From Acetobacteraceae bacterium (GTDB taxonomy: Bacteria; Pseudomonadota; Alphaproteobacteria; Acetobacterales; Acetobacteraceae): a DNA stretch of 64,000 bases. Where the stretch lies: positions 1 to 64,000 of the forward strand of contig PLSD01000048.1 in the NCBI GenBank assembly GCA_003164135.1, given 5' to 3'. Positions 1 through 64,000 of the stretch are shown here, in pieces. Numbering within the stretch: the first letter of the stretch is position 1; every line of letters starts with the position of its first letter. A program made the translations under genes and the position numbers. Below the pieces are notes generated by a model that saw nothing but the letters and a program-made list of their open reading frames with translations, had not been told where the DNA came from and made no database searches.

Positions 1-16
1 CGATGTCGCGGCCTGA

Positions 17-1420
17 TCATGGCGCCGGGCAATATAGCCCTGCGGCCCACGCCTGATGATTACGCAGCTCCTGCGATTCCGTCAGGATCAGTTTTCCGTC
101 CGCAAGATTTTTCATCCCGCGTTGGGTGCCGGGCAGCAAATCCGCATCTTGCTGTAATATCATTGCCAACTGACCAAGTTCGATAATCGACTCAAAACTT
201 TCGTCAGGTCCAACTTTGATTACGGGACCAGAAGGCGGGCGTTCACCCGAATAGGGGAGGAGCAACATTGCCTCCCAAATGCACCAATCCGGATCACCGC
301 TTTCATCAGGGCGGAAACGGTAAACCAGAGGAAACGAGAGGCAGCCCCACGGCATCATGTTCGGGAAGATAAAATAGCTAATCGCATCAAGCGCCTCGGA
401 TGCCGAAAGATTAGAGCAATCTACCCCAAAGTTTTGGCTGTAGGCTTTGCGGGCAATCCAAGCCGAGCCGTCGCGTGCCGTCTCGCCGGACTTGAGCTTG
501 CCCTCTTCGGTACCGAGCACATCGGGCAGATACATGGAACAAATCCACTCGAACACCTCCGGCTCCGTTGGACGAGGATCCATCCGTTCGGGGCTGATCC
601 CCAGAGTGGTGATCATGCGGTTGATATTCGGTGAGTCCGGCCAGATGTCATATTGGGCGGTGTCGTTGGCAGCACCGCCATTGCTCTGGGGGTGGGTCGA
701 AAAGGCATGTAGACTTTCCATGAAGGCGTCCTGCCCTGTCTTCCAGTTACACTTGATCCGCTTTTCGATCTGCGCGGCCTTGTAGCGCTTCGAGAAATCC
801 CAGTCTTTCCATTGTTCAAGGAAGCGCGATCCGAGATAGTCCTTGAGACTTTCCGCACTCTTATCAAAGTTGATAAAATAGAAACCGTTCCATTCCTCGC
901 AGCGCACTTCCGGCAGCTTCGGCTCGCCTTGCTCAAGTTGCGGGAAGTCCCAGCGCGAGGGAACCCATTTCACGTCACCATCAAGCCCCCAGGTGAAGAA
1001 GTGAAATGGACATTTCAGCTCAGCCTGATGCGTATGCTGTTCGCATAATTCCAGCCCGCGATGCAGACAGGCATTCACAAACGCCCGCACGGACCCGTCA
1101 CGTTGACGAATGACCAGCACCGAGCGATCAAGAATACGATAGACATAGATATCGCCGGGATTACGGATATCCTCGCCCCAGGATGCCATCTGCCAAACCT
1201 TGGTCCACAGGCTGATCTTTTCCTTCTCAGCCCATTCCTTTGAGAAATACCGAGCCGCGGGGATCGGATCGGTGCCAAGAGACGCCTTCGTGTTCTCCAG
1301 CATATGCTCTGCAGGCTTAACGATATCCGACTTCAACGTTGCGTTAACCGTATGTTGCGGATGGACGAGTTCATCTCTTGGAACGGGTGGGTCGAACAGT
1401 TCGTCTACGATGCGGTCCAT
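17..1420 (-). CDS. Rieske non-heme iron oxygenase, alpha subunit (copy 1)
   Basis: Oxygenase component of a ring-hydroxylating type Rieske system. The [2Fe-2S] Rieske motif is visible as C118-x-H120 ... C137-x-x-H140 (CLHRG ... CPFH). The catalytic-domain mononuclear iron ligands lie in ESLHAFSTH (H238, H243), and a likely third carboxylate ligand is in the C-terminal QQDADLLPG segment. The length (467 aa) is normal for a homomeric alpha-only oxygenase. The start at 1420 has a GGAGAG ribosome site 8 bases upstream. It is divergent from a ferredoxin gene and closely resembles the second oxygenase at 8107-9540, sharing long identical blocks around both metal sites. No beta subunit and no dedicated reductase is nearby. 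The substrate cannot be read from sequence; the neighbours (P450, KstD-like flavoprotein, CoA ligase) suggest a polycyclic or alicyclic compound. Confidence 0.9.
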   Translation of the reverse strand: MDRIVDELFDPPVPRDELVHPQHTVNATLKSDIVKPAEHMLENTKASLGTDPIPAARYFSKEWAEKEKISLWTKVWQMASWGEDIRNPGDIYVYRILDRSVLVIRQRDGSVRAFVNACLHRGLELCEQHTHQAELKCPFHFFTWGLDGDVKWVPSRWDFPQLEQGEPKLPEVRCEEWNGFYFINFDKSAESLKDYLGSRFLEQWKDWDFSKRYKAAQIEKRIKCNWKTGQDAFMESLHAFSTHPQSNGGAANDTAQYDIWPDSPNINRMITTLGISPERMDPRPTEPEVFEWICSMYLPDVLGTEEGKLKSGETARDGSAWIARKAYSQNFGVDCSNLSASEALDAISYFIFPNMMPWGCLSFPLVYRFRPDESGDPDWCIWEAMLLLPYSGERPPSGPVIKVGPDESFESIIELGQLAMILQQDADLLPGTQRGMKNLADGKLILTESQELRNHQAWAAGLYCPAP

Positions 1421-1672
1421 GGCGCCATCTCTCCTTTGTGCATTTTAATTAATAGACACCATGTCTTACATTATTAGCGCCACGCGAGTATTTGATTTAA
1501 GTCAAAGACACATTAACTATATCAAAGCACTTAAATGACGACAACTATATCAAAGCACTTAAATGACGACCAAAAATCTGCACCGCCGCGCACTCTGGAC
1601 GATCATATACTTTACATTCCGTCCATTGTTTTAATAGACTTGCAATCATTACCTCGATTTCAGGAGACGCTA
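1421..1672. promoter_or_regulatory. Divergent promoter region between oxygenase 1 and ferredoxin 1
   Basis: An AT-rich gap of about 250 bp separates the two divergent genes. It holds an exact 28-bp tandem duplication (1515-1570) and a short dyad with arms AGACA/TGTCT (1454-1466). The element ATATAGTT, read on the minus strand, occurs once in each copy of the duplication and also lies upstream of oxygenase 2. This makes it a candidate operator for the local TetR regulator. That role is inference from position and recurrence only. Confidence 0.45.
1515..1570. repeat. Perfect 28-bp tandem duplication (two copies)
   Basis: Two identical adjacent 28-base units occupy 1515-1542 and 1543-1570, each beginning AACTATATCAAAG and ending AAATGACGAC. 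Because 28 is not a multiple of three, the ATG in each copy falls in a different frame. This argues that neither is the genuine ferredoxin start. The duplication doubles an ACTATAT element that may bind a regulator. Confidence 0.95.
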
Positions 1673-2035
1673 TTGTCCACCTCTGAAGTGCAGACTGAAG
1701 CTAATGCGGCGACCGATTTGCCAACGGTCCGCATTGAGCCGGCGGGCGTGGAAGTGGTCTGTCCTCCCGGTGAACCAGTGATGCGCGCCGTACAGCGGAT
1801 CGAGCTGCGCTGGCCAACCGTATGTAACGGAACTGCCAGTTGCGGGGCTTGCTATGTGCGTATCACACAATCCACAACTCCACCCGAGGAGCCCGACGAG
1901 CGTGAACGCAAAGGCTTAAAACTAATGCCTGAATTCATGCGGGCCGATGGGCTGCGGCTTGCATGCAGGCTCGTTCCCAAAGGGCCGATGGTGGTCGTGC
2001 GGGTTAACGCAGCAGTACCACCCACCCATAAATGA
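1673..2035 (+). CDS. Plant-type [2Fe-2S] ferredoxin (copy 1)
   Basis: Small electron carrier of about 120 aa, most likely serving the divergent Rieske oxygenase. The cluster ligands are visible as C51-x5-C57-x2-C60 (CNGTASCGAC) and C98 (RLACRL). The reading frame is open from 1535, but the best start is a TTG at 1673 with AGGAG six bases upstream. It gives a protein matching the 117-aa paralogue at 7754-8107, whereas upstream ATGs lie inside a tandem duplication. The two ferredoxins share the V-R-I-E-P start, the ligand block and the L-V-P-K-G segment near the C-terminus. A partner NAD(P)H reductase is not encoded beside it. Confidence 0.85.
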   Translation: MSTSEVQTEANAATDLPTVRIEPAGVEVVCPPGEPVMRAVQRIELRWPTVCNGTASCGACYVRITQSTTPPEEPDERERKGLKLMPEFMRADGLRLACRLVPKGPMVVVRVNAAVPPTHK

Positions 2036-2080
2036 TAGACCAGTGCCGGTAAGCAGAGCGGCGCGCCCCGGCCGCTCGCG

Positions 2081-3685
2081 TTACGTCTGATCTTCGCGGA
2101 GCTTCGTGCGTAGCGCCGGTTTCAAGACCTTGCCGGTGGCATTACGTGGCAGTTCCTCGATGAACACAACATGTTCCGGCGTTTTCTGCCTGGCCACATT
2201 CGAGTCACGGAAAAACGCTGAGATGCTATCGAAACTGACGTCGTGGTCTTTCGCTGTCACGATAAACGCGCAGACGCGTTCGCCGAGTGTTGGATGCGGC
2301 ATGCCGACCACCGCAGCCTCGCGGATGCCCGGAATCGTGGAGAGTATGTCCTCCACCTCGCGCGAGGCGATATTCTCGCCGCCTCGGATAATGATGTCTT
2401 TCTTGCGATCGGTGATCGAAAGAAAACCCTCCGCATCCAGCCTCCCGATATCGCCGGTGCGCAACCATCCGCCTGGAAGCAATACGTCCTGATTCAACGC
2501 CGGGTCGGCGTATCCGAGAAAACGGTCCGGCCCGCGCGAGAGAATTTCGCCCTCCTCACCAACTGGAAGTGCGTCTCCCGCATCGTTGATAATCAGAACC
2601 TCGACGCCGGGGCAAAGCCGGCCATCGGTGTTGAGGCGTTTATCCAGCGGATCGCTCGGCGAACCAGAGGAAACGGTCGGATGCTCGGAGAGACCGTAAC
2701 AGCGATAGGTCCGCAATCCCCGTGCCTCGCAACGCGCGACGAGTGAGGGGGGAACCATCGTGGCGCCAAGCATGTAATCGGTGAGGCTGGAGAGGTCATT
2801 GCCTTGGGCCTCGGCGGCATCGAGCAGGGATGAGAGATGGAACGGCGTGCCAGAGCTGTAGCCGATGCGGTATTGCTCCACCAGCTTCGCCGCCTCGCCG
2901 CCATCCCAGCGGTCCATCAGAACGGTCGGGTGACCAAAAGCCCAGTACCTTGCAAGGCCGAGCACGCCGGCAACATGGCCCGGGGGCCAGGGGGAGAGGA
3001 AGGACAGCTCCATATTGGGCTTCTGCATAGACCGCAATTCGGCCATCAGGCTGCAATGGCTATGCTGCACGCCTTTTGGCGCGGAGGTGGTGCCCGAGGT
3101 GTACATGAGCATGGCTACGTCATTAGGATGCACGGCCGGGAATTGCTCCAGCGGCGGACTGGCGGCGAGTTCGTCCCAGGCGATCGCACCTGGCGGAGCG
3201 TGGCCAATGACGATATGCGCAATGTCCGGCAGGTGCGGCCGCAATATCGTGCCAAGTTCCGCGTAATCCTTGCCGCGCCAAAAATCGGCTGTGATCCAGG
3301 CTTTCGCGCCGGATTGGCGCAGGACGTACTCGACTTCCGCACGGCCGTAGATATCGACGATGGGCAGAATGACGCCACCAAGGAGCAGGATCGCGGCGTG
3401 CGCCTGCAATGTCTCCAACCAGTTGGGCGTCTGCACAGCAACGATATCGCCAGGGCGAATGCCCAGCGATTTCAGCCCGCCGGCCAGGCGCCTCACCGCC
3501 GGCAGAACTTCGCCAAGCGTGACTGACGCCGGCCGGACCTCGGATGCCACAACCAAGCGCGCACCTGGGTGTTCACGCGCCGTTTGCAGAAAAGCCTCGC
3601 CCAGCGTCTGGTCTGTAACCAAACCAATTTCACGCCATTTCGCCAACAATGCGGCCGGAACGTCGAATGCCATTTTTATTTCCAT
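2081..3685 (-). CDS. Acyl-CoA ligase (AMP-forming)
   Basis: Member of the adenylate-forming ligase superfamily, activating a carboxylic acid to its CoA thioester through an acyl-AMP. Visible motifs are the P-loop-like YTSGTTSAPKG, the A5-type YGLSEHP, RTGDIGRLD, the hinge DRKKDIIIRGGENI and the C-terminal catalytic lysine in ATGKVLKP. The length of 534 aa is typical. It closes the probable operon running from oxygenase 2 (9540) leftward, 97 bp after the FAD dehydrogenase. An alternative start at 3673 (MAFDVP) has similar ribosome-site support. The overall look is of cyclohexanecarboxylate/medium-chain ligases rather than acetyl-CoA synthetase. The substrate is unknown. Confidence 0.88.
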   Translation of the reverse strand: MEIKMAFDVPAALLAKWREIGLVTDQTLGEAFLQTAREHPGARLVVASEVRPASVTLGEVLPAVRRLAGGLKSLGIRPGDIVAVQTPNWLETLQAHAAILLLGGVILPIVDIYGRAEVEYVLRQSGAKAWITADFWRGKDYAELGTILRPHLPDIAHIVIGHAPPGAIAWDELAASPPLEQFPAVHPNDVAMLMYTSGTTSAPKGVQHSHCSLMAELRSMQKPNMELSFLSPWPPGHVAGVLGLARYWAFGHPTVLMDRWDGGEAAKLVEQYRIGYSSGTPFHLSSLLDAAEAQGNDLSSLTDYMLGATMVPPSLVARCEARGLRTYRCYGLSEHPTVSSGSPSDPLDKRLNTDGRLCPGVEVLIINDAGDALPVGEEGEILSRGPDRFLGYADPALNQDVLLPGGWLRTGDIGRLDAEGFLSITDRKKDIIIRGGENIASREVEDILSTIPGIREAAVVGMPHPTLGERVCAFIVTAKDHDVSFDSISAFFRDSNVARQKTPEHVVFIEELPRNATGKVLKPALRTKLREDQT

Positions 3686-3782
3686 TTCCCCAGTTTTTTA
3701 GATCACGTCGAACGCAAGGTGTGCCGGGGGAAAATTATGATGGCGAGTTCCAGCCTGTCCGAGATTTCCTGAAGGCCAAGCA

Positions 3783-5498
3783 TCAGTTATCGCCACGAGC
3801 ATTGCCGGCGATTGTTTCCGCGGCCTGCCAGCCCGACCAGACGCAGTCGGCGAGCGAGAGGCCGCTGATATAATTTTCCGAACACAGGCCAACGGCGGAC
3901 CGGCCCACGGCGTACAGGCCCGCAATAGGCTCACCGCTGACATTGCGCACACCGGCGGTATCTTCATCGACGTCGAGCCCGCCGAGCGTGATGGCGCCGA
4001 CCGGGTTCAGGGGCGCATCGTAGGAAATGTCCATCGCATAGAACGGGCCGGTAGCCAGCGCCGTGCGGAATTGATCCGACTTGCCAAACGCATCCGGCGC
4101 GCCAGATTGAGTAGCTCCGTTATAGACCTCAACGGTCGCAACCAAGCTGCCAGGAGCAAAGCCGAGCTTTGCCTCCAGTTCCTGGATGGTTGCCGCCCGC
4201 TTCGCCCGCATGGCGGCAAATTGCGCTGGCAGCCTCTGGAAGGGCCAGAGCGGGTCATGCTTCAGCTCATACCGTGCCGCCACCTGCACCGGGGCATCTG
4301 TTATCAGCCAAGCTCTGCCGTTTGCCTGCTCAAACAGCGCATCGCCAAGGCGCGCACCGTAGCATTCCTCGTTGACGATCCGCTGCCCCCGCGCATCCAC
4401 GACGATGCCCTTGATCCAGCTCATCGGCGGACTGACGAATCGCCAAGCCGAGAGCAGATGCATCTGCCCCAGCCGCGCGCCAACGCCTTGCCCCAGCCGC
4501 AACGCCGAACCATCATCGCCTGCAGTGCCCGCGGCCATGGCTTTGGCAAAGGCCGGTGATGCGTCTTCGACGATCCGGCGATTATCCACATGCCCGCCGG
4601 TGGCAAGAACCACGCCCCGCCGCGCCAGAACCCGGACCGGCTGCGCGTAGCGCCGCTCGATCGCGGCGGCCGCGCGGGCGAGCGGACCATTCAAGCCCAG
4701 TGCCAGAACCACCATTTTTTGGCTTAACTGGGTATAAAATTGATGCCGGCGCGCCGCCTTGCTGCCGGGTGGAATTTGCCACAACTCGGCGCCGATCACG
4801 CCTCCCTGCGCATCGACAATCAGCCGCCGCGCCGCCGCCTGCAGATGCAAGCGGATAGCGGGGGTAGCTTCCACCGTGCGCTTCAGGCCGGCCATCATCA
4901 CGTCTCCGCTGAACTTTTTCAGATCTCTCGAATCACTGGGCCGCGCCCGGTGGCCACGTGGGGCGGGTGGGTGTTGCCCAGAGAAGGCGGGCACTTTTTC
5001 ATTGCCTGAGTAATAGAGAAAATAAGGCGGTGGCGGATATGAGGCTTTTTTCTCGTAGACTGGTCCGTCGAAGGTAACGCCGCGGGCTTCCAGCCAATCA
5101 ATCATCTGCGTGCTGGACGCGGCGAAACGCTTCACCGTCTCAGGCCGGCGCAATGTGCCGACTTCATTCATCAGATATTGCGCCAAGCCTTCGGCGGAAT
5201 CCGCGATCCCGAACTGTTTCTGCACATGCGTTCCGCCACCGGCATAAACCACGCCGCCGCTGAGCGCGCTCGTGCCGCCGCCGTTAAAGCGATCGGCCAG
5301 CACGATGTCGAGGCCGCCAAGTTCAGCGGCCTTGAGCGCAGCCGACGCGCCGGCAAGGCCGTAGCCGACCACTAGCATGTCGCATTTCTCGTCCCAGGCA
5401 AAAGCCCCTGCATCCTCGACGACCAACGGCTGCTCGATCTGCGTCGAGCTGGGGGTGTTGTAGCCGGAGTAATCCGTTGCAGCTGCCTCCTCTGTCAT
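3783..5498 (-). CDS. FAD-dependent dehydrogenase, KstD / fumarate reductase flavoprotein family
   Basis: Flavoprotein of 571 aa with an N-terminal FAD-binding dinucleotide fold (VVGYGLAGASAA), a GGG-TSALSGG segment, a second ATGG signature, and a C-terminal GLYAVGR...SGLSLADCVWSG flavin-closing motif. This architecture matches 3-ketosteroid delta-1-dehydrogenase-like enzymes, which introduce a ring C=C next to a ketone. Urocanate- or fumarate-reductase-like activity is possible. Its start overlaps the lipoyl-domain gene stop (ATGA), so it is translationally coupled in the operon. The ring-desaturating role is inference from family and context. Confidence 0.82.
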   Translation of the reverse strand: MTEEAAATDYSGYNTPSSTQIEQPLVVEDAGAFAWDEKCDMLVVGYGLAGASAALKAAELGGLDIVLADRFNGGGTSALSGGVVYAGGGTHVQKQFGIADSAEGLAQYLMNEVGTLRRPETVKRFAASSTQMIDWLEARGVTFDGPVYEKKASYPPPPYFLYYSGNEKVPAFSGQHPPAPRGHRARPSDSRDLKKFSGDVMMAGLKRTVEATPAIRLHLQAAARRLIVDAQGGVIGAELWQIPPGSKAARRHQFYTQLSQKMVVLALGLNGPLARAAAAIERRYAQPVRVLARRGVVLATGGHVDNRRIVEDASPAFAKAMAAGTAGDDGSALRLGQGVGARLGQMHLLSAWRFVSPPMSWIKGIVVDARGQRIVNEECYGARLGDALFEQANGRAWLITDAPVQVAARYELKHDPLWPFQRLPAQFAAMRAKRAATIQELEAKLGFAPGSLVATVEVYNGATQSGAPDAFGKSDQFRTALATGPFYAMDISYDAPLNPVGAITLGGLDVDEDTAGVRNVSGEPIAGLYAVGRSAVGLCSENYISGLSLADCVWSGWQAAETIAGNARGDN

Positions 5499-5725
5499 TC
5501 GATGATCCCGATCACGGTCCCAACCACATAGATTTGCCCGGCTTGGGCGTGAATGCGCAGTGTGCCGGAGGCCGGAGCCGCGACTTCTTCCGTCGCTTTA
5601 TCCGCCTCGAGGGCGAAAAGCGGATCGCCCTCAGCGACGGCAGCACCGTCCGCTGCCAGCCACTCCGCCAATGTGCCTTCCGTCATGGAAAAGCCAAGCT
5701 TGGGAATGATGATTTCATAGCTCAT
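5495..5725 (-). CDS. Free-standing lipoyl (biotinyl/lipoyl) carrier domain protein
   Basis: A 76-aa protein that is a single lipoyl domain, with lysine K43 in the beta-turn motif EADKAT as the expected lipoylation site and the usual hydrophobic strands (EIIIPKLGFSMTEG, ESxG-like E-V-A-A-P-A-S-G). Normally such a domain is the N-terminus of an E2 acyltransferase. Here it stands alone, 9 bp after the E1 beta gene and overlapping the FAD dehydrogenase start. No E2 core or peripheral-subunit-binding domain follows. It probably receives an acyl or hydroxyalkyl group from the neighbouring thiamine enzyme; lipoylation rather than biotinylation is inferred from the E1 context. Confidence 0.85.
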   Translation of the reverse strand: MSYEIIIPKLGFSMTEGTLAEWLAADGAAVAEGDPLFALEADKATEEVAAPASGTLRIHAQAGQIYVVGTVIGIIE

Positions 5726-5734
5726 AGAAAACTC

Positions 5735-6739
5735 CTAACTGAGGGTCGAACGAATGGCAGCTTCGATATCGGCTGCGCTCCACATGAAAGCTTTTTCGAG
5801 TACCGGGGAAAACGGCACCGGCGTATTGCGTGAGGCAACCCGGCGCACCGGCGCCTTCAATTGCCCGAACAACTCCTCACTGATATGCGCGGCAATTTCC
5901 GCCCCGACGCCAAAATTGCGCACCGCCTCATGCACGACGACCGCACGTTTTGTCTTGGCAACGGAATTCAGTACGGCCTCCTTATCATAGGGGGCGACGG
6001 TACGCAGATCGACCACTTCGACCGAAATGCCTTCCGCCGCCAGCTTCTCGGCCACGGCAAGGGCATCGTTAATCGGCCGGCCGTAGCCGATGACTGAAAC
6101 ATCGGCACCGGCGCGTGCGATTGCCGCCTTGCCCAGCTGCACGCGGTGGCCCGGCGGCGCCGCCACGCCTTTCACGCGCATCAGGAGCGTCGGCTCAACG
6201 ACCAGGACCGGATCGTCATCAAAAATCGCCGAGGCGAGCAGGCCGGTCCAGTCAGCATGGTTGGAGGGCACGACCACTTTAAGGCCCGGCACATGGGCGA
6301 ACCAGGCTTCCAGCATATCGCTATGCTGCCCGCCAAGCCCCATTCCCGCACCGGACATCGTGCGAATGGTCAGCGGCACGCTCGTCTGGCCACCGGACAT
6401 AAAGCGGATTTTTGCGGCATGATTGACGATCTGGTCCATCGGGACCGTCGTGAAATTCATCAGCATGATTTCGGCGACCGGCCGCATGCCGGCGATGGCA
6501 GCACCCACCGCGGCGCCAATGATCGCCTGCTCGGAGATCGGCGTGGAACGCACGCGCAGATCGCCATATTTAGTCGAGAGCCCGGCAGTCGCGCCCATCA
6601 CGCCACCGCCCTCGCGGTCGGCCAGATCCTCGCCGAAGACGATGACGTTCGGATCCGCGGCCATGGCTTCATCAAGCGCCTGGAGCGCGGCTTCCGCCCC
6701 ATAGATCATTCTGGGTTTGTTAACATTCGGGGCGGTCAT
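5735..6739 (-). CDS. 2-oxo acid / acetoin dehydrogenase-type E1 component, beta subunit
   Basis: Transketolase-like beta subunit (334 aa) of a thiamine-diphosphate E1. Family signatures include FGEDLADREGG, the ISEQAIIGAAVG segment carrying the conserved glutamate that activates the cofactor, and the C-terminal transketolase domain (ISVEVVDLRTVAPYD). It overlaps the alpha subunit stop by 4 bp, so the pair is co-translated as an alpha2-beta2 enzyme. Similarity is to acetoin/branched-chain types. In this operon it may act on an intermediate of ring degradation rather than on pyruvate. Confidence 0.88.
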   Translation of the reverse strand: MTAPNVNKPRMIYGAEAALQALDEAMAADPNVIVFGEDLADREGGGVMGATAGLSTKYGDLRVRSTPISEQAIIGAAVGAAIAGMRPVAEIMLMNFTTVPMDQIVNHAAKIRFMSGGQTSVPLTIRTMSGAGMGLGGQHSDMLEAWFAHVPGLKVVVPSNHADWTGLLASAIFDDDPVLVVEPTLLMRVKGVAAPPGHRVQLGKAAIARAGADVSVIGYGRPINDALAVAEKLAAEGISVEVVDLRTVAPYDKEAVLNSVAKTKRAVVVHEAVRNFGVGAEIAAHISEELFGQLKAPVRRVASRNTPVPFSPVLEKAFMWSAADIEAAIRSTLS

Positions 6740-7743
6740 GGCGTGATCTCCTCGGCAAATACGTCGCGGCCCAGTTCATCAAGGCCCGGATAGGGTTCGG
6801 CCAGGGCAAAATCCTGCGCCTCGGTGATGTCGGCATCGATTTTTTGTTCCATCGCGGCGATGGCCGCTTCATCAGCGATGCCATCTTCAATCAGCCGGGC
6901 GCGCAGCAACGGCACCGGGTCGCGCGCCAACGCCGCGGCATATTCCTCTTTGGGGATGTAATGGCCGGTATCGCCCAGAACATGCCCCTCGAAGCGAAAA
7001 GTTTTGGCTTCGATCAGCGTTGGCCCGGCACCGCTGCGCGCGCGCGCCACGGCGTCGCGCGCGGCGCGCCACATCGCCACCGGATCGTTACCGTTCACCG
7101 CGACTGAATGCATATTGTAAGACACGCCACGGGTCGCGATATCAGCGCATGCGGTGCCGTTGGCAAAGCTCGTGTGCTCGGAATAGAGATTGTTCTGGCA
7201 CAGGAAAATCACCGGCAATTTCCATAATGATGCCAGATTCAGCGCCTCGTGGAAGGCACCTATATTGGTGGCGCCGTCGCCGAAACTGGTCATCGTCACT
7301 CGGCCATCGCCACGAATCTGTGAGGCCAGCGCGAGACCGTTAGCAATCGGGATGCCGCTGCCGACAATGCCCGTTGTCACCACCACGCCGGAGGCTGGGT
7401 GTGTGATGTGCATCGGCCCGCCTTTGCCCTTGCACGCGCCGGATGCCTTGCCGGCATATTCGGCCCAGAGCTCCTTTAGCGGTACGCCCTTGGCGAGGTG
7501 ATCATGCAGGCCGCGATAAATCGTCACCGCATAGTCCTCGGGCCGCAAATTGACCGCCATGGCAGCGGCCAGAATCTCTTGTCCACGCGGCGAATAATAG
7601 GGAGCCGCGATCCGCCCCGACATGATCACGGCAAGGAAACGCGCGCCGCAGCGGCGAATCAGCGCCGCCCGGCGATAGATTTCCAGTAACGTCTCGTGGC
7701 TGGGTCCGTCCGTCGCCCCACCTTGGTTCAGCACGTTGCTCAT
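6736..7743 (-). CDS. 2-oxo acid / acetoin dehydrogenase-type E1 component, alpha subunit
   Basis: Thiamine-diphosphate binding E1 alpha (335 aa from the chosen start). The cofactor motif GDG...(about 27 residues)...NN is visible as GDGATNIG ... CQNN. Other family landmarks are YYSPRGQE, the GKGGPMH loop and the C-terminal TFRFEGH. The frame is open to 7788, but an ATG at 7743 with GAGGGA upstream avoids overlap with the ferredoxin gene and is preferred. It sits between ferredoxin 2 and E1 beta in the oxygenase operon. Neither E2 nor E3 is present in the window. Confidence 0.88.
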   Translation of the reverse strand: MSNVLNQGGATDGPSHETLLEIYRRAALIRRCGARFLAVIMSGRIAAPYYSPRGQEILAAAMAVNLRPEDYAVTIYRGLHDHLAKGVPLKELWAEYAGKASGACKGKGGPMHITHPASGVVVTTGIVGSGIPIANGLALASQIRGDGRVTMTSFGDGATNIGAFHEALNLASLWKLPVIFLCQNNLYSEHTSFANGTACADIATRGVSYNMHSVAVNGNDPVAMWRAARDAVARARSGAGPTLIEAKTFRFEGHVLGDTGHYIPKEEYAAALARDPVPLLRARLIEDGIADEAAIAAMEQKIDADITEAQDFALAEPYPGLDELGRDVFAEEITP

Positions 7744-7753
7744 CTTCGTTCCC

Positions 7754-8107
7754 TCATGAATCATTGCGCCGGTCGGGCCGCGCCACACCGGCGCGCTCGA
7801 CCGTCATTTCGCCTTTAGGCACCAGTTGGCAGGCAAGCCGGACCGAGGGCCCCTGCTTGTAGACGGGCACCAGTTTCAACCCCTGCAATTCACGCGCACT
7901 TGGCGGGGCGAGCGGCTCGCTCGCCGCCACGACCCGGACATGGCAGGCACCGCAAAGCGATGCTCCATTGCACAAAGTTGGCCAGTGCAGCCCAGCGCGC
8001 TGGGCTGCACGCATAAGTGGCTCTCCAGGCCGCGGAAACACAACTTCTCCCAGCGGCTCGATCCGTACCGACACCGTTCCCACTTTGGCGCATTCAGCCA
8101 TCCGCAT
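7754..8107 (-). CDS. Plant-type [2Fe-2S] ferredoxin (copy 2)
   Basis: Electron carrier of 117 aa with cluster cysteines C46-x5-C52-x2-C55 (CNGASLCGAC) and C93 (RLACQL). Its start codon overlaps the stop of Rieske oxygenase 2 by one base, making it the evident redox partner of that oxygenase. It is paralogous to ferredoxin 1 at 1673-2035. It may also supply electrons to the nearby P450, since no separate P450 redoxin is present. Confidence 0.9.
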   Translation of the reverse strand: MRMAECAKVGTVSVRIEPLGEVVFPRPGEPLMRAAQRAGLHWPTLCNGASLCGACHVRVVAASEPLAPPSARELQGLKLVPVYKQGPSVRLACQLVPKGEMTVERAGVARPDRRNDS

Positions 8108-9540
8108 CAGTCCTTACCGAGCCCCAGATAATGTTCGAGGGTCTTGTGGTAATGGCGGATGCGCAGTTCCTGATATTCGGTCAGCATGAGATTTCCGTCG
8201 ACCAGGTTTTGCTGCCCACGCTGCACCGAGGGAAGTTGCATGGCATCCTGGTGCAAAACGAGCGCCAAGCCGCCAAGCGCCGCGATATCTTCCAACGGAT
8301 CATCCGGCCCCAACTCGATCGTTTCAGCCGAAGGCGGACGCTCACCCGAGAAGGGGAGGAAGAGCATCGTATCCCAAATGCACCAATCGGGGCTTTCCGC
8401 GGGGCGGAAGCGGTAGACCAGCGGAAAGGACAGACACGGCCAGGGCATGAAATTTGGGAACAGAAAATAGGAGATCGCGTCCAACGCCTCGGCCGTTGAA
8501 AGCTTATCGGCGGAGATACCAAAATTCTTCTCGTAGCTCAGCCGCGCAATCCGCGCGGAAGCGGCACGCGAATCCTCGCCGGGCTTGATCCGCCCTTCCT
8601 CGGTACCCAGCGCCTCCGGCAGAAACCCTGCACATAGCATCTCAAAGGTTTCTTCAGGCGGCGGAGCGGGATGAATACGTGGGGATGGATATCCCATCGG
8701 AATCTGGAACCGGCTCATATGCGGCGAATCCGGATAGATATCGACCTGGCTGCAATCATCCGGCACAACCGACGCGCCCTGGCCGTGCGAGGCGAAGGCA
8801 TGAAACCCTTCGATGAAGGCGTCCAGACCGTTTTTCCAATTGCACTGGATACGCTTTTGCACGTGGACGGCTTTGTAGCGCTTGGAGAAGTCCCAGACTT
8901 TCCAGTGCTCGGCAAAGCGGCCCATATACGTTTCGAGTGACGGCGCGTCTTTATCGAAATTGATGAACAGGAAGCCGTTCCATTCCTCGAGCCGGACTTC
9001 GGGCAAATTGAATTTCCGCCCGTTGAGCTGCGGGAAATCCCATTTCGACGGCACCCATTTGAGGTCGCCATCCAGTCCCCAGGTGAAATAATGATACGGG
9101 CATTTCAACTCCGCCTTGTGCGTGTGAGTCTCGCAGAGCTCGGCCCCGCGGTGCAGGCAGGCATTAACAAAGGCTTTCACCGACCCGTCACGCTGGCGGA
9201 TGATGAGAACCGAGCGCTTCATAATGCGGTAAACATGCGTATCGCCAGGATTGGGGATATCCTGGCCCCAGCAGGCAAATTGCCAGACTTTTGGCCAGAG
9301 CTTCGCGCGCTCCAGCTCAAAGAACTCTTCAGAGAAATAGCGCGACGCCGGAATCGGGTCGGTGCCGAGAGTGTTGTGCGGGTCTTCCAGCAGATTAGCC
9401 GGCGGCGGCACAGCATCCTTGCGCAAAATCTCGTTCACGACGATCGGCGGCCGAACGCCTTCCTCGGGCAGCGTCAAAGGGTCGGGAAGATCATATCCAC
9501 CCGTGGCCGGGGCGCTCCGCATCAAACCTTCTTGTTCCAT
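8107..9540 (-). CDS. Rieske non-heme iron oxygenase, alpha subunit (copy 2)
   Basis: Second single-component Rieske oxygenase (477 aa). Rieske ligands are C128-x-H130 and C147-x-x-H150 (CLHRG ... CPYH). The iron-site motif is E244-G-F-H247-x4-H252. The start at 9540 has GAGGGA upstream; a GTG at 9570 is an in-frame alternative without good support. It is strikingly similar to copy 1, for example in TLGTDPIPA, DRS/KRS-VLxIRQRDGSV and KWDFPQL-type blocks, so one arose by duplication. It heads the operon oxygenase-ferredoxin-E1 alpha-E1 beta-lipoyl-FAD dehydrogenase-CoA ligase. Confidence 0.92.
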   Translation of the reverse strand: MEQEGLMRSAPATGGYDLPDPLTLPEEGVRPPIVVNEILRKDAVPPPANLLEDPHNTLGTDPIPASRYFSEEFFELERAKLWPKVWQFACWGQDIPNPGDTHVYRIMKRSVLIIRQRDGSVKAFVNACLHRGAELCETHTHKAELKCPYHYFTWGLDGDLKWVPSKWDFPQLNGRKFNLPEVRLEEWNGFLFINFDKDAPSLETYMGRFAEHWKVWDFSKRYKAVHVQKRIQCNWKNGLDAFIEGFHAFASHGQGASVVPDDCSQVDIYPDSPHMSRFQIPMGYPSPRIHPAPPPEETFEMLCAGFLPEALGTEEGRIKPGEDSRAASARIARLSYEKNFGISADKLSTAEALDAISYFLFPNFMPWPCLSFPLVYRFRPAESPDWCIWDTMLFLPFSGERPPSAETIELGPDDPLEDIAALGGLALVLHQDAMQLPSVQRGQQNLVDGNLMLTEYQELRIRHYHKTLEHYLGLGKD

Positions 9541-9607
9541 CACATTCCCTCTTTTTGCGCGGGACGGCACGCGGCAAGCCGGCGCACAGCCCAGTTGTTA
9601 TGGGGAA

Positions 9608-9645
9608 TGCTTAGACAATAGTATACACGGCGTCAACTATATTGT
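9608..9645 (-). promoter_or_regulatory. Putative promoter/operator of the oxygenase 2 operon
   Basis: On the minus strand a -35-like TTGACG (9636-9631) and a -10-like TAAGCA (9613-9608) are separated by exactly 17 bp. The flanks hold an imperfect dyad with half-sites ACAATATAGT and ACTATTGT. The same TAGTTGAC(A/G)CCG core occurs at the P450 promoter, so both may answer to the TetR protein encoded between them. This was read by eye, without a matrix search. Confidence 0.5.
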
Positions 9646-9664
9646 AGCGCCGACACATTAAATT

Positions 9665-10453
9665 TCAGGCTGGCGGCGTCTTAGTCGCACTGTCTGGGTC
9701 GCTTGAAAAACGTACCAGCGCGCGCGCCAGCAGATCCAGCGCCAGGTCGAAATCCGCCCCCCACACGTCGAAAGCTGCGCCGAGCGACAGATCTTCGATC
9801 CGGGAGGCAAGCGCGTGCATTTCTATCATGCGTTCGCGAGAGGACGAGCCATCGGGGTTGAACAGCCGCAATTCAGGGACTCGACGCCCCAGATTAAGCA
9901 GGACGCGTTCACGCTCCTTGAGGATAATCCCCATCGACGTGGGATTGACCGAAAGCGCGCGGTTAATGATGAGTAAATATTGCCGTTCCTGACGGAAACT
10001 CGCAAAAAAGCGCTCCAGCCAGCCGCGCATCCGCCGCTCGTTACGAATGATTTCAGAGGACAGGCTGCGGTAACGGCGGAGCTGCCAACGCACCTCGCGT
10101 TCGAACAGCGCCTCAATCAGATCATCCGCCGATTTGAAGTGCAAATAGAAGGCCGCACGGCTGATTCCAGCCGCACGGGCCACATCCTCGACCCGAGGCA
10201 CAATGAAGCCACGATCGGCAAACACCTCCCGCGCTGCATGCAGGATCATGCGGCGCGTGTGGATTTTGCGCAGGTCCCATTTCGTCAAACGCTGCTGGCT
10301 CCCATCAGGCGCCTCACCCCTAGAGGCGTCCGGCATGTCCTCCCAACGACTCGGGGTCTCCTCGTTCAGCAGCGCCGCAGCTGCGGCACCATGCGCTGGC
10401 ACGGCATCTCGCGCTGTTGTTTTCTTGGTTCTGCGGTGCGCCTGCTCACTCAC
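9665..10453 (-). CDS. TetR/AcrR-family transcriptional regulator
   Basis: A 262-aa regulator with a TetR DNA-binding domain around residues 75-120 (VEDVARAAGISRAAFYLHFKS) and an all-helical ligand-binding C-terminus. A polar, low-complexity N-terminal extension of about 60 residues precedes the HTH and is longer than usual, so a later start is possible. It lies between the oxygenase 2 operon and the P450 gene. The oxygenase 2 operon runs the same way, downstream of it; the P450 is divergent. That location suits a local regulator of the island's catabolic genes, probably a repressor released by a pathway intermediate (inference). Confidence 0.88.
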   Translation of the reverse strand: MSEQAHRRTKKTTARDAVPAHGAAAAALLNEETPSRWEDMPDASRGEAPDGSQQRLTKWDLRKIHTRRMILHAAREVFADRGFIVPRVEDVARAAGISRAAFYLHFKSADDLIEALFEREVRWQLRRYRSLSSEIIRNERRMRGWLERFFASFRQERQYLLIINRALSVNPTSMGIILKERERVLLNLGRRVPELRLFNPDGSSSRERMIEMHALASRIEDLSLGAAFDVWGADFDLALDLLARALVRFSSDPDSATKTPPA

Positions 10454-10517
10454 GATTTCAATTTACCTCGACAATTTTAATCAGCCCCCAAAAAGGCGAC
10501 CGCATATTACAAGCCGA

Positions 10518-10540
10518 TCATAGCGCCACGTCAACTTTCA
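10518..10540 (-). promoter_or_regulatory. Putative tetR promoter
   Basis: On the minus strand a TTGACG hexamer lies in the interval 10530-10535 and a TGTAAT hexamer follows after a 17-bp spacer at about 10507-10512. This is an acceptable sigma-70-like arrangement about 55 bp upstream of the regulator start. It shares the GTTGAC core with the P450 and oxygenase 2 promoters, which may allow autoregulation. Confidence 0.4.
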
Positions 10541-10617
10541 GGCCACAGATCCCACACGCTTCCGATAAAGCTGCCATCGCCCACCGCCTCACCGCATGCG
10601 CCGTTGCCCCAACTTGG

Positions 10618-10654
10618 CACAATAGTTGACACCGCGTCCACAGTAACATAAGAC
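10618..10654 (+). promoter_or_regulatory. Putative promoter/operator of the P450 gene
   Basis: TTGACA (10626-10631) and TAAGAC (10649-10654) are separated by 17 bp. They lie about 110 bp upstream of the P450 start. The segment ACAATAGTTGACACCG matches the half-site and -35 region of the oxygenase 2 promoter, which suggests co-regulation. Confidence 0.5.
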
Positions 10655-10764
10655 ACCCGGCAATTACACCACCATGCGATCGCGCCGGACGGCGACACTT
10701 GATCGCGTCAATCAGAAGAACCTTCCGCGATAAGGCCGGTTCAGGGATAAGGAGAATGACGATC

Positions 10765-12000
10765 ATGGACGCACAAACAGCGGCTTTCCCCGCAAACATA
10801 CCAGCCCATGTCCCGCCAGAGCTGGTATGGGACCATGCGATCAGCGAATACGCCTTGGAGTTGGAAGACCCCTATCTTGGGGCGGCCCGCCTGCATGAGG
10901 GGCCCAATATTATTTATTCAACCAAGGGATTTTTTGACCAGCCGTCGTGGATTATTACCCGCCACGCGCTGATCCAGGAAGCCTTCCTCGACTACGCGCA
11001 TTTTTCCAGCGCGCAGAACTCGGATGCCACCGCGCTCCTCGGCGTCGCCTGGAAACTCAACCCACTTGAGATCGACCCGCCGGCCCATGCCGCCTATCGC
11101 CGGATTCTCAATCCCTGGCTGACGCCAAAGGCCGTGGATGCTCTGAGCGAGACGGTGCGCGGGATCTGCCGCTCGCTGATCGCCGAGTTCGAAGATCACG
11201 GCGGCTGCGAATTCATTTCGGAATTCGCCAGCCTGTTTCCTGGGCACATTTTCCTTACGCTGATGGGTATGCCGCGCGACCGCCTCGACCAGTTCCTGAA
11301 ATGGGAAGATGCCTTCATGCACGGCAAGGACATGCCCACTCGCATCAATGCCGCCCGTGAAATCCTGCATTATCTCGAATCCTACATTGCCGAGCGGCGG
11401 AACGATCCGCGCGACGATCTGGTGAGCGCCATCCTCGCCGCCGAGATCGACGGACGCCCCCTGAATGACGGCGAAATCATGGGCATGTGCTATGTGCTCT
11501 ATCTCGGCGGGCTGGATACGGTGATGAGCAGCCTGGGCTGGGCCATGCGCCACCTCGCCAGCAACCTGCCCCTGCAGGAGCGGCTGGCGCGCAACCCCGA
11601 GGATATCAGCCTCATGGTGGATGAATCGCTGCGCGCGCATGGCGTCACCGCGACCCGGCGCGTCGTCACCGAGGATTTCGAATTCCACGGCGTGCTCTTC
11701 AAGAAAGGCGATTGCGTAAGCCTGCCGACCTTTCTCGCCAGCCGCGATGCGCGCCAGTATGAAAATCCACATGTCATCGATATCGACCGCAAGGCATCGC
11801 ATCTGACCTTCGCCAACGGCCCGCATTTCTGCGTGGGGATGCACCTGGCCCGGCGCGAGATGCGCATCGTGCTTGAGGAATTCCTGTCCCGTTTCAGCAA
11901 TCTGCGGGTGGCTGAGGGGGAGACGGTGGTGCTGAACACGAAATCGGTTTGGAGCGTGCAACACCTGCCGCTCGTCTGGGACAAGCGAAGCCCCGCGTAA
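10765..12000 (+). CDS. Cytochrome P450
   Basis: Soluble bacterial P450 of about 411 aa. The heme-binding cysteine is in FANGPHFCVGMHLAR, the I-helix oxygen-activation motif is the variant LGGLDTV (usual consensus A/G-G-x-D-T), and the ExxR motif is DESLR. The chosen ATG at 10765 has AAGGAG 10 bases upstream; an ATG at 10756 is only one base from that site. The fold and the DPPAHAAYRRILNPW segment fit the CYP101/CYP108-like terpene and steroid hydroxylases, but no subfamily is claimed. It is transcribed divergently from tetR. Electrons probably come from one of the two island ferredoxins. Confidence 0.92.
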   Translation: MDAQTAAFPANIPAHVPPELVWDHAISEYALELEDPYLGAARLHEGPNIIYSTKGFFDQPSWIITRHALIQEAFLDYAHFSSAQNSDATALLGVAWKLNPLEIDPPAHAAYRRILNPWLTPKAVDALSETVRGICRSLIAEFEDHGGCEFISEFASLFPGHIFLTLMGMPRDRLDQFLKWEDAFMHGKDMPTRINAAREILHYLESYIAERRNDPRDDLVSAILAAEIDGRPLNDGEIMGMCYVLYLGGLDTVMSSLGWAMRHLASNLPLQERLARNPEDISLMVDESLRAHGVTATRRVVTEDFEFHGVLFKKGDCVSLPTFLASRDARQYENPHVIDIDRKASHLTFANGPHFCVGMHLARREMRIVLEEFLSRFSNLRVAEGETVVLNTKSVWSVQHLPLVWDKRSPA

Positions 12001-12251
12001 CGGCCCCCGTCGCGCTGGTCACCGGCGGCGCCCGCGGGCTGGGGCGGGCAACCGCCGAAGCTCTCGCGGCTGACGGGTATAGCCTGTTCCTGGTGGATAT
12101 TCTGGCGGACCGCTTGGCGCAGGCGCGCGCTGAGCTGGTGGCGCGGGGCTATCGTTGCGAAGTCTTGCAGGCTGATATTGCCGAGCGGGCGCAATGTATC
12201 GCCGCCGCCGCCGCGTCAGGCTTGCAATTGGCGAACACCACAAAACGGTAA
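11949..12251 (+). pseudogene. 5' fragment of a short-chain dehydrogenase/reductase gene
   Basis: From about 12001 the frame encodes a Rossmann N-terminus (VALVTGGARGLGRATAEAL, then LFLVDILADR and the QADIA segment) and stops after roughly 85 SDR-like residues. The NNAG motif, the Ser-Tyr-Lys catalytic triad and the rest of the fold are missing. The last ~25 codons do not look like SDR sequence. The frame overlaps the P450 end and has no clear start of its own, so it was once probably translated by coupling with P450. It faces the complete SDR gene at 12280-13047, and the junction near 12215 may mark a deletion or recombination. Confidence 0.75.
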
Positions 12252-12279
12252 TCAGGCATAGATAGCTTCCCCTTATGCT

Positions 12280-13047
12280 TTATCCGTTAATCGTAAAACC
12301 GCCATCAACAATCAATGTCTGGCCGGTCACAAAGCAAGCAAGCGGACTCGCTAGCAGGAGCACGGCACCTGCGATGTCATCGGGAACGCCGTTCCTGCCC
12401 AGCGGAGTCCTGGACGCATAAAACTGGCGCGCTTCGTCGGGCATGATGCTAGTACCTTCGGTAACGATTACTCCCGGAAGGATGGCGTTCACCCGGATAC
12501 CGCGCGGGCCATATTCAACTGCGGCGGAGCGGGTAAGCGCATTGAGTGCCGCCTTCGAGGCGCCATACGCACCAAGGCCGGGGGCCGAGGGCCGCAGTGA
12601 ATCAATTGAGGAGATGTTGATGATGACGCCGCCGCCTTGCATCTGCCGTCCGGCCTCGCGCAGGCAGTAGAGCGCGCCACGTAGATTGACGGCAAATACC
12701 TTGTCCAACAGCTCGTCGGAAAGCTCGTCAATGGGCGCCACCGGGTAGATACCGGCATTGTTCACGAGAATATCGACCCGCCCGAACGTTACTGCGATTT
12801 CCTGAAAAATGTTTGTCACAGCTGGGCCATTGCCAACATCCGCGCTCCAGCTGCACCCCGTGCCACCGGCCTGCGTAATTGCCTCCAGTGTCTGCCGGGC
12901 CTGTTGCTCATCCTTATCGAGCACAGCAACCGTGGCACCTGCGCCTGCCAGCCGCAAAGCGATGGCGCGGCCAATACCCGCTCCCGCCCCCGTGACAACC
13001 GCGATTTTTCCGATGAACGAAAGCAGATTGTTCGTGGTCGGCCTCAT
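12280..13047 (-). CDS. Short-chain dehydrogenase/reductase
   Basis: Complete classical SDR of 255 aa. It has the cofactor motif TGAGAGIG, an aspartate after beta-2 (VLDKDEQ) indicating NAD(H) preference, NNAGIY, and the catalytic Ser-Tyr-Lys in ISSID ... YGASK. It ends with the family-typical GQTLIVDGGF. The ATG at 13047 follows an AAGGAT box; an upstream GTG at 13101 would add 18 residues that do not look like SDR. It likely oxidises a hydroxyl made by the island's oxygenases to a ketone. It is the last intact gene before the integrase remnant. Confidence 0.88.
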   Translation of the reverse strand: MRPTTNNLLSFIGKIAVVTGAGAGIGRAIALRLAGAGATVAVLDKDEQQARQTLEAITQAGGTGCSWSADVGNGPAVTNIFQEIAVTFGRVDILVNNAGIYPVAPIDELSDELLDKVFAVNLRGALYCLREAGRQMQGGGVIINISSIDSLRPSAPGLGAYGASKAALNALTRSAAVEYGPRGIRVNAILPGVIVTEGTSIMPDEARQFYASRTPLGRNGVPDDIAGAVLLLASPLACFVTGQTLIVDGGFTING

Positions 13048-13101
13048 ATCCTTGTCCCGGCCGCACCTTGCAGCAATACGGTGGCTCTCATAGCTGCCCA
13101 C

Positions 13102-13516
13102 TCAGGCCGCAGATGAACGCATTGTTTGGTTGTGATCAATTCTCAGACCCTATCTTGCTCTCAGGCCGCCTGGACAGCCCTTATGTCGTTTATGAGGCAT
13201 CGCCATTTCTTGGTGGAGCTATATTAAATATAAAACATGATGTCCAGCATTAATGGCGTTATAATTCTGTAAAACGTCTGATCCATGCCGATAAGTGGTA
13301 TCATTCTAGTAATTTCTCCGTAGAAAACTAAACCATCAAGCCACATTTACTGCATTTAAAGCTCGGCCATACGTTGGAAAGAACCCCATGCGCTAGATGG
13401 GTTTCTTTTAAAATATTTGACCATTTTAGACGCTACGTCTATTAATGTCCCGTTATCGGCGGCAATCCAAAGTACCAGTCACCACAGTTCACGCCAAGCT
13501 GGAGTCACTCCCATGA
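13102..13516. other. AT-rich non-coding stretch at the island edge
   Basis: About 400 bp with no supportable gene. It is visibly richer in A and T than the flanking genes and contains the hairpin at 13378-13409. The 3' part leads into the frame of the tyrosine recombinase remnant, so it may include unrecognisable integrase sequence. Confidence 0.6.
13378..13409. terminator. Hairpin with flanking T/A runs, probable bidirectional terminator
   Basis: Arms AAAGAACCCCAT and ATGGGTTTCTTT pair over 12 bp with one mismatch around a 7-base loop. The plus strand continues TTTAAAATATTT. No intact gene ends immediately upstream on either strand, so it may be a relic of a lost island gene. Confidence 0.6.
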
Positions 13517-13735
13517 ACGCACCCCATCCAGCCCCCTCACTTCCACGGAATCCGCCATAGTTCGGCTTCGCGTCTGGCAGAGGTTGGGGCCGGTGATGGC
13601 CAGATTCAGGCCATCACCGGCCCCAAAACGCGGGCAATCGTTGAGGGCTACACGGCGGGAGCTAAACAGAAAATTCTGGCAAAATGCGCGATTGCGTACC
13701 TGCAACGAAAACGCATCAGGAACAAAACTGCCTAA
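13517..13735 (+). pseudogene. C-terminal remnant of a phage-type tyrosine recombinase (integrase)
   Basis: Reading the frame that ends in TAA at 13733-13735 gives about 72 residues typical of the integrase catalytic C-terminus. It contains the H-x-x-R box as FHGIRHSSASRLAEVG and the region IQAITGPKTRAIVEGYTAG, whose tyrosine is at the nucleophile position. It ends with KQKILAKCAIAYLQ. An in-frame TGA at 13514 cuts off the rest, and the N-terminal core is not recognisable upstream. The glycine-proline in ITGPKT replaces the usual glycine-histidine, another sign of decay. It ends 46 bp from the 3' end of tRNA-Lys, the normal position for an integrase of a tRNA-targeting island. Confidence 0.82.
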
Positions 13736-13781
13736 CTTTCGCGGGGCGAAGCTAAAACAGCCTCTAACCCCTTGAAAGAAT

Positions 13782-13856
13782 TGGTGAGCCCGGTGGGGGT
13801 CGAACCCACGGCCATTCGATTAAAAGTCGAATGCTCTACCACTGAGCTACAGGCTC
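13782..13856 (-). tRNA. tRNA-Lys (anticodon UUU)
   Basis: A full cloverleaf can be drawn on the minus strand. The acceptor stem is GAGCCTG pairing with the 3' C-(G)-GGGCTC arm. The D-arm contains AGCTCAGTGGTAGAGC. The anticodon stem TTCGA/TCGAA presents loop CTTTTAA with anticodon TTT. The T-arm contains GGTTCGAACC. The discriminator A and an encoded CCA complete the 3' end (13782-13784). Its 3' end faces the catabolic island and the integrase remnant, so it is the likely integration target. Confidence 0.95.
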
Positions 13857-13968
13857 TCCGTGCAGGGGTGAACCAGATTTGCCCCCTGCAAGTCAATAGA
13901 CGCTAATGGGTGCCTGATCCGTTTTGCTCGCAAAGCCAGCAAAAACCTGATCAGATACCCGAATAGGC

Positions 13969-14520
13969 TCAACCAGCCATGGTCATTTTAATGATCGAAT
14001 CGGGATTCTGCACCGCACCGCTCTGCGGGTCGCCCTTTTTGATCTGCTGCACGGCATCCATGCCGGCGGTTACCTGGCCCACGATGGTGTAGTTGCCATC
14101 CAGAAAGGTTGCCGGGGCGAAGCATATGAAGAACTGGCTGTTGGCGGAATTAGGGTCCGACGTGCGGGCCATGCCCACGGCGCCGGTGAGGAAGCTGGCG
14201 TCCTGGGTGAATTCCGCCGGCAGGTTCGGCAGGTTGGAGCCGCCCATGCCGGTGTTGGTTGGGTCGCCAGTCTGCGCCATGAACCCGGCGATGACACGGA
14301 AGAATTTGCAGCCATTATAAACGCCCTGGGTGGTCAGGGTTTTAATCCGCTCGGCGGCATGGGGTGCCAGGTCCGGGCGCAACTGGATGGTCACTGTGCC
14401 GTATTTCAGCTCCATCAGCACGGTGTTGGAGAGGTCGGCGGCGGCAGGTTCAGTCATGGCAAATTCCGTTAAAAAGGGGGTTGCAGCGGCAGTGCTGATA
14501 AGGGTTCGGCGTTTCAACAT
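13969..14520 (-). CDS. Peptidyl-prolyl cis-trans isomerase, cyclophilin type
   Basis: A 183-aa cyclophilin catalysing proline isomerisation. The core motifs include FFRVIAGFMAQTGDPTNTG (catalytic Arg and Phe), GAVGMAR, NSQFFICFA and FLDGNYTIVG. The first 25 residues begin with a basic KRRTLIS stretch followed by a hydrophobic run and an Ala-rich region, suggesting an export signal and a periplasmic site. A start at 14457 (MTEPAAADL) would give a cytoplasmic form. It lies just downstream of coaD (3 bp), in the conserved gyrA-coaD-ppi order. Confidence 0.93.
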   Translation of the reverse strand: MLKRRTLISTAAATPFLTEFAMTEPAAADLSNTVLMELKYGTVTIQLRPDLAPHAAERIKTLTTQGVYNGCKFFRVIAGFMAQTGDPTNTGMGGSNLPNLPAEFTQDASFLTGAVGMARTSDPNSANSQFFICFAPATFLDGNYTIVGQVTAGMDAVQQIKKGDPQSGAVQNPDSIIKMTMAG

Positions 14521-14522
14521 GG

Positions 14523-15026
14523 TTATTTTCTCACTTTGGCAAGGGTACGTTCAAGGGTGAGCTTGGGTACAAAGGAGGATATATCCCCGCCCAGCAGCGC
14601 AATGTCCTTCACGAAGCGCGAGGAGATGAACTGGTGGCGCTCACTGGCCATCAGAAACACCGTCTCGATGCCAGGGTTCAGGCGGTAATTCATCCCCGCC
14701 ATCTGGAACTCATAGTCAAAGTCCGACACGGCACGCAGGCCGCGCACGATCATCTGCGCGCCAACATCCTTTGCAAAAGCGATCAACAACGAGTTGAAGG
14801 ACCGTACCTCGATCACGGCACCGGTTTTCTCGGCAATCGGCGCCACTTCATCTTCGATTAACGCGATACGTTCTTCGAGATTGAAAATCGGGTCCTTGCC
14901 GGCGTTGACGCCCAAGCCGATCACGAGCCGGTCCACCAGCCGCGCGGCACGGGAGATAATGTCCAGATGCCCGTTGGTCACAGGGTCAAACGTGCCGGGG
15001 TAAAGGGCAACGCGTGGTTCAGACAT
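14523..15026 (-). CDS. coaD: Phosphopantetheine adenylyltransferase
   Basis: Penultimate step of CoA synthesis: 4'-phosphopantetheine plus ATP gives dephospho-CoA. The nucleotidyltransferase T/HxGH motif is in [14 protein letters not shown], and the second signature region includes [15 protein letters not shown] and the EFQMAGMN segment. The ISSR(F) motif in [12 protein letters not shown] near the C-terminus is also present. The length is 167 aa from the start at 15026; the frame extends upstream to 15098, but that part is the gyrA 3' end. It overlaps the gyrA stop by 8 bp, so translation is probably coupled. Confidence 0.96.
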
Positions 15027-17760
15027 CCTCAGCCTCCTGCTCCAATATGGCCTCCTGCTCCAATACGGGGAAAACGCTGGTGACCCGCTCGTCATCATCC
15101 AGGCGGAAAAGTGTGACGCCCATCACCGAACGCCCGGTAATGCGCACCTGGTCCACCGGAACGCGGATCAACCGCCCGCCGTCAGTCACCAGCATCACGT
15201 CGTCACCCTCGCGCACCTGGAAGCTGGCAGCGACAGCTGTGCCGTTGCGCTTGGCGCTGAGGGTGATGTTGGCGATGCCCTGACCGCCACGGCCCGTGAC
15301 GCGGTATTCATAAGCAGAGGACCGCTTGCCAAAGCCGGAGTCGGTGACGGTGAGGAGAATCTCTTCCGCGTCGGACAGTTCTTTGATTCGCGGCTCGGAG
15401 AGCGCAATATCCGCGACTGCCTCGTCATTGTCGCTGGTCTCGGTCTCCTCATCGCCGATGCGCCGCTGCGCCGAGGTGTATTTCAGGTACGCCGCACGCT
15501 CATCCGGCGTAGCCTCGACATGGCGCAGTACCGAGAGGCTCATCACCTCGTCATCCTTGCCGAGTTTAATACCCCGCACACCGGCGGAATCACGGCCGGA
15601 GAAGACGCGCAGGTTCTCATCGGTGATCTGGAAGCGGATGCAGCGGCCGAGCTTTGTTGCCAGGAACACATCGTCACCGTCGCGGCAGGTGGCAACACCA
15701 ATCAAGCGGTCGCCCTCGTCAAGCTTCATGGCGATCAGGCCGGAGAGGCGGACGTTCTTGAAGTCGGACAGTTTATTGCGGCGCACACCACCGCTAGCCG
15801 TGGCAAACACCAGGTGCAGGTTCTCCCAAAGTGCTTCATCCTGCGGCAGCGGCAGCACGGTGGTGATTTCGTCCTTGCCCAATTCTGGCAGCAAGTTGAT
15901 GAGCGCGCGGCCTTTGGCCGTTGTGGTGGCCTCCGGCAGCCGCCAGACTTTCTCGCGGAAAACCTTGCCCCCGGATGAGAAAAACAGCACAAATTGATGC
16001 GTATGCGCATTAAAGCTGCGCGTCACCACATCATCCCCGCGCGTGGAGGTCGCCGAACGCCCGCGCCCGCCGCGGTTCTGCGCGCGGAACACTTCCAGCG
16101 ACGTACGCTTGATAAAGCCGTCGCGCGTAATGGTGACGACCATCTGGCCCGGCTCGATCAGGGCTTCGTCGTCCTGGTCGGTTACAAAATTCTCGATGCT
16201 GGATTTACGCGGGCTGGCAATTTTCGTGCGCGCCGCCACGAGTTCTTCGCGCATGACTTCCAGGCGGCGAATACGCGAGCCGATGATATCCAGCAATTCA
16301 GTAATACGCGTCGCAACTTCGGTCAGTTCAGCCTGGATTTTGTCCCGCTCCAGCCCGGTCAGTCGGGCCAGGCGCAGTTCCAGAATACCGCGCGCCTGCG
16401 CCTCGGTCAGGCGCATGGTTTTTTCGGGCGTAATAGTGTTGCCCACGTCATCAATCAACGCCAGCAGCGGCGCCACATCTTCCGCCGGCCAGTGGCGTTC
16501 CATCAACGCCACGCGCGCTGTGTTGGAATCCGGGCTGCCGCGAATAATCCTGATCACTTCATCAATGTTTGCCACCGCGGTGGCAAGGCCGATGAGCAGA
16601 TGCGCCCGGTCACGCGCCTTGTTCAGCTCAAACCGGGCACGGCGCAAAATCACTTCCTCGCGGAATTCCACGAAACAGGTGAGCAGTTCCTTCAGCCCCA
16701 TCTGGCGCGGGCGGCCCTTGTCCAGCGCCAGCATATTAATGCCGAAACTGGTCTGTAGATTCGTGAAGCGGTAAAGCTGGTTCAGCACCACCTCACCAGT
16801 GGCATCGCGCTTGAGTTCAATGACGATACGCATACCGTCCCGGTCGCTCTCGTCGCGCAGGTCGGCGATGCCCTCAATGTCCTTCGCGCGCACCAGTTCG
16901 GCGATGCGCTCCAGCAGCGCGGATTTATTCACCTGGTACGGGATTTCCGTAACCACGATGGCATCGCGGTCCTTGCGGATCTGCTCAATGCCGGCGCGCG
17001 CGCGGATGGTAATGGAGCCCCGCCCGGTCTCGAACGCTGAACGAATCCCCGAGCGGCCAAGAATAATACCAGCGGTCGGAAAATCCGGACCGGGGACAAT
17101 CGCCATCAACTCATCAAGCGTGATCTCCGGGTTGGCGATCAGCGCCAGCGTGGCGTCCATAATCTCGGTCGGGTTATGCGGCGGAATATTGGTCGCCATG
17201 CCGACGGCGATGCCGTTGGAGCCGTTGATGAGCAGGTTGGGGAACGCGGCGGGCAGCACGCGCGGCTCCGTCTCGCTCTCGTCGTAGTTTGGCTGGAAGT
17301 CGACGGTATCCTTGTCAATGTCGCCGAGTAGCAGCATCGCCGCCGGGTCCAGCCGCATTTCCGTATAACGCATGGCGGCGGGCATATCGCCATCGATAGA
17401 GCCAAAGTTGCCCTGGCCGTCGATCAGCGGCAGGCGCATCGAGAAATCCTGCGCCATACGCACGGCGGCCAGATAAATCGCGCTGTCGCCGTGCGGGTGA
17501 TAGGTACCCATCACGTCGCCGGTCATACGCGCGGACTTACGGTACGGCTTGTCCGGCGTGTTTCCGGACTCGTTCATGGCGTACAAAATCCGCCGGTGCA
17601 CGGGTTTCAACCCATCGCGCGCGTCCGGCAGGGCGCGGGAGACGATGACGGACATAGCATAGTCGAGATACGACTTGCGCATCTCCTGCTCGATGGAGAC
17701 AGGCTCGGTCCCACGCACGGGCAACGGCTCAGCGCCGGGTTCGCCGGTAATCTCGCTCAT
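15019..17760 (-). CDS. gyrA: DNA gyrase subunit A
   Basis: Breakage-reunion subunit of gyrase, 913 aa. The active-site tyrosine is Y132 in [10 protein letters not shown], and the N-terminal domain opens with the usual [31 protein letters not shown] block. The C-terminal beta-pinwheel contains the GyrA box region ([14 protein letters not shown], a close variant of the canonical Q-R-R-G-G-K-G). A polar acidic insert ([15 protein letters not shown]) lies late in the C-terminal domain. In the quinolone-resistance region the sequence is [14 protein letters not shown]: the residue equivalent to E. coli Ser83 is retained (S93), but the Asp87 equivalent is leucine (L97). Confidence 0.98.
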
Positions 17761-18071
17761 GTCAGATCAGGTTGCAGATAACGGCGGCAAAAGACTCGCC
17801 GGACCGGTGATAACAGACTGAGATCATTAAGAATTTTATCCTGAGTTCAGGCCGGTTTATAGCATGAAATTGTCATGCTTACAAATTCCCGCGGAAAGGA
17901 CCCTCGTCCGGGCGCGCAAGGGCCACCGGTCGCATGAATTTCATTTATCTCTTTGAGATTAGATAGTATTACCAGCTTGCGTGTGTGGGCCCGTAACTCT
18001 GTCCCAACACTATGTGCCTATAGTTGCTTTCTTCGACATCCCATTATTTAGAAAATAAAAAAGGACTTGAC
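17761..18071. promoter_or_regulatory. Intergenic region upstream of gyrA and of the small membrane protein
   Basis: A 310-bp gap between divergent genes. It contains a 19-bp dyad at 17861-17879 (arms AGCATGA/TCATGCT around AATTG) about 100 bp from the gyrA start, a plausible operator. The right half is T/A-rich and ends with AAAAAAGGACTTGAC just before the small gene's ATG. No additional gene is supportable. Confidence 0.45.
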
Positions 18072-18326
18072 ATGGCTTTCATAACCAATTCCCGGTTTCG
18101 CATCGCAGCTATCGTCGCCGGCTCCATGGTGGCTGGTATACTTATCGGGGGCACCGCGATGGCCTACCAGCGCCATATGTGGAATGCGCTGCACTCACTG
18201 CAAAACGCCGAGGCCCAGTTGCAAATGGCCTCGCCAGACAAAGGCGGCTACCGGGTGAATGCGATCAACCTCGTCAATCAGGCGATCTCCGCAGTGCAAG
18301 CTGGCATCGCGGCGGGCGCCGAATAA
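18072..18326 (+). CDS. Small membrane-anchored or secreted protein, function unknown
   Basis: An 84-aa protein starting at ATG 18072 with AAGGA upstream. Residues ~8-31 form one hydrophobic segment (IAAIVAGSMVAGILIGGTAMAY) that could be a membrane anchor or an uncleaved signal. The rest is a helical, Ala/Gln-rich periplasmic tail with LHSLQNAEAQLQMA and VNQAISAVQAGIAAG, suggesting amphipathic helices. No family was recognised. It is monocistronic with its own upstream region and a strong hairpin downstream. Confidence 0.7.
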   Translation: MAFITNSRFRIAAIVAGSMVAGILIGGTAMAYQRHMWNALHSLQNAEAQLQMASPDKGGYRVNAINLVNQAISAVQAGIAAGAE

Positions 18327-18335
18327 GCGGAGAAC

Positions 18336-18355
18336 CGGAGGGGGCGCCCCCTCCG
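18336..18355. terminator. Perfect GC palindrome after the small protein gene
   Basis: A 20-bp self-complementary sequence of arms CGGAGGGGGC/GCCCCCTCCG lies 10 bp after the stop codon. It could fold into a hairpin with a minimal loop. No T-run follows, so terminator function is uncertain. Confidence 0.45.
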
Positions 18356-18425
18356 CCAGCGGCCTGCCGTAAACGACTATCCGTTGGGCTTTCGCGTTTT
18401 CCGTGTATTTCAGTTTTCTTTGCAA

Positions 18426-19010
18426 TTACCCTTGCCGCTTCGTCGCCAGCCGGCAGGCGCGCAGAATCGCGCGCAGATCAGCCAGCGCCACGTCCAGATC
18501 ATGGTTCTCCACGATATAGTCGAACTCCGCGGCGTGGGAGATTTCCGCCTCGGCGTGCTTCATCCGCTCTTCCACCTGCTCCGGGGTATCGCCGCGCTTG
18601 ATCAAGCGCTGGCGCAACACCTCCAGCGAGGGTGGCTTGATGAACACGCCCACCACATCGCCCGGCATCGCCGCGCGCAGTTGGTGGAAGCCCTGCCAGT
18701 CGATATCGAACAGCACGTCCTGCCCCGCCGTCAACGCCGCTTCAACCGGGCCGCGCGGCGTGCCGTAGGAACGGCCGAACACGCGCGCATATTCGAGCAG
18801 CTTACCCGCCGCCACCATATCATCGAACCGTTCCTGGGCGATAAAATGGTAGTGCGTGCCATCCTTCTCGCCAGGCCGCCGAGCCCGTGTGGTCATGCTC
18901 ACGGAGAGCAAGAGCGCATCATCCTGCTCCAGCAACGCCCGCGACAGCGTGGTCTTCCCCGCCCCTGAAGGTGCTGCCAGCACCAGGCAAAGGCCGCGCC
19001 GCTTACTCAA
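18426..19010 (-). CDS. gmk: Guanylate kinase
   Basis: Phosphorylates GMP to GDP with ATP. The P-loop is APSGAGKTTLSRALL. The GMP-binding residues lie in SVSMTTRARRPGEKDGTHYHFI and the following EYARVFGRSYGTP, and the lid/core contains VLFDIDWQG. The length is 194 aa from a TTG start at 19010, which overlaps the yicC stop region (ATTGAGTAA). The frame is open a further 10 codons to another TTG. yicC-gmk order is common in Proteobacteria. Confidence 0.95.
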   Translation of the reverse strand: MSKRRGLCLVLAAPSGAGKTTLSRALLEQDDALLLSVSMTTRARRPGEKDGTHYHFIAQERFDDMVAAGKLLEYARVFGRSYGTPRGPVEAALTAGQDVLFDIDWQGFHQLRAAMPGDVVGVFIKPPSLEVLRQRLIKRGDTPEQVEERMKHAEAEISHAAEFDYIVENHDLDVALADLRAILRACRLATKRQG

Positions 19011-19905
19011 TGTTCTGCACCTGCTCACGCAGCTGCTCAATCGCCGCTTTCAGCGAAAGCCCCATGGAGGTCAGCGGCAGCGAGGTAGATTTGCTGCACA
19101 GAGTATTCGCCTCGCGGTTGAACTCCTGCATCAAAAAGTCGAGTTTGCGGCCAATGCCGACCCCTTCCGCCAGCAGCGCGCGGGCGGCGCCAATATGCGC
19201 GTGCAGCCGGTCCAGCTCTTCCCGCACGTCCGACTTCGTGGCCAACAGTGCAATTTCCTGTGCAATCCGCTCCTCCGGCAGCGCCGGGGTGCTGCCGAGA
19301 ATTTCCGCCAACTGCGCGGTGAGCTTGGCCTTGTGCAGGGCGGGCTGAGTCGCCGCCTCAACGGAAGCCGCCGTATACAAAGCCTCGATTTCCGCCAGCA
19401 GCGCCGAAACAATCCCTGTCAGCCGCGTCCCCTCACCTTCCCGCGCCGCCGCCAGTTGCGCCAGCGCCTCGGCAAACCCGGCCTGCACGGCCGCGGCCAG
19501 CGCGGCCTGCTCTTCCTCGGTATCGTCCTGCGCGGAGACGTTGCGCATCACCCCCGGCAGCGCCAGCAGCAACTCAGCCCGCGGCGGCAAGGCGCCAGGA
19601 ATGTTATCGGCCAGATCAATGGCCAGATCCTTGATCCTCTCCAGCACCGCGAGGTCGGGCGTGAGACCGGAAACTGCGTCCCGCTTAAGCGTGAGCGTGC
19701 CGGAAACATTGCCGCGCTTCAGCCGCTTGGCGGCCAGGTCGCGCAACGGGATCTCCAGCGCATCCAGCCCACCGGGCAGACGTAGCTTAATATCCAGCCC
19801 TTTGCCGTTAACGCTGCGCAACTCCCATATCCAGGAGACGGGGCCGGCGTGCCCGTGTGTGCGGGAAAAGCCGGTCATGGAGGCAATGGAGGTTTTTGTG
19901 CTCAT
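19003..19905 (-). CDS. yicC: YicC/YloC-family endoribonuclease-like protein
   Basis: A 300-aa member of the YicC stress-linked family, now regarded as endoribonucleases. N-terminal SMTGFSRTHG and SVNGKGLDIKLRLP match the family's start block, and the C-terminal EFNREANTLCSKS...LREQVQNIE is its conserved end. It is directly upstream of gmk with overlapping ends. It diverges from the SDR gene with only 38 bp between starts. Confidence 0.93.
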   Translation of the reverse strand: MSTKTSIASMTGFSRTHGHAGPVSWIWELRSVNGKGLDIKLRLPGGLDALEIPLRDLAAKRLKRGNVSGTLTLKRDAVSGLTPDLAVLERIKDLAIDLADNIPGALPPRAELLLALPGVMRNVSAQDDTEEEQAALAAAVQAGFAEALAQLAAAREGEGTRLTGIVSALLAEIEALYTAASVEAATQPALHKAKLTAQLAEILGSTPALPEERIAQEIALLATKSDVREELDRLHAHIGAARALLAEGVGIGRKLDFLMQEFNREANTLCSKSTSLPLTSMGLSLKAAIEQLREQVQNIE

Positions 19906-19943
19906 GGGCTGGCCTCTTAGCAGGAGGCTGCTACGCTGCCCAT

Positions 19944-20675
19944 ATGCACTATCAAACCATCGCTATTACCGGCGCCTCCAGCGGACTGGGGCAAGCCCTC
20001 GCCCTGGAATATGCCGCCCCCGGCATCACACTGCATCTGGCCGGACGGGATGAAGCCCGGCTGACCGCCGTAGCTGAACTTGCACGGGCCAAAGGCGCGC
20101 GGGTCACGGCGACGGTAGTCGATGTCACCGACCGCGCCGCCATGGAAATCTGGATCGGCGAGCTGGAAAGCCTCGATCTTATGATCGCCAATGCCGGCGT
20201 TTCCGCCGGACCGGGCAAGGCCAACCGCGAGGGCGACGAACAGATCCGCCGCGTCTTCGCCACCAATCTGGACGGCGTGTTCAACACCGTACTGCCGGCC
20301 ATGGCCCGCAAAACGCCACGCATCGTCATTATCGGCTCCATCGCCGGGCTCATCTCGCTGCCCACCTCCCCCGCCTACTCCGCCACAAAAGCCGCGCTGG
20401 ATTTCTGGGTACGCGCCGCCACCCCCGGCGCTGCGCGCGACGGCATTGCCCTTACCCTGGTGCGTCCGGGCTTCATCCGCACGCCGATGACGGCGAAAAA
20501 CCCCTACCCCATGCCCGGAATGCTGGACGCCGATCAGGCCGCCCGCATCATCATCAAAGGTATCGAGGCCGGGCGAGCCACCATCACCTTCCCCTGGTGG
20601 TTCGCCGCCGCCGCCCGCGTTGGGAACCTGCTGCCCAAATCGCTATTCGCCCGCGTTCCAGGAAAACCCGCCTAG
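19944..20675 (+). CDS. Short-chain dehydrogenase/reductase
   Basis: Classical SDR of 243 aa: cofactor motif ITGASSGLGQ, NAGVS, catalytic Ser and Tyr-x3-Lys in IGSIAGLISLPTSPAYSATK. The start at 19944 is chosen because upstream codons overlap yicC on the other strand. It is followed 2 bp later by a sulfotransferase-like gene. The substrate is unknown; paralogues of this type are often linked to envelope lipid or polysaccharide metabolism. Confidence 0.88.
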   Translation: MHYQTIAITGASSGLGQALALEYAAPGITLHLAGRDEARLTAVAELARAKGARVTATVVDVTDRAAMEIWIGELESLDLMIANAGVSAGPGKANREGDEQIRRVFATNLDGVFNTVLPAMARKTPRIVIIGSIAGLISLPTSPAYSATKAALDFWVRAATPGAARDGIALTLVRPGFIRTPMTAKNPYPMPGMLDADQAARIIIKGIEAGRATITFPWWFAAAARVGNLLPKSLFARVPGKPA

Positions 20676-20677
20676 AC

Positions 20678-21379
20678 ATGATCTGGTGTCTAGGGATGTA
20701 TGCCAGCGGCTCCACCTGGCTATACAACACCGCCCGGCAAGTTGCGCAGGCCATGTACCCTGATACCAAAGTGGCCGGCAGCTACGCCGAACGCATGGAT
20801 GTCCTCAAACGCCTGAAACCGAGTGTCCTGAACGTGGTGAAAACGCATGACCTGGGTCTGCCCGAAGCCAGTTTCCTCGCCATGCGGGCCACGCGGATCG
20901 TCCTTAGCATCCGCGACCCGCGCGACGCGGTGACATCGCTGATGCAGCACATGGGCCACGATTTTCCGCAGGCGCTGGAGCGGGTGGAAAAATCCGCCAC
21001 GTTCTGCGCGCATTTCGCCAGCGACAAGCGGGCGGAATTGTTCACCTACGAAGCCGGCTTCACCGATGACATCGCCACGCTGGACCGGCTGGCAGCGTTT
21101 TTTGGCGGCACACTGAATGCCCAGATGCGCGAACACCTCTTCAGGCAGAGCCGGCGCGATGCCATTGAGGCAAAAATCGCCCGGCTGGAGGAATTACCGA
21201 CGGTTTTCAGGGACTCCCGCTCAGGCGATGTGCTGGACATGGACACCCAATGGCACCTCCACCACGCCGGGCGCACTGGCGAGGTCGGGCGCTGGCAGCG
21301 GCTGCTGACCCCGGCGGCGGCGCGGGAAATTGAGCGGCGTATGAATGGCTGGATGCGGCTGTTCGGATATCTGGCTTAG
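20678..21379 (+). CDS. Sulfotransferase-like protein
   Basis: A 233-aa protein beginning at ATG 20678, immediately after the SDR. The N-terminal MYASGSTWLYNTA is the variant of the 5'-phosphosulfate loop of PAPS-dependent sulfotransferases, which usually read G-x-G-x-x-W/[ST]. IRDPRDAVTSLM is the 3'-phosphate-binding motif, and ELFTYE follows as in this family. It is shorter than typical members and lacks an obvious basic catalytic His region, so its activity is uncertain. Coupling with the SDR suggests a shared small-molecule or glycan substrate. Confidence 0.7.
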   Translation: MIWCLGMYASGSTWLYNTARQVAQAMYPDTKVAGSYAERMDVLKRLKPSVLNVVKTHDLGLPEASFLAMRATRIVLSIRDPRDAVTSLMQHMGHDFPQALERVEKSATFCAHFASDKRAELFTYEAGFTDDIATLDRLAAFFGGTLNAQMREHLFRQSRRDAIEAKIARLEELPTVFRDSRSGDVLDMDTQWHLHHAGRTGEVGRWQRLLTPAAAREIERRMNGWMRLFGYLA

Positions 21380-21768
21380 GGCAAGACCATCGGTTAAGAA
21401 AAAAATTTCTTTAAATGACCTAAAATTTTATATATTAAGAAATAGCTTCTTCAATTATCTTATCTTTAATGGTTTTATCATGCGGAACGCCTATGCAGCC
21501 CAGGTTCAGTGATTTAGACAAACGCCACAACCTTGAGGCATAAACGATGACAACGAAGGCATCCTACGGTTTTGTGCTCTGGGCCGTGCCGCGCTTCCAC
21601 AGGTCCATAGCCCTTGGTACGCCTGGGCTACCCCAGGTGGGCCTTGCCCCCACCGGGCAGGCACCCTTTGCGCCCGCGCGCGTGGGGGAAACCACCGCGC
21701 CTACAGAAACAGCCGCCGGCCCCAACGAGGCCGGCGGCTGTCATCTCATGTATCACTAACGCCGGAGC
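21380..21768. other. Intergenic region without supportable gene
   Basis: About 390 bp between two convergent genes. The first 150 bp are AT-rich with runs such as AAAAAAATTTCTTTAAA. The rest is GC-rich and contains a short open frame (21547-21759) with no recognisable features. The strong hairpin at 21709-21741 lies near its end. Confidence 0.6.
21709..21741. terminator. GC-rich hairpin, probable terminator between convergent genes
   Basis: Perfect 13-bp arms (ACAGCCGCCGGCC / GGCCGGCGGCTGT) around a 7-base loop, located 28 bp after the glutathione peroxidase stop. It lacks a clear T-run, but the position fits a terminator for that gene. Confidence 0.6.
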
Positions 21769-22314
21769 TTAAGCCGCCAGCGCGGCATCCAGCGCGGCGC
21801 GCAGGCGCGGATCATCAGCACCCACATCCGGCGTGAACCGGGCCACAACCTTGCCGTCGCGGCCGATTATGAATTTTTCGAAATTCCACAGCACCTCGGG
21901 TTCCGGGTTGGTGGCAATGCCAAAGCCGGCAAGCTTCGTGCGGAACGCATCGCCGCCCTCGGCATGCGGTTTTGCGGCGGTCAGCGCCTGGTACAGCGGG
22001 TGCTTGGCCTCGCCCACCACCGAGATCTTGCCGAACAGCGGGAACTCCACATTATACGTGGTGCTGCAAAAGCTGGCGATCTCCTCTTCCGTGCCCGGCT
22101 CCTGGCCCTTAAAGTCGTTCGCCGGAAAACCCAGCACTTCCAGCCCGGCGCCATGCTTTTCGGCATAAAGCTTTTGCAAGCCCTCGTACTGCGGCGTCAG
22201 CCCGCATTTGGAGGCGACATTCACCACCAGCAGCACCTTGCCTTTGTAGTCGCCAAGGTTCGTCGCGTTGCCATCGATGCTCTTCAACGGAATGTCATAA
22301 ATCGCGCCAGCCAT
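21769..22314 (-). CDS. Glutathione peroxidase family protein
   Basis: Thiol peroxidase of 181 aa. The active-site block is NVASKCGLTPQYEGL, with cysteine where animal enzymes have selenocysteine. FPANDFKGQEPGTEEEI supplies the conserved Gln, and WNFEKFIIGRDG supplies the conserved Trp. The start at 22314 is set by the family-typical short N-terminus; an in-frame ATG at 22404 is too far upstream. It is divergent from nrtR, and a perfect 21-bp dyad lies between them. Confidence 0.95.
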   Translation of the reverse strand: MAGAIYDIPLKSIDGNATNLGDYKGKVLLVVNVASKCGLTPQYEGLQKLYAEKHGAGLEVLGFPANDFKGQEPGTEEEIASFCSTTYNVEFPLFGKISVVGEAKHPLYQALTAAKPHAEGGDAFRTKLAGFGIATNPEPEVLWNFEKFIIGRDGKVVARFTPDVGADDPRLRAALDAALAA

Positions 22315-22399
22315 ACTGTTCCCCTTTATCTTAATGTTATCGCGCGCACGGCTGGTTAATGCCGCCGCCCGTCCGATACATATTGCACCGGGGCGAATT

Positions 22400-22420
22400 T
22401 TCAATGTGTCTTACATTGAA
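22400..22420. promoter_or_regulatory. Perfect dyad (8-bp arms) between gpx and nrtR, likely operator
   Basis: Arms TTCAATGT and ACATTGAA flank a 5-base centre. The element lies about 50 bp before the nrtR start and 86 bp before the peroxidase start, in the region where both promoters should be. Its size matches the ~21-bp palindromes bound by NrtR-family regulators, so autoregulation is plausible. Control of the peroxidase by another regulator is the alternative. Confidence 0.6.
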
Positions 22421-22468
22421 GATACGCCAGCCCTTGCCAGCCCGAGCCGCTATCTGCGAAATGAACAT

Positions 22469-23407
22469 ATGCCCGAGAATCGGCCAAGTTCCGTAAGCGC
22501 TGAGCTGATTGCCGTCCTCGTGGCGGTAACCGCCGGCACGCCGCGCGTACTAACCATTGCCGATGGCACCTCCCTCCCCTCTGGCCCGCTCTCGCCCGAG
22601 CACCGCTCATTGCAGGCCGGCACGCGCTCCTGGGTGGAACGTCAGACGCATCACCCGCTGGGCTATGTCGAGCAGCTCTATACATTCGCCGACAACGACC
22701 GCAACGCCGCCCTTGGCGGCTTCGGCCGCGCCATCTCCATCTCCTACCTGGCCCTCACCCGCGAGCAGCCAAACGCCCTGGATGGCGGGGCAAGCTGGCG
22801 CAACTGGTACGATTATTTCCCGTGGGAGGACCGCCGCCAAGGCGCGGAGGCCGCAAGCCCGCTCCCCGCCGCGCTGCGCGCCTGGGTCCAAGCCGGCGCC
22901 AGCCCCGTGGAACGCCGCGCCCGCAAACAACGCGCCGCCATCGCCTTCGGCCTGGAAGACCGGCGCTGGAACGAGGAGCTGGTGTTGCAGCGCTACGAGC
23001 TGCTGTACGAGGCCGGGCTGGTCGCCGAGGCCACGCGCGACGGCATCCCCTGCCACAGCCCCGCCCCGCCCCGGCTGGGCCAAGCCATGCGCCAGGACCA
23101 CCGCCGGATTCTCGCCACCGGCATCGCCCGGCTACGCGCCAAAATCACCTACCGCCCCGTGGTGTTCGAGCTGATGCCGCCCCAGTTCACCCTCTTGGAC
23201 CTGCAACGCAGCGTGGAGGCCCTGGCCGGGCAACTGCTACACAAACAAAATTTCCGCCGCCTGGTGGAACAGCAGGAACTGGTTGAGGAAACCGGCCAAA
23301 TGGCCGAGGCCACCGGCGGCCGCCCGGCCAAACTCTTCCGCTTCCGCGCCGATATCCTGCAGGAGCGCGCCTACGCCGGCACCAAACCGCCGCTTGCCCG
23401 CACTTGA
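22469..23407 (+). CDS. nrtR: NrtR-type NUDIX-related transcriptional regulator
   Basis: A 312-aa regulator of NAD metabolism. The N-terminal NUDIX-like domain shows family landmarks (WVERQTHHPLGYVEQLYTFADNDR and ISISYLALTRE) but lacks the E-x-x-E-E Nudix catalytic box, as expected of a sensor. The C-terminal part has a winged-helix look (FTLLDLQRSVEALAG...KQNFRRLVEQQELVEETG), typical of NrtR. The start at 22469 is chosen on family N-terminus. It is immediately upstream of nadA-nadB-nadC, its expected targets. Confidence 0.85.
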   Translation: MPENRPSSVSAELIAVLVAVTAGTPRVLTIADGTSLPSGPLSPEHRSLQAGTRSWVERQTHHPLGYVEQLYTFADNDRNAALGGFGRAISISYLALTREQPNALDGGASWRNWYDYFPWEDRRQGAEAASPLPAALRAWVQAGASPVERRARKQRAAIAFGLEDRRWNEELVLQRYELLYEAGLVAEATRDGIPCHSPAPPRLGQAMRQDHRRILATGIARLRAKITYRPVVFELMPPQFTLLDLQRSVEALAGQLLHKQNFRRLVEQQELVEETGQMAEATGGRPAKLFRFRADILQERAYAGTKPPLART

Positions 23408-23434
23408 CATAGTTATGCTCACGACTAGTATAAG
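23404..23434 (+). promoter_or_regulatory. Putative nad promoter overlapping the nrtR stop
   Basis: TTGACA (23404-23409) and TAGTAT (23426-23431) are separated by 16 bp; TATAAG at 23429 is an alternative -10. It overlaps the end of nrtR. A hairpin plus T-run follows directly at 23447-23467, before the nadA start. Confidence 0.5.
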
Positions 23435-23446
23435 GGGATGCACGAC

Positions 23447-23467
23447 CGGGCACCCGCCCGTTTTTTT
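23447..23467 (+). terminator. Rho-independent terminator or attenuator in the nrtR-nadA leader
   Basis: CGGGC and GCCCG form a 5-bp stem with a short loop, followed at once by seven T residues (23461-23467). It lies 40 bp after the nrtR stop and 42 bp before the nadA start. It may end nrtR transcription. Because the only clear promoter lies upstream of it, it could also act as an attenuator for the nad operon. Confidence 0.65.
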
Positions 23468-23478
23468 CTGACTTATTT

Positions 23479-23495
23479 ATGCTCATTTTGAGCAT
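23479..23495. promoter_or_regulatory. 17-bp dyad upstream of nadA, candidate operator
   Basis: Perfect arms ATGCTCA and TGAGCAT around TTT, 13 bp before the nadA ATG. The half-site ATGCTCA also occurs at 23414-23420, inside the putative promoter. It is a candidate repressor site for the nad operon. It differs in sequence from the gpx-nrtR dyad, so the two need not bind the same protein. Confidence 0.55.
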
Positions 23496-23508
23496 TACTG
23501 GATGTACC

Positions 23509-24477
23509 ATGCCCTTGGACCTTACCCAGCTCTACCAGCGCGTCAGCCGCGTCATTCCCCCCGCCGAATGGGCGTTGTTCTCGCCCGACATCAAGGCCAT
23601 CAACCGCCTAAAACGTGAGCGCAACGCCGTAATCCTGGCGCACAACTACCAGACGCCGGAAATCTTCCATGGCGTCGCGGACATTGTCGGCGACAGCCTG
23701 TTGCTGGCACGCGAGGCGATGCGCGTGGACGCTGACGTGATCGTGCTGGCCGGCGTGCACTTCATGGCCGAGACCGCCAAACTGCTGAACCCCACCAAAA
23801 CGGTGCTGATCCCCGACACCCGCGCCGGCTGCTCCCTCGCCGACAGCATCACGGCCGAAGATATCAAGCTGCTGCGCCAGCGTTATCCCGGTGTGCCCGT
23901 GGTCGCCTACGTGAACACTTCCGCCGCGGTGAAAGCTGAATCCGACATCTGCTGCACCTCCGGCAACGCGAAGAAAGTCGTCGAAAGCCTGGGCGTGCCG
24001 GAAGTCATCATGCTGCCCGATGAATATCTGGCGCAGAATATCGCGGCACAGACCAACGTGAAAATCATCACCTGGGCCGGGCATTGCGAAGTCCACGAGC
24101 GCTTCAACGCGCAGGAAATCGCCGATCTGCGCGCCGCCCATCCCGGCATCACCGTGCTGGCACATCCCGAATGCCCGCCGGAAGTCGTCGCGGTCTCGGA
24201 CTTCGCAGGCTCCACCGCCGCCATGAGCGACTACGTGGCGCGTGAAAAACCTGCCCGCGTGGTGCTGATTACCGAATGTTCGATGAGCGACAACGTCGCT
24301 GTCGCCCACCCTGGCACCGAGTTCATCCGCCCCTGCAACCTTTGCCCGCACATGAAGCGCATCACGCTGCCCAACATCCGCGAATGCCTGGAGACCATGC
24401 AGACGCAAGTGGAAATAGAACCCGCACTGATGGAGCGCGCGCGGCGTAGTGTTGAACGCATGCTCGCCGTGCAATGA
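23509..24477 (+). CDS. nadA: Quinolinate synthase
   Basis: Condenses iminoaspartate with dihydroxyacetone phosphate to quinolinate using a [4Fe-4S] cluster. The three cluster cysteines lie in [20 protein letters not shown] and [14 protein letters not shown]. Other family blocks are [10 protein letters not shown] and HPECPPEV. The start at 23509 gives 322 aa; an in-frame ATG at 23479 falls inside the dyad and has no ribosome site. It overlaps nadB by 4 bp (ATGA). Confidence 0.97.
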
Positions 24478-25940
24478 GCACGCCGCACGGCCAGACGGTG
24501 ATCATCGGCGCTGGCGCAGCTGGATTGATGACAGCGCTGTGCCTCGCGCCACGCCCGGTGGTGGTTCTCTGCGCGGGGGCTTTCGGCACCGAGACAGCCA
24601 GCGGCCTGGCACAAGGCGGCATCGCCGCCGCCGTCGGACCGGATGATGATTTTTCCCTCCACGCGCAGGACACCATCAACGCCGGAGCCGGCCTCTGCGA
24701 CGCCGAGGTGGTGCGGAAAATTATTGCCGCTGGCCCTTGGGTCATCGAATTCCTGAACCGCCACGGCGCGGATTTCGGGCGCAATACGGACGGCGCTTTG
24801 GCCTTGGGTCTCGAAGCCGCGCACTCGCGCCGCCGCATCATCCACGCCAAGGACGCCACCGGCGCCGAGGTCATGCGCGTACTCATAAATGCCGTGCGCG
24901 CGGCACCAACCATTACGGTCATCGAACACGCACAAGCCATCGGACTTGCCGTGCACGGCAACAGAATTTGCGGCGTACATGTCACAACGCCCACCGGCCC
25001 GTTCACCCTTGCCACGGATTGCGCGGTGATCGCCACCGGCGGTATCGGCGGCCTGTTCGCACACACCACCAACCCCCTGCGCGCCACCGGCACCGGCCTG
25101 GCTCTGGCGGCAAAAGCAGGAGCGGATCTCCGCGACATGGAATTCGTGCAGTTCCATCCAACCGCTTTGGCCTGCGGGCTAGACCCGATGCCGCTGGTTA
25201 GCGAAGCCGTCCGTGGCGAAGGCGCGGTATTCGTAGACCGCGCCGGCAATCCCTTCATGCAAGGCGCCGATCTTTCCGCACGCGACATCGTGGCGCGCGC
25301 AGTCTCTCAAAAATATGCCGAGGGCGACAGCGTTTTCCTCGATGCACGCGGCGTACAACCTGAAAAATTTCCCGGCATTTTCGCTGCCTGCCGCGCCCAT
25401 GGCATCAACCCCGCCACGCAGCCGATTCCCGTCCGTCCCGCCGCGCACTACCACATGGGCGGCATTGCGGTTAACGCCGATTGCGAGAGCAGTGTAACCG
25501 GCCTGTTTGCCTGCGGAGAGGCCGCGGCAACCGGGTTGCACGGTGCAAACCGTCTGGCCAGCAACTCGCTGCTGGAGGCGATGGTCACCGGCCGCATGGC
25601 GGCACAAGCCATAAGCGGACGAACAACACGCAACGGCAAAGCGCCCCCCACCTTGCCACAATCCTCTGCCATCTCCCCCGCTATTCGCGATATTTCTAGC
25701 CAATACCTGGGTATTTACCGCAACGCTCCAGGGCTTGAACTCGCCATGCAGCAGCTAGCCCCACTCGCCACCCGATCCAATCCAGCACTCGTAGCGCTAC
25801 TCATCGCCCAAGCCGCTTGGCGCCGCCAGGAGAGTCGCGGCGCCCACACCCGCACGGATTTCCCGCAAACCGACCCAGCCCAAGCCACATCATCCACCAT
25901 CAATCTTTCTGATCTCTCGAACATAGGACTGGCCGCATGA
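24474..25940 (+). CDS. nadB: L-aspartate oxidase
   Basis: FAD enzyme converting L-aspartate to iminoaspartate, the first step of de novo NAD synthesis, 488 aa. The N-terminal dinucleotide fold is [48 protein letters not shown] and the HYHMGGI...[27 protein letters not shown] block are diagnostic of the succinate dehydrogenase/aspartate oxidase group. It overlaps both nadA and nadC by 4 bp, so the three are translationally coupled. Confidence 0.97.
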
Positions 25941-26782
25941 TCCCGTATCTTCTTGTTGACCAAGCGGTGCGCGCCGGCTTGCTGGAAGACCTCGGCCGCG
26001 CCGGGGACATCACCACCGAAGCCGTCGTCCCGGCCGAACGCCACGCGGTCTGCACCCTCGTCGCCCGCGACCCCGGCGTGGTCGCAGGTCTGGATTTCGC
26101 CCGTGCCGCCTTTGCCATGGTCGACCCCGCGATTACCTTCACCGTCAAACTTCCAGACGCCTCGCGCGTTGCCCCCGGTGAAGTCATTGCCGAAATCTCC
26201 GGCTCCGCGCGTGGTATTTTAACCGGCGAGCGTGTCGCGCTTAATTTCCTCGGCCCGCTTTCCGGCATCGCCACCGCAACTCGCGGCATTGCCGATGCCA
26301 TCGCCCACACCAAAGCGCGCATCACCTGCACGCGCAAAACCACGCCCGGCCTGCGCTTTGCGCAAAAATACGCGGTTCGTTGCGGGGGCGGTGCCAATCA
26401 TCGTTTCGGCCTCGACGATGCCATTCTCATCAAGGACAACCACATCGCCCTGGCCGGCGGCATCATCCCCGCGCTGCGCACCGCCAAACAGGCAGCCGGG
26501 CATCTGGTAAAAATCGAAATCGAGGTTGATACACTGGACCAACTCGAAGCCGCCTTGCAGGAAGGCGTGGATGCCGTATTGCTGGACAATATGGACACCA
26601 CCCAACTCCGCCAGGCCGTGGCAATGATAAACGGCACCGCCATCGCCGAAGCCTCCGGCAGAATCACCCCGGCCACCGCCGCCAGCATCGCCGAAACCGG
26701 AGTTGATTTAATCTCCGCCGGCTGGCTCACTCATAGCGCGAAAGTACTCGACATCGGGCTCGATTTCGTGCGCGTGACGTAA
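25937..26782 (+). CDS. nadC: Nicotinate-nucleotide pyrophosphorylase (carboxylating)
   Basis: Converts quinolinate and PRPP to nicotinate mononucleotide, 281 aa. Visible landmarks are the EDLGRAGDITTEAVVP N-terminus, LNFLGPLSGIAT, TRKTTPGLR, KYAVRCGGGANHRFGLDDAILIKDNH, the KIEIEVDTLDQ strand and the VDAVLLDNM / EASGRI ends. It completes the nad set, and pabB begins 9 bp downstream. Confidence 0.97.
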   Translation: MIPYLLVDQAVRAGLLEDLGRAGDITTEAVVPAERHAVCTLVARDPGVVAGLDFARAAFAMVDPAITFTVKLPDASRVAPGEVIAEISGSARGILTGERVALNFLGPLSGIATATRGIADAIAHTKARITCTRKTTPGLRFAQKYAVRCGGGANHRFGLDDAILIKDNHIALAGGIIPALRTAKQAAGHLVKIEIEVDTLDQLEAALQEGVDAVLLDNMDTTQLRQAVAMINGTAIAEASGRITPATAASIAETGVDLISAGWLTHSAKVLDIGLDFVRVT

Positions 26783-26791
26783 CGCCCGCCC

Positions 26792-28102
26792 GTGATTCAG
26801 GAAATTGCCTGGCAGGAACCAAATGATTGCTTTGCTGCACTAGCGCATGAGCCGTATCTCGCGTTCCTGGACAGCGCAGCCACAGGCGACGCACGCAGCC
26901 GTTTCAGCTACATCTGCCTAGACCCCTTTAAAATCCTGCGGCCACAACAAGACGACGCACTTGACCTGCTAGCGCGCGAACTTGCCCAGCACGCCCCCAC
27001 GCCCGGCCCCCTTCCCTTCACCGGCGGCGCCGTCGGATTTTTCAGCTACGACCTCGGCCTTGGCCTGGAACCAGTTCCGTCCCGCCATGATAATCCATCC
27101 AATCTTCCTGACATATTCATCGGTTTTTACGACACACTCATCGGCTTCGATCATACCGCCCATCGCGCGTGGCTCATTATGGCCAGCCGCCCTGGTCAGG
27201 ATACTGCCACGCAAGCAACCAACTTGCTTGCCCGCCTAAACCACGCACCCAAGCCCGCGCCACTGCCAAAACTCCACTGGCAGGCGGACATGGACCAGAC
27301 TGAATACCAAACCCATGTGCAGCGCATCCTCGCCTACATCCGCGCCGGCGACATCTATCAGGCAAACTTTACCTTGCGCCACGTCGCCCCGCGCCCCGCA
27401 AATCTCAATCCCGCCGCTCTCTACCTGGCATTACGGCAAACCAGCCCGGCGCCCTTCGCCGCCTATCTGGACTGCGGCGAGGGCCTCGCCCTGCTCAGCG
27501 CCTCACCCGAACGGTTCATCAGCCTCTCACCCAACGGCGACATCGAAACCCGGCCGATCAAAGGCACCCGCCCCCGCCACACCAACTCCGTGCAGGACGC
27601 CGCCCTGGCCGCCGAACTTGCCCAAAGCCCCAAGGACCGCGCCGAAAATCTGATGATCGTCGACCTGCTGCGCCACGACATCGGCCGCGTCGCGCAAACC
27701 GGCAGCATCCGCGTCCCGGAACTGTTCCAGGTGGAAAGTTTCGCCTCCGTACATCACCTGGTCTCCTGCATCACCGGCAAACTACGGCCAGAACTTGGCC
27801 CCGTTGACCTGCTACGCGTCACCCTCCCCGGCGGCTCGGTCACCGGCGCACCAAAAATCCGCGCCATGCAAATCATCGACGAACTGGAGCCCTGCCGCCG
27901 CGGCCCCTACTGCGGCGCCATCGCCTGGATCGGCTTCGACGGCGCGATGGACAGTTCCATCATCATCCGGACGTTGATCGTAACCCCCACCCATGTTCTG
28001 ATGCAGTCAGGCGGCGGCATTGTTGCCGACAGCCAACCGGATGCGGAGTATGATGAAATGCGCCTGAAAGCCTCTCCCATGCTCGGCCTTGGCAATGGCT
28101 GA
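26792..28102 (+). CDS. pabB: Aminodeoxychorismate synthase, component I
   Basis: Chorismate-binding subunit for p-aminobenzoate (folate) synthesis, 436 aa. The TrpE/PabB catalytic region contains SASPERFISL, the PIKGTRPR motif (PIKGT is a PabB hallmark), DLLRHDIGRVAQTGSI, and SVTGAPKIRAMQIIDELEP. The start codon is GTG at 26792, with modest upstream purines. It is in line with nadC and overlaps pabC by 8 bp. No glutamine amidotransferase (pabA) gene is in the window. Confidence 0.93.
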   Translation: MIQEIAWQEPNDCFAALAHEPYLAFLDSAATGDARSRFSYICLDPFKILRPQQDDALDLLARELAQHAPTPGPLPFTGGAVGFFSYDLGLGLEPVPSRHDNPSNLPDIFIGFYDTLIGFDHTAHRAWLIMASRPGQDTATQATNLLARLNHAPKPAPLPKLHWQADMDQTEYQTHVQRILAYIRAGDIYQANFTLRHVAPRPANLNPAALYLALRQTSPAPFAAYLDCGEGLALLSASPERFISLSPNGDIETRPIKGTRPRHTNSVQDAALAAELAQSPKDRAENLMIVDLLRHDIGRVAQTGSIRVPELFQVESFASVHHLVSCITGKLRPELGPVDLLRVTLPGGSVTGAPKIRAMQIIDELEPCRRGPYCGAIAWIGFDGAMDSSIIIRTLIVTPTHVLMQSGGGIVADSQPDAEYDEMRLKASPMLGLGNG

Positions 28103-28913
28103 CCAGTCTGTCTGGCTGAATGGCTTTTTACGGCCCTCCGGCCACGCCGCCATCAATCCCGCCGATCGCGGCTTCACCCTCGGCGACGGCCTGTTCGAGA
28201 CCCTACGCATCGCCGACGGCACACCCCGGCATTTGGCACTGCATTTGGCCCGCTTGTGCCACGGTGCGGCCGAACTCGGCATCGCGGTGCCGTTGGACAA
28301 TGCGCAGTTCCAAACCGCCATCAGCACACTAATCACCGCCAATTCCCTGCCAGAAGCGGTATTGCGTATCACCCTGACACGCGGCACCGGGCCGCGCGGC
28401 TTGCTGCCTCCCGCCGACGCCAGCCCAACGCTGCTCATCACCACCGCCCCGTTCACTTCACCCGCGCCAGAAATTACCGCCGTCATCTGCCAAACCACCC
28501 GGCGCAACGAATTTTCCCCGCTCTCACGCATCAAATCGCTGAACTATCTCGACAGCATCATCGCCCGGCAGGAAGCCGCCACACGCGGCGCCGAGGATGC
28601 AATCTTGCTGAACAGCAAAGGCCATGTCACCGAAGCCAGCGCCGCCAATCTGTTCATCTTAAAAAACGGAAACTGGCTAACACCACCCGTGGAAGACGGC
28701 GCGCTGCCCGGCATCCTCCGGGGCCGCCTGCTCGCCCGCAACCTGGTGCGCGAGGCACAACTCACGCCCATGGACCTCTTCACCGCCAGTTGTTTCTGCC
28801 TTGGCAACACGCTGTCACTACGAACCGTTACAGCGCTCGACGGCAACAAACTCCCAACCGATCCGCCGGCAACTGAAATCCTGCGCACCGTCCTGGAATC
28901 GCCAAAAACCTAG
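28095..28913 (+). CDS. pabC: Aminodeoxychorismate lyase / class IV aminotransferase
   Basis: PLP enzyme of fold type IV, 272 aa, releasing pyruvate from aminodeoxychorismate to yield p-aminobenzoate. The motifs are NPADRGFTLGDGLFET, the catalytic lysine in IKSLNYLDSIIARQEA, and EASAANLFILKNG. The ATG at 28095 lies inside the end of pabB. D-amino acid or branched-chain aminotransferase activity cannot be excluded from sequence, but pabB context favours PabC. It ends overlapping the convergent tetR gene by 4 bp. Confidence 0.9.
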   Translation: MADQSVWLNGFLRPSGHAAINPADRGFTLGDGLFETLRIADGTPRHLALHLARLCHGAAELGIAVPLDNAQFQTAISTLITANSLPEAVLRITLTRGTGPRGLLPPADASPTLLITTAPFTSPAPEITAVICQTTRRNEFSPLSRIKSLNYLDSIIARQEAATRGAEDAILLNSKGHVTEASAANLFILKNGNWLTPPVEDGALPGILRGRLLARNLVREAQLTPMDLFTASCFCLGNTLSLRTVTALDGNKLPTDPPATEILRTVLESPKT

Positions 28914-29614
28914 GCAACCACCAATTCAGGCTGAATGAAATTAGTAATTTCATCAGCCATTTCCCGCAACACGGAAATATCGTCCGCCGGCTTGCCTGCG
29001 AAATTGGGCAGGAATTTCTGGAAGCGCGCGACCTGAAAATAACCGAGTAACATCGACATCACCATGGTGGGAATCACCGTATTGCCCTTGCCGAACCGGG
29101 TCGAGGCCAGGATATCGTCGATATAATCGTAAAGCCCGACCATGATCTTTTCCGCCAGGTCTTTCTTGAAGGCATCGTCGGTATTCAACAACTCGCGCTG
29201 GAGAAGCTGAAAAAAAACCGGATCGCTGGCAACCGCCTGCAACTGATTGAACACCAAAGCATGGATACGCACCCTGGGCGGCGCATCCTTGGGGGGCAGG
29301 GAATCTATCGCCGCCACTCGCTTGCCATAGTAGCCCAGCATCGCCTCCCGGTAGAGGCCGTTCTTACTCTTAAAAAAATGGTAGATGGTCGGGCTTTGCA
29401 CATTCGCGCGCTTAGCGATATCGCGGATCACGACCTCCTCGTAAGGTTTTTCCGCGAACATGCCGATGGCCGCGTTCAAAATATCCCCACGCGAATTGCC
29501 GCTGGATGATCCATGATTGTCAGCGGGTAATTTTCGCGTCACTGTTTTGCCTGCTCCGGATGCATTCGCCGCCATCGGGGTAACCTTAAAAGCCCTTTTC
29601 GACTTGCCAAACAC
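28910..29614 (-). CDS. TetR-family transcriptional regulator
   Basis: A 234-aa TetR protein with HTH VVIRDIAKRANVQSPTIYHFFKSKNGLY after a basic, flexible N-terminal extension. The C-terminal domain includes PRVRIHALVFNQLQAVASDPVFFQLLQREL, typical of the TetR_C domains next to fatty-acid or hydrocarbon genes. The start may be internal (MAANASGAG at 29575). It is located at the edge of the second catabolic locus and convergent with pabC. A dyad-containing AT-rich promoter lies upstream (29664-29700). Confidence 0.85.
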   Translation of the reverse strand: MFGKSKRAFKVTPMAANASGAGKTVTRKLPADNHGSSSGNSRGDILNAAIGMFAEKPYEEVVIRDIAKRANVQSPTIYHFFKSKNGLYREAMLGYYGKRVAAIDSLPPKDAPPRVRIHALVFNQLQAVASDPVFFQLLQRELLNTDDAFKKDLAEKIMVGLYDYIDDILASTRFGKGNTVIPTMVMSMLLGYFQVARFQKFLPNFAGKPADDISVLREMADEITNFIQPELVVA

Positions 29615-30074
29615 CCCGGCGTAAGCTTCCCGCTCCTAGCACGGACTGGGGCGTAAACAAAGTTATAATATAACGACGTTACACAACGCCGTCGTAACTT
29701 GCTCCTTGCACGTAATCCCGTGAATACAATGCTTTACAGAAAGACGCCCTGGGGACCAGCGCCGCCGCGCTGCTTTGCCTGGCTTAGCGCAGGCATAGCC
29801 CGGCGCGCCGATGTGGTTGCAGCCCGCGGCCGGCATAGCGCCAGGGTCATGCCGCTTTCGGTGCCGGAGCAATTCCGCGCCGCACCTTGTCAGCCCCCGC
29901 CCGGCGTACCCGGCATCCGTCCGCTGCTGGTGGTTACCACGCGGAACAACCGTCCAGCTTACCTGCGCGAGAACGGCGACCTCGCCACACCCAAACCTTA
30001 AACAGCACGGCACCGTGCCGCAAACACAGCTCCGGGCTGAACCGCTTTCACGATTCAGCCCGGATAAACAGGCA
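29615..30074. promoter_or_regulatory. Gap with candidate operator upstream of tetR; no gene supported
   Basis: About 460 bp. The left part carries TATAAT (29664-29669) beside a dyad-rich block (29671-29698; arms such as ACGACG/CGTCGT and GTTAC/GTAAC), a candidate TetR operator. The middle is GC-rich with overlapping open frames on both strands and no protein-family features. The right end has hairpins, including the terminator-like stem at 30031-30064. Confidence 0.45.
30031..30064 (-). terminator. Hairpin after the BKACE gene, probable operon terminator
   Basis: Arms TCCGGGCTGAA and TTCAGCCCGGA pair perfectly over 11 bp around a 12-base loop, 11 bp beyond the BKACE stop. The following minus-strand sequence is only weakly T-rich (GCTGTGTTTG). 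Position supports termination of the operon that begins at 39869. Confidence 0.6.
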
Positions 30075-31007
30075 TCAGAACCCTACGGCGTCGCCGCCCT
30101 TCAACTGCAAAATCTCGCGCGCTTCGTCCGGCGTCGCAACATCCAGCCCCAGGCCTTCAATAATCTTGCGCACCTGCGTCACCTGCGAGGCATTGGTCGG
30201 CGCTAGCGCGCCCTTGCCCAGCCACAGCGAATCCTCAAGCCCGACGCGCACATTCCCACCCATTGCCGCGGCCATCGCCGCAACCGGCATCTGCGCGCGC
30301 CCGGCGGCAAGCACGGACCAGCGGTAATTATCCCCAAACAGCCGGTCGGCGGTGCGCTTCATATGCATCACGTCATCCGGATGGTTGCCGATGCCGCCAA
30401 GCAGGCCAAAGCACGTCTGAATAAACAACGGCGCCTTCACCAAGCCCTCGGTCCAGAAGTAGTGCAGGTTGTACAAATGACTGGTGTCGTAGCACTCGAA
30501 CTCATAGCGCGTGCCTGTGCTGTTCAGCGTATTCAGCGCGTAAGCAATGTCCTTAAAACTGTTGCGGAACACGAGGTCTTTCGAGTTCTCCAGCATCTGC
30601 GGTTCCCACTCGTGCTTAAAATCCTTAAAGCGCTTGAGCATCGGGAACAGGCCAAAATTCATCGAACCCATGTTCAGGCTGGCAACTTCAGGCTTCCACA
30701 CCTGGGCAGGGCGCACACGCTCCTCAACCGACATATAAGGGGAGCCGCCCGTGGTGAGGTTCACCACAACATTGGAGGATTGCTTGATGACGCGCAAAAA
30801 CGGCTCGAAAGCCTCCGGCGACTGGTCCGGCCGGCCATCAACCGGGTTGCGCGCGTGCAAATGCACAATCGCCGCGCCAGCTTCGGCGGCACCCAGGGCC
30901 GATTCAGCAATCTCCTGCGCCGTCACCGGCAGATAGGGCGACATCGAGGGCGTATGGATCGAGCCGGTAATGGCGCAGCTGATAATAACCTTGTTGGACA
31001 CGGCCAT
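30075..31007 (-). CDS. BKACE-family beta-keto acid cleavage enzyme
   Basis: Member of the DUF849/BKACE family (310 aa), whose known members condense a beta-keto acid with acetyl-CoA to give acetoacetate and a new acyl-CoA. The zinc-ligand motif HLHARNP and the ITGSIHTPSMSPYLP start are clear. FECYDTSHLYNL and GNVRVGLEDSLWL (catalytic/substrate loop) follow. It is the last gene of the DUF1302-to-BKACE operon, 23 bp after the CoA-transferase-like gene. In this locus it may process a beta-keto product of ring degradation; the substrate is unknown. Confidence 0.87.
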   Translation of the reverse strand: MAVSNKVIISCAITGSIHTPSMSPYLPVTAQEIAESALGAAEAGAAIVHLHARNPVDGRPDQSPEAFEPFLRVIKQSSNVVVNLTTGGSPYMSVEERVRPAQVWKPEVASLNMGSMNFGLFPMLKRFKDFKHEWEPQMLENSKDLVFRNSFKDIAYALNTLNSTGTRYEFECYDTSHLYNLHYFWTEGLVKAPLFIQTCFGLLGGIGNHPDDVMHMKRTADRLFGDNYRWSVLAAGRAQMPVAAMAAAMGGNVRVGLEDSLWLGKGALAPTNASQVTQVRKIIEGLGLDVATPDEAREILQLKGGDAVGF

Positions 31008-31030
31008 GGCTTATTAACTCCCTGAAAAAT

Positions 31031-32311
31031 CTAGAAGGTCTTATAAACCGCCTGCCAGCCAGCCGCCAGAGCCTCCCGGTGGCTAGGTGGCGCCACCTTA
31101 ATGAGTGCTGCCGCACGCTGCGCATGACTCAGGCCGCGCAAATCCGCGGCGCCATGTTCGGTCACAATAACATCCACATCCTGCCGCCCGAGCGAGACCG
31201 GCCCAGGCCCCTGCCCCGGCACCACAATCCGGCTAATTTTGCCACCATCCGCCCCAGCCGGCAGCGCAATAATGCGCACACCTCCGGCCGCCTTGGCACC
31301 ACGGGCAAAATCACCTGCCCCGCCAGGGCCGGACATCAACCCGCGCGGCGTCAGCTCGGCGTAAACCTGCCCATACAAATCCACCGCGATGGCCGAATTA
31401 ATGGTGCGCAACAAAGGAATCTGCGCCAGCACGGTCATCGAATGCGTATAGGAAACCGGCCGGAAACTAAACATTGGCGCCGAAATAGCACGATAAAGCC
31501 GCGGCGAGCCAATCGCCACACCCGCGGTAATCGCAGCCCCTTCCGCCAACGCCCCCGCCCCAACCAGGTCGAGCACCGCATCGCCGACCAGCCCGGAATG
31601 AATTTTCAACCCCCGGTGTCCGGTCAGCGCCCGCAGCACCGCGCCGGGAATTTTACCTAAACCTGTCTGAATGGTCGCATGGTCGGGAATAAACCCCGCC
31701 ACATGCCCGCCAATCGCCGAAGCCAGCGCGTCGCCGGCCTCCTCCTCCATGCCCAGCAGCGGCACATCTTTCTCGATAACGCCGCTCAGCTCGGCAAACG
31801 GTATCCCCGCCTGCCCATAGGTGTGCGGCATGCTCGGGTTGATATGCGCGATCCGCACCGGAATCTGCGGCCACAGCTCCGCCAGAAAATCCACCACCGG
31901 ACCAAAACTGCAAATCCCGTTGCGGTCCGGCGGGGAGACCATGAAAACCGCGGCAGAGATTTTCGCATTCCGCAAATGCGCCAAAATATCCGCATAGCAG
32001 AGCGGCAGAAAATCCACCGCCGCCCCAGCCCGCTTCAACTCCGGCGTCATAAAAAACGTCTCAACCCGGCACTCCGGGTTCGCCAGCCAGTTCGTGCGGT
32101 TGAGCCCGGCGACGAAAACCCCGCTAAACCGCATCGCCCCGGCAGCCGCACCCAGTTCCGTCACGGCATCGGCCAGCAGTACGGATTCCCCCGAACACCC
32201 CTGCACCAGCGTCAACCCGCCAGGAGGCAGCACCGACGCCAGGTTGCTGGGCGTAATGCGCATCGGCGTCACGGCAGCAGCGTGGCTGGCACGGGAGGAA
32301 TCCTTGAGCAC
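31031..32311 (-). CDS. Acetyl-CoA hydrolase/transferase family protein
   Basis: A 426-aa protein of the 4-hydroxybutyrate CoA-transferase/Cat1 family. Two-domain landmarks include TIQTGLGKIPGAV, the C-terminal GPGGAGDFARGA, and TEHGAADLRGLSHAQRAAAL. At the place where family members carry the catalytic glutamate (I-H-[ST]-E-M-type motif) this protein reads KIHSGLVGDAVLD, with glycine in the glutamate position. A standard acyl-glutamyl mechanism is therefore doubtful. The start is GTG at 32311, with TGAGG (the previous gene's stop) as ribosome site. Pairing with BKACE suggests handling of acetoacetate or the acyl product. Confidence 0.75.
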   Translation of the reverse strand: MLKDSSRASHAAAVTPMRITPSNLASVLPPGGLTLVQGCSGESVLLADAVTELGAAAGAMRFSGVFVAGLNRTNWLANPECRVETFFMTPELKRAGAAVDFLPLCYADILAHLRNAKISAAVFMVSPPDRNGICSFGPVVDFLAELWPQIPVRIAHINPSMPHTYGQAGIPFAELSGVIEKDVPLLGMEEEAGDALASAIGGHVAGFIPDHATIQTGLGKIPGAVLRALTGHRGLKIHSGLVGDAVLDLVGAGALAEGAAITAGVAIGSPRLYRAISAPMFSFRPVSYTHSMTVLAQIPLLRTINSAIAVDLYGQVYAELTPRGLMSGPGGAGDFARGAKAAGGVRIIALPAGADGGKISRIVVPGQGPGPVSLGRQDVDVIVTEHGAADLRGLSHAQRAAALIKVAPPSHREALAAGWQAVYKTF

Positions 32312-32317
32312 AAAGCC

Positions 32318-33076
32318 TCAGATCATATTCATACCGCCGGAGACCGAGAAGGCCTGGCCGGTGATGAAGCTGGCGTCGTCAGAAGCCAGGAACGCCACGA
32401 TACCGGCGTAATCCTCCGGCTCGCCCATGCGCTTCAGCGGAATGCCGCGCACCATGGCATCTTTCCACTTCACCGCATTTTCACCTTCGCCCAGCACGGA
32501 GGCCATCATGGGCGTGTTCGTCGGGCCGGGGCAAACGGTGTTCAGCAGCACGTTCTTGCGGGCCAGCTCACGGGCGATGGATTTGGTGAACGAGATCATG
32601 CCGCCCTTGCAAGCCGAATACACAGCCTCATCGCTGGTCCCAACACGCGCGGCGTCGGACGCGATGTTAACAATGCGGCCGCCGCCATTGGCGACCATGC
32701 GCGGCAGCACGGCGTGGTGCGTGTTCAGCGGCCCGTACAGGTTGATGCGGATAATCTTGTCCCACAGCGCCTGATCGGTCTTCAGGAACGGCATCGGCTT
32801 GTCCCAGCCGGCGTTGTTCACCAGCAGCCAGATCGGCCCCAGGTCTTCTTCAACCTGCGCCACGGCGGACTGCACCACGGCATAGTCGCCCACATCCACT
32901 GCATAGGTCTTGATGGTCGCCTCAGGCGCCAGCTTGGCGGTTTCCTCGCCAGCCGCCGGATTGAGGTCGAAAACCGCAACCTTGAAACCCTCTTGCGCCA
33001 AACGCAGCGTCAAAGCCCGCCCGATACCTTGGCCGCCGCCGGTGACGATTGCCACTTTGTCCTTAAGTCCGCGCAC
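32318..33076 (-). CDS. BadH-like 2-hydroxycyclohexanecarboxyl-CoA dehydrogenase (SDR)
   Basis: Classical SDR of 252 aa: TGGGQGIG, aspartate after beta-2 (VFDLNPA; NAD preference), NNAGWDKPMPF, catalytic Ser and Tyr-x3-Lys in NIASDAARVGTSDEAVYSACKGG. It ends with GQAFSVSGGMNMI. NNAGWDKPMPF and the SSDEAVYSACK-like block are characteristic of BadH, which oxidises the ring hydroxyl before BadI cleavage. A BadI-like enzyme is indeed encoded at 43077. It follows the MMPL transporter in a single operon. Family assignment is by recalled motif similarity, so moderate certainty. Confidence 0.78.
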   Translation of the reverse strand: MRGLKDKVAIVTGGGQGIGRALTLRLAQEGFKVAVFDLNPAAGEETAKLAPEATIKTYAVDVGDYAVVQSAVAQVEEDLGPIWLLVNNAGWDKPMPFLKTDQALWDKIIRINLYGPLNTHHAVLPRMVANGGGRIVNIASDAARVGTSDEAVYSACKGGMISFTKSIARELARKNVLLNTVCPGPTNTPMMASVLGEGENAVKWKDAMVRGIPLKRMGEPEDYAGIVAFLASDDASFITGQAFSVSGGMNMI

Positions 33077-33139
33077 TGTAACTCTCCTTGAATGAATGGC
33101 GTGATAGGTATGGCCGCGCCGGCACGCCGGCGCAGCGGC

Positions 33140-35578
33140 TTAATGCAGGACGATCGGCCCCTTGGAGGGTGCCACCCATTTCGTCTGCAGCAGAAAATGC
33201 GAAAGTGCCGGAATGAGAATCAACGCTCCAAGCATGTTCCACAGGAACATGAAGGTCAGCAGCACGCCCATATCCGCCTGGAATTTGATCGGTGAAAACG
33301 CCCACAGCGACACGCCGGTAGCCAACGTAAATCCGACCAGCGCCACGATTCTTCCCGTGAAACGCAGCGCCTTACGATAAGCCACCCGCAGCGGATCGCC
33401 CGCGCGCTGGAACGCCAACTGCACGGAAAGCAGATACAACGCATAGTCCACGCCGATGCCCACACCCAGCGCGATCACCGGCAGCGTCGCCACTTTCACG
33501 CCAATCCCAAGCATAACCATAAGCGCCTGGCACAGCACCGAGGTCAGCACCAGCGGCACCACAGCGACGATAACAGCGCGCCAGTTGCGAAAGGAAATGA
33601 AGCAAAGAATGATAACCGCCGCGTAGACCAGATACGGCATCAGCGTATTCGCCCGCTTGACGACGATATTCGTCGCCGCATCCATACCGGCATTGCCGGC
33701 GGCCAGCAGGAACTGCACATCGCTGGAATTATGCTGGTCCGCAAAGCCCTGCGCGGCATTGGCAACCGCCGTCAGCGTACTTGCCTTGTGGTCATCGAGA
33801 TACACGATGAGGGGCGCCGCCGAAAAATCATTGCTCATCAGTTCGGGGTTATACGAGAAAACGTCGTCAATGGATTCCGCGAGCACATCCTTCTGGTTAT
33901 TAATGCTCCACCATTTCAGATTTCCCTCGAACGAAGCCGAGGTATAGGTGCGGTCAAAATCCGCCGCCGACACCGTGGTCTGCACGCCAGGAATGGTCCG
34001 CAAATACTGCCCCAGCCGATCCATTTCCATCATGGCGGGATAACTCACGAGACCACGGCCACCCGCGTCACCCCTGACGATAATCGCGAACTGGTCACTC
34101 GACAGGCTGTAGTGATGAATTACAAAGGCATCGTCATGATTATAGACAGAATTTGCCCGCAGCTCCGGCGCACCCTGCGCCACGTCGCCTATCTGCACTT
34201 TCTCGCCAACAACATAACCGGCACCCATCAGCACCAGCGCCACCACGATCGCGCCAATCGCCCAGCGCCGCTCGGAGAAATGCTCCAGCAACTGGAACAC
34301 GCGCTCGAACAGCCCATGTCCGCCGTCGTCCTGCTTGGTCTCCAGGCTGCGCTTCGCCGCTTTTTCGCTGACGCCGACGAAGGAGAGAATAATCGGCAAC
34401 AGCACCAGATTGGTAAACACCAGCACCGAAACACCGATACTCGCCGTAATCGCCAGCGTACGGATGGCCTGGATCTGAATCACGTTCAGCACCGCGAAAC
34501 CCACGGCATCGGCGATCAGCGCCGTCAGCCCCGCCATGAACAAGCGGCGGAAGGTCAGGCGCGCGGCAACATAACGATGTGCTCCACGGCCGATATCCTG
34601 CATGATACCATTCATCTTCTGCGCGCCATGGCTCACGCCGATGGCAAATACCAGGAATGGCACCAGGATCGAGTACGGATCCAGCACATAGCCAAAAAAC
34701 CGGATAATCCCCAGTAGCCAGATAACCGCGACAAAGGAGCAGGCAAGAATGGCAGTCGTGCTCCGTACGCAATGCGTGAAAGCAAAAATGAAAATCGAGG
34801 CGATAAATGCGGCAACAAAAAAGAAACCAAGAATTTCATGCAGCGCCGCGATAAGATTACCCATCACCGCGGCAAAGCCAACAATGTGCACGCCCACGGA
34901 CGGCGATTGCATACTCAACACTTCAGTCTGCATCGACTGCCAGAATTTACCGTAGTCAAACGGCGCCCCTGTGGCAGGATCAATATCAAGCAACGGCACG
35001 AAGATGATGCTCGACTTCTGGTCATTCGCAACGATCGAGCCTGTAATACCGGCTTCGACAATATTCTGCCGCAACTGCGCAATGCTCGCCGCCGAACCAT
35101 CGTAATTATCCGGCATCACCGAGCCGCCGGTCACACCCTGCTCGGTAATCTGCGTCCAGCGCACCACAGGCATCCACAGCGACTTCATGAACGAGCGGTC
35201 AACACCCGGCAGCAGGAAAACTTTGTCGTTAATCGTACGCAGCGTCGCAAGGTACTGCGGGTTGTAGATATCGCCGGTCTTGTTCTCGACCACAATCCGC
35301 ACGGAATCGCCCAGCGCCCGCATCGCCTTGCGGTTAGCCTCGTAATTCACAACGTACTGCTGATGCTGCGGCAGCATATCGATATAGCTGGCATTCACAG
35401 TCAAGCGCGTAGCACTAAAGCCCAGCACCAGCGTAAGCAGCGCGCAGATGGCGAGAATAATCTTACGGTTATTGAAGATCAGCAGTTCAAGCATATTGCC
35501 CGAGCTGAAGTCGAAGTCGTTATGACTCAACCGCTCCGCTACAATCTCTTCCTTAAGTGCCTGCACATCCATCGTCAT
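33140..35578 (-). CDS. MMPL/RND-family transporter
   Basis: An 812-aa inner-membrane protein with the RND layout: one N-terminal helix (IILAICALLTLVLGFSA), a large periplasmic loop (~60-230), a helix bundle (IAALHEILGFFFVAAFI ... LLGIIRFFGYVLDPYSILVPFLVFAIGVSHG), a second loop (~450-640) and a second bundle ending near 800. The GVSHG and GVGIGVDYALYLL segments match the intramembrane proton-relay regions of this family. It works with the DUF1302, DUF1329 and YCF48-like gene products encoded upstream, a set repeatedly found in hydrocarbon and steroid degraders. It probably moves hydrophobic substrate or lipid across the envelope (inference). Confidence 0.9.
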   Translation of the reverse strand: MTMDVQALKEEIVAERLSHNDFDFSSGNMLELLIFNNRKIILAICALLTLVLGFSATRLTVNASYIDMLPQHQQYVVNYEANRKAMRALGDSVRIVVENKTGDIYNPQYLATLRTINDKVFLLPGVDRSFMKSLWMPVVRWTQITEQGVTGGSVMPDNYDGSAASIAQLRQNIVEAGITGSIVANDQKSSIIFVPLLDIDPATGAPFDYGKFWQSMQTEVLSMQSPSVGVHIVGFAAVMGNLIAALHEILGFFFVAAFIASIFIFAFTHCVRSTTAILACSFVAVIWLLGIIRFFGYVLDPYSILVPFLVFAIGVSHGAQKMNGIMQDIGRGAHRYVAARLTFRRLFMAGLTALIADAVGFAVLNVIQIQAIRTLAITASIGVSVLVFTNLVLLPIILSFVGVSEKAAKRSLETKQDDGGHGLFERVFQLLEHFSERRWAIGAIVVALVLMGAGYVVGEKVQIGDVAQGAPELRANSVYNHDDAFVIHHYSLSSDQFAIIVRGDAGGRGLVSYPAMMEMDRLGQYLRTIPGVQTTVSAADFDRTYTSASFEGNLKWWSINNQKDVLAESIDDVFSYNPELMSNDFSAAPLIVYLDDHKASTLTAVANAAQGFADQHNSSDVQFLLAAGNAGMDAATNIVVKRANTLMPYLVYAAVIILCFISFRNWRAVIVAVVPLVLTSVLCQALMVMLGIGVKVATLPVIALGVGIGVDYALYLLSVQLAFQRAGDPLRVAYRKALRFTGRIVALVGFTLATGVSLWAFSPIKFQADMGVLLTFMFLWNMLGALILIPALSHFLLQTKWVAPSKGPIVLH

Positions 35579-35641
35579 CGCGTCATTCCAATTTCGAGTT
35601 CAAGCCTTAGAGCCGGATCGTACTCTAGGGACGACAGGTTG

Positions 35642-36709
35642 TTATTGGGCGACATCTTTGACCCCACCCAACCCGGTGAGCAGCCAGTGATGCGCATTCA
35701 ATTCGACGAAATCCGTCAGCGGCATTCCCTGTACCTGCGGCTGCGGCGTAAAGCTCTTACCATCATCGCTGCTGACCAGAATACCGCCGTCGACATTCAC
35801 CAGCACAAAGCGGCCGTCCGCCAGAACAGATCCCGCCATAATGCTCGAATTCGAGGGATTAACAGACTGCACCCAGGTTTTTCCCTGGTCTTCGCTGCGG
35901 AAAATATTACCCCGCATACCGAAGACAACTACGGTCTGCGCCGTGCCGGTAATACCGAACAGGCTACCGGTATACGTGGTTGGCCGCGCTACAAATTTCT
36001 GCGTTGCAGGATCGAACACATAAACGGTCCCCTGCTCGCCAACTATGTAAAGCTGACCACCAACATTTTTAATCGCGTCGAGATCAAGAAAATTTGGGTT
36101 ATCGATATGGTCAAGCCATGGTTGCCACGTCTTGCCGCCATCCTGCGTAATCGCGAGATCGCCAAAGGAACCAACCACATAGCCGGTCTGCGCATCATTG
36201 AACCAAACACTCAGCCACGGAAGATTAGGACCCGCATCATAGTTAAGCTGAACCTGCGTAAGAAATGTCGTAAGCGTAGAGTCGCCCGCGGCAATCTTCT
36301 GATTATAGTAAGCCTCGAACGTGGTTTGTGCGGTCCTGCCGTCGAGCTGCTTGGTCCACGTGTGTCCGCCATCCGTACTGTGCAGAATCACACCATTATG
36401 GCCACAAGCCCAGCCGTTATTGGCATCGGCGAACTGCACCGCTGTCAGGTCGGATTCCACCGGCACACTTGCCTGGGTCCAGGTGGCGAAACCGCTATCA
36501 GACGTAACAATCACACCGCGCGTGCCAACACCCACCATGTGGTCTCCCGCGCGCGCAAGCGCGATCAGCGGAGCGGTGGCGGGTGCTGGAACCAGCACGG
36601 CCGGCGTATTAATCGGGTCTGCAAAGTTCGCGGCTGTGGCGCTTGTTGTAGCGAACCCCAGCAGCACCGACGCGCTGAAGACTGTGCGGACCCACAGCAT
36701 ATCGATCAC
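35642..36709 (-). CDS. YCF48/BNR-repeat periplasmic beta-propeller protein
   Basis: A 355-aa exported protein: an N-terminal signal (VFSASVLLGFATTSATA) followed by repeated propeller blades with NGWACGHNGVILHSTDGGHTWTK, GYVVGSFGDLAITQDGGKTW, FRSEDQGKTWVQ and LVSSDDGKSF. These are the S/T-x-D-G-G-x-x-W type repeats of photosystem II stability factor Hcf136/YCF48-like proteins. It sits between DUF1329 and the MMPL transporter and is presumably a periplasmic assembly or docking factor of that module. Confidence 0.87.
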   Translation of the reverse strand: MIDMLWVRTVFSASVLLGFATTSATAANFADPINTPAVLVPAPATAPLIALARAGDHMVGVGTRGVIVTSDSGFATWTQASVPVESDLTAVQFADANNGWACGHNGVILHSTDGGHTWTKQLDGRTAQTTFEAYYNQKIAAGDSTLTTFLTQVQLNYDAGPNLPWLSVWFNDAQTGYVVGSFGDLAITQDGGKTWQPWLDHIDNPNFLDLDAIKNVGGQLYIVGEQGTVYVFDPATQKFVARPTTYTGSLFGITGTAQTVVVFGMRGNIFRSEDQGKTWVQSVNPSNSSIMAGSVLADGRFVLVNVDGGILVSSDDGKSFTPQPQVQGMPLTDFVELNAHHWLLTGLGGVKDVAQ

Positions 36710-36787
36710 TTTCTTTATTCCTTAAAGCTTAGCCAAAGAAACGGCGCAGCACCAAACGCAAAGTCTGCCTGGCGCTGCGCCTTGGTC

Positions 36788-38140
36788 TTAGCGGACGGAC
36801 TGCGCCGCCATGGCTTGCGCCGTGTACTTGCTCATGTTCGGCGGGGTCGTGGTGCAATGGTAGAAACCATGACCATCCGTCTGAACATAGGAGAGCTCGT
36901 AGCTACCGCGGCTCAGGTCGTAGATGCCGAAGGTGTGCGAGAAGTTGGTTGCATCGCCCTCGCCGTAGTCCTGCCACGGATAAGAGAAGCCAACCTTATA
37001 AATCGCGTTGGAATGGTCATAGGATTCCGACGCAATAACTTCCCAGGAGTCTTCATCCACATAGAAAGTCCAGCGGCTGAACGCATGGCGCTGATCGGCC
37101 TTGAGGGTCGCATCAACCACCCACACACGGTGCCGTTCCCAACGTACACCATCGGGCTTCAGCACATGCGTGCCAAGCACGGCGCTCTCGGTAGTGCCGG
37201 CCATCTTGTAGTCGTTGTAAGGAACAATCATTTCCTTCTCGCCGACCAGCTTCCAGTCGAACTTGTCCATCTTACCGTAGAACAGATCAATTTCGTCATA
37301 GTCGATAGCCCCGCCGTAGCTGGAGATCGGCGTGTCATACGTGAATTCCGGCGCCAGGCGCACACGGCGCGTACCGGGCGAGTAGAAATACGTCACGTCG
37401 TCGTTCTTGGTAAAGTCGATCGGGTACTGGAACAGGAACGTCTGGCCGGCTTCTGCCGCCGGGCTCAGGTAACGCACCTCGTAGTAGGCCCAGAAATTCG
37501 TCTGCAGCCCAGTCTGGTCCGGGAAATAATATTGGTGCGTCCAAGAGGTCGCTATGGTCCCGAGCTCGGTAACGGCACCGCTTGAATCCACCAGGTAATT
37601 CTGGAAGCGCTGCTCACAATAGGCCGGGTGATACTGGAGGAACGAGTTCCACATCACCTGGTAACCATCGGTCGGAACCGGGAACGGAATGCCCGCATAA
37701 GTGCCGGTCACGCCATTGCCGCCTGGAATTTCCTGCGCGCTGCTCGCATTCTTAACCGTGTTCGCCAGCACCGAGGCCGGATACTGCGCGGTACGGTGCG
37801 TCGGATACACGTCAATCCGGTAGTCAGGATAACGTGCCAGCAGCGCTTGCGCGCCCGGCGTCAGCATCGCGGCATACTGCGATGCGTTGGCGCCGGTCAC
37901 CGAGAACACCGGCTTTTCGCTGGCGAACGGGTCGGGATAGCCGGAGGTTGCATTACCAGCCGGCAGGCCCGGGATCGCGTTGATGCCACCCGTGTAAGCC
38001 GGGATCGCGCCATCGGCGCTCCCCGCCTTGATGCCACCAAACTCAGTCAACGTGGTTCCCAGCTGGCTGGCTTGCGCATGCGCGCCGTACGCCCAGCCAG
38101 CGACCAAAAACCCGCTCAGAAGAAAATGTTTCAGCTTCAT
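36788..38140 (-). CDS. DUF1329 periplasmic/outer membrane lipoprotein-like protein
   Basis: A 450-aa exported protein with a clear cleavable signal (MKLKHFLLSGFLVAGWAYGAHA). The body matches DUF1329: GGIKAGSADGAIPAYTGG near the start, the FLFQYP strand, RRVRLAPEFTYDTP, YDFKLVGEKEMIVPYN-like (here WKLVGEKEMIVPYND) and RHAFSRWTFYVDEDSWEV. The LolA/LppX-like fold suggests a lipid or hydrophobic-ligand chaperone. It is the second gene of the operon after the DUF1302 porin-like gene. Confidence 0.9.
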   Translation of the reverse strand: MKLKHFLLSGFLVAGWAYGAHAQASQLGTTLTEFGGIKAGSADGAIPAYTGGINAIPGLPAGNATSGYPDPFASEKPVFSVTGANASQYAAMLTPGAQALLARYPDYRIDVYPTHRTAQYPASVLANTVKNASSAQEIPGGNGVTGTYAGIPFPVPTDGYQVMWNSFLQYHPAYCEQRFQNYLVDSSGAVTELGTIATSWTHQYYFPDQTGLQTNFWAYYEVRYLSPAAEAGQTFLFQYPIDFTKNDDVTYFYSPGTRRVRLAPEFTYDTPISSYGGAIDYDEIDLFYGKMDKFDWKLVGEKEMIVPYNDYKMAGTTESAVLGTHVLKPDGVRWERHRVWVVDATLKADQRHAFSRWTFYVDEDSWEVIASESYDHSNAIYKVGFSYPWQDYGEGDATNFSHTFGIYDLSRGSYELSYVQTDGHGFYHCTTTPPNMSKYTAQAMAAQSVR

Positions 38141-38171
38141 GGTTATTTCCTATTCGGACTTATCGTTATCG

Positions 38172-39869
38172 TTAAAATGCCGTCGAGAAGACGAGTTCGA
38201 GATTACCCTTGTCGTTCCACATATATTCGCCAGAACCGCCGCTGTACTGCTGCAGACCGAAGGCATTGATAACCTTCTTGTCGGTCGGCGAATGCCAGCC
38301 GCTGTAGCTCAGCTTGATGTTGTAGAGCTGACGCACCAGTGCATGTACGCCAACGCTATAGGCAACCGAGCCAGCCTGATCGCCGGTGCCACCCAGAGCC
38401 AGGGTCTGACCATTGCCATGGATGCCAGCGTTCACGTCGAACGGCGCGTCGATGTCGACACCCGGAATAACCTGCAGCCACTGCGGGTCAAACAGAATGT
38501 TGATGTTGACTTCATCCGGCGTGGAGCAGCCGTCGACCATACCCTGGCCCGCGGAAAGCCCGCCAGCGGAGCAGGCATAACCAATTGCGTTATACAGCGC
38601 GCGGTCATGCGTCACCGCCATCAGATGCGTCCAGGCAATTTCTCCGACGAGCTGGCCAGTCTGCCAGAGCGGGGTAGGGGTCAGAGCCTGGATGCCGTTG
38701 GCGACAAAGTTGAACGTGTTACCACGCGCACCGTCGGTGCCATGCAGGTCGAGCGCCGGGTCAGCCGCCAGCGGCACGGAGTTCAGGCCGGTGTTGGTCC
38801 GCACGGAGGCTTCAAAGTCGGTCGCCACGGTCCCGATGTTCTTGTCGAGGCTGATACCATACAACCGCACGTGGCGCGCATAGGCCAGATGATAGGTCAT
38901 GTTGGTAAAGTTGAACTCAGCCGGCGAATAGGCAGAAGTATCGTCAAACTGGCGGAAGTACAGACCCACGGTGCCGTTCAGCACAGCCGGCGAATACAGC
39001 GCCTCGATGCCGAAGTTGCCGTCGTTATCCGGTGCAATATAGTCGGGGCCGCGCTTGTAGGCGCCTTCCAGCGTCTCAGGACCATTGAAGAACGGATCGG
39101 CTACGCCAAGGTAGGTGCCGCCTTCAGGGAACTGGTTCGGGCGGTATTCAAACTGATACTGCAGACCGATGGTGACAGTCGGCGTCGGCTGGATATGCAC
39201 GGAAACCTGGCCACGCGGCAGGAACAAATCCTTAACCTCAGTGCCCGGCGCGTCCACGGCCTTGATGATATCAATCGGGCTCTGGCCGTAGGAGATCGCC
39301 TGGAAGCCGGAGAACAACGCGTTGCCCCAATATTCCGTGAAGCGGCCAACCTTGACCGAAACAGGAACATTGCCGAACTGCATGTTGGCGAACGCAAACG
39401 CGTTAACCAGCTCACCGCCCATGTTATAGTTGTCATATGTGTAAGCGCCGTAATGCCCGGTCGGCGAGCTTGTGGCGAGCCCCTCAACACCCGGCGCACG
39501 CGCGACGCCGCCGTTATACGCAAAGTCTTTCCAGCCATCGATACTAACGTCAAAGCCGTAGTTGTTCTGGTACGTCGCGCTCAACTCGCTGGCGGCGTCA
39601 AGACGGTTGGAAATGATGCTACCCGAATGCGGGAACTTGTATTCGTTGTTCTGCTGAATCGGGTTGTGCGCGATGTCCGGGTTCTGCCCCTGCACGCGGG
39701 TGCCCAGCGTGTAGGACAGGTTGGTATCGAGCTCGATATCCCAGTCCGGATTTGTGTTGAAAGTATAGGCCTTCGCGGGGTGCGCGAAACCGGCCACCGC
39801 GGCCATCGCCAGAGCCACCAACGGTGCATGACGGCCATGATAGGCCCAAGATCTACTAAAGCGCTTCAT
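38172..39869 (-). CDS. DUF1302 outer membrane protein
   Basis: A 565-aa protein with a signal peptide (LVALAMAAVAGFAHPAKA) and a beta-rich body with alternating aromatic strands ending in an aromatic-type residue pattern (KGNLELVFSTAF, terminal Phe), as in outer membrane barrels. The start at 39869 has GGGAGG upstream. DUF1302 proteins are usually encoded next to DUF1329 and an MMPL transporter in degraders of hydrophobic compounds, where they are suspected uptake channels. It opens the 39869-30075 operon. Confidence 0.88.
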   Translation of the reverse strand: MKRFSRSWAYHGRHAPLVALAMAAVAGFAHPAKAYTFNTNPDWDIELDTNLSYTLGTRVQGQNPDIAHNPIQQNNEYKFPHSGSIISNRLDAASELSATYQNNYGFDVSIDGWKDFAYNGGVARAPGVEGLATSSPTGHYGAYTYDNYNMGGELVNAFAFANMQFGNVPVSVKVGRFTEYWGNALFSGFQAISYGQSPIDIIKAVDAPGTEVKDLFLPRGQVSVHIQPTPTVTIGLQYQFEYRPNQFPEGGTYLGVADPFFNGPETLEGAYKRGPDYIAPDNDGNFGIEALYSPAVLNGTVGLYFRQFDDTSAYSPAEFNFTNMTYHLAYARHVRLYGISLDKNIGTVATDFEASVRTNTGLNSVPLAADPALDLHGTDGARGNTFNFVANGIQALTPTPLWQTGQLVGEIAWTHLMAVTHDRALYNAIGYACSAGGLSAGQGMVDGCSTPDEVNINILFDPQWLQVIPGVDIDAPFDVNAGIHGNGQTLALGGTGDQAGSVAYSVGVHALVRQLYNIKLSYSGWHSPTDKKVINAFGLQQYSGGSGEYMWNDKGNLELVFSTAF

Positions 39870-40012
39870 ATATAACCTCCCAGATTATTTTACTTCCACA
39901 GGCACATTTTGCGGTTTGGACTCCCGCTCTTCTGTATCCTGCCCTTTTTTAGTCCGGCGCTTACCCTAACCGCCCAACCTAAAGGTTTGGTTTCCGGGCT
40001 ATTCGGGCGTTT
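39870..40012 (-). promoter_or_regulatory. Upstream region of the DUF1302 operon
   Basis: This 143-bp gap lies between the LAL regulator's 3' end and the DUF1302 start and must contain the operon promoter. A T/C-rich minus-strand leader and the GGGAGG ribosome site are visible; no convincing sigma-70 pair or dyad was picked out. Confidence 0.35.
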
Positions 40013-42823
40013 TTAATGCACTAGAAGCTTTAGGGAGCGGGCCTTGGCCAATGCCGCGGCGCGGTTTTTTACGCCCAGCTTGGCGTACAGGTTATACAGG
40101 TGCCATTTCACCGTCTGCACGGACACCCGCAACTGGTCGGCGATCTGCTGGTTGCTGGGGCCAGCCTCCAGAATAATCAGCATCTCGATTTCCCGGCGGG
40201 TCAGCGCCTCCGATTCGCAGACCTGCGCACCGCAAGCCGTTGCCGACTGCCCCACAACGGAGCCTGTCTTCTCGCAAACCAATTGGAAGAAACTGATCTG
40301 CTCACTCAGCGTCAGCGCCAGGTCTTTCAACCGCGCCACCTGCAACACATCTTTGAAATTCTTCTTATGTTGCAGGAACGGCTGCACCAACCCGCGCGAG
40401 GCAGCCAGAGTAATCGCTCGCGAAATTGAGCGTACCGCAAGTGATGGATCGTTCGCCAGCATGTGCAGCCGCGCAGCCGTCAAATGCAGTTCCACAACCT
40501 CGCGCCGGCGATCCAGCGCCGTCACCTGGCGCAACGCCTGTTCCGCCAGCTTCTGCGCGTTTCGCACCCGACCCTGCGCCGCCAGCAAGTCGATTTTCGC
40601 CAGCGAAATCGCCAGTGCCTCACTCGGCTGCCACTGCTCCTGCGCGGTATCGCCATCAATATCGGCCTGCTCCGCTAATTCAGCCGCGCGCGCGGTATCG
40701 CCCAACAGGCACAGACGCCGCACCACCGCCGCCACAAACATGCGGCGCAGGCGCGGCGGCCCGTCGCTGGCAATCGCGTCCAGCGCGGTAAAGCCCAGCG
40801 GCCCCGTCTCCTCGCCGTCCCAAAGCAAAACTGCCGCCTCCAGCCCATGGCGCGTGGTATCCACAAAACCATGGTTGGTCCCATGCGCCAGCGACGACCG
40901 CAGAATCTGCCGAGCCTCGTCCGAGCGGCCCAAATCACAAATCGCGCGCGCCTTCAGGCTCGCCAGCATCGCCACCATCCGCGTTTCCGGACCAATCATA
41001 TCGACGGCATTCTTATGCGCCGCCACCAGCACCTGTTCAGCGGCCAGTGGATTTCCTTGTTCCAGATCCAGCAACGCTTTGGTCGTCGCCATCCAGGCAT
41101 GGCTATGCTCACCATGAATATGGCTCACCGCCCCCTGCGCCATCTGGATATACCTGCGCATTTCGGGATAAGTCTGCGCCGGCAGCATGCTTGTGGCAGC
41201 CGCCAGCGCGGCGGTCACGGTATAAATCGGCGAGCGCACCTGCTCGGCCTGCAACCACTCCACCGCCCCGCGGCGCCCGGCCTCCATGTCATCGTTCACC
41301 ACGCAGAGCATCACGCGCAGCAGCGCCAGCCGCCGCGTCAGCTCACGCACTCCCGGCTCGTTGCCTGGCATCGCGTTCAGCCGCTTCTCCAAATTCACCG
41401 CACGCTGCTGCGCACGCACGCAACGGCGGCTAAAAGCCAGCGCCCAGGCATACCAGAATTCGGATTCGAGACCGATCTCAATCCCCAGTTCGGAAGCACG
41501 CCCCACCCAGCCCAGATACGTTACCAGATCACCACGATCCGAGACGATATTGCGCGCATGCGCATCCATGATCTCCCGCGCCAGCTCATGCGCCGGCGCC
41601 GCCAGCGCATAGTTGGCCGCATCCTCGGCGTGGCCATTTTCATGGCACCAGCGCGCGGCGCGTTCCAGCAGCAGCTTACGCCGCGCCGCCGGCACTTTCT
41701 TCGCCGCCTCCCCGAGTAAAAAGTCCCGAAACAACGCATGGAAACGGAACCAGGTATGGTGCCGGTCCAACGCAAGAATCAGCGCATTGCGGTGCACCAA
41801 ATACTCAATATATTCCGCCGCGCGCTCGTGCCCGGTCGCTGCAACCGCCAACTCCGCCGAGAATGTCTGCAAATAACTCAGGTCCAGCAGAAAGTTCACA
41901 AGGTCCGCGTCAAATCCCGCCAGCAGCCGCTTATTCAGCATCGCCGCCAGGTCAGCATCCGACCCCGTAAACCGGCGCAGCGCCCGCTCCGAATCCGGCT
42001 CCTCGGACATCACCGCCTGGATCAACCGGACCGCCGCGGGCCATCCCTCGGTCTTGTCCAAAATCAGATCAACCGTCTCCGGCCGCGTGTCCGCCAACCC
42101 GGCCTCGCGCAACAGGTCAGAAACCGCGCCGGCATCAAAACTTAAATCCTTGGCCCCCAGGTCGACAGCATTCAACTCTAGCCGCGCGCGGCCCTTGTCG
42201 AATGGAATCTCCGCGCTGCTCGCCAGCACCAGGCGCAATTTCGCCCCCGTAGTGAACACCAGCGTGTCGATAATTTTTGGCAATTCCGGATCGTTGCAAA
42301 AATGGAGATTATCCAGAAATAGGATGGGATTACCCAACGCCACCAGCTTCTTAATAATAACGTCCAGCCTGTTCCCAGCCTCGTCCTCATGCTCAGGCAA
42401 CAGATCCGGGGTTTCATCCGGCGCGCACAAATCCGCGGCCCGCTCCAGCAGGGCCAGCACTTTCTCCGCATCGCTATCTGAAGGGTCGAGCGACACCCAG
42501 ATGCACGTCCGCGCGCGCTCCGTCCACTCACGGTGCAGCCGCGTCAAAAACGTGGTTTTGCCATAGCCCGTGGGCGCCGAGACCGTCATCAGCTTGGGCA
42601 CGAACGGGCAGGTAATATGTTCGACGATGCGCGGCGTCGACACCAGCGCAAAACCATAGAACGGCGGCTCGAACTTGCCGACGCGCCGTTGCCGGAACGC
42701 GACGCCGTTATCCATCTCGGGGTCGCACAGAGCCTTGCCGCGCGCCGTGGGCCGCCCCGCCGGGCGTGACATAACCGGACGATCAACGCCAACCACTCCA
42801 GCACGCCGGACATAAGTGTTCAT
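40013..42823 (-). CDS. LAL-type (MalT-like) LuxR-family transcriptional activator
   Basis: A 936-aa regulator. The N-terminal NTPase has Walker A APTGYGKTT (residues ~84-91) and Walker B PILFLDNLHF. The middle is a long helical, TPR-like sensor. The last 65 residues form a LuxR HTH (LTRREIEMLIILEAGPSNQQIADQLRVSV...). The start at 42823 has GAGGGAA upstream; the frame is open further to 42916. It is divergent from the badI-like gene and follows the DUF1302 operon on the same strand. Proteins of this type activate catabolic operons in response to a small inducer. Confidence 0.9.
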   Translation of the reverse strand: MNTYVRRAGVVGVDRPVMSRPAGRPTARGKALCDPEMDNGVAFRQRRVGKFEPPFYGFALVSTPRIVEHITCPFVPKLMTVSAPTGYGKTTFLTRLHREWTERARTCIWVSLDPSDSDAEKVLALLERAADLCAPDETPDLLPEHEDEAGNRLDVIIKKLVALGNPILFLDNLHFCNDPELPKIIDTLVFTTGAKLRLVLASSAEIPFDKGRARLELNAVDLGAKDLSFDAGAVSDLLREAGLADTRPETVDLILDKTEGWPAAVRLIQAVMSEEPDSERALRRFTGSDADLAAMLNKRLLAGFDADLVNFLLDLSYLQTFSAELAVAATGHERAAEYIEYLVHRNALILALDRHHTWFRFHALFRDFLLGEAAKKVPAARRKLLLERAARWCHENGHAEDAANYALAAPAHELAREIMDAHARNIVSDRGDLVTYLGWVGRASELGIEIGLESEFWYAWALAFSRRCVRAQQRAVNLEKRLNAMPGNEPGVRELTRRLALLRVMLCVVNDDMEAGRRGAVEWLQAEQVRSPIYTVTAALAAATSMLPAQTYPEMRRYIQMAQGAVSHIHGEHSHAWMATTKALLDLEQGNPLAAEQVLVAAHKNAVDMIGPETRMVAMLASLKARAICDLGRSDEARQILRSSLAHGTNHGFVDTTRHGLEAAVLLWDGEETGPLGFTALDAIASDGPPRLRRMFVAAVVRRLCLLGDTARAAELAEQADIDGDTAQEQWQPSEALAISLAKIDLLAAQGRVRNAQKLAEQALRQVTALDRRREVVELHLTAARLHMLANDPSLAVRSISRAITLAASRGLVQPFLQHKKNFKDVLQVARLKDLALTLSEQISFFQLVCEKTGSVVGQSATACGAQVCESEALTRREIEMLIILEAGPSNQQIADQLRVSVQTVKWHLYNLYAKLGVKNRAAALAKARSLKLLVH

Positions 42824-43076
42824 GTTTGTCGTTCCCTCAATCAAGCTGGTCAGTGTTCTTATAGCCGCATCTGATCCGCCCAAAGAATTGCACAAAACGC
42901 ACCCCAACGTCCACACTAAAGTATGGGTTTGGAGGTTTGGCGACCAAAATGCCGAACTTTCGTTCAGTGCAAGGCGGTCCGTGCCGCGAGAGGAAGCATT
43001 TCCACGATGCTGTCCGAGGTTCGTGGGGCCGAGAACCCGGCAGGAACATCAATATTATAGCCCCCAGGGATATGCC
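42824..43076. promoter_or_regulatory. Divergent promoter region between LAL regulator and badI-like gene
   Basis: About 250 bp without a gene. No strong dyad was found by eye. The region should contain the target site of the LAL activator and the promoter of the badI-like gene, whose ATG at 43077 is preceded only by a weak AGGGA box. Confidence 0.4.
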
Positions 43077-43871
43077 ATGTCATCCAATTATAAAGATATT
43101 ATTTACGAAGTCCGCGACGACGCGGTGCAGATCATCATCAACCGCCCCGAGGTGATGAACGCCTTCCGCCTGCAGACGCTGGAAGAAATGATCGACGCCC
43201 TGAAGCGCGCCGATGAGGAAAAATCCGTCAACGCCGTGGTGCTCTCCGGCGCCGGCGACCGCGCCTTCTGCACCGGCGGCGACCAGAAAGTGCATCTCTC
43301 CGAGGACGGCCTCTACGGCCCCCGCGGCACCGTTGGCATGCCGGTCGAAGACATGCACAGCGCCCTGCGTGACCTGCGCAAAGTCTCCATCGCCAAGGTC
43401 CAGGGCTTCGCCATCGGCGGCGGCAACGTGTTCGCCACCATCTGCGACCTCACCATCGCCTCCGAGAAAGCCCAGTTCGGCCAGGTCGGCCCCAAAGTCG
43501 GCTCCGTCGACCCCGGTTTCGGCACCGCCTACCTCTCCCGCTTGGTCGGCGAGAAAAAAGCGCGTGAAATCTGGTTCCTCTGCCGCCGCTACCCGGCCGC
43601 CGAGGCGCTGCAGATGGGCCTGATCAACAAGGTCGTGCCGCATGAGGAACTCGACGCCGAAGTCGCCAAATGGTGCGCCGACATCAACCAGATGAGCCCC
43701 GGCGCCATCGCCATCGCCAAGCGTTCCTTCAACGCGGATTCCGAAAACATCCGCGGCATCGGCTTCCTCGGCATCCAGGCCGTCAAAGGCTTCTACATGA
43801 GCGAGGAATCCAAGGAAGGCGTGCGCGCGTTCAACGAACGCCGTAAGCCCGACTTCAAAAAATATTCCTAA
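43077..43871 (+). CDS. BadI-like 2-ketocyclohexanecarboxyl-CoA hydrolase (crotonase fold)
   Basis: A 264-aa crotonase-fold protein. FCTGGDQKVH (oxyanion hole) and IGGGNVFATICDLTIASEKAQFGQVGPKVGSVDPGFGTAYL (second oxyanion loop) closely match BadI and its relative DHNA-CoA synthase. EKKAREIWFLCRRY, IAKRSFNADSE and EESKEGVRAFNERRKPDF continue the match. BadI opens a 2-ketocyclohexane-1-carbonyl-CoA ring hydrolytically to pimelyl-CoA. No menaquinone genes are nearby, while a BadH-like SDR is in the adjoining operon, so the ring-cleaving role is preferred. Confidence 0.82.
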   Translation: MSSNYKDIIYEVRDDAVQIIINRPEVMNAFRLQTLEEMIDALKRADEEKSVNAVVLSGAGDRAFCTGGDQKVHLSEDGLYGPRGTVGMPVEDMHSALRDLRKVSIAKVQGFAIGGGNVFATICDLTIASEKAQFGQVGPKVGSVDPGFGTAYLSRLVGEKKAREIWFLCRRYPAAEALQMGLINKVVPHEELDAEVAKWCADINQMSPGAIAIAKRSFNADSENIRGIGFLGIQAVKGFYMSEESKEGVRAFNERRKPDFKKYS

Positions 43872-43883
43872 AGTCTGCAACAC

Positions 43884-43914
43884 TGGGGTTGAATCGCCGC
43901 GCGATTCAACCCCA
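43884..43914 (+). terminator. Strong hairpin between the badI-like and PaaG-like genes
   Basis: Perfect 14-bp arms (TGGGGTTGAATCGC / GCGATTCAACCCCA) around a 3-base loop, 12 bp after the stop. No T-run follows, so it could be a terminator, an mRNA-stabilising 3' structure or an intercistronic attenuator. Confidence 0.55.
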
Positions 43915-43965
43915 GACTCATAATCTCAATCAAGCAATCTCAATCAATAATTTCAGGAGGATAGG

Positions 43966-44766
43966 GTGGATTTTAGCGGCCTCACGGCATTCGAATGCAA
44001 ACTTGATGATGGACTCTTCCACATCACCCTCAACCGCCCCGACCAGGGTAACGTCTTCGGCACCGATTTCTGCAACGAAATCAACGTCATCGTCAGTGAG
44101 ATCAGCGAACGCCGCGACGTACGCGCCGTGCTCATCTCCTCCAAAGGCCGCTTCTTCAGCCTCGGCGGTGACATCACCTTGATGTCCGGCGACCGCGCCG
44201 CGCTACCTTTCATCGTAAAAAACCTCACCAGCCCGCTGCACATGGCCATCACCCGCCTGATGCTGATGAACGCCCCTGTCGTCTGCGCCGTCAACGGCCG
44301 CGGCGCCTTCGGCGGTGCCGCCGCACTCACCGCTTCGGCGGACATCGTCGTAGCCGGCCACGAAGCCAAATTTGGTTCCGCATTCACCGGCATCGGCTTC
44401 AGCTGCGACTCCGGCACCACCGTCGCCCTCTCGCACCGCATGGGCATTTCCCGCGCCAAGCGTTTCCTGCTCCTCGGCGAAACTCTGGACGCGCAACAAG
44501 CCCTCGCCGAAGGCCTGGTCGACAAGGTCGTGCCGGAAGAAGACCTGCAGACCGAAGCCCTGGCCATCGCCCGCAAGCTAGCTTCTGGCCCCACCAACGC
44601 TTTTGGCGAAATCAAGCGCCTGTTCGCGCATGTAAGCAGCCGCAGCGCCGCCAGCCAGATGGAAGAAGAAGCCATGGCCCTCGCCCGCGTCGCCCGCACC
44701 GAAGACGCCTGGGAAGGCATGACCTCCTTCCTGCAAAAACGCCCGGCGAAATTTACCGGGAACTAA
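43966..44766 (+). CDS. Enoyl-CoA hydratase/isomerase family protein (PaaG-like)
   Basis: Crotonase-fold protein, 266 aa, starting at GTG 43966 with AGGAGG 7 bases upstream. The oxyanion-hole motif is FFSLGGDI, and the substrate loop is NGRGAFGGAAALTASADIVVA. The two glutamates of true hydratases are absent: the first is alanine/leucine in GGAAAL, and the second region reads FTGIGFSCDSGTTVAL. The retained aspartate (C-D-S-G) matches the PaaG-type isomerase group. It probably shifts a double bond in a ring or chain acyl-CoA. Confidence 0.8.
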   Translation: MDFSGLTAFECKLDDGLFHITLNRPDQGNVFGTDFCNEINVIVSEISERRDVRAVLISSKGRFFSLGGDITLMSGDRAALPFIVKNLTSPLHMAITRLMLMNAPVVCAVNGRGAFGGAAALTASADIVVAGHEAKFGSAFTGIGFSCDSGTTVALSHRMGISRAKRFLLLGETLDAQQALAEGLVDKVVPEEDLQTEALAIARKLASGPTNAFGEIKRLFAHVSSRSAASQMEEEAMALARVARTEDAWEGMTSFLQKRPAKFTGN

Positions 44767-44832
44767 GGAGCCTGATCGTCAGAGGTTGGCGTGCTCTTGC
44801 ACGTTAACCGAAGGCGTGAATCAGCCTCCCAT
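44767..44832. terminator. Convergent intergenic hairpins, probable terminator
   Basis: Between two convergent genes, GGAGCCTGAT and ATCAGCCTCC can pair (one mismatch) at the outside. CGTGC/GCACG forms a small inner stem with a TCTT loop. Position is the main argument; T-runs are weak. Confidence 0.45.
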
Positions 44833-45642
44833 CTATTCGTCTGAATACTCCGGTGGCCGGCGTTCCTTGAACGCCGCCACCGCCTCATGGTGATCAGCCG
44901 TTTCCAACAGCATCACCTGCTGCCGATCCTCCAACGTCAGCGCCGCTTCAAGACTCGGCGCATCCACGGTCAGGTTCAGCGTTTCCTTGGTCATACGCAA
45001 CCCCATGGGCGAGGCCAGCAGCATCTCCCGCGCCATCGCCATCCCGGCCTCCAGCAGATCCGCCGCCGGCACCACATCGCTCACCAGCCCGCTCGCCAAA
45101 CTGCGCGCCGCGTCAATGAATTTCCCGGTCAGCAACAATTCCGAGGCCAGCGACAACCCAACCAACCGGGGCAGCATATACCCCGAGCCCATATCACAGC
45201 CGCCAACCCCCACGCGCAAATATGCCGCGTTCATCTTCCCCGCCGGGCCGGCAATACGCACATCCGCCGCCAGCGCCAGCGAGAATCCCGCCCCGCACGC
45301 CGCACCCTGCACCAACGCAATAATCGGCTGCGGCGCCGCGCGCATCAGTTTCGGCAATCCCGAATACAACCGCTGCATCGCCATCTGCCGCTGCGCCCGT
45401 CCCGCACCCGGCGGCGCAAACGCCACCGATGACAAATCCGCCCCGGCGCAAAACGCCCTGCCTTCACCACGCAATATCACCACGCGCACATCCAGGCGCT
45501 GCGGCAACGCGGCAAAATACTCCGTCAACTCCTCCGCCATTTCCGGCGAGACCGCATTGAGCGCATCCGGCCGGTTCAGCGAAAGAATTTCAATCCCGCC
45601 GCGTGTCTCCACGGCAATGCAATTAAAGCTCATATCAAACAT
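44833..45642 (-). CDS. Enoyl-CoA hydratase/isomerase family protein
   Basis: A 269-aa crotonase-fold protein with oxyanion motifs FCAGADLSS and VQGAACGAGFSLALAADVRIAG, followed by RVGVGGCDMGSGYMLPRLVG. The second catalytic glutamate is not evident (V-G-G-C-D-M), so it may be an isomerase or a ring hydratase rather than a standard straight-chain hydratase. It is the last gene of the monooxygenase operon, 75 bp after the alcohol dehydrogenase. Confidence 0.83.
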   Translation of the reverse strand: MFDMSFNCIAVETRGGIEILSLNRPDALNAVSPEMAEELTEYFAALPQRLDVRVVILRGEGRAFCAGADLSSVAFAPPGAGRAQRQMAMQRLYSGLPKLMRAAPQPIIALVQGAACGAGFSLALAADVRIAGPAGKMNAAYLRVGVGGCDMGSGYMLPRLVGLSLASELLLTGKFIDAARSLASGLVSDVVPAADLLEAGMAMAREMLLASPMGLRMTKETLNLTVDAPSLEAALTLEDRQQVMLLETADHHEAVAAFKERRPPEYSDE

Positions 45643-45717
45643 TACCCGCGGGAAGACCGGATGCCTCGTGGTCTTTCAATCCACTCATAACTCACCTCCC
45701 CGCGAGAAATTTTCAAA

Positions 45718-46824
45718 TCAGAACGTCAGCACCGCTTTAACGCACAGGCCGCGTTTCTGCTCATCCACCGCTTTGTTGATCTCGGCAAACGGATAGGTCT
45801 TGATCAATTTGTCGATCGGGAACTTGCCGGCCTTATACAAATCCACCAGCTGCGGAATGAACACTTCCGGATTGCTGTCACCCTCGATCACCGCCTTGAT
45901 GGTAATGGCGCTGCTCAGCGTCGCCATGATATTCAACGGCAGCGCCGCCGCCAGGTTGGACGGCACGCCGATCAACGCCAGTGTGCCGCGCATGCCCAGG
46001 CAACCCAGCGCCGCCTCCATCGCAGGAATTGCGCCAGACGTATCAACCGCGTTATTCACGCCTTCCGGCACAATTTCACGCGCCCGCGCCACCACATCCT
46101 CAGACTTCGGATCAATCACGTGCGTAGCACCCAACTCCAACCCCAGCGCGCGCCGTTCCGGCATCGGCTCCACCAGAATAATGGTCTTGCAGCCCTGCAC
46201 CACCGCGCCCATCACCGCGCTCAACCCCACCGGGCCGCCGCCAAACACCATAATGCTCGACCCCGCCTCGGCGCTAAGCGAACGCATCACCGCACCGGCG
46301 CCGGTCTGGAACCCGCAGCCAAGCGGCCCAAGGAACGTCAACGGCACATCATCGGCCACCTTAATCACATTTCGCTCATTGCCCAGCGCGTAGCTGGCAA
46401 AAGACGACTGCCCGAAGAAACACCCACTAATCGCGGCGCCCGTTCCACAAGCGCAGAGCGTATGCGAACCATCACCGCGCACCGGCGCATAATTCAGCGG
46501 CATGAAGTTAACGCAGTACGACGGAGATCCCTTCAAGCATTGCACGCATTTGCCACAAAAGTTGAAGGTCATGACCACGCGGTCACCCTTCTTGAACTTC
46601 GTCACCTTTGCGCCAACAGCCTCAACAATTCCAGCGCCCTCATGCCCCAGCACGCCCGGCAACGGAATCGGCAGCACGCCTTCGGCCGCCACAATGTCCG
46701 TATGGCACAAACCAACGGCAGCGATTTTTACCAGAATCTCATCCTCGCGCGGGGACTCAATTTCAACTTCCTCAACGCAGAACATCTGCGACGGGCTACG
46801 TGTCACGGCTGCGGTTATATGCAT
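45718..46824 (-). CDS. Zinc-dependent alcohol dehydrogenase (aryl/benzyl alcohol type)
   Basis: Medium-chain NAD alcohol dehydrogenase, 368 aa from the ATG at 46824, which has AGGAGGAG 7 bases upstream. Catalytic zinc ligands are the Cys of GLCHTD, the His of GHEGAG and the Cys of GCGFQTGAGAV. The structural zinc is held by the four Cys of CGKCVQCLKGSPSYC. The Rossmann motif is GGGPVGLSA, with an acidic residue (LVEPMPERR) selecting NAD. The layout resembles XylB/benzyl alcohol dehydrogenase, fitting oxidation of an alcohol made by the upstream XylM-like oxygenase to an aldehyde. Confidence 0.9.
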   Translation of the reverse strand: MHITAAVTRSPSQMFCVEEVEIESPREDEILVKIAAVGLCHTDIVAAEGVLPIPLPGVLGHEGAGIVEAVGAKVTKFKKGDRVVMTFNFCGKCVQCLKGSPSYCVNFMPLNYAPVRGDGSHTLCACGTGAAISGCFFGQSSFASYALGNERNVIKVADDVPLTFLGPLGCGFQTGAGAVMRSLSAEAGSSIMVFGGGPVGLSAVMGAVVQGCKTIILVEPMPERRALGLELGATHVIDPKSEDVVARAREIVPEGVNNAVDTSGAIPAMEAALGCLGMRGTLALIGVPSNLAAALPLNIMATLSSAITIKAVIEGDSNPEVFIPQLVDLYKAGKFPIDKLIKTYPFAEINKAVDEQKRGLCVKAVLTF

Positions 46825-46922
46825 GCTCAATCTCCTCCTGATTATGTTATCGTATAGACAATTCCCGCCGCACTATGGCGGATTTAACGGGAGTTAACCA
46901 TAGTTTCCCTGCGCCTCACCAC

Positions 46923-47348
46923 TCACCGCGCGCGCATTTTCTTCCAAATCCCCTCCGCCGTGGAAAGCAGCCGCCCGCCGCTCACGCACCGCCCGCGCAT
47001 AAACACCAGCGACTGCGTCTGGCTCTCAATCACCGGCTCAATTTCAATAAACTTGCCTGCCGTGGCACCGCCGATAAAATGCGAACCGAGTTGAATCGTT
47101 ACCAACCGCACTCCCGGATTGGCATCCGCGGCAGCAATCCCGAGCGCATGATCAAAAAACGCCAGCGACATTCCCCCATGCAACTGCCCATCGCGGTTCA
47201 GATGCTGCGCCGCGACTTCCAAACCAAACCGCAAGCCGCCGTCATCCCGCCTGGTCCACACCGGACCAATCAGCGCCATGAAACCACCCTCGCCATCGCG
47301 CTCCCAGCCCGCGGCGGCCGGATCAAACACCAAATCTGCGTCAGGCAT
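46923..47348 (-). CDS. Hotdog-fold thioesterase, PaaI family
   Basis: A 141-aa hotdog thioesterase with the core HLNRDGQLHGGMSLAFFDHALGIAA, including the catalytic-loop H-G-G-x-x-x-x-F-x-D motif, and a TIQLGSHFIGGATAGKFIEIE strand. It overlaps the CoA ligase stop by 1 bp. It probably hydrolyses dead-end CoA esters that would trap CoA during the pathway. Confidence 0.88.
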   Translation of the reverse strand: MPDADLVFDPAAAGWERDGEGGFMALIGPVWTRRDDGGLRFGLEVAAQHLNRDGQLHGGMSLAFFDHALGIAAADANPGVRLVTIQLGSHFIGGATAGKFIEIEPVIESQTQSLVFMRGRCVSGGRLLSTAEGIWKKMRAR

Positions 47349-48907
47349 CAGGCGACAGAGCGCTGCATATTAGCCCAATACGGCGCGCGAATATCCTTCT
47401 TGGAAATCTTGCCCGTGCCGGTCAGCGGAAACTCATCCACAAAGTCTATGCTCTTAGGCACTTTGTATCCCGCCAGATGCTGCCTGCAGAAATGCAGCAA
47501 ATCGTCATGACTCACGATCTTGCCAGCATGCAGCACCACCACCGCCTTCACCGCCTCGCCCCAACGCGCATCCGGCACGCCGATTACGGCAACAGACGCT
47601 ACCGCCGGGTGGATCGAGAGGACATTCTCCACCTCGGCGCAATAAATATTCTCTCCACCGCTGACAATCAAATCCTTCAGCCGGTCATAAATATAATACA
47701 ACCCGTCGGTATCCCGGTACGCCACATCGCCCGAGGCATACCAACCATCCTTGAAGCGCGCGTCTGTCTCCTCCGGCCGGTTCCAATACCCAGCCGATGC
47801 CGACGGCGCGCAAATCAACAACTCTCCCGGCGTGCCATCCGGCACATCGTTGCCCTGCTCGTCCACCACCCGCAAACGGATCAACGGCAACGGCCGGCCG
47901 CAGGATTTCAGCGTCTGCTCGACTTCCAGATTATGTTCATCGGGCCGCAACAGCGAAACCGGTCCGCTGGTCTCCGTCTGCCCATAAAACTGCATGAACT
48001 CGCACGGCATAATGCTCAGCGCGCGCTTGAGCAGCCCCAGCGAAATCGGCGACCCCGCGTACATTAACAGCTTCAGCGAACTGAAATTCGTCTTCGCCGC
48101 ATCGGGATGATCGATCAACAACTGGATCATCGTCGGCGTCAACACCAGCAGCGTCGGGTGTGACTGTTCGATCCCTGCCAAAAACTCCTGCGGATGGAAC
48201 TGCTTCTGAATGCACAACGCGACACCATTATAAAGGCATTGCAGCGACAACGCGACACCGAGCAAATGGAAGTTCGGCAGCGCGTATAAAAATACTTCGC
48301 CATCCTGCCAGTGGTAAGCCCGCTCAAAATGCTCCGAAAGCCGCGAATGGTTAAAGCTCGCATGGGTATGCAGCACACCCTTCGGCACGCCGGTGGTGCC
48401 CGAGGTATATAGCTGAATCACAGCGTCATCCTCACGCAAATTCAACTTCGGCAGCACCGCCGCATATCCCCCGCTCCACGCGGAAAGCCGCTGCGCATCG
48501 TCGATCACCACATACCCCGTGGTAATCCCCGCCTCCTTGCACACTTCCTGCCAAACTGCCTCAAACTCGCGCTCAACAATCGCAAACACCGGCGCCGCAT
48601 CAGCGCTAACCTGCGCCAGTTCCGGCGCCGCGAGCCGCCAGTTCAGCGGAATAAAACACGCCCCTGACCGCGCCGAACCAAACATTGCCAGAAAGAAATC
48701 CGCCGAGTTCTTGCCAAAAAACACCACCCGGTCCTGCGTCTTCACACCTTCCGCCAGCAGCGCATTGGCCACTCGCGCCGACTCAACCTCGAGCGCCGCA
48801 TAGTCATAACGCTGTTCACCATAGGTCATCGCCAGCTTATTTGGTGTACGGCGCGCATGATACGTCACCAGGTCGGCAAGAAAACGAATTTCAGGATACA
48901 CCCACAT
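47348..48907 (-). CDS. Acyl-CoA ligase (AMP-forming)
   Basis: A 519-aa adenylate-forming ligase with YTSGTTGVPKGVLHTHASF, FYGQTETSG, YASGDVAYRDTDGLYYIYDRLKDLIVSGGENIYCAEVE and the C-terminal lysine in GTGKISKKDIR. It lies 15 bp after the styrene-oxide-isomerase-like gene and overlaps the thioesterase gene. It should activate the carboxylate produced by the divergently encoded aldehyde dehydrogenase. The N-terminal HARRTPNKLAM block is typical of medium-chain and cyclic-acid ligases; exact substrate is unknown. Confidence 0.9.
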   Translation of the reverse strand: MWVYPEIRFLADLVTYHARRTPNKLAMTYGEQRYDYAALEVESARVANALLAEGVKTQDRVVFFGKNSADFFLAMFGSARSGACFIPLNWRLAAPELAQVSADAAPVFAIVEREFEAVWQEVCKEAGITTGYVVIDDAQRLSAWSGGYAAVLPKLNLREDDAVIQLYTSGTTGVPKGVLHTHASFNHSRLSEHFERAYHWQDGEVFLYALPNFHLLGVALSLQCLYNGVALCIQKQFHPQEFLAGIEQSHPTLLVLTPTMIQLLIDHPDAAKTNFSSLKLLMYAGSPISLGLLKRALSIMPCEFMQFYGQTETSGPVSLLRPDEHNLEVEQTLKSCGRPLPLIRLRVVDEQGNDVPDGTPGELLICAPSASAGYWNRPEETDARFKDGWYASGDVAYRDTDGLYYIYDRLKDLIVSGGENIYCAEVENVLSIHPAVASVAVIGVPDARWGEAVKAVVVLHAGKIVSHDDLLHFCRQHLAGYKVPKSIDFVDEFPLTGTGKISKKDIRAPYWANMQRSVA

Positions 48908-48922
48908 CTATCAGACTTCCCT

Positions 48923-49402
48923 TTAGCCCGGCCGGAACGCCTGGCGCGCAATCATCACAAAAGCCACGATGGCTACAACAACAAACACCAGCGCCGGCAG
49001 CAACCCGATCACCGCAATCACACTCGTCGGCCCAAGCCGGTTGGCTCCGAACGTCAGCGCCTGATTGGGACTAACCAACGAGGCCCAATAGAAAACCGTA
49101 TTCGCCCAGCCCGTACCGGTCAGCATCAAGCCTAAATTGCGGCTGGTTTTCAGCGGAAAATTCAACACCGGCAGCATCAGCGCGACCACGATCATCAAGA
49201 TCGCATTCAGCATCCCGCCCAGATGCGCCGCCGTCCACCCCGGCACCGAGCCGAACAGCGCAATGGGGATAATCTTCCCCGGAAACACCTCAACCCCGCC
49301 AACGGCACTAACCAGCAAGCCCACACCGGCAACAAAGCCAATTAGCATGATCAGCGCCGCATGACCCATCAGGCGGCGCTGCACAAAATTCATCGTTTTC
49401 AC
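48923..49402 (-). CDS. Styrene-oxide-isomerase-like (StyC family) membrane protein
   Basis: A 159-aa protein with four hydrophobic helices. It matches the recalled pattern of StyC over its length: RRLMGHAAL, GVGLLVSAVGG, the A-H-x-G-x-x-L-N block (AAHLGGMLN), LPVL-F, G-x-A-N-x-x-F-Y and SPNQALTFGANRLGP. Residues aligned with the StyC heme-ligand histidine and its active-site partners are all kept: H60, N66 and Y105, each shifted +2 from H58, N64 and Y103. StyC rearranges epoxides to aldehydes using ferric heme b as Lewis acid. It overlaps the preceding membrane gene by 4 bp. No styrene monooxygenase genes are present. Confidence 0.82.
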   Translation of the reverse strand: MKTMNFVQRRLMGHAALIMLIGFVAGVGLLVSAVGGVEVFPGKIIPIALFGSVPGWTAAHLGGMLNAILMIVVALMLPVLNFPLKTSRNLGLMLTGTGWANTVFYWASLVSPNQALTFGANRLGPTSVIAVIGLLPALVFVVVAIVAFVMIARQAFRPG

Positions 49403-50148
49403 GCCACGGCCTTAACGCCGCCGGCATAACGCCCGGCGCCTGGTTCCCGCAGCTTCAATCGGTACGATGCCTCAACCGCCATGTACCAGCCCATCGTAAT
49501 CATCCAAACAAAGAAGGTCGTGAACCCGATCCAAAATGTGATGAGCCCGTTCCACGCCACCGGGCCGGAGGTGTAAAAAGGCAATGCCGTGATGGGGATA
49601 AAGCTCAACCCTGTCAGAATCGCCCACCAGCTTACCCAGGCAGGGAACACTTTGCGTTCGCCCTTATCAAGCAACCCGACAATCCCGACCAAAATGGCCT
49701 GCACCGTCGTGCCCATATAGGTGATGTTGAACATGATAAACGTGCAATCGTTCAAAGTACGCAGTGTATTCGGGTCGATATCGGTGCGGAACGCCGCCGC
49801 CGCCCAAAGAGCCGGACAAAACACGACAACCCAAGTGGTCAAAATCCCGCCAATAAGCGCCGAAATCGTCAAAATCGGGTTCGCCCCTTCAATCCGCCAC
49901 ATCACCAGCGCCATCTGCGCGCTCCAGGTCCCGTACAAAACCCCGACGAACGCCGCCATGGATTCACCGAACAAGATCGAGCTGTGATATTGGATATAGA
50001 ATGCGGCCAAATCGGCCGGGCTCAGTTGGGGCGAGGCGGGGGGAATATTATGACCAAAATACCCCCAAAATATGCCGTATAAAATTGCAAACGCAACACC
50101 GCTGAACCCCGCGGCCCACTGCCATTTCAAGCTGGCTTTATCCGACAT
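49399..50148 (-). CDS. Six-helix membrane protein, function unknown (paralogue B)
   Basis: A 249-aa integral membrane protein with about six hydrophobic segments and shared blocks with its neighbour at 50249: SLKWQW, YFGHN-PP, SSILFG, WRIEG-P, IGGILT-WVVVFCP, FRTDIDPNTLR, NITYMGTT, and FPAWVSWWAILTG-SFIPIT. The start at 50148 (MSDKASLKW) matches the paralogue; the frame runs 5 codons further upstream. No family was recognised. It lies in the operon between the AlkB-like oxygenase and the StyC-like isomerase, so an accessory, substrate-channelling or transport role is possible. Confidence 0.78.
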   Translation of the reverse strand: MSDKASLKWQWAAGFSGVAFAILYGIFWGYFGHNIPPASPQLSPADLAAFYIQYHSSILFGESMAAFVGVLYGTWSAQMALVMWRIEGANPILTISALIGGILTTWVVVFCPALWAAAAFRTDIDPNTLRTLNDCTFIMFNITYMGTTVQAILVGIVGLLDKGERKVFPAWVSWWAILTGLSFIPITALPFYTSGPVAWNGLITFWIGFTTFFVWMITMGWYMAVEASYRLKLREPGAGRYAGGVKAVA

Positions 50149-50187
50149 CCGCACACCCTCCATTTTATGGCCGCCTAGTAAAGCTGA

Positions 50188-50217
50188 CGGCCCGTGAGCA
50201 TATTATCCCACGGGCCG
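50188..50217 (-). terminator. Intercistronic hairpin between the two membrane paralogues
   Basis: Perfect 9-bp arms CGGCCCGTG/CACGGGCCG around a 12-base loop. It sits between genes of the same operon, and the minus-strand continuation (TCAGCTTTACT) is only weakly T-rich. It may reduce read-through or protect mRNA. Confidence 0.5.
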
Positions 50218-50248
50218 CACCGGCAAACCTAACTTTAGTTAAAACAAA

Positions 50249-50956
50249 TCACGCCGCCTTCAACTTGCGCCACACATCCGCACTCATGCACCAGCTCATG
50301 GTCACAATCCACACAAAATACGTCGCGAACCACGCCCAGAAATTCATCGACCCATTCCAGGACCACGGGCCAGATTTGAAGAACGGGTCCAGCGTGATGG
50401 GAATGAAGCTGATACCAGCCAGAATCGCCACCCAACTAACCCAGCGCGGAAACAACGGATGCTCGCTCTTGTCCGCCAGCCCGACGATCCCTACCGCCAC
50501 CGCCTGCAAAGTTGTGCCCATGTAGGTGATATTGAACATCAAATAGCCCAGATCATTCAACGCGCGCAGCGTGTTGGCGTCGATATCCGTGCGGTACGCG
50601 CAGGTCACCCAGATCGAGGGGCAGAACACCACAACCCACGCGGTGAGAATCCCGCCAATCAACTGAATCCACGTCAGCACCGGGCTCTTGCCCTCAATGC
50701 GCAGCATCACCACGGTCAGCTGCGCCGTCCATGGCACCCACAAAATCCCGAAAAACGCCGCCAGGGTCTGGCCAAACAGAATCGAGCTGCCGTTGGCATG
50801 GTAGAACGCCGCCAGATCATTCGCACTCAGCGCCGCCGAAACCGGCGGCAGATTATGCCCGAAATAACCAAAGAAAATCGTATAGAAAAACACAAAGCCA
50901 ATACCACTGGCAGAGGCAATCCACTGCCATTTCAGGCTGGTTCTGTCCGACATCAT
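50249..50956 (-). CDS. Six-helix membrane protein, function unknown (paralogue A)
   Basis: A 235-aa integral membrane protein with about six hydrophobic segments (for example IASASGIGFVFFYTIFFGYF, TLAAFFGILWVPWTAQLTVV, LIGGILTAWVVVFC, YLMFNITYMGTTLQAVAVG). Conserved charged or polar spots between helices include YRTDIDANTLRALND. It is clearly paralogous to the next gene. The start could be the first or second Met (MMSDRTSLKW). It is the second gene of the AlkB-like operon. No function assigned. Confidence 0.78.
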   Translation of the reverse strand: MMSDRTSLKWQWIASASGIGFVFFYTIFFGYFGHNLPPVSAALSANDLAAFYHANGSSILFGQTLAAFFGILWVPWTAQLTVVMLRIEGKSPVLTWIQLIGGILTAWVVVFCPSIWVTCAYRTDIDANTLRALNDLGYLMFNITYMGTTLQAVAVGIVGLADKSEHPLFPRWVSWVAILAGISFIPITLDPFFKSGPWSWNGSMNFWAWFATYFVWIVTMSWCMSADVWRKLKAA

Positions 50957-51039
50957 TTACAAGTCTCCCTGATTTTTATTTTGTTTTTTGTAGCCTCAAG
51001 CCGCAGGGTCCACCCCCGCGGCTCAACGCCAAACATATC

Positions 51040-52161
51040 TTACGCAGCCTGCGCCTGTCCCGCACCGCGCGCCGCCGACGCATCGTCAAACCAATCCGGC
51101 CAGCCCGCCGCCAGATTCTGAGCCCGCGCCAGCTTGCGTTCCTCGGCGGTGGCAAACTCCAAATCCCAGCGTTTCAGCGCGGGCTTGGCGATCACATTGG
51201 TCCACACCGGCGGGATCAACGCCGCGAGGAAGCAGATGAACACGTTCGGCATGGTAATCGCCGTCATGTCCGGGGTCAGCTTGTAATACGCCAAATAAGA
51301 GTCGAGATGGTGATCGGCATGGTTGGTAATTTCCCAACCCATGCGGCGCGTCAGCCAGCCCATGTGGTTCCACACATGCCGCTTGGCAATCGGCGCGCCT
51401 TCAACCCGCACCAGCCCGTAATGCTGGAAGTAATTGAAGCACTCCACCCAGCAACGCGCCACGACCATACCCGCGAGCACGACCGCAACCGCTTCAAAAC
51501 CACCAATCAGATAAACAATGGTCTGGAAAATCACCTGCGCCAAAATGGCCTTGTACAACCGATGCCCGATCGACCAGCGCCCCTTGCCGCGCTTCTCCAG
51601 CGCATCGCTCTCCACCCCCCAGGCCTCAAGCGAGCTTTGCACCACCGCGTTCACGGTAAAGGCATAAAGGCTCACCCCGCGCCGCGACGTATCGCCATCC
51701 TTGCGTGTCGCCACATCAATATGGTGGCCGACGACATGCGCAATCTCACGCGTGGAATCGAGGTAGCAAATCTGCGCATACCGGCCGACAAAGCGGCGCA
51801 GCGCCCCGCGCTGGTGGTACAATTCATGCGCCGCCGGCACCAGCGGCACCACCGAGAGCCAGGCGCAGCTGAGGATCGTCCCGGCAATCTGCACGCCGTC
51901 CAACGTCCCCTGCCCCACGCGCCAGGCGGCGGCCAAATACAGCAGCGGGGCCAGAATGGTGTAAATCCACACCGGCAGATTGGCCCAAAAATGGCTGGTC
52001 ATTTTGCGCGTCGCCATATCATTCGGCAAAATCGAATCCACCACCGCGAATATGGGGAAACTGGCGATACCGATGAACACCCAGTCGCCACCCAGGTAAA
52101 ACCCATAAGCGGTCAACAGCTGAACAACGATAGCAACGTAATAACTGGCATATTCCAGCAT
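51040..52161 (-). CDS. AlkB/XylM-type membrane di-iron monooxygenase
   Basis: Integral-membrane non-heme di-iron hydroxylase, 373 aa from the ATG at 52161 (ribosome site AGGGAG; an open extension to 52302 looks non-coding). The histidine boxes are HELYH (112-116), HVVGHH (142-147), NYFQHYGL (243-250) and NHADHH (280-285), with multiple helices between. The arrangement resembles XylM and AlkB, which hydroxylate methyl groups and can epoxidise alkenes. Electrons probably come from the reductase at 54021-55082. It heads the operon that continues to 44833. Confidence 0.92.
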
Positions 52162-52579
52162 GGACTTATAACTCCCTAAAGCGTTTCCAAAGTTCCAGCC
52201 TGCAAGGAGAGCGCATCCGCCACGACCCAAAGCCAGAAACGCCGCCCCAAACCACAGGAACGAAGAACCCGGCCAAGCCGCCAAAAACCCAATGCAACCC
52301 AATCACTGAAAGCTGAACGTTAACTTATTTTTATCGTCTACCAGTCGACAATATTCTTTTCCGCGCAAACCCGCAAGTTATAAAATCCCGCGCCAGGTTA
52401 TTTTTCCGCGCATCCCCCGCTTGGCCCTTGAACCCGCCCGCACCCGCCTCTATTCTGTCAACCAACAGTCGAACAATATCCGCTACAACCGTAAAAATTA
52501 CCGCGTCACCAGCATAAAGTCTGGGTTGCGCCGGCCTGTTCCCGGCTCAATTGCGGCCAACCAAAAGGAGGACAATCAC
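52162..52579. promoter_or_regulatory. Divergent control region between the monooxygenase and aldehyde dehydrogenase operons
   Basis: A 418-bp gap containing two related elements, AGTCGACAATATTC (52343-52356) and AGTCGAACAATATCC (52467-52481), each preceded by a GTC(T/A)ACC motif. They are placed so that each could control one of the divergent operons. They are candidate sites for the TetR protein encoded at 55101. No gene is supportable; the open frame upstream of the aldehyde dehydrogenase has poor coding character. Confidence 0.5.
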
Positions 52580-54007
52580 ATGACAACCGCCGCCGCCCCC
52601 GAAATTGCCCGCATGCACGCATTGCTGCAAACGCAAAAACAAGCCAGCCTCAAGCACGGCATCCTCACCGCCGACGAGCGCATTGACTGGCTGAACCGCC
52701 TCATCGGCATGCTGGTCGACAACAAGGACGAAATCGTCGACGCCATCTCCCAGGATTTCGGCAGCCGCACCCGCGAGCTCACCCTGGTGGCAGACGTCCT
52801 GGGCAGCATCAATGAACTCAAATTCGCCCGCGACAACCTGACCAAATGGATGCAGCCGGAAGAACACGCCGGCATGTTCCCGGACGCCGAAGCCCGCGTT
52901 GACTATGTGCCGCTCGGCGTGGTCGGCATGCTCAGCCCCTGGAACTTCCCGGTCAACCTCACCTTCGCCCCGCTGGCCGGCATCGTCGCCGCGGGCAACC
53001 GCTGCATCATCAAACCCTCGGAACTCACCCCCGCCACCTCCGCCCTCATCGCCCGCATGATCAGCGGCGCCTTCCAGGAGAGTGAAATCGCGGTCGTCCT
53101 CGGCGGCCCGGATGTCGCGGCGGAATTCTCCACCCTGGCGTTTGACCATTTGCTTTACACCGGCAGCACCGCGGTCGGCCGCCACGTCATGCGCGCGGCC
53201 GCCGCCAACCTGGTCCCGGTCACCCTGGAACTCGGCGGCAAATCTCCGGTCATTGTCTCGCAATGCCACTCGGTGGAAGACGCCGCCGCCCGCATCATGA
53301 CCATCAAAACCCTCAACGCCGGCCAAATCTGCCTGGCGCCGGACTACGTCTTCGTGCCCGAGCAGTCGCTGGAACGCTTCATCACCGCCGCCACCACAGC
53401 GGTCGGCAACATGTTCCCCACCCTGGCGAACAACCCGGGCTACACCGCCATCATCAACGAGCGCCACTTCGCCCGCCTGCAGGGCTACCTGTCCGATGCC
53501 AAGGAACGCGGCGCCCGCATCGTCGAAATCAACCCGGCGAACGAGGATTTCTCCTCGCAGAACGTGCACCGCCTGCCGCCCACCCTGGTCATCAAGCCGG
53601 CCGAGGACTCCAAGATCATGCAGGAGGAAATTTTCGGTCCCCTGCTGCCCGTGCTCACCTACCGCAACCTCAAAGAGGCCATCGACTTCGTGAACAAGCG
53701 CGACCGGCCCCTGGCCCTGTACTTCTTCGGCCAGGACCCTTCCGAGGAACACGAAGTCCTCTCAAAGACCATCTCCGGCGGCGTCACGGTGAACGACTGC
53801 ATGACCCACGCCTTCTCGGAGACGATGCCCTTCGGCGGCGTCGGCGCTTCCGGCATGGGCGCGTATCATGGCGAGGCCGGCTTCCGCACCTTCTCCCACG
53901 CCCGCGCGGTCTACCGTCAGTGCCGCGCGATCGAGGCTGAATACGCGCTGCGCCCCCCCTATGGCGAGCCGATGCAGCAGTACCTCGCCGCCATGATCAC
54001 GCGATAA
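52580..54007 (+). CDS. Aldehyde dehydrogenase (coniferyl/benzaldehyde type)
   Basis: NAD(P) aldehyde dehydrogenase, 475 aa, starting at ATG 52580 after a strong GGAGG. PWNFPVNLTFAPL is the cofactor-binding block, LELGGKSP holds the general base glutamate, and NAGQICLAPDY holds the catalytic cysteine. The C-terminal NDCMTHAFSETMPFGGVGASGMGAYHGEAGFRTFSH matches the coniferyl aldehyde dehydrogenase group. It should oxidise the aldehyde made by the alcohol dehydrogenase or the StyC-like isomerase. It is followed 13 bp later by the reductase gene. Confidence 0.93.
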   Translation: MTTAAAPEIARMHALLQTQKQASLKHGILTADERIDWLNRLIGMLVDNKDEIVDAISQDFGSRTRELTLVADVLGSINELKFARDNLTKWMQPEEHAGMFPDAEARVDYVPLGVVGMLSPWNFPVNLTFAPLAGIVAAGNRCIIKPSELTPATSALIARMISGAFQESEIAVVLGGPDVAAEFSTLAFDHLLYTGSTAVGRHVMRAAAANLVPVTLELGGKSPVIVSQCHSVEDAAARIMTIKTLNAGQICLAPDYVFVPEQSLERFITAATTAVGNMFPTLANNPGYTAIINERHFARLQGYLSDAKERGARIVEINPANEDFSSQNVHRLPPTLVIKPAEDSKIMQEEIFGPLLPVLTYRNLKEAIDFVNKRDRPLALYFFGQDPSEEHEVLSKTISGGVTVNDCMTHAFSETMPFGGVGASGMGAYHGEAGFRTFSHARAVYRQCRAIEAEYALRPPYGEPMQQYLAAMITR

Positions 54008-54020
54008 GGCTTATCCAATA

Positions 54021-55082
54021 ATGTCTGGTTTTTTCAAAAAACTGTTCTCCGGTTCGGCGCCCCATGTTGCCCACGTCAACCCCTGGGGTGCTGAGTTCCC
54101 GGTCGGCTCAAGCCAGACATTGCTGGAAGCCGCCCTCGCCAACAAAATCCCCTTCCCGCACAACTGCACGGTCGGCACTTGCGGTTCCTGCAAGTGCCGG
54201 CTGACCTCGGGCAAGGTCTCCGCCATCACCGATTTCGGCTACACCCTCTCGCGCGAGGAGCTGGCCGCCGGCTACATCCTCGCCTGCCAGGCGCAGCTCA
54301 AATCCCCCATCACCGTGGAGGTGGAAACCGCCGGCGACAATCTGCCCGAACCGGAAGCCTACACCGGCCAGATCACCAGCCAGCAGCCCCTTACGCATGA
54401 CATCCTCGCCGTCACCGTCGAGATCGACCGCGCCATGCCCTATGTCGCCGGGCAGTACGCCAGCCTCTCCCTGCCGGGTCTGGCAGGACGCTCCTATTCC
54501 TTCGCCACCGCGCCGGACCGCAGCGGGCGGCGCGAGCTTACCTTCTACATCCGCAAAATCCCCGGCGGCGCCTTCACCGAAAAACTTTTTGCCGGCACCC
54601 TGCAAAACACCACGCTCGAAGTCACCGGTCCGCACGGCCATTTCTTCCTGCGCGCGGGTGAAGGCCCGATTATCTGCATGGCCGGCGGCAGCGGCCTCGC
54701 GCCTCTGCTCAGCCTGTTGCAGGACGCCCGCAAAAACCGCCTGCGCCGCCGCTGCGTGCTGCTATTCGGCGCGCGCACCCAAGCCGACCTCTACGCGCTG
54801 GACCAGATCGAGGAAATCAAAAGCACCTGGCAAGACGAATTCACTTTCCTCCCCGTGCTCAGCGACGAACCCTCCGACAGCGGCTGGACCGGACGGCGCG
54901 GCTTTTTCACCAGCATGCTCCCGGAGTTCATTCCCGCCGCGGAGGCGGCGCAAACCCAAGCGTATATGTGCGGCCCGCCGCCGATGATCGACGCCGCCGT
55001 CACCGCGCTCACATCACGTGGCTTGCCGCTGGAAGCCATCCATTATGACAAATTCACCGATTCCAGCCATGCTGCCCATTAA
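54021..55082 (+). CDS. XylA-like ferredoxin-NAD(P)H reductase of the monooxygenase
   Basis: A 353-aa electron-transfer protein with three modules. The N-terminal plant-type [2Fe-2S] domain has Cys in HNCTVGTCGSCKCRL and ILACQA. The FAD domain has GRSYSFATAP, and the NAD domain has GGSGLAPLLSLL and the terminal MCGPPPMIDAA. This is the order found in XylA and related oxygenase reductases. It is co-transcribed with the aldehyde dehydrogenase and is the only such reductase in the window. It is the obvious partner of the AlkB/XylM-type enzyme. Confidence 0.92.
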   Translation: MSGFFKKLFSGSAPHVAHVNPWGAEFPVGSSQTLLEAALANKIPFPHNCTVGTCGSCKCRLTSGKVSAITDFGYTLSREELAAGYILACQAQLKSPITVEVETAGDNLPEPEAYTGQITSQQPLTHDILAVTVEIDRAMPYVAGQYASLSLPGLAGRSYSFATAPDRSGRRELTFYIRKIPGGAFTEKLFAGTLQNTTLEVTGPHGHFFLRAGEGPIICMAGGSGLAPLLSLLQDARKNRLRRRCVLLFGARTQADLYALDQIEEIKSTWQDEFTFLPVLSDEPSDSGWTGRRGFFTSMLPEFIPAAEAAQTQAYMCGPPPMIDAAVTALTSRGLPLEAIHYDKFTDSSHAAH

Positions 55083-55100
55083 AAGAGTCTACACCACGCC

Positions 55101-55808
55101 ATGAGTACCGAGGGCCTACCGACAGAGACCCGCAAACCGGCAACCCCGCCGGCCGCCGCCGCCCCGCCTAAGCGCGGGCGCGGCCGGCCCTCGCACGCCG
55201 TCCCCTCGGAACTCTACGCCGCCCGCCGCGAGGAAATCCTGGGCGCGGCGCGCAACGTATTTGTACAAAAAGGCTACGCCAACGCCTCGCTGGACGACGT
55301 CGCCCGCGAAACGGGCCTCAGCAAACCCTCGCTATATTACTACTTCCCCTCGAAGGCGCATCTGTTCTTCGAGCTCGCCGCCCAACGCGCCGACGAACAA
55401 CTCGTCCGCCTCGCCAAAATCGCCGAGGAGCCAGACCCCTACGAATGCCTGGTCCAGCTAATGCGCCACCAGGTCAGCCAGGTCACCGGCGAAATGGATT
55501 TCTACCGCTATTTTTTCGACCACCAGCCGACCCTGGACGACAAGCAGCTGCGCGCTGCCCTGGCCAAAAAACTCGCGGTCTATTCAGGATATTTCTACAA
55601 AAGCATCAGCCGCGCCATCGCCGCCGGCGTGCTGCCGCCGATCGACGAATTCGTCGCCACCCAGGCTATCTTCGGCGCCACCTTCTGGATCTACAAATGG
55701 TTCGACGCATCCCGCTTCAATGCCGATGACGTCCTCGACCAACTGCTGCTGATGATCGGCGTCACCCCCGCCGCCAAAGCCCGCCAACTCCGCCAAACTT
55801 CAGGCTAG
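55101..55808 (+). CDS. TetR-family transcriptional regulator
   Basis: A 235-aa TetR regulator with an HTH at residues ~60-95 (LDDVARETGLSKPSLYYYFPSKAHLF) preceded by a basic AT-hook-like PKRGRGRPS stretch. It closes the aldehyde dehydrogenase-reductase operon, 18 bp after the reductase. It therefore probably controls the divergent pair of operons at 52162-52579. The gene end overlaps the convergent hypothetical gene by 4 bp. Confidence 0.88.
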   Translation: MSTEGLPTETRKPATPPAAAAPPKRGRGRPSHAVPSELYAARREEILGAARNVFVQKGYANASLDDVARETGLSKPSLYYYFPSKAHLFFELAAQRADEQLVRLAKIAEEPDPYECLVQLMRHQVSQVTGEMDFYRYFFDHQPTLDDKQLRAALAKKLAVYSGYFYKSISRAIAAGVLPPIDEFVATQAIFGATFWIYKWFDASRFNADDVLDQLLLMIGVTPAAKARQLRQTSG

Positions 55809-56251
55809 CCGGTTCGGCTAACCTCCTCCAGGGCATAGTGCTCCTCAGGGGCAAGGTCCGGCCCCAGCAAAGTCCAGCCACGGCGGGGCAAACGCCCCTC
55901 GCTAAACCCGTTACGCTCAAAATGCTGCGCGGCCGAGGCAAATGCCCCCGCCCGGATCGCCGCCGCCACATCCGGATAGACCGCGAAATACCAGTCCTCA
56001 TCAACCGGTATCGGCCGCGGCAGCCGATCTTCAAAATAGCCCGCCTGGATATAATGCGCGTACCCCGACTCCAGCTCACCCGCGCGGACCGCGGCGTCAA
56101 CATCGCCGTATTTAGCCCGGTACCAGGCCTCATCAACGGCAACATAACGAAGAATCTCCCTGATGAGTTCAAAAAACCTCACTTCCGGAAGTTTGACGTA
56201 ATTGCCGCCGCTATCCCCGACAGCACCCATCAAATGACAATACGCCTGCAT
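55805..56251 (-). CDS. Small protein with D-x-x-W-Y repeats, function unknown
   Basis: A 148-aa protein from the ATG at 56251 (GAAGGGG upstream); the frame is open to 56473 but the extra part is Cys/Arg-rich and unconvincing. Two tandem ~45-residue repeats are visible: VDEAWYRAKYGDVDAAVRAGEL...HYIQAGYFEDRLP and VDEDWYFAVYPDVAAAIRAGAF...HFERNGFSEGRLP. These repeats are typical of N- or C-terminal segments of large glycosyltransferases, where their role is unclear. The neighbouring gene is a glycosyltransferase, suggesting involvement in surface glycan synthesis. Confidence 0.7.
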   Translation of the reverse strand: MQAYCHLMGAVGDSGGNYVKLPEVRFFELIREILRYVAVDEAWYRAKYGDVDAAVRAGELESGYAHYIQAGYFEDRLPRPIPVDEDWYFAVYPDVAAAIRAGAFASAAQHFERNGFSEGRLPRRGWTLLGPDLAPEEHYALEEVSRTG

Positions 56252-56682
56252 CCAAAAGCCCCTTCGGGAGATAACTCCCCATCGCAAATATTGATTTATA
56301 TGTTTCCCGCAGTCCGCCCGGAGTTGCAACGAACAACCCGCGCATGGCCAATTTTCACGGAAAACCAGCTCGCACACGACCTCACGAAGAGATCGCCTTA
56401 AATAAGCACGTAACCGTTCTTCGCGGCAACTGCAAACCTGCCCCCCTGCAAAATTTTCCGCTTCCGGCCACATTTTACATAAAATTCACCTAACAGCGGC
56501 GCATCCAGGCGCTAAATTCACCTAACTGCCACGTATCCCGGCATTTCCCCGCCCACGCGTTTTTCCGCGGCAAAAATCGCATTTAGCCCTTGAGCCAACC
56601 CCGGCGATGAGGGACAACGGGAGCCAACCCGCCAGGGCGCCTCACGCCATCCTGGCCCAAGCTTTGGAGACTGAGCCAGACT
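56252..56682. other. Gap between divergent genes with a short direct repeat
   Basis: About 430 bp, the likely promoter region of the glycosyltransferase and the small repeat protein. AAATTCACCTAAC occurs twice in direct orientation (56482-56494 and 56514-56526), 32 bp apart, i.e. three helical turns. This could be a regulator site. No gene is supportable. Confidence 0.5.
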
Positions 56683-59600
56683 ATGGCAATCCGCGGACAT
56701 GTAGACGGCATGGAGGGCAGTTATGTCGCCGGCTGGGCGGCGGCACAGCCTGATACAGGTAACTGCGCAATCACAATCACCGACACGCTGGGCAACGTCA
56801 TCGCCAAAGGGCGGGCCGCAAACCACCGTGCCGATCTCGCCTCGCTGGGGCTGGGCCGCACCACCCTGGGCTTTCGCATCCCTATCCCCCTCATTGCGGA
56901 AAACCGCCTGCTGCGCATCTGGGCAGACGGCGTGGAACTGCACGGCTCCCCCATCATGACCGGCGCCGGCCAGTTCGATGCCCAGTTCACTTTCGAGCAC
57001 GGCACCGTCAACGGCTGGGTCACCGAGCGCGCCCCAAACTTCTCCCCACCGCTGATCACCATCACCGGCCATAACGGTCAGGAAGCCGGCCACGGCCGCG
57101 GCCGGCAGGCCCCTGACAACCAGGATCCGCTGTTCAACCCGGCGTGGCACACCATCGAGCTTTACGACTGGTGTTTCGGCGCCGGCGAAATGACCATGAG
57201 CATTTTTATCAACGGCACCAAGGTCGGCCTGTTCACCTGCAACCTGCGGCTGGACGGCAATCTGGAAACCGTCACGGCGGAAAGCTGCTCCGGCTGGCTG
57301 GTTTCGCCGGACTCCCCGGCGCGCGTTTTCACCATCCAGGTCTTCCGTGACGGCAAACTGGCCGATACGGCGGAATGCGAGCACGAGCGCGAAGACGTCC
57401 GCGCCGTCCACCCCGACTGCACAACCCCCGGCTTTGGCGCCACGCTGCCGCCGCCGGAACACGCCCCCACGGAAACCACCACCATCTCGCTGCGTTTTCC
57501 CAACTCGCAGACTGAGCTGTTCAAAGGCCCCTACACCATCGGCAGCCGCCCGGCCGCGGTCACCGCCGCCTATCGCGCCCTTCGCCTGGCCAACATGGAC
57601 TTGCCTGGCATCGGCCCCGCCGAACGCGCCGTCATGCAACTCGCCCTTGGCGAATTCCTCGCCAAATCCCGCAAGGACGACGGCTTCACCGCCCCGCGCC
57701 AAGCCGATTCCGGCGTCCCCCGCCAGCCTACACCCCGGCTGGTCATCATCATCCCCGTCTATCGCGGCGTCCAGGTCACGCGCGCCTGCATCGAATCCGT
57801 GCTGGCCCACCGCAACCCGGAAACTGACCAGCTGGTCCTCATCAACGACGCCTCGCCAGACGCCGGAATGGCCGCCATGCTGGCGCCCTACGCGACGCAA
57901 CCCAACCTCTTCCTCCTCACCAACCCGGCCAATCTCGGCTTCGTGCAAACCGTAAATCGCGGTCTCAGCTTCGCCGCCGGCGCCGACGTACTGCTGCTCA
58001 ACTCCGACACCGTTATTTTCGCCGGCGCCTTCGACGAATTGTTGCACGTCGCCTACGCCCACGCCGAAATCGGCACGGTCACAGCAATTTCCAGCAACGC
58101 CACGATTTTCTCCTACCCCCACGCCACCCACCGCATGGACGCACTAACCGACATCTCCTGGCCGGAGCTGGCCGCCTGCGCCCTCACTGAAAACGCCGGG
58201 CTCTGTGTCGATGTCCCCACCGGCCACGGCTTCTGCATGCTCATCAAAGGCGAGGTCACGCGCCGCACCGGCTTCCTTGATGAAGCTTTCGGGCGCGGCT
58301 ACGGCGAGGAGAACGATTTCTGCGCCCGCGCCGCCGCTTTCGGGTACCGCAGCGTCGCCGCCGCCGGCGTACTGGTCGAGCACAAGGAGAGCATCTCCTT
58401 CGCCAACGAAAAAGCAGGCCTGCTGGCCCAGAACTTGCCCCGCCTCACCGAACTCTACCCGGAATACACCCCGGTCATCATGGAGTTCGAGCGGGTGGAC
58501 GGCATGCGCAGCGCCCGCTGGTCACTGGACCGCCTGCGCCTGGAGCGCGCCAGCGCCGCCGGCGCCTCCTTCGTCCTGGTCGTCAGCAACACGCTGGAAG
58601 GCGGCACCCCAAAAGCCATCGCCAATATCGAAGAAAGCATCGGCTATGGCACCGCCGCCAAGCTGACCCTGCAAGCCAACGAGGAAGGCATGCTGGAGCT
58701 AAGCTGCGAGGCCCCGTTGCTGCTGGCAACTTTCTCTCCGGACGAAGCCGCCGCATTATTCACCCTGCTGCGCGCCGCCAACCCCACGAATGTCCTGGTG
58801 CACCAGCTACTCGGCTTCCCGTCCAGCTTCATCGCCCCGTTCAACGCCTGGGCCGCCGGCCGCCACACCGTATTTTACGCGCATGATTTCTATAGTTTCT
58901 GCCCGCGCGTCACCATGATCGACGCCATCGGCCGCTTCTGCGACGTCGCCGATGCCGGCACCTGCGCCCGCTGCGTGAAAATGGACGGCGCGCACGCAGC
59001 CTCCCGCCTCACCGACCTCACCCCCGCCGCTCACCGCGCGCTGTTCGCTGAACTGTTCGGCGGCATGCGCCACGTCATCACCCCGTCCGCCAACGCCGCC
59101 GCCTATCTCGGCCGCGCCTTCCCCGGCGTGACGTTCGAAGTCCTTCCCCACCCGGAAAGCCAGGAGGGCGTTCCCGCCCAGCCGCGCCCCGGCACGGACG
59201 ATGAAATCATTCTGCTCGGCGCCATCGGCCCGCATAAAGGCTCGGGCAAACTGCTGGAAATCGCCCAGCGCGCCCGCCTCACGCACCCGAACCTGCATTT
59301 CCGCATCATTGGCTACACCAATATCGACAAGCAGCTCAAAGCCATCGGCAACGTCACCATCACCGGAAAATACGAACCCGCTGACCTCCCCAGCCTGCTC
59401 GCCGAATCCCGTGGCCGCCTCGTCCTCTTCCTCTCTTCCTGGCCGGAAACCTATTCCTACACCCTATCGGAGGCCGTAAAACACGGCTTCATCCCGCTGC
59501 TGCCCAACATTGGCGCCCCCGCGGAGCGCGTGCGCGAAGCGCAATACGGCGTGGTCTTCCCCTTCCCAACGGACGCACAGACCGTGCTGGATACCATCGA

Positions 59601-59775
59601 CGGCATCGCCACCGGCCGCGTCGCCCCCTTCACCAAGGGCGCCACCCCAAGCCGCTTTTTCCCCACCGCCGCGTCGTTGCAGCGCGCGGCGGAAATTCTG
59701 GCAGCCCCGCAAGCAGCCCCCTTGCCCGCCCCGGCCGCCAAGCGCGCCAAAACCGGCACCGCCGCACGGCGCTAG
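56683..59775 (+). CDS. Large bifunctional glycosyltransferase (GT2 plus GT4-like)
   Basis: A 1030-aa cytoplasmic protein. Residues ~1-300 are beta-rich repeats without a known domain (IRGHVDGMEGSYVAGW..., FEHGTVNGWV). From ~352 a GT2 domain begins (RLVIIIPVYRG, LINDASPD, LLLNSDT as the D-x-D-like motif, GRGYGEENDFCARA as the acceptor base region). From ~629 a second, GT4-like domain follows (VLVVSNTLEGGTPKAI, ITPSANAAAYLGRAFP, AIGPHKGSGKLLEIA, SSWPETYSYTLSEAVKHGFIPLLPN with the E-x7-E type site). It probably builds a surface polysaccharide. Confidence 0.88.
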   Translation: MAIRGHVDGMEGSYVAGWAAAQPDTGNCAITITDTLGNVIAKGRAANHRADLASLGLGRTTLGFRIPIPLIAENRLLRIWADGVELHGSPIMTGAGQFDAQFTFEHGTVNGWVTERAPNFSPPLITITGHNGQEAGHGRGRQAPDNQDPLFNPAWHTIELYDWCFGAGEMTMSIFINGTKVGLFTCNLRLDGNLETVTAESCSGWLVSPDSPARVFTIQVFRDGKLADTAECEHEREDVRAVHPDCTTPGFGATLPPPEHAPTETTTISLRFPNSQTELFKGPYTIGSRPAAVTAAYRALRLANMDLPGIGPAERAVMQLALGEFLAKSRKDDGFTAPRQADSGVPRQPTPRLVIIIPVYRGVQVTRACIESVLAHRNPETDQLVLINDASPDAGMAAMLAPYATQPNLFLLTNPANLGFVQTVNRGLSFAAGADVLLLNSDTVIFAGAFDELLHVAYAHAEIGTVTAISSNATIFSYPHATHRMDALTDISWPELAACALTENAGLCVDVPTGHGFCMLIKGEVTRRTGFLDEAFGRGYGEENDFCARAAAFGYRSVAAAGVLVEHKESISFANEKAGLLAQNLPRLTELYPEYTPVIMEFERVDGMRSARWSLDRLRLERASAAGASFVLVVSNTLEGGTPKAIANIEESIGYGTAAKLTLQANEEGMLELSCEAPLLLATFSPDEAAALFTLLRAANPTNVLVHQLLGFPSSFIAPFNAWAAGRHTVFYAHDFYSFCPRVTMIDAIGRFCDVADAGTCARCVKMDGAHAASRLTDLTPAAHRALFAELFGGMRHVITPSANAAAYLGRAFPGVTFEVLPHPESQEGVPAQPRPGTDDEIILLGAIGPHKGSGKLLEIAQRARLTHPNLHFRIIGYTNIDKQLKAIGNVTITGKYEPADLPSLLAESRGRLVLFLSSWPETYSYTLSEAVKHGFIPLLPNIGAPAERVREAQYGVVFPFPTDAQTVLDTIDGIATGRVAPFTKGATPSRFFPTAASLQRAAEILAAPQAAPLPAPAAKRAKTGTAARR

Positions 59776-59827
59776 ATCAATATGCGATTAGTTTGAACCG
59801 GAAGGCTCAAGCTAATCGCATATTGAT
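59776..59827. repeat. Long inverted repeat (21-bp arms)
   Basis: The arms start ATCAATATGCGATTAG and end with its complement CTAATCGCATATTGAT. They pair over 21 bp with a single G-U-type mismatch around a 10-base centre, right after the glycosyltransferase stop. No T-run follows, so it resembles a repetitive extragenic palindrome or a symmetric terminator. Confidence 0.75.
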
Positions 59828-59842
59828 CGCTAAAATATAAAG

Positions 59843-59875
59843 TTAGAGCATTCATCTGAAAGATGAATGCTCTAA
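59843..59875. repeat. Perfect inverted repeat (15-bp arms)
   Basis: TTAGAGCATTCATCT and AGATGAATGCTCTAA flank GAA. The TTAGAGCAT/ATGCTCTAA ends resemble intergenic palindromes common in alphaproteobacteria. It lies 26 bp before the gor start, so it could also act as a leader structure or an operator. Confidence 0.75.
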
Positions 59876-59901
59876 TCCTAAAATCAGTTCAGGAGCACAA
59901 C

Positions 59902-61251
59902 GTGGATTTTGATCTTTTCGTCATCGGCGGCGGCTCGGCTGGCGTGCGTTGCGCCCGCATCGCGGCGGGCTATGGTGCCCGTGTCGGCGTCGCCGAATCC
60001 CGCTTCTGGGGCGGCACCTGCGTCAACATCGGCTGCGTGCCGAAGAAATTCCTCGTCATGGCCGCCGAATACGGCGCCCAGGCGGAAGATTCGCGCGGCT
60101 TCGGCTGGGACACGCAAAAAGGCCACCACAACTGGTCCACCCTGCTCGCCGCGAAAGACGTTGAAATCACCCGCCTCAACGGCATCTACAAACGCCTGCT
60201 CGACCAGGCCGGCGCCACCATCTTCGAATCCCACGCCAGCTTCATCGACTCCCACACGCTTGACGTCCGCGGCCAACGCATCACGGCGGAAAAAATCGTC
60301 ATCGCAACCGGCGGCCACCCCACCAGCCTGCCCATCCCCGGCGCGGACCTCGCCATCATCTCCGACGACGTGTTCTACCTCCCCGAAATGCCCAAGCGCA
60401 TCGCCATCATCGGCAGCGGCTACATCGCGGTCGAATTCGCCGGCGTTTTCGCCGGGCTCGGCGCGCAAACCCACCTCATCTACCGCCAACCATTGCCGTT
60501 GCGCGGTTTTGACGCCGACATCCGCGAAAACCTCGCCGAAGCGCTGGACCAAAACGGCATACACCTGCACCCCGGCACCACCCCGCAAGCCATCACGGCA
60601 TCGGGCACCGCCAAGCACATCACATTGTCTGACGGCACCGTGCTGGAAGTCGACACCGTCTTCTTCGCCACTGGCCGCGCCCCCAATGTTGCCAGCCTCA
60701 ACCTCGCCGCGGCCGGCGTGCAAACCGCCCCCAATGGCGCCATCCTCATCAACGGCGCCCTGGAAACCACCACCCCCAACATCTACGCCATCGGTGACGT
60801 CACCGACCGCCTCAACCTAACCCCCGTCGCCACCGCCGAGGGCCACGCGCTGGCCGACACGCTCTTCGGCAACAACCCCCGCAAAATCAGCCTGGCGAAC
60901 GTCCCCTCGGCGGTCTTCTCCATCCCCCCCATCGCCACGGTCGGCCTCACCGAGGAGCAAGCCGCCGCGCGCGGGAGCGCAAAAATCTTCCTCACCCGCT
61001 TCACCCCCATGCGCCACGCCCTCTCCGGCCGCGCCCGCAAAACCACCATGAAGCTGATCGTCGACACCGCCACCGATAAAATCATCGGCGCCCACATGCT
61101 GGGCGAGGACGCCCCGGAAATCATGCAAGGCATCGGCATCGCCATCACCGCCGGCGCCACCAAAGCTGACTTCGACCGCACCATCGGCATCCACCCCACC
61201 GCCGCCGAGGAATTCGTCACTCTACGCACTCAAACCAGGAGCTATCCATGA
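59902..61251 (+). CDS. gor: Glutathione-disulfide reductase
   Basis: Flavoprotein of 449 aa reducing glutathione disulfide with NADPH. The FAD fold is VIGGGSAGVRCARIAA, and the redox pair is in GGTCVNIGCVPKK. The NADPH site is IIGSGYIAVEFAGVFAGLG; basic residues for NADPH are expected in IYRQPLPLRGFD (Arg present). The dimer-interface catalytic motif is GIHPTAAEEFV. A GTG start at 59902 with CAGGAG upstream is preferred over an upstream ATG inside the palindromes. The stop codon lies inside a long hairpin. Confidence 0.95.
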   Translation: MDFDLFVIGGGSAGVRCARIAAGYGARVGVAESRFWGGTCVNIGCVPKKFLVMAAEYGAQAEDSRGFGWDTQKGHHNWSTLLAAKDVEITRLNGIYKRLLDQAGATIFESHASFIDSHTLDVRGQRITAEKIVIATGGHPTSLPIPGADLAIISDDVFYLPEMPKRIAIIGSGYIAVEFAGVFAGLGAQTHLIYRQPLPLRGFDADIRENLAEALDQNGIHLHPGTTPQAITASGTAKHITLSDGTVLEVDTVFFATGRAPNVASLNLAAAGVQTAPNGAILINGALETTTPNIYAIGDVTDRLNLTPVATAEGHALADTLFGNNPRKISLANVPSAVFSIPPIATVGLTEEQAAARGSAKIFLTRFTPMRHALSGRARKTTMKLIVDTATDKIIGAHMLGEDAPEIMQGIGIAITAGATKADFDRTIGIHPTAAEEFVTLRTQTRSYP

Positions 61252-61268
61252 TAGCTCCTGGTTTGAGT
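61228..61268 (+). terminator. Terminator hairpin overlapping the gor stop codon
   Basis: Perfect 18-bp arms (ACTCAAACCAGGAGCTAT and its complement) around CCATG, followed by CTGTCTTTT. The TGA stop of gor lies at the loop/right-arm border. A rho-independent terminator is the simplest reading. Confidence 0.75.
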
Positions 61269-61400
61269 CTGTCTTTTGGCGCGCGGCCGCCCCGCCATCC
61301 CCGCGCGCAAGCCAGGCTTGCCGGACCAGTGACTTCCCCTAAGTAGCCATCGCGCCCAAATAGCGCGATAATGCCTGGAAACGACGACCCCGGAGACCCA

Positions 61401-62792
61401 ATGGACACGATCACCCCAGCCCATCTCAACCCCGGCTGGACCCCCGCTAGCTGGCGCAACTGCCCCATCCGCCAGGTGCCGAGCTACCCCGACGAAGCCA
61501 AACTGGCGGCGATGGAAGCGCGCCTGACCCGTTTCCCGCCCTTGGTGTTCGCGGGCGAGGCCCGTCGGCTCAAAACCCAACTCGGCCAGGCCGCCTCCGG
61601 CCAGGCCTTCGTGCTGCAAGGGGGGGACTGCGCCGAGAGCTTCGGCGACTTCACCGCCAACATCATCCGCGACACTTTTCGCGTGCTTTTACAAATGGCC
61701 GTCGTCCTCACCTTCGGCGGCGCCATGCCGGTGGTTAAACTCGGCCGCATGGCCGGCCAGTTCGCCAAACCCCGCTCGTCGGACACCGAAACCATCGACG
61801 GCGTCTCCCTGCCCTCCTACCGCGGCGACATCGTCAACGGCCCGGAATTCTCGGCGCAAGCCCGCATCCCGGACCCCACGCGCATGGAGTTCGGCTATTT
61901 CCAGTCCGCCGGCACGCTCAACCTGCTGCGCGCCTTCGCCTCGGGCGGCTATGCCGACCTGCACGAAGTCCACCGCTGGAACCTCGACTTCGTCGAAAAA
62001 TCGCCTCTGGCCGCGCGCTACCGCGACCTCGCCGCGCGCATCGATGAAACCCTCGGCTTCATGGGCGCCTGCGGCCTCACCAGCATTTCCGCGCCGCAAA
62101 TCCGCGAGACGGATTTCTACACCAGCCACGAATCCCTCCTGCTGCCCTACGAGCAAGCGCTCACCCGCCTGGATTCCACCTCGGGCGACTACTACGCCTG
62201 CTCAGCGCATTTCCTCTGGATCGGCGACCGCACCCGCCAACTCGACGGCGCCCATGTCGAATTCATGCGCGGCATCCGCAACCCGATCGGCATGAAGGTC
62301 GGCCCGAGCATGGAGACCGACGACCTGCTGCGCCTGATGGACCGCCTGGACCCGCAAAACGAGCCCGGCCGCCTCACCCTCATCGCCCGCATGGGCGCTG
62401 ACAAAGTGGACGCCAAACTCCCCGGCCTGCTCCGCGCCGTCAAAGCCGCCGGCCGCACGCCGGTCTGGATGTGCGACCCCATGCACGGCAACACGATCAG
62501 CACCGCGCAAAAACTCAAAACCCGCCGCTACGAGGCCATCGTCGCGGAACTGAAAAGCTTCTTCGCCGCCCATGCGGCGGAAGGCACCGTCGCCGGCGGC
62601 GCGCATATGGAAATGACCGGCCAGGACGTCACCGAATGCACCGGCGGCGCCCGTGGCCTGCAGGAAGCCGACCTCCCCAACCGCTACGAAACCTCCTGCG
62701 ACCCCCGGCTCAACGCCGAACAGGCACTGGAACTGGCATTCTTCCTCGCCGAGGAGCTCAAAACCCGCCGGGCCAAGCGCCCAACCACATGA
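61401..62792 (+). CDS. 3-deoxy-7-phosphoheptulonate synthase, class II
   Basis: First enzyme of the shikimate pathway: phosphoenolpyruvate plus erythrose 4-phosphate. The protein (463 aa) is the plant/actinobacterial class II type: [101 protein letters not shown]. The ATG at 61401 has GGAG nine bases upstream; an in-frame ATG at 61371 is less likely. It overlaps the next gene by 4 bp (ATGA). Confidence 0.95.
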
Positions 62793-63931
62793 GCCTTTCC
62801 CCGCTCAACGAGGCGGAAATCGCCGCGCGCACGGATGCCTATTTCAACCGTACGCGCGCCATCGTCACCCGCTTCGGCGACAAACGCGTCACCTACGCGG
62901 TATTCCTGCGCCGCCCGGTGGTCTGCGCCCCGGCGCTCATGCTCGACTGGCTGCAAGCCGTCGCCAAATCCCGTGACGAAAAGTTTGAAATCGAGCTGAT
63001 GCACCCTGAAGGCTCCTGGGTCGGCGCCGGCGAGCCGCTGGTCTACATCACCGGCAGCCTCAAAGCCCTGGCCGACTTGGAAACCCTGGTCCTGCAAAAA
63101 ATCGGCGCCGCCTGCGTCGCCGCGCACAACGCCTTCCAGATGTGCGTCGCCCTCCCCAAAACTTCCTTCCTCGCCATGGACGCCCGCCACTGCGCCGGCG
63201 CCGAAATGCAGGAAATCATGGCCTACGCCGCCGCCGTCGGCTCCCGCGCCGCCCAAGCTGAGGGCGCCAAAGGCTTCATCGGCAACGCCAACGACTGGAC
63301 AGCCCACTACTTCAACGCCCCCGTCGGCTACGGCACCATGCCGCACGCCCTCATCGGCTACGCCGGCTCCACCCTGCGCGCGGCTGAAATGTTCGTGGAT
63401 ACTTATCCTCAGGACGACCTCACCGTGCTGGTGGATTACTTCGGCCGCGAAATCACGGACGCCTTAACCGTCGCGCGCCACTTCTCCGACATGGCCCAAG
63501 CTGGCCGCATGGCCGTCCGGCTAGACACCCACGGCGGCCGCTTCCTAGAAGGCCTCGACCCGCAGGAAAGCTACGCCGTACTGGAACGCCACGCCCCGGG
63601 CGCCCTGCGCCGTTACCGCAGCCAAACCGAACTACGCTACCTCATCGGCACCGGCGTCTCCGCCGCCGCCATCTGGAAAATGCGCGAAGCCCTCAACCAG
63701 GCCGGCTTCGAGAAAGTCCGCATCGTCGCCAGCTCAGGCTTCGGCGTCGAAAAATGCAGCGTCATGGCCGACGCCAGCACCCCCATAGACGTCGTCGGCA
63801 CCGGCAGCTTCATCCCCGAAACCTGGTCCGAAACCTACGCCACCGCCGACATCGTCGCCTACGACGGCCAACCCATGGTCAAAATCGGCCGCGAATTCCT
63901 ACTCCGCTCGGTCAAACGTGACCTCGGCTAA
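62789..63931 (+). CDS. pncB: Nicotinate phosphoribosyltransferase
   Basis: NAD salvage enzyme making nicotinate mononucleotide from nicotinate and PRPP, 380 aa. Visible features are the [11 protein letters not shown]-terminus, [41 protein letters not shown] (phosphorylated-His region) and the PRPP-binding VDYFGREI...VRLDTHGG. Late motifs are [11 protein letters not shown] and [10 protein letters not shown]. Its start overlaps the DAHP synthase stop, giving an unusual aro-pnc coupling. The organism thus has both de novo and salvage NAD routes in this window. Confidence 0.92.
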
Positions 63932-63944
63932 CATTCACACCGTC

Positions 63945-63964
63945 ATGCCCGCGCAAGCGGGCAT
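63945..63964. repeat. REP-like palindrome
   Basis: ATGCCCGC and GCGGGCAT flank GCAA, preceded by CGTC and followed by CCACGCC. This is the common proteobacterial GTCATGCCCGCGCAAGCGGGCATCC-type extragenic palindrome. It lies 13 bp after the pncB stop. A possible ATG at 63991 begins the next gene, which is cut by the window end. Confidence 0.7.
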
Positions 63965-64000
63965 CCACGCCTAACCTGACGGGGCGCACCCATGACCACC

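Follow-up and report, generated by a model that had tools for sequence, protein, structure and literature searches.

The 159-aa protein encoded at 48923-49402 on the minus strand of the window (the whole 64,000-nt stretch of Acetobacteraceae bacterium DNA analysed here) is genuinely homologous to styrene oxide isomerase (SOI), and it belongs to a group of SOIs that is tied to one subfamily of XylM-type monooxygenases. Paired with an oxygenase of its own and found in a terpene-type alicyclic setting, this group is a real, new variant of a family otherwise known as a styrene enzyme and much used in biocatalysis. Our main reading, to which we give a probability of about 0.6, is that the window protein is a heme-dependent SOI acting with a XylM/XylA partner on an alicyclic, terpene-like alkene. 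In the titles and abstract beginnings that we could search of the open-access literature, we found no description of the SOI-XylM pairing. The genes of the island are as follows.

28910-29614, minus: TetR-family regulator, putative edge of the island
30075-31007, minus: beta-keto acid cleavage enzyme (BKACE; PF05853, E 7.5e-108)
31031-32311, minus: acetyl-CoA hydrolase/CoA-transferase family protein
32318-33076, minus: short-chain dehydrogenase (SDR), candidate BadH-type ring-hydroxyacyl-CoA dehydrogenase
33140-35578, minus: AmeD-like RND transporter
35642-36709, minus: AmeC-like YCF48/BNR protein
36788-38140, minus: AmeB-like protein (DUF1329)
38172-39869, minus: AmeA-like protein (DUF1302)
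40013-42916, minus: MalT/LuxR-type regulator, with 33-35% relatives at L033, L034, L036, L037 and L038
43077-43871, plus: BadI-like 2-ketocycloalkanecarboxyl-CoA hydrolase, putatively ring-opening (the longest ORF starts at 42816)
43966-44766, plus: enoyl-CoA hydratase/isomerase family protein (ECH2), with relatives at several XylM-SOI loci
44833-45642, minus: enoyl-CoA hydratase/isomerase family protein (ECH3)
45718-46830, minus: zinc alcohol dehydrogenase, XylB-like, 47% to the alcohol dehydrogenase that follows xylM on pWW53
46923-47348, minus: hotdog thioesterase (4HBT)
47348-48907, minus: acyl-CoA ligase (AMP-binding), adjoining the SOI gene
48923-49402, minus: SOI-family (StyC-like) membrane epoxide isomerase, 159 aa, assigned by homology, residues, tree and model
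49399-50163, minus: MEMa, integral membrane protein not assigned to any family; related genes occur in XylM-SOI genomes
50249-50956, minus: MEMb, integral membrane protein of no named family, 61% to MEMa
51040-52302, minus: XylM-type di-iron membrane monooxygenase (FA_desaturase; likely true start at the internal Met, ATG 52161)
52421-54007, plus: aldehyde dehydrogenase (Aldedh), divergent from the xylM operon (likely start ATG 52580, 475 aa)
54021-55082, plus: XylA-type ferredoxin/NADH reductase (Fer2, FAD and NAD domains), likely electron donor of XylM
55101-55808, plus: TetR-family regulator after xylA, the other edge of the island

The isomerase and its place in the SOI family

The isomerase gene starts with GTG and overlaps the end of its upstream neighbour by a few bases. 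In a phmmer search of the PDB, only two molecules match the protein at E<=10, 8PNU/8PNV (E 1.3e-31, 113 bits, residues 6-157) and 30TW (E 1.6e-25), both of which are styrene oxide isomerases. Pfam reports no domain at E<=1, and the NCBIfam StyC model NF045734 gives 149.9 bits, short of its cut-off of 150 by 0.1. The AlphaFold2 model, built from 43 sequences (pLDDT 89.9), has four long helices at 6-34, 53-80, 84-110 and 128-155. Aligned with 8PNU chain A, it reaches TM 0.90/0.93 and an rmsd of 1.6 Å at 41% identity, and 8PNU is its sole structural match at E<=0.001. An earlier note on this DNA had described a 159-aa, four-helix, StyC-like protein and had proposed structure prediction and superposition on StyC as a check; homology and model both bear the description out. 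A chance resemblance of the three residues that the note had compared is ruled out by the E-value of 1.3e-31 together with the fold match. We find no other SOI-family gene in the window's own genome, and none in four sampled genomes of the same bacterial family.

Those three residues, H60, N66 and Y105, had been equated with His58, Asn64 and Tyr103 of SOI, and all three align as claimed. With residue numbers transferred from 8PNU through alignments, the window SOI keeps the equivalents of His58, Asn64, Asn99 and Tyr103 as His60, Asn66, Asn101 and Tyr105, and it has Gly22 for Thr20, Thr97 for Asp95 and Gln114 for Arg112. Arg112 of SOI is a proposed propionate contact. Among 99 non-identical SOI-family sequences, the window's included, His58 and Asn64 are conserved in 99/99, Tyr103 in 98/99 and Arg112 in 94/99; Gln at the Arg112 position is found just in the window and in Acidocella aquatica. 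The Asp95 position is Thr in 16/16 XylM-linked SOIs and in 0/6 StyA-linked SOIs, of which four have Asp and two Ala, and Thr also appears there in some unlinked relatives such as L050. In SOI, His58 is reported to be the axial heme ligand and Tyr103 a hydrogen-bond donor to the ligand, with Asn64, Asp95 and Asn99 sharing a network with Tyr103 (PMC11374702). In the Rhodococcus enzyme RoSOI1, heme and activity are reported lost in H57A, and whole-cell activity retained in the alanine variants of D94 and R111, with R111A showing several-fold lower membrane activity and weakened heme retention (PMC12502698). Since the D94 alanine variant stayed active, Thr97 is not necessarily incompatible with activity in the window SOI; Gln114 may weaken heme binding, because R111A membranes were several-fold weaker.

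We scanned 84,980 species genomes for SOIs and examined the best 80 of 112 confirmed loci, many of which end at contig ends, so that a missing neighbour may sit beyond. The nearest SOI to the window's among these 80 is that of Acidocella aquatica (92%, same gene order), which makes an Acidocella-like alphaproteobacterium the most probable source of the window. A first tree leaves out L029; a second leaves out L011, L018 and L029 and has 44 rows, 29 from the StyC/XylM side and 15 selected from an outer clade. In the 44-row tree the StyA-linked SOIs form one clade (99/98) with the window SOI outside, and forcing the window SOI among the StyAB-linked StyCs is rejected with p-AU 0.000312, for a StyC group defined after the first tree had been inspected. 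This result places the window SOI outside the StyC clade, a question that the earlier note had left to a profile search. Filing the window SOI as a StyC is ruled out by the tree, its profile score lying just under the cut-off; the NF045734 cut-off itself does not part StyC from XylM-linked SOIs, because two XylM-linked Zavarzinia SOIs pass it (163.2 and 159.4 bits). Among labelled rows, the XylM-linked SOIs occupy one side of a branch with support 68/84 in the 44-row tree and 93/86 in the first tree, which is moderate overall.

A third SOI-like clade, mostly marine, has different neighbours. Many of its proteins have Phe at the Asn99 position. The 60 loci L050-L111 without L054 and L055 belong mostly to this clade, and in 43 of them a PF10118 gene lies directly upstream on the same strand at less than 300 bp, where the PF10118 assignment ("predicted metal-dependent hydrolase") comes from a Pfam run on the L060 gene (8970-9917; SOI at 10001). 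This gene may encode the oxygenase of the marine SOI-like clade or some partner protein. Two SOI-like loci, L099 and L102, are in MAGs titled Klebsiella pneumoniae; the tree groups them with the marine-type clade, and the titles are probably wrong. Upstream of the SOI gene of Maribacter vaceletii (Bacteroidota; L048:10001-10483) are genes for a CoA ligase and an aldehyde dehydrogenase; immediately downstream is one for a NAD_binding_8 protein that may be a further oxygenase.

A XylM-type oxygenase partner

The window XylM is 42% identical to its pWW53 namesake and 64% identical to the product of a gene on a Sphingopyxis plasmid, and the window XylA has 39% to the 2Fe-2S protein beside xylM on pWW53. 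In the pWW53 record xylM alone is so named and the remaining Xyl names are ours; we take the 2Fe-2S protein to be XylA and the downstream alcohol dehydrogenase to be XylB. The earlier note had listed an AlkB/XylM-type oxygenase, a CoA ligase and hydratase genes as neighbours. The ligase and the hydratases are there, and the oxygenase is nearest to XylM. AlkB proper is ruled out for it: AlkB structures are more distant, and the nearest named genes are XylM. The proposal that this di-iron enzyme is the source of the epoxide is supported as likely, xylene monooxygenase having been reported to epoxidise styrene (PMC5874493).

A XylM gene with at least 54% identity lies within 5 kb of the SOI in 15 of the 18 closest loci (L032-L049) and in 0/62 of the remaining loci among the best 80 of 112, where there is one 25% match (L084). 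Eight of these 15 loci (L033, L034, L036, L037, L038, L040, L041 and L043) have xylM as the immediate upstream neighbour of the SOI gene. The order aldehyde dehydrogenase-xylM-SOI-xylA is found in Burkholderia sp. OK233, two Paraburkholderia and Dyella, and XylB-like dehydrogenase-xylM-SOI-xylA in Rhodoferax and a Burkholderiales MAG. In the XylM tree, the 17 SOI-linked rows all fall in one 22-row clade (100/100), the other five rows of which are unlinked; near the 21 rows outside that clade we see no SOI, within flanks of mostly about 1.5 kb and, for plasmids, the whole record. SOI and XylM distances correlate (Mantel r 0.82, 16 pairs, 0/5000 permutations), a correlation that could come partly from shared host descent. 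At E<=1e-60, XylM is found in 4/385 genomes of the window's class, with an SOI nearby in three (the window's own genome G000, G169 and G266). In the class of Burkholderia OK233 it is found in 7/369 genomes, and just two of these, OK233 and G493, reach at least 58%. The OK233 XylM adjoins an SOI; the G493 cluster (XylM 60%, XylA, ligase, acyl-CoA dehydrogenase) has none within the 16 kb examined. A 57-residue stretch of a short ORF in the OK233 island (L127:8730-9209) matches XylM at 63%, and the ORF is perhaps the remnant of a second XylM copy.

The window's own genome (137 contigs; listed completeness 100%, contamination 5.43%) has 0 matches at E<=1 to the StyA-type domain PF17885, in agreement with the earlier statement that no StyAB is present, and 0 at E<=1 to PaaA (TIGR02156). 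This absence is not general in XylM-SOI genomes, because StyA is found in 4/15 of the others and PaaA in 10/15; PaaA is missing from 6/16 when the window's own genome is counted. Zavarzinia aquatilis has PaaK, StyD, StyA, StyB and StyC together on a single contig (L054), and its XylM-SOI is on another (L041). That one genome holds StyABC and XylM-SOI apart argues for different substrates.

Ring-opening genes and other members of the island

The product of 43077-43871 is, from its sequence, a putative BadI-like hydrolase that we do not class as BadI: TIGR03210 (BadI, 2-ketocyclohexanecarboxyl-CoA hydrolase) is its best model with 410 bits, below the cut-off of 467.6, and two MenB models come next with 326 and 313 bits. 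Of the 16 XylM-SOI genomes, 14 have a BadI-family gene scoring at least 390 bits; Dyella and one Nevskia MAG do not. As background, one is found at E<=1e-100 in 32/289 genomes of the window's class, a number that includes three XylM-SOI genomes and leaves 29/286 others. The comparison of 14/16 with 29/286 gives a Fisher p of 1.7e-11 that ignores kinship and is indicative only; the background covers the window's class (Alphaproteobacteria), and the XylM-SOI genomes come from several classes and are in many cases large. Of 14 control genomes, one has BadI at E<=1e-100 and six at E<=1e-60, none over the cut-off. For the three close SOI loci without XylM, two score 265 and 244 bits and one has no match. 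In 9/16 genomes, with the contig verified from its content or length, the BadI-like gene is on the same contig within 50 kb of the SOI (the window, L032, L034, L036, L037, L038, L039, L041 and L049), and in L033 probably so. In Burkholderia sp. OK233, aldehyde dehydrogenase, XylM, SOI, XylA and an acyl-CoA dehydrogenase stand in that order, with an SDR and a BadI-like gene 11 kb away.

The SDR, CoA-transferase and BKACE recur with BadI-like genes in Zavarzinia (L132; 85, 61 and 86%, in that order), in Sphingopyxis (L116; 83, 58 and 87%) and in Burkholderia (57, 39 and 73%). Beyond the LuxR-type regulator, the DUF1302, DUF1329, YCF48-type and RND genes stand in AmeABCD order at 33140-39869; for the RND gene the best NCBIfam model is HAE3, with 131.5 bits against a cut-off of 351.9. 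Among the flanks examined, relatives of AmeA-D occur just in those of A. aquatica, L033, L037 and Zavarzinia. In Castellaniella, AmeABCD is reported to give monoterpene tolerance (PMC6394551), and ring opening of perillyl-CoA is proposed to be the work of BadH/I/K relatives (PMC4109377). The alicyclic or terpene-type setting that the earlier note had suggested is strengthened by the BadI-like gene, by the BKACE, CoA-transferase and SDR genes, by the AmeABCD-like cassette and by the linkage to XylM in 15 other loci.

The best NCBIfam model of the aldehyde dehydrogenase is MdlD (322 bits, cut-off 550), and its identity to the pWW53 benzaldehyde dehydrogenase and to StyD is 27-29%. Relatives of the acyl-CoA ligase (45-47%) stand beside the SOI in L042, L045, L046, L047 and L049. 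MEMa and MEMb have no Pfam match over the cut-off, no NCBIfam match and no PDB sequence better than E 0.11, and a MEM model (pLDDT 83.7) has no PDB fold match at E<=0.001. MEM relatives occur in the XylM-SOI genomes L032, L033, L037, L042, L045, L049 and L132. A COX3-family gene follows the MEM genes in L033 and L132. A KAS-III/OB-fold gene of Zavarzinia has a relative (38%) in the window's own genome, on another contig. The window island has no acyl-CoA dehydrogenase.

Proposed pathway, alternatives and known systems

In the pathway that we propose, XylMA would convert the alkene of an alicyclic, terpene-like hydrocarbon into an epoxide within the membrane. Heme b is the Lewis acid in SOI, and here ferric heme b on His60, at the trimer interface, would play this part, with Tyr105 positioning the epoxide oxygen. 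The epoxide ring would open, and a 1,2-shift would give an aldehyde (a Meinwald rearrangement). The divergently encoded aldehyde dehydrogenase would then produce the acid and the neighbouring ligase its CoA ester, and beta-oxidation-type steps with the SDR and the BadI-like hydrolase would open the ring. What the analysis shows is the homology, the fold, the conserved residues, the recurrent gene linkage and the lack of a StyA or PaaA match in this genome; the heme, the activity, the order of the steps and the alicyclic substrate we infer. The window SOI probably performs the same chemistry as StyC on a different, non-styrene substrate, because it adjoins a xylene-type oxygenase and alicyclic ring-opening genes; as for the epoxide, an exocyclic methylene or isopropenyl epoxide is our guess. 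More tentatively, at slightly less than even odds, XylM-SOI may be a dedicated membrane module that turns alicyclic terpene alkenes into aldehydes and feeds a BadI-type ring opening. The acyl-CoA dehydrogenase after xylA in OK233 is suggestive, as it fits an acid saturated next to the carboxyl; the Meinwald product of an exocyclic alkene would be such an acid, and perillate would not.

Two observations count against a main-line role of the isomerase: the XylB-like alcohol dehydrogenase in the island, and the two related XylM clusters without SOI, on the Sphingopyxis plasmid (no SOI at E<=1e-5 on L116, which has XylM, XylA, BadI-like, SDR and BKACE genes plus a cytochrome P450 and a rubredoxin) and in G493 (none within 16 kb). 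Also weighing against the main reading are the Gln at Arg112, the StyA and PaaA genes of other XylM-SOI genomes, the restriction of AmeA-D relatives to a few flanks, the BadI-type genes in 29/286 other genomes of the class and the lack of an acyl-CoA dehydrogenase in the island. Methyl hydroxylation needs no SOI, and the XylB-like dehydrogenase means that the island also fits methyl hydroxylation. XylM, the XylB-like enzyme (47%) and the aldehyde dehydrogenase could thus oxidise a ring methyl in the manner of limonene to perillate, with the SOI as a side branch or detoxifier that returns XylM-made epoxides to the aldehyde pool; the perillate route proposed for Castellaniella uses BadH/I/K relatives (PMC4109377). 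We consider this rather unlikely, at about one chance in five, and the most probable of the three alternatives. Four loci with aldehyde dehydrogenase, XylM, SOI and XylA (L034, L036, L038 and L040) have no XylB-like gene within 20 kb, and the close adjacency and co-divergence of xylM and SOI suggest a main-line role for the isomerase.

A vinyl-arene pathway for styrene or alpha-methylstyrene, with XylMA in place of StyAB and the epoxide passing through SOI to an arylacetaldehyde and an arylacetic acid, is still less probable. It would agree with the reported epoxidation of styrene by xylene monooxygenase (PMC5874493), with the StyD-like dehydrogenase (47%) that adjoins xylM in the Burkholderia, Paraburkholderia and Dyella loci, and with PaaA in 10/15 of the other XylM-SOI genomes. 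The window's own genome is, however, among the 6/16 in which PaaA is not found, Zavarzinia aquatilis has a separate StyABC, and we know of no role for BadI-like, BKACE or AmeABCD-like genes in phenylacetate catabolism. It is very improbable that the SOI fold has been kept in Acidocella and its activity lost or changed with the Gln for Arg112. The restriction of Gln114 to the window and A. aquatica among 99 sequences, and the weaker heme retention and membrane activity of R111A in RoSOI1, would be consistent with such a loss, but whole cells of R111A are reported to remain active (PMC12502698), and the gene and the gene order are intact in two Acidocella-type genomes at 92% identity.

If an SOI acting with XylM/XylA on a terpene-like alkene is the correct reading, the natural chemistry of SOI widens to the alkene-to-aldehyde conversion of alicyclic compounds, and a catabolic route is added in which the family has a natural function beyond styrene. 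The island would supply concrete candidate genes for aerobic terpene degradation, a field in which a 2014 review counts only three monoterpene pathways as completely known at the gene and enzyme level (PMC4097962). Because the xylM-SOI pair recurs, named hosts such as Paraburkholderia madseniana and Zavarzinia aquatilis lend themselves to direct tests of this idea.

Four known systems resemble parts of the island. The xylene monooxygenase system of the TOL-type plasmid pWW53 shares XylM (42%), XylA (39%) and a XylB-like enzyme (47%) with the window; the gene order on pWW53 is aldehyde dehydrogenase-xylM-2Fe-2S reductase-alcohol dehydrogenase. Unlike pWW53, the window has a XylM of a separate subclade (100/100), an added SOI, a CoA ligase and ring-opening genes, and an aldehyde dehydrogenase only 27% identical to its pWW53 counterpart. 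The monoterpene island of Castellaniella defragrans, as far as the available accounts describe it, has a BadI-type hydrolase, a dehydrogenase candidate and the AmeABCD order in common with the window, a likeness of family and gene order only; it differs in its oxygen-independent limonene dehydrogenase, and those accounts name no SOI. The Sphingopyxis macrogoltabida plasmid (L116) is close in XylM (64%), BKACE (87%), SDR (83%), CoA-transferase (58%) and the BadI-like protein (57%), and its aldehyde dehydrogenase has 28% identity to that of the window and 38% to StyD. From StyC (Pseudomonas sp. VLB120, 8PNU/8PNV; Rhodococcus opacus 1CP) the window SOI differs in its position outside the StyAB-linked clade, its XylM-type partner, its Thr for Asp95 and its Gln for Arg112, and its genome differs from StyC systems in that no StyA or PaaA was found. 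The two nevertheless have in common the fold, the length, the four helices and the equivalents of His58, Asn64, Asn99 and Tyr103.
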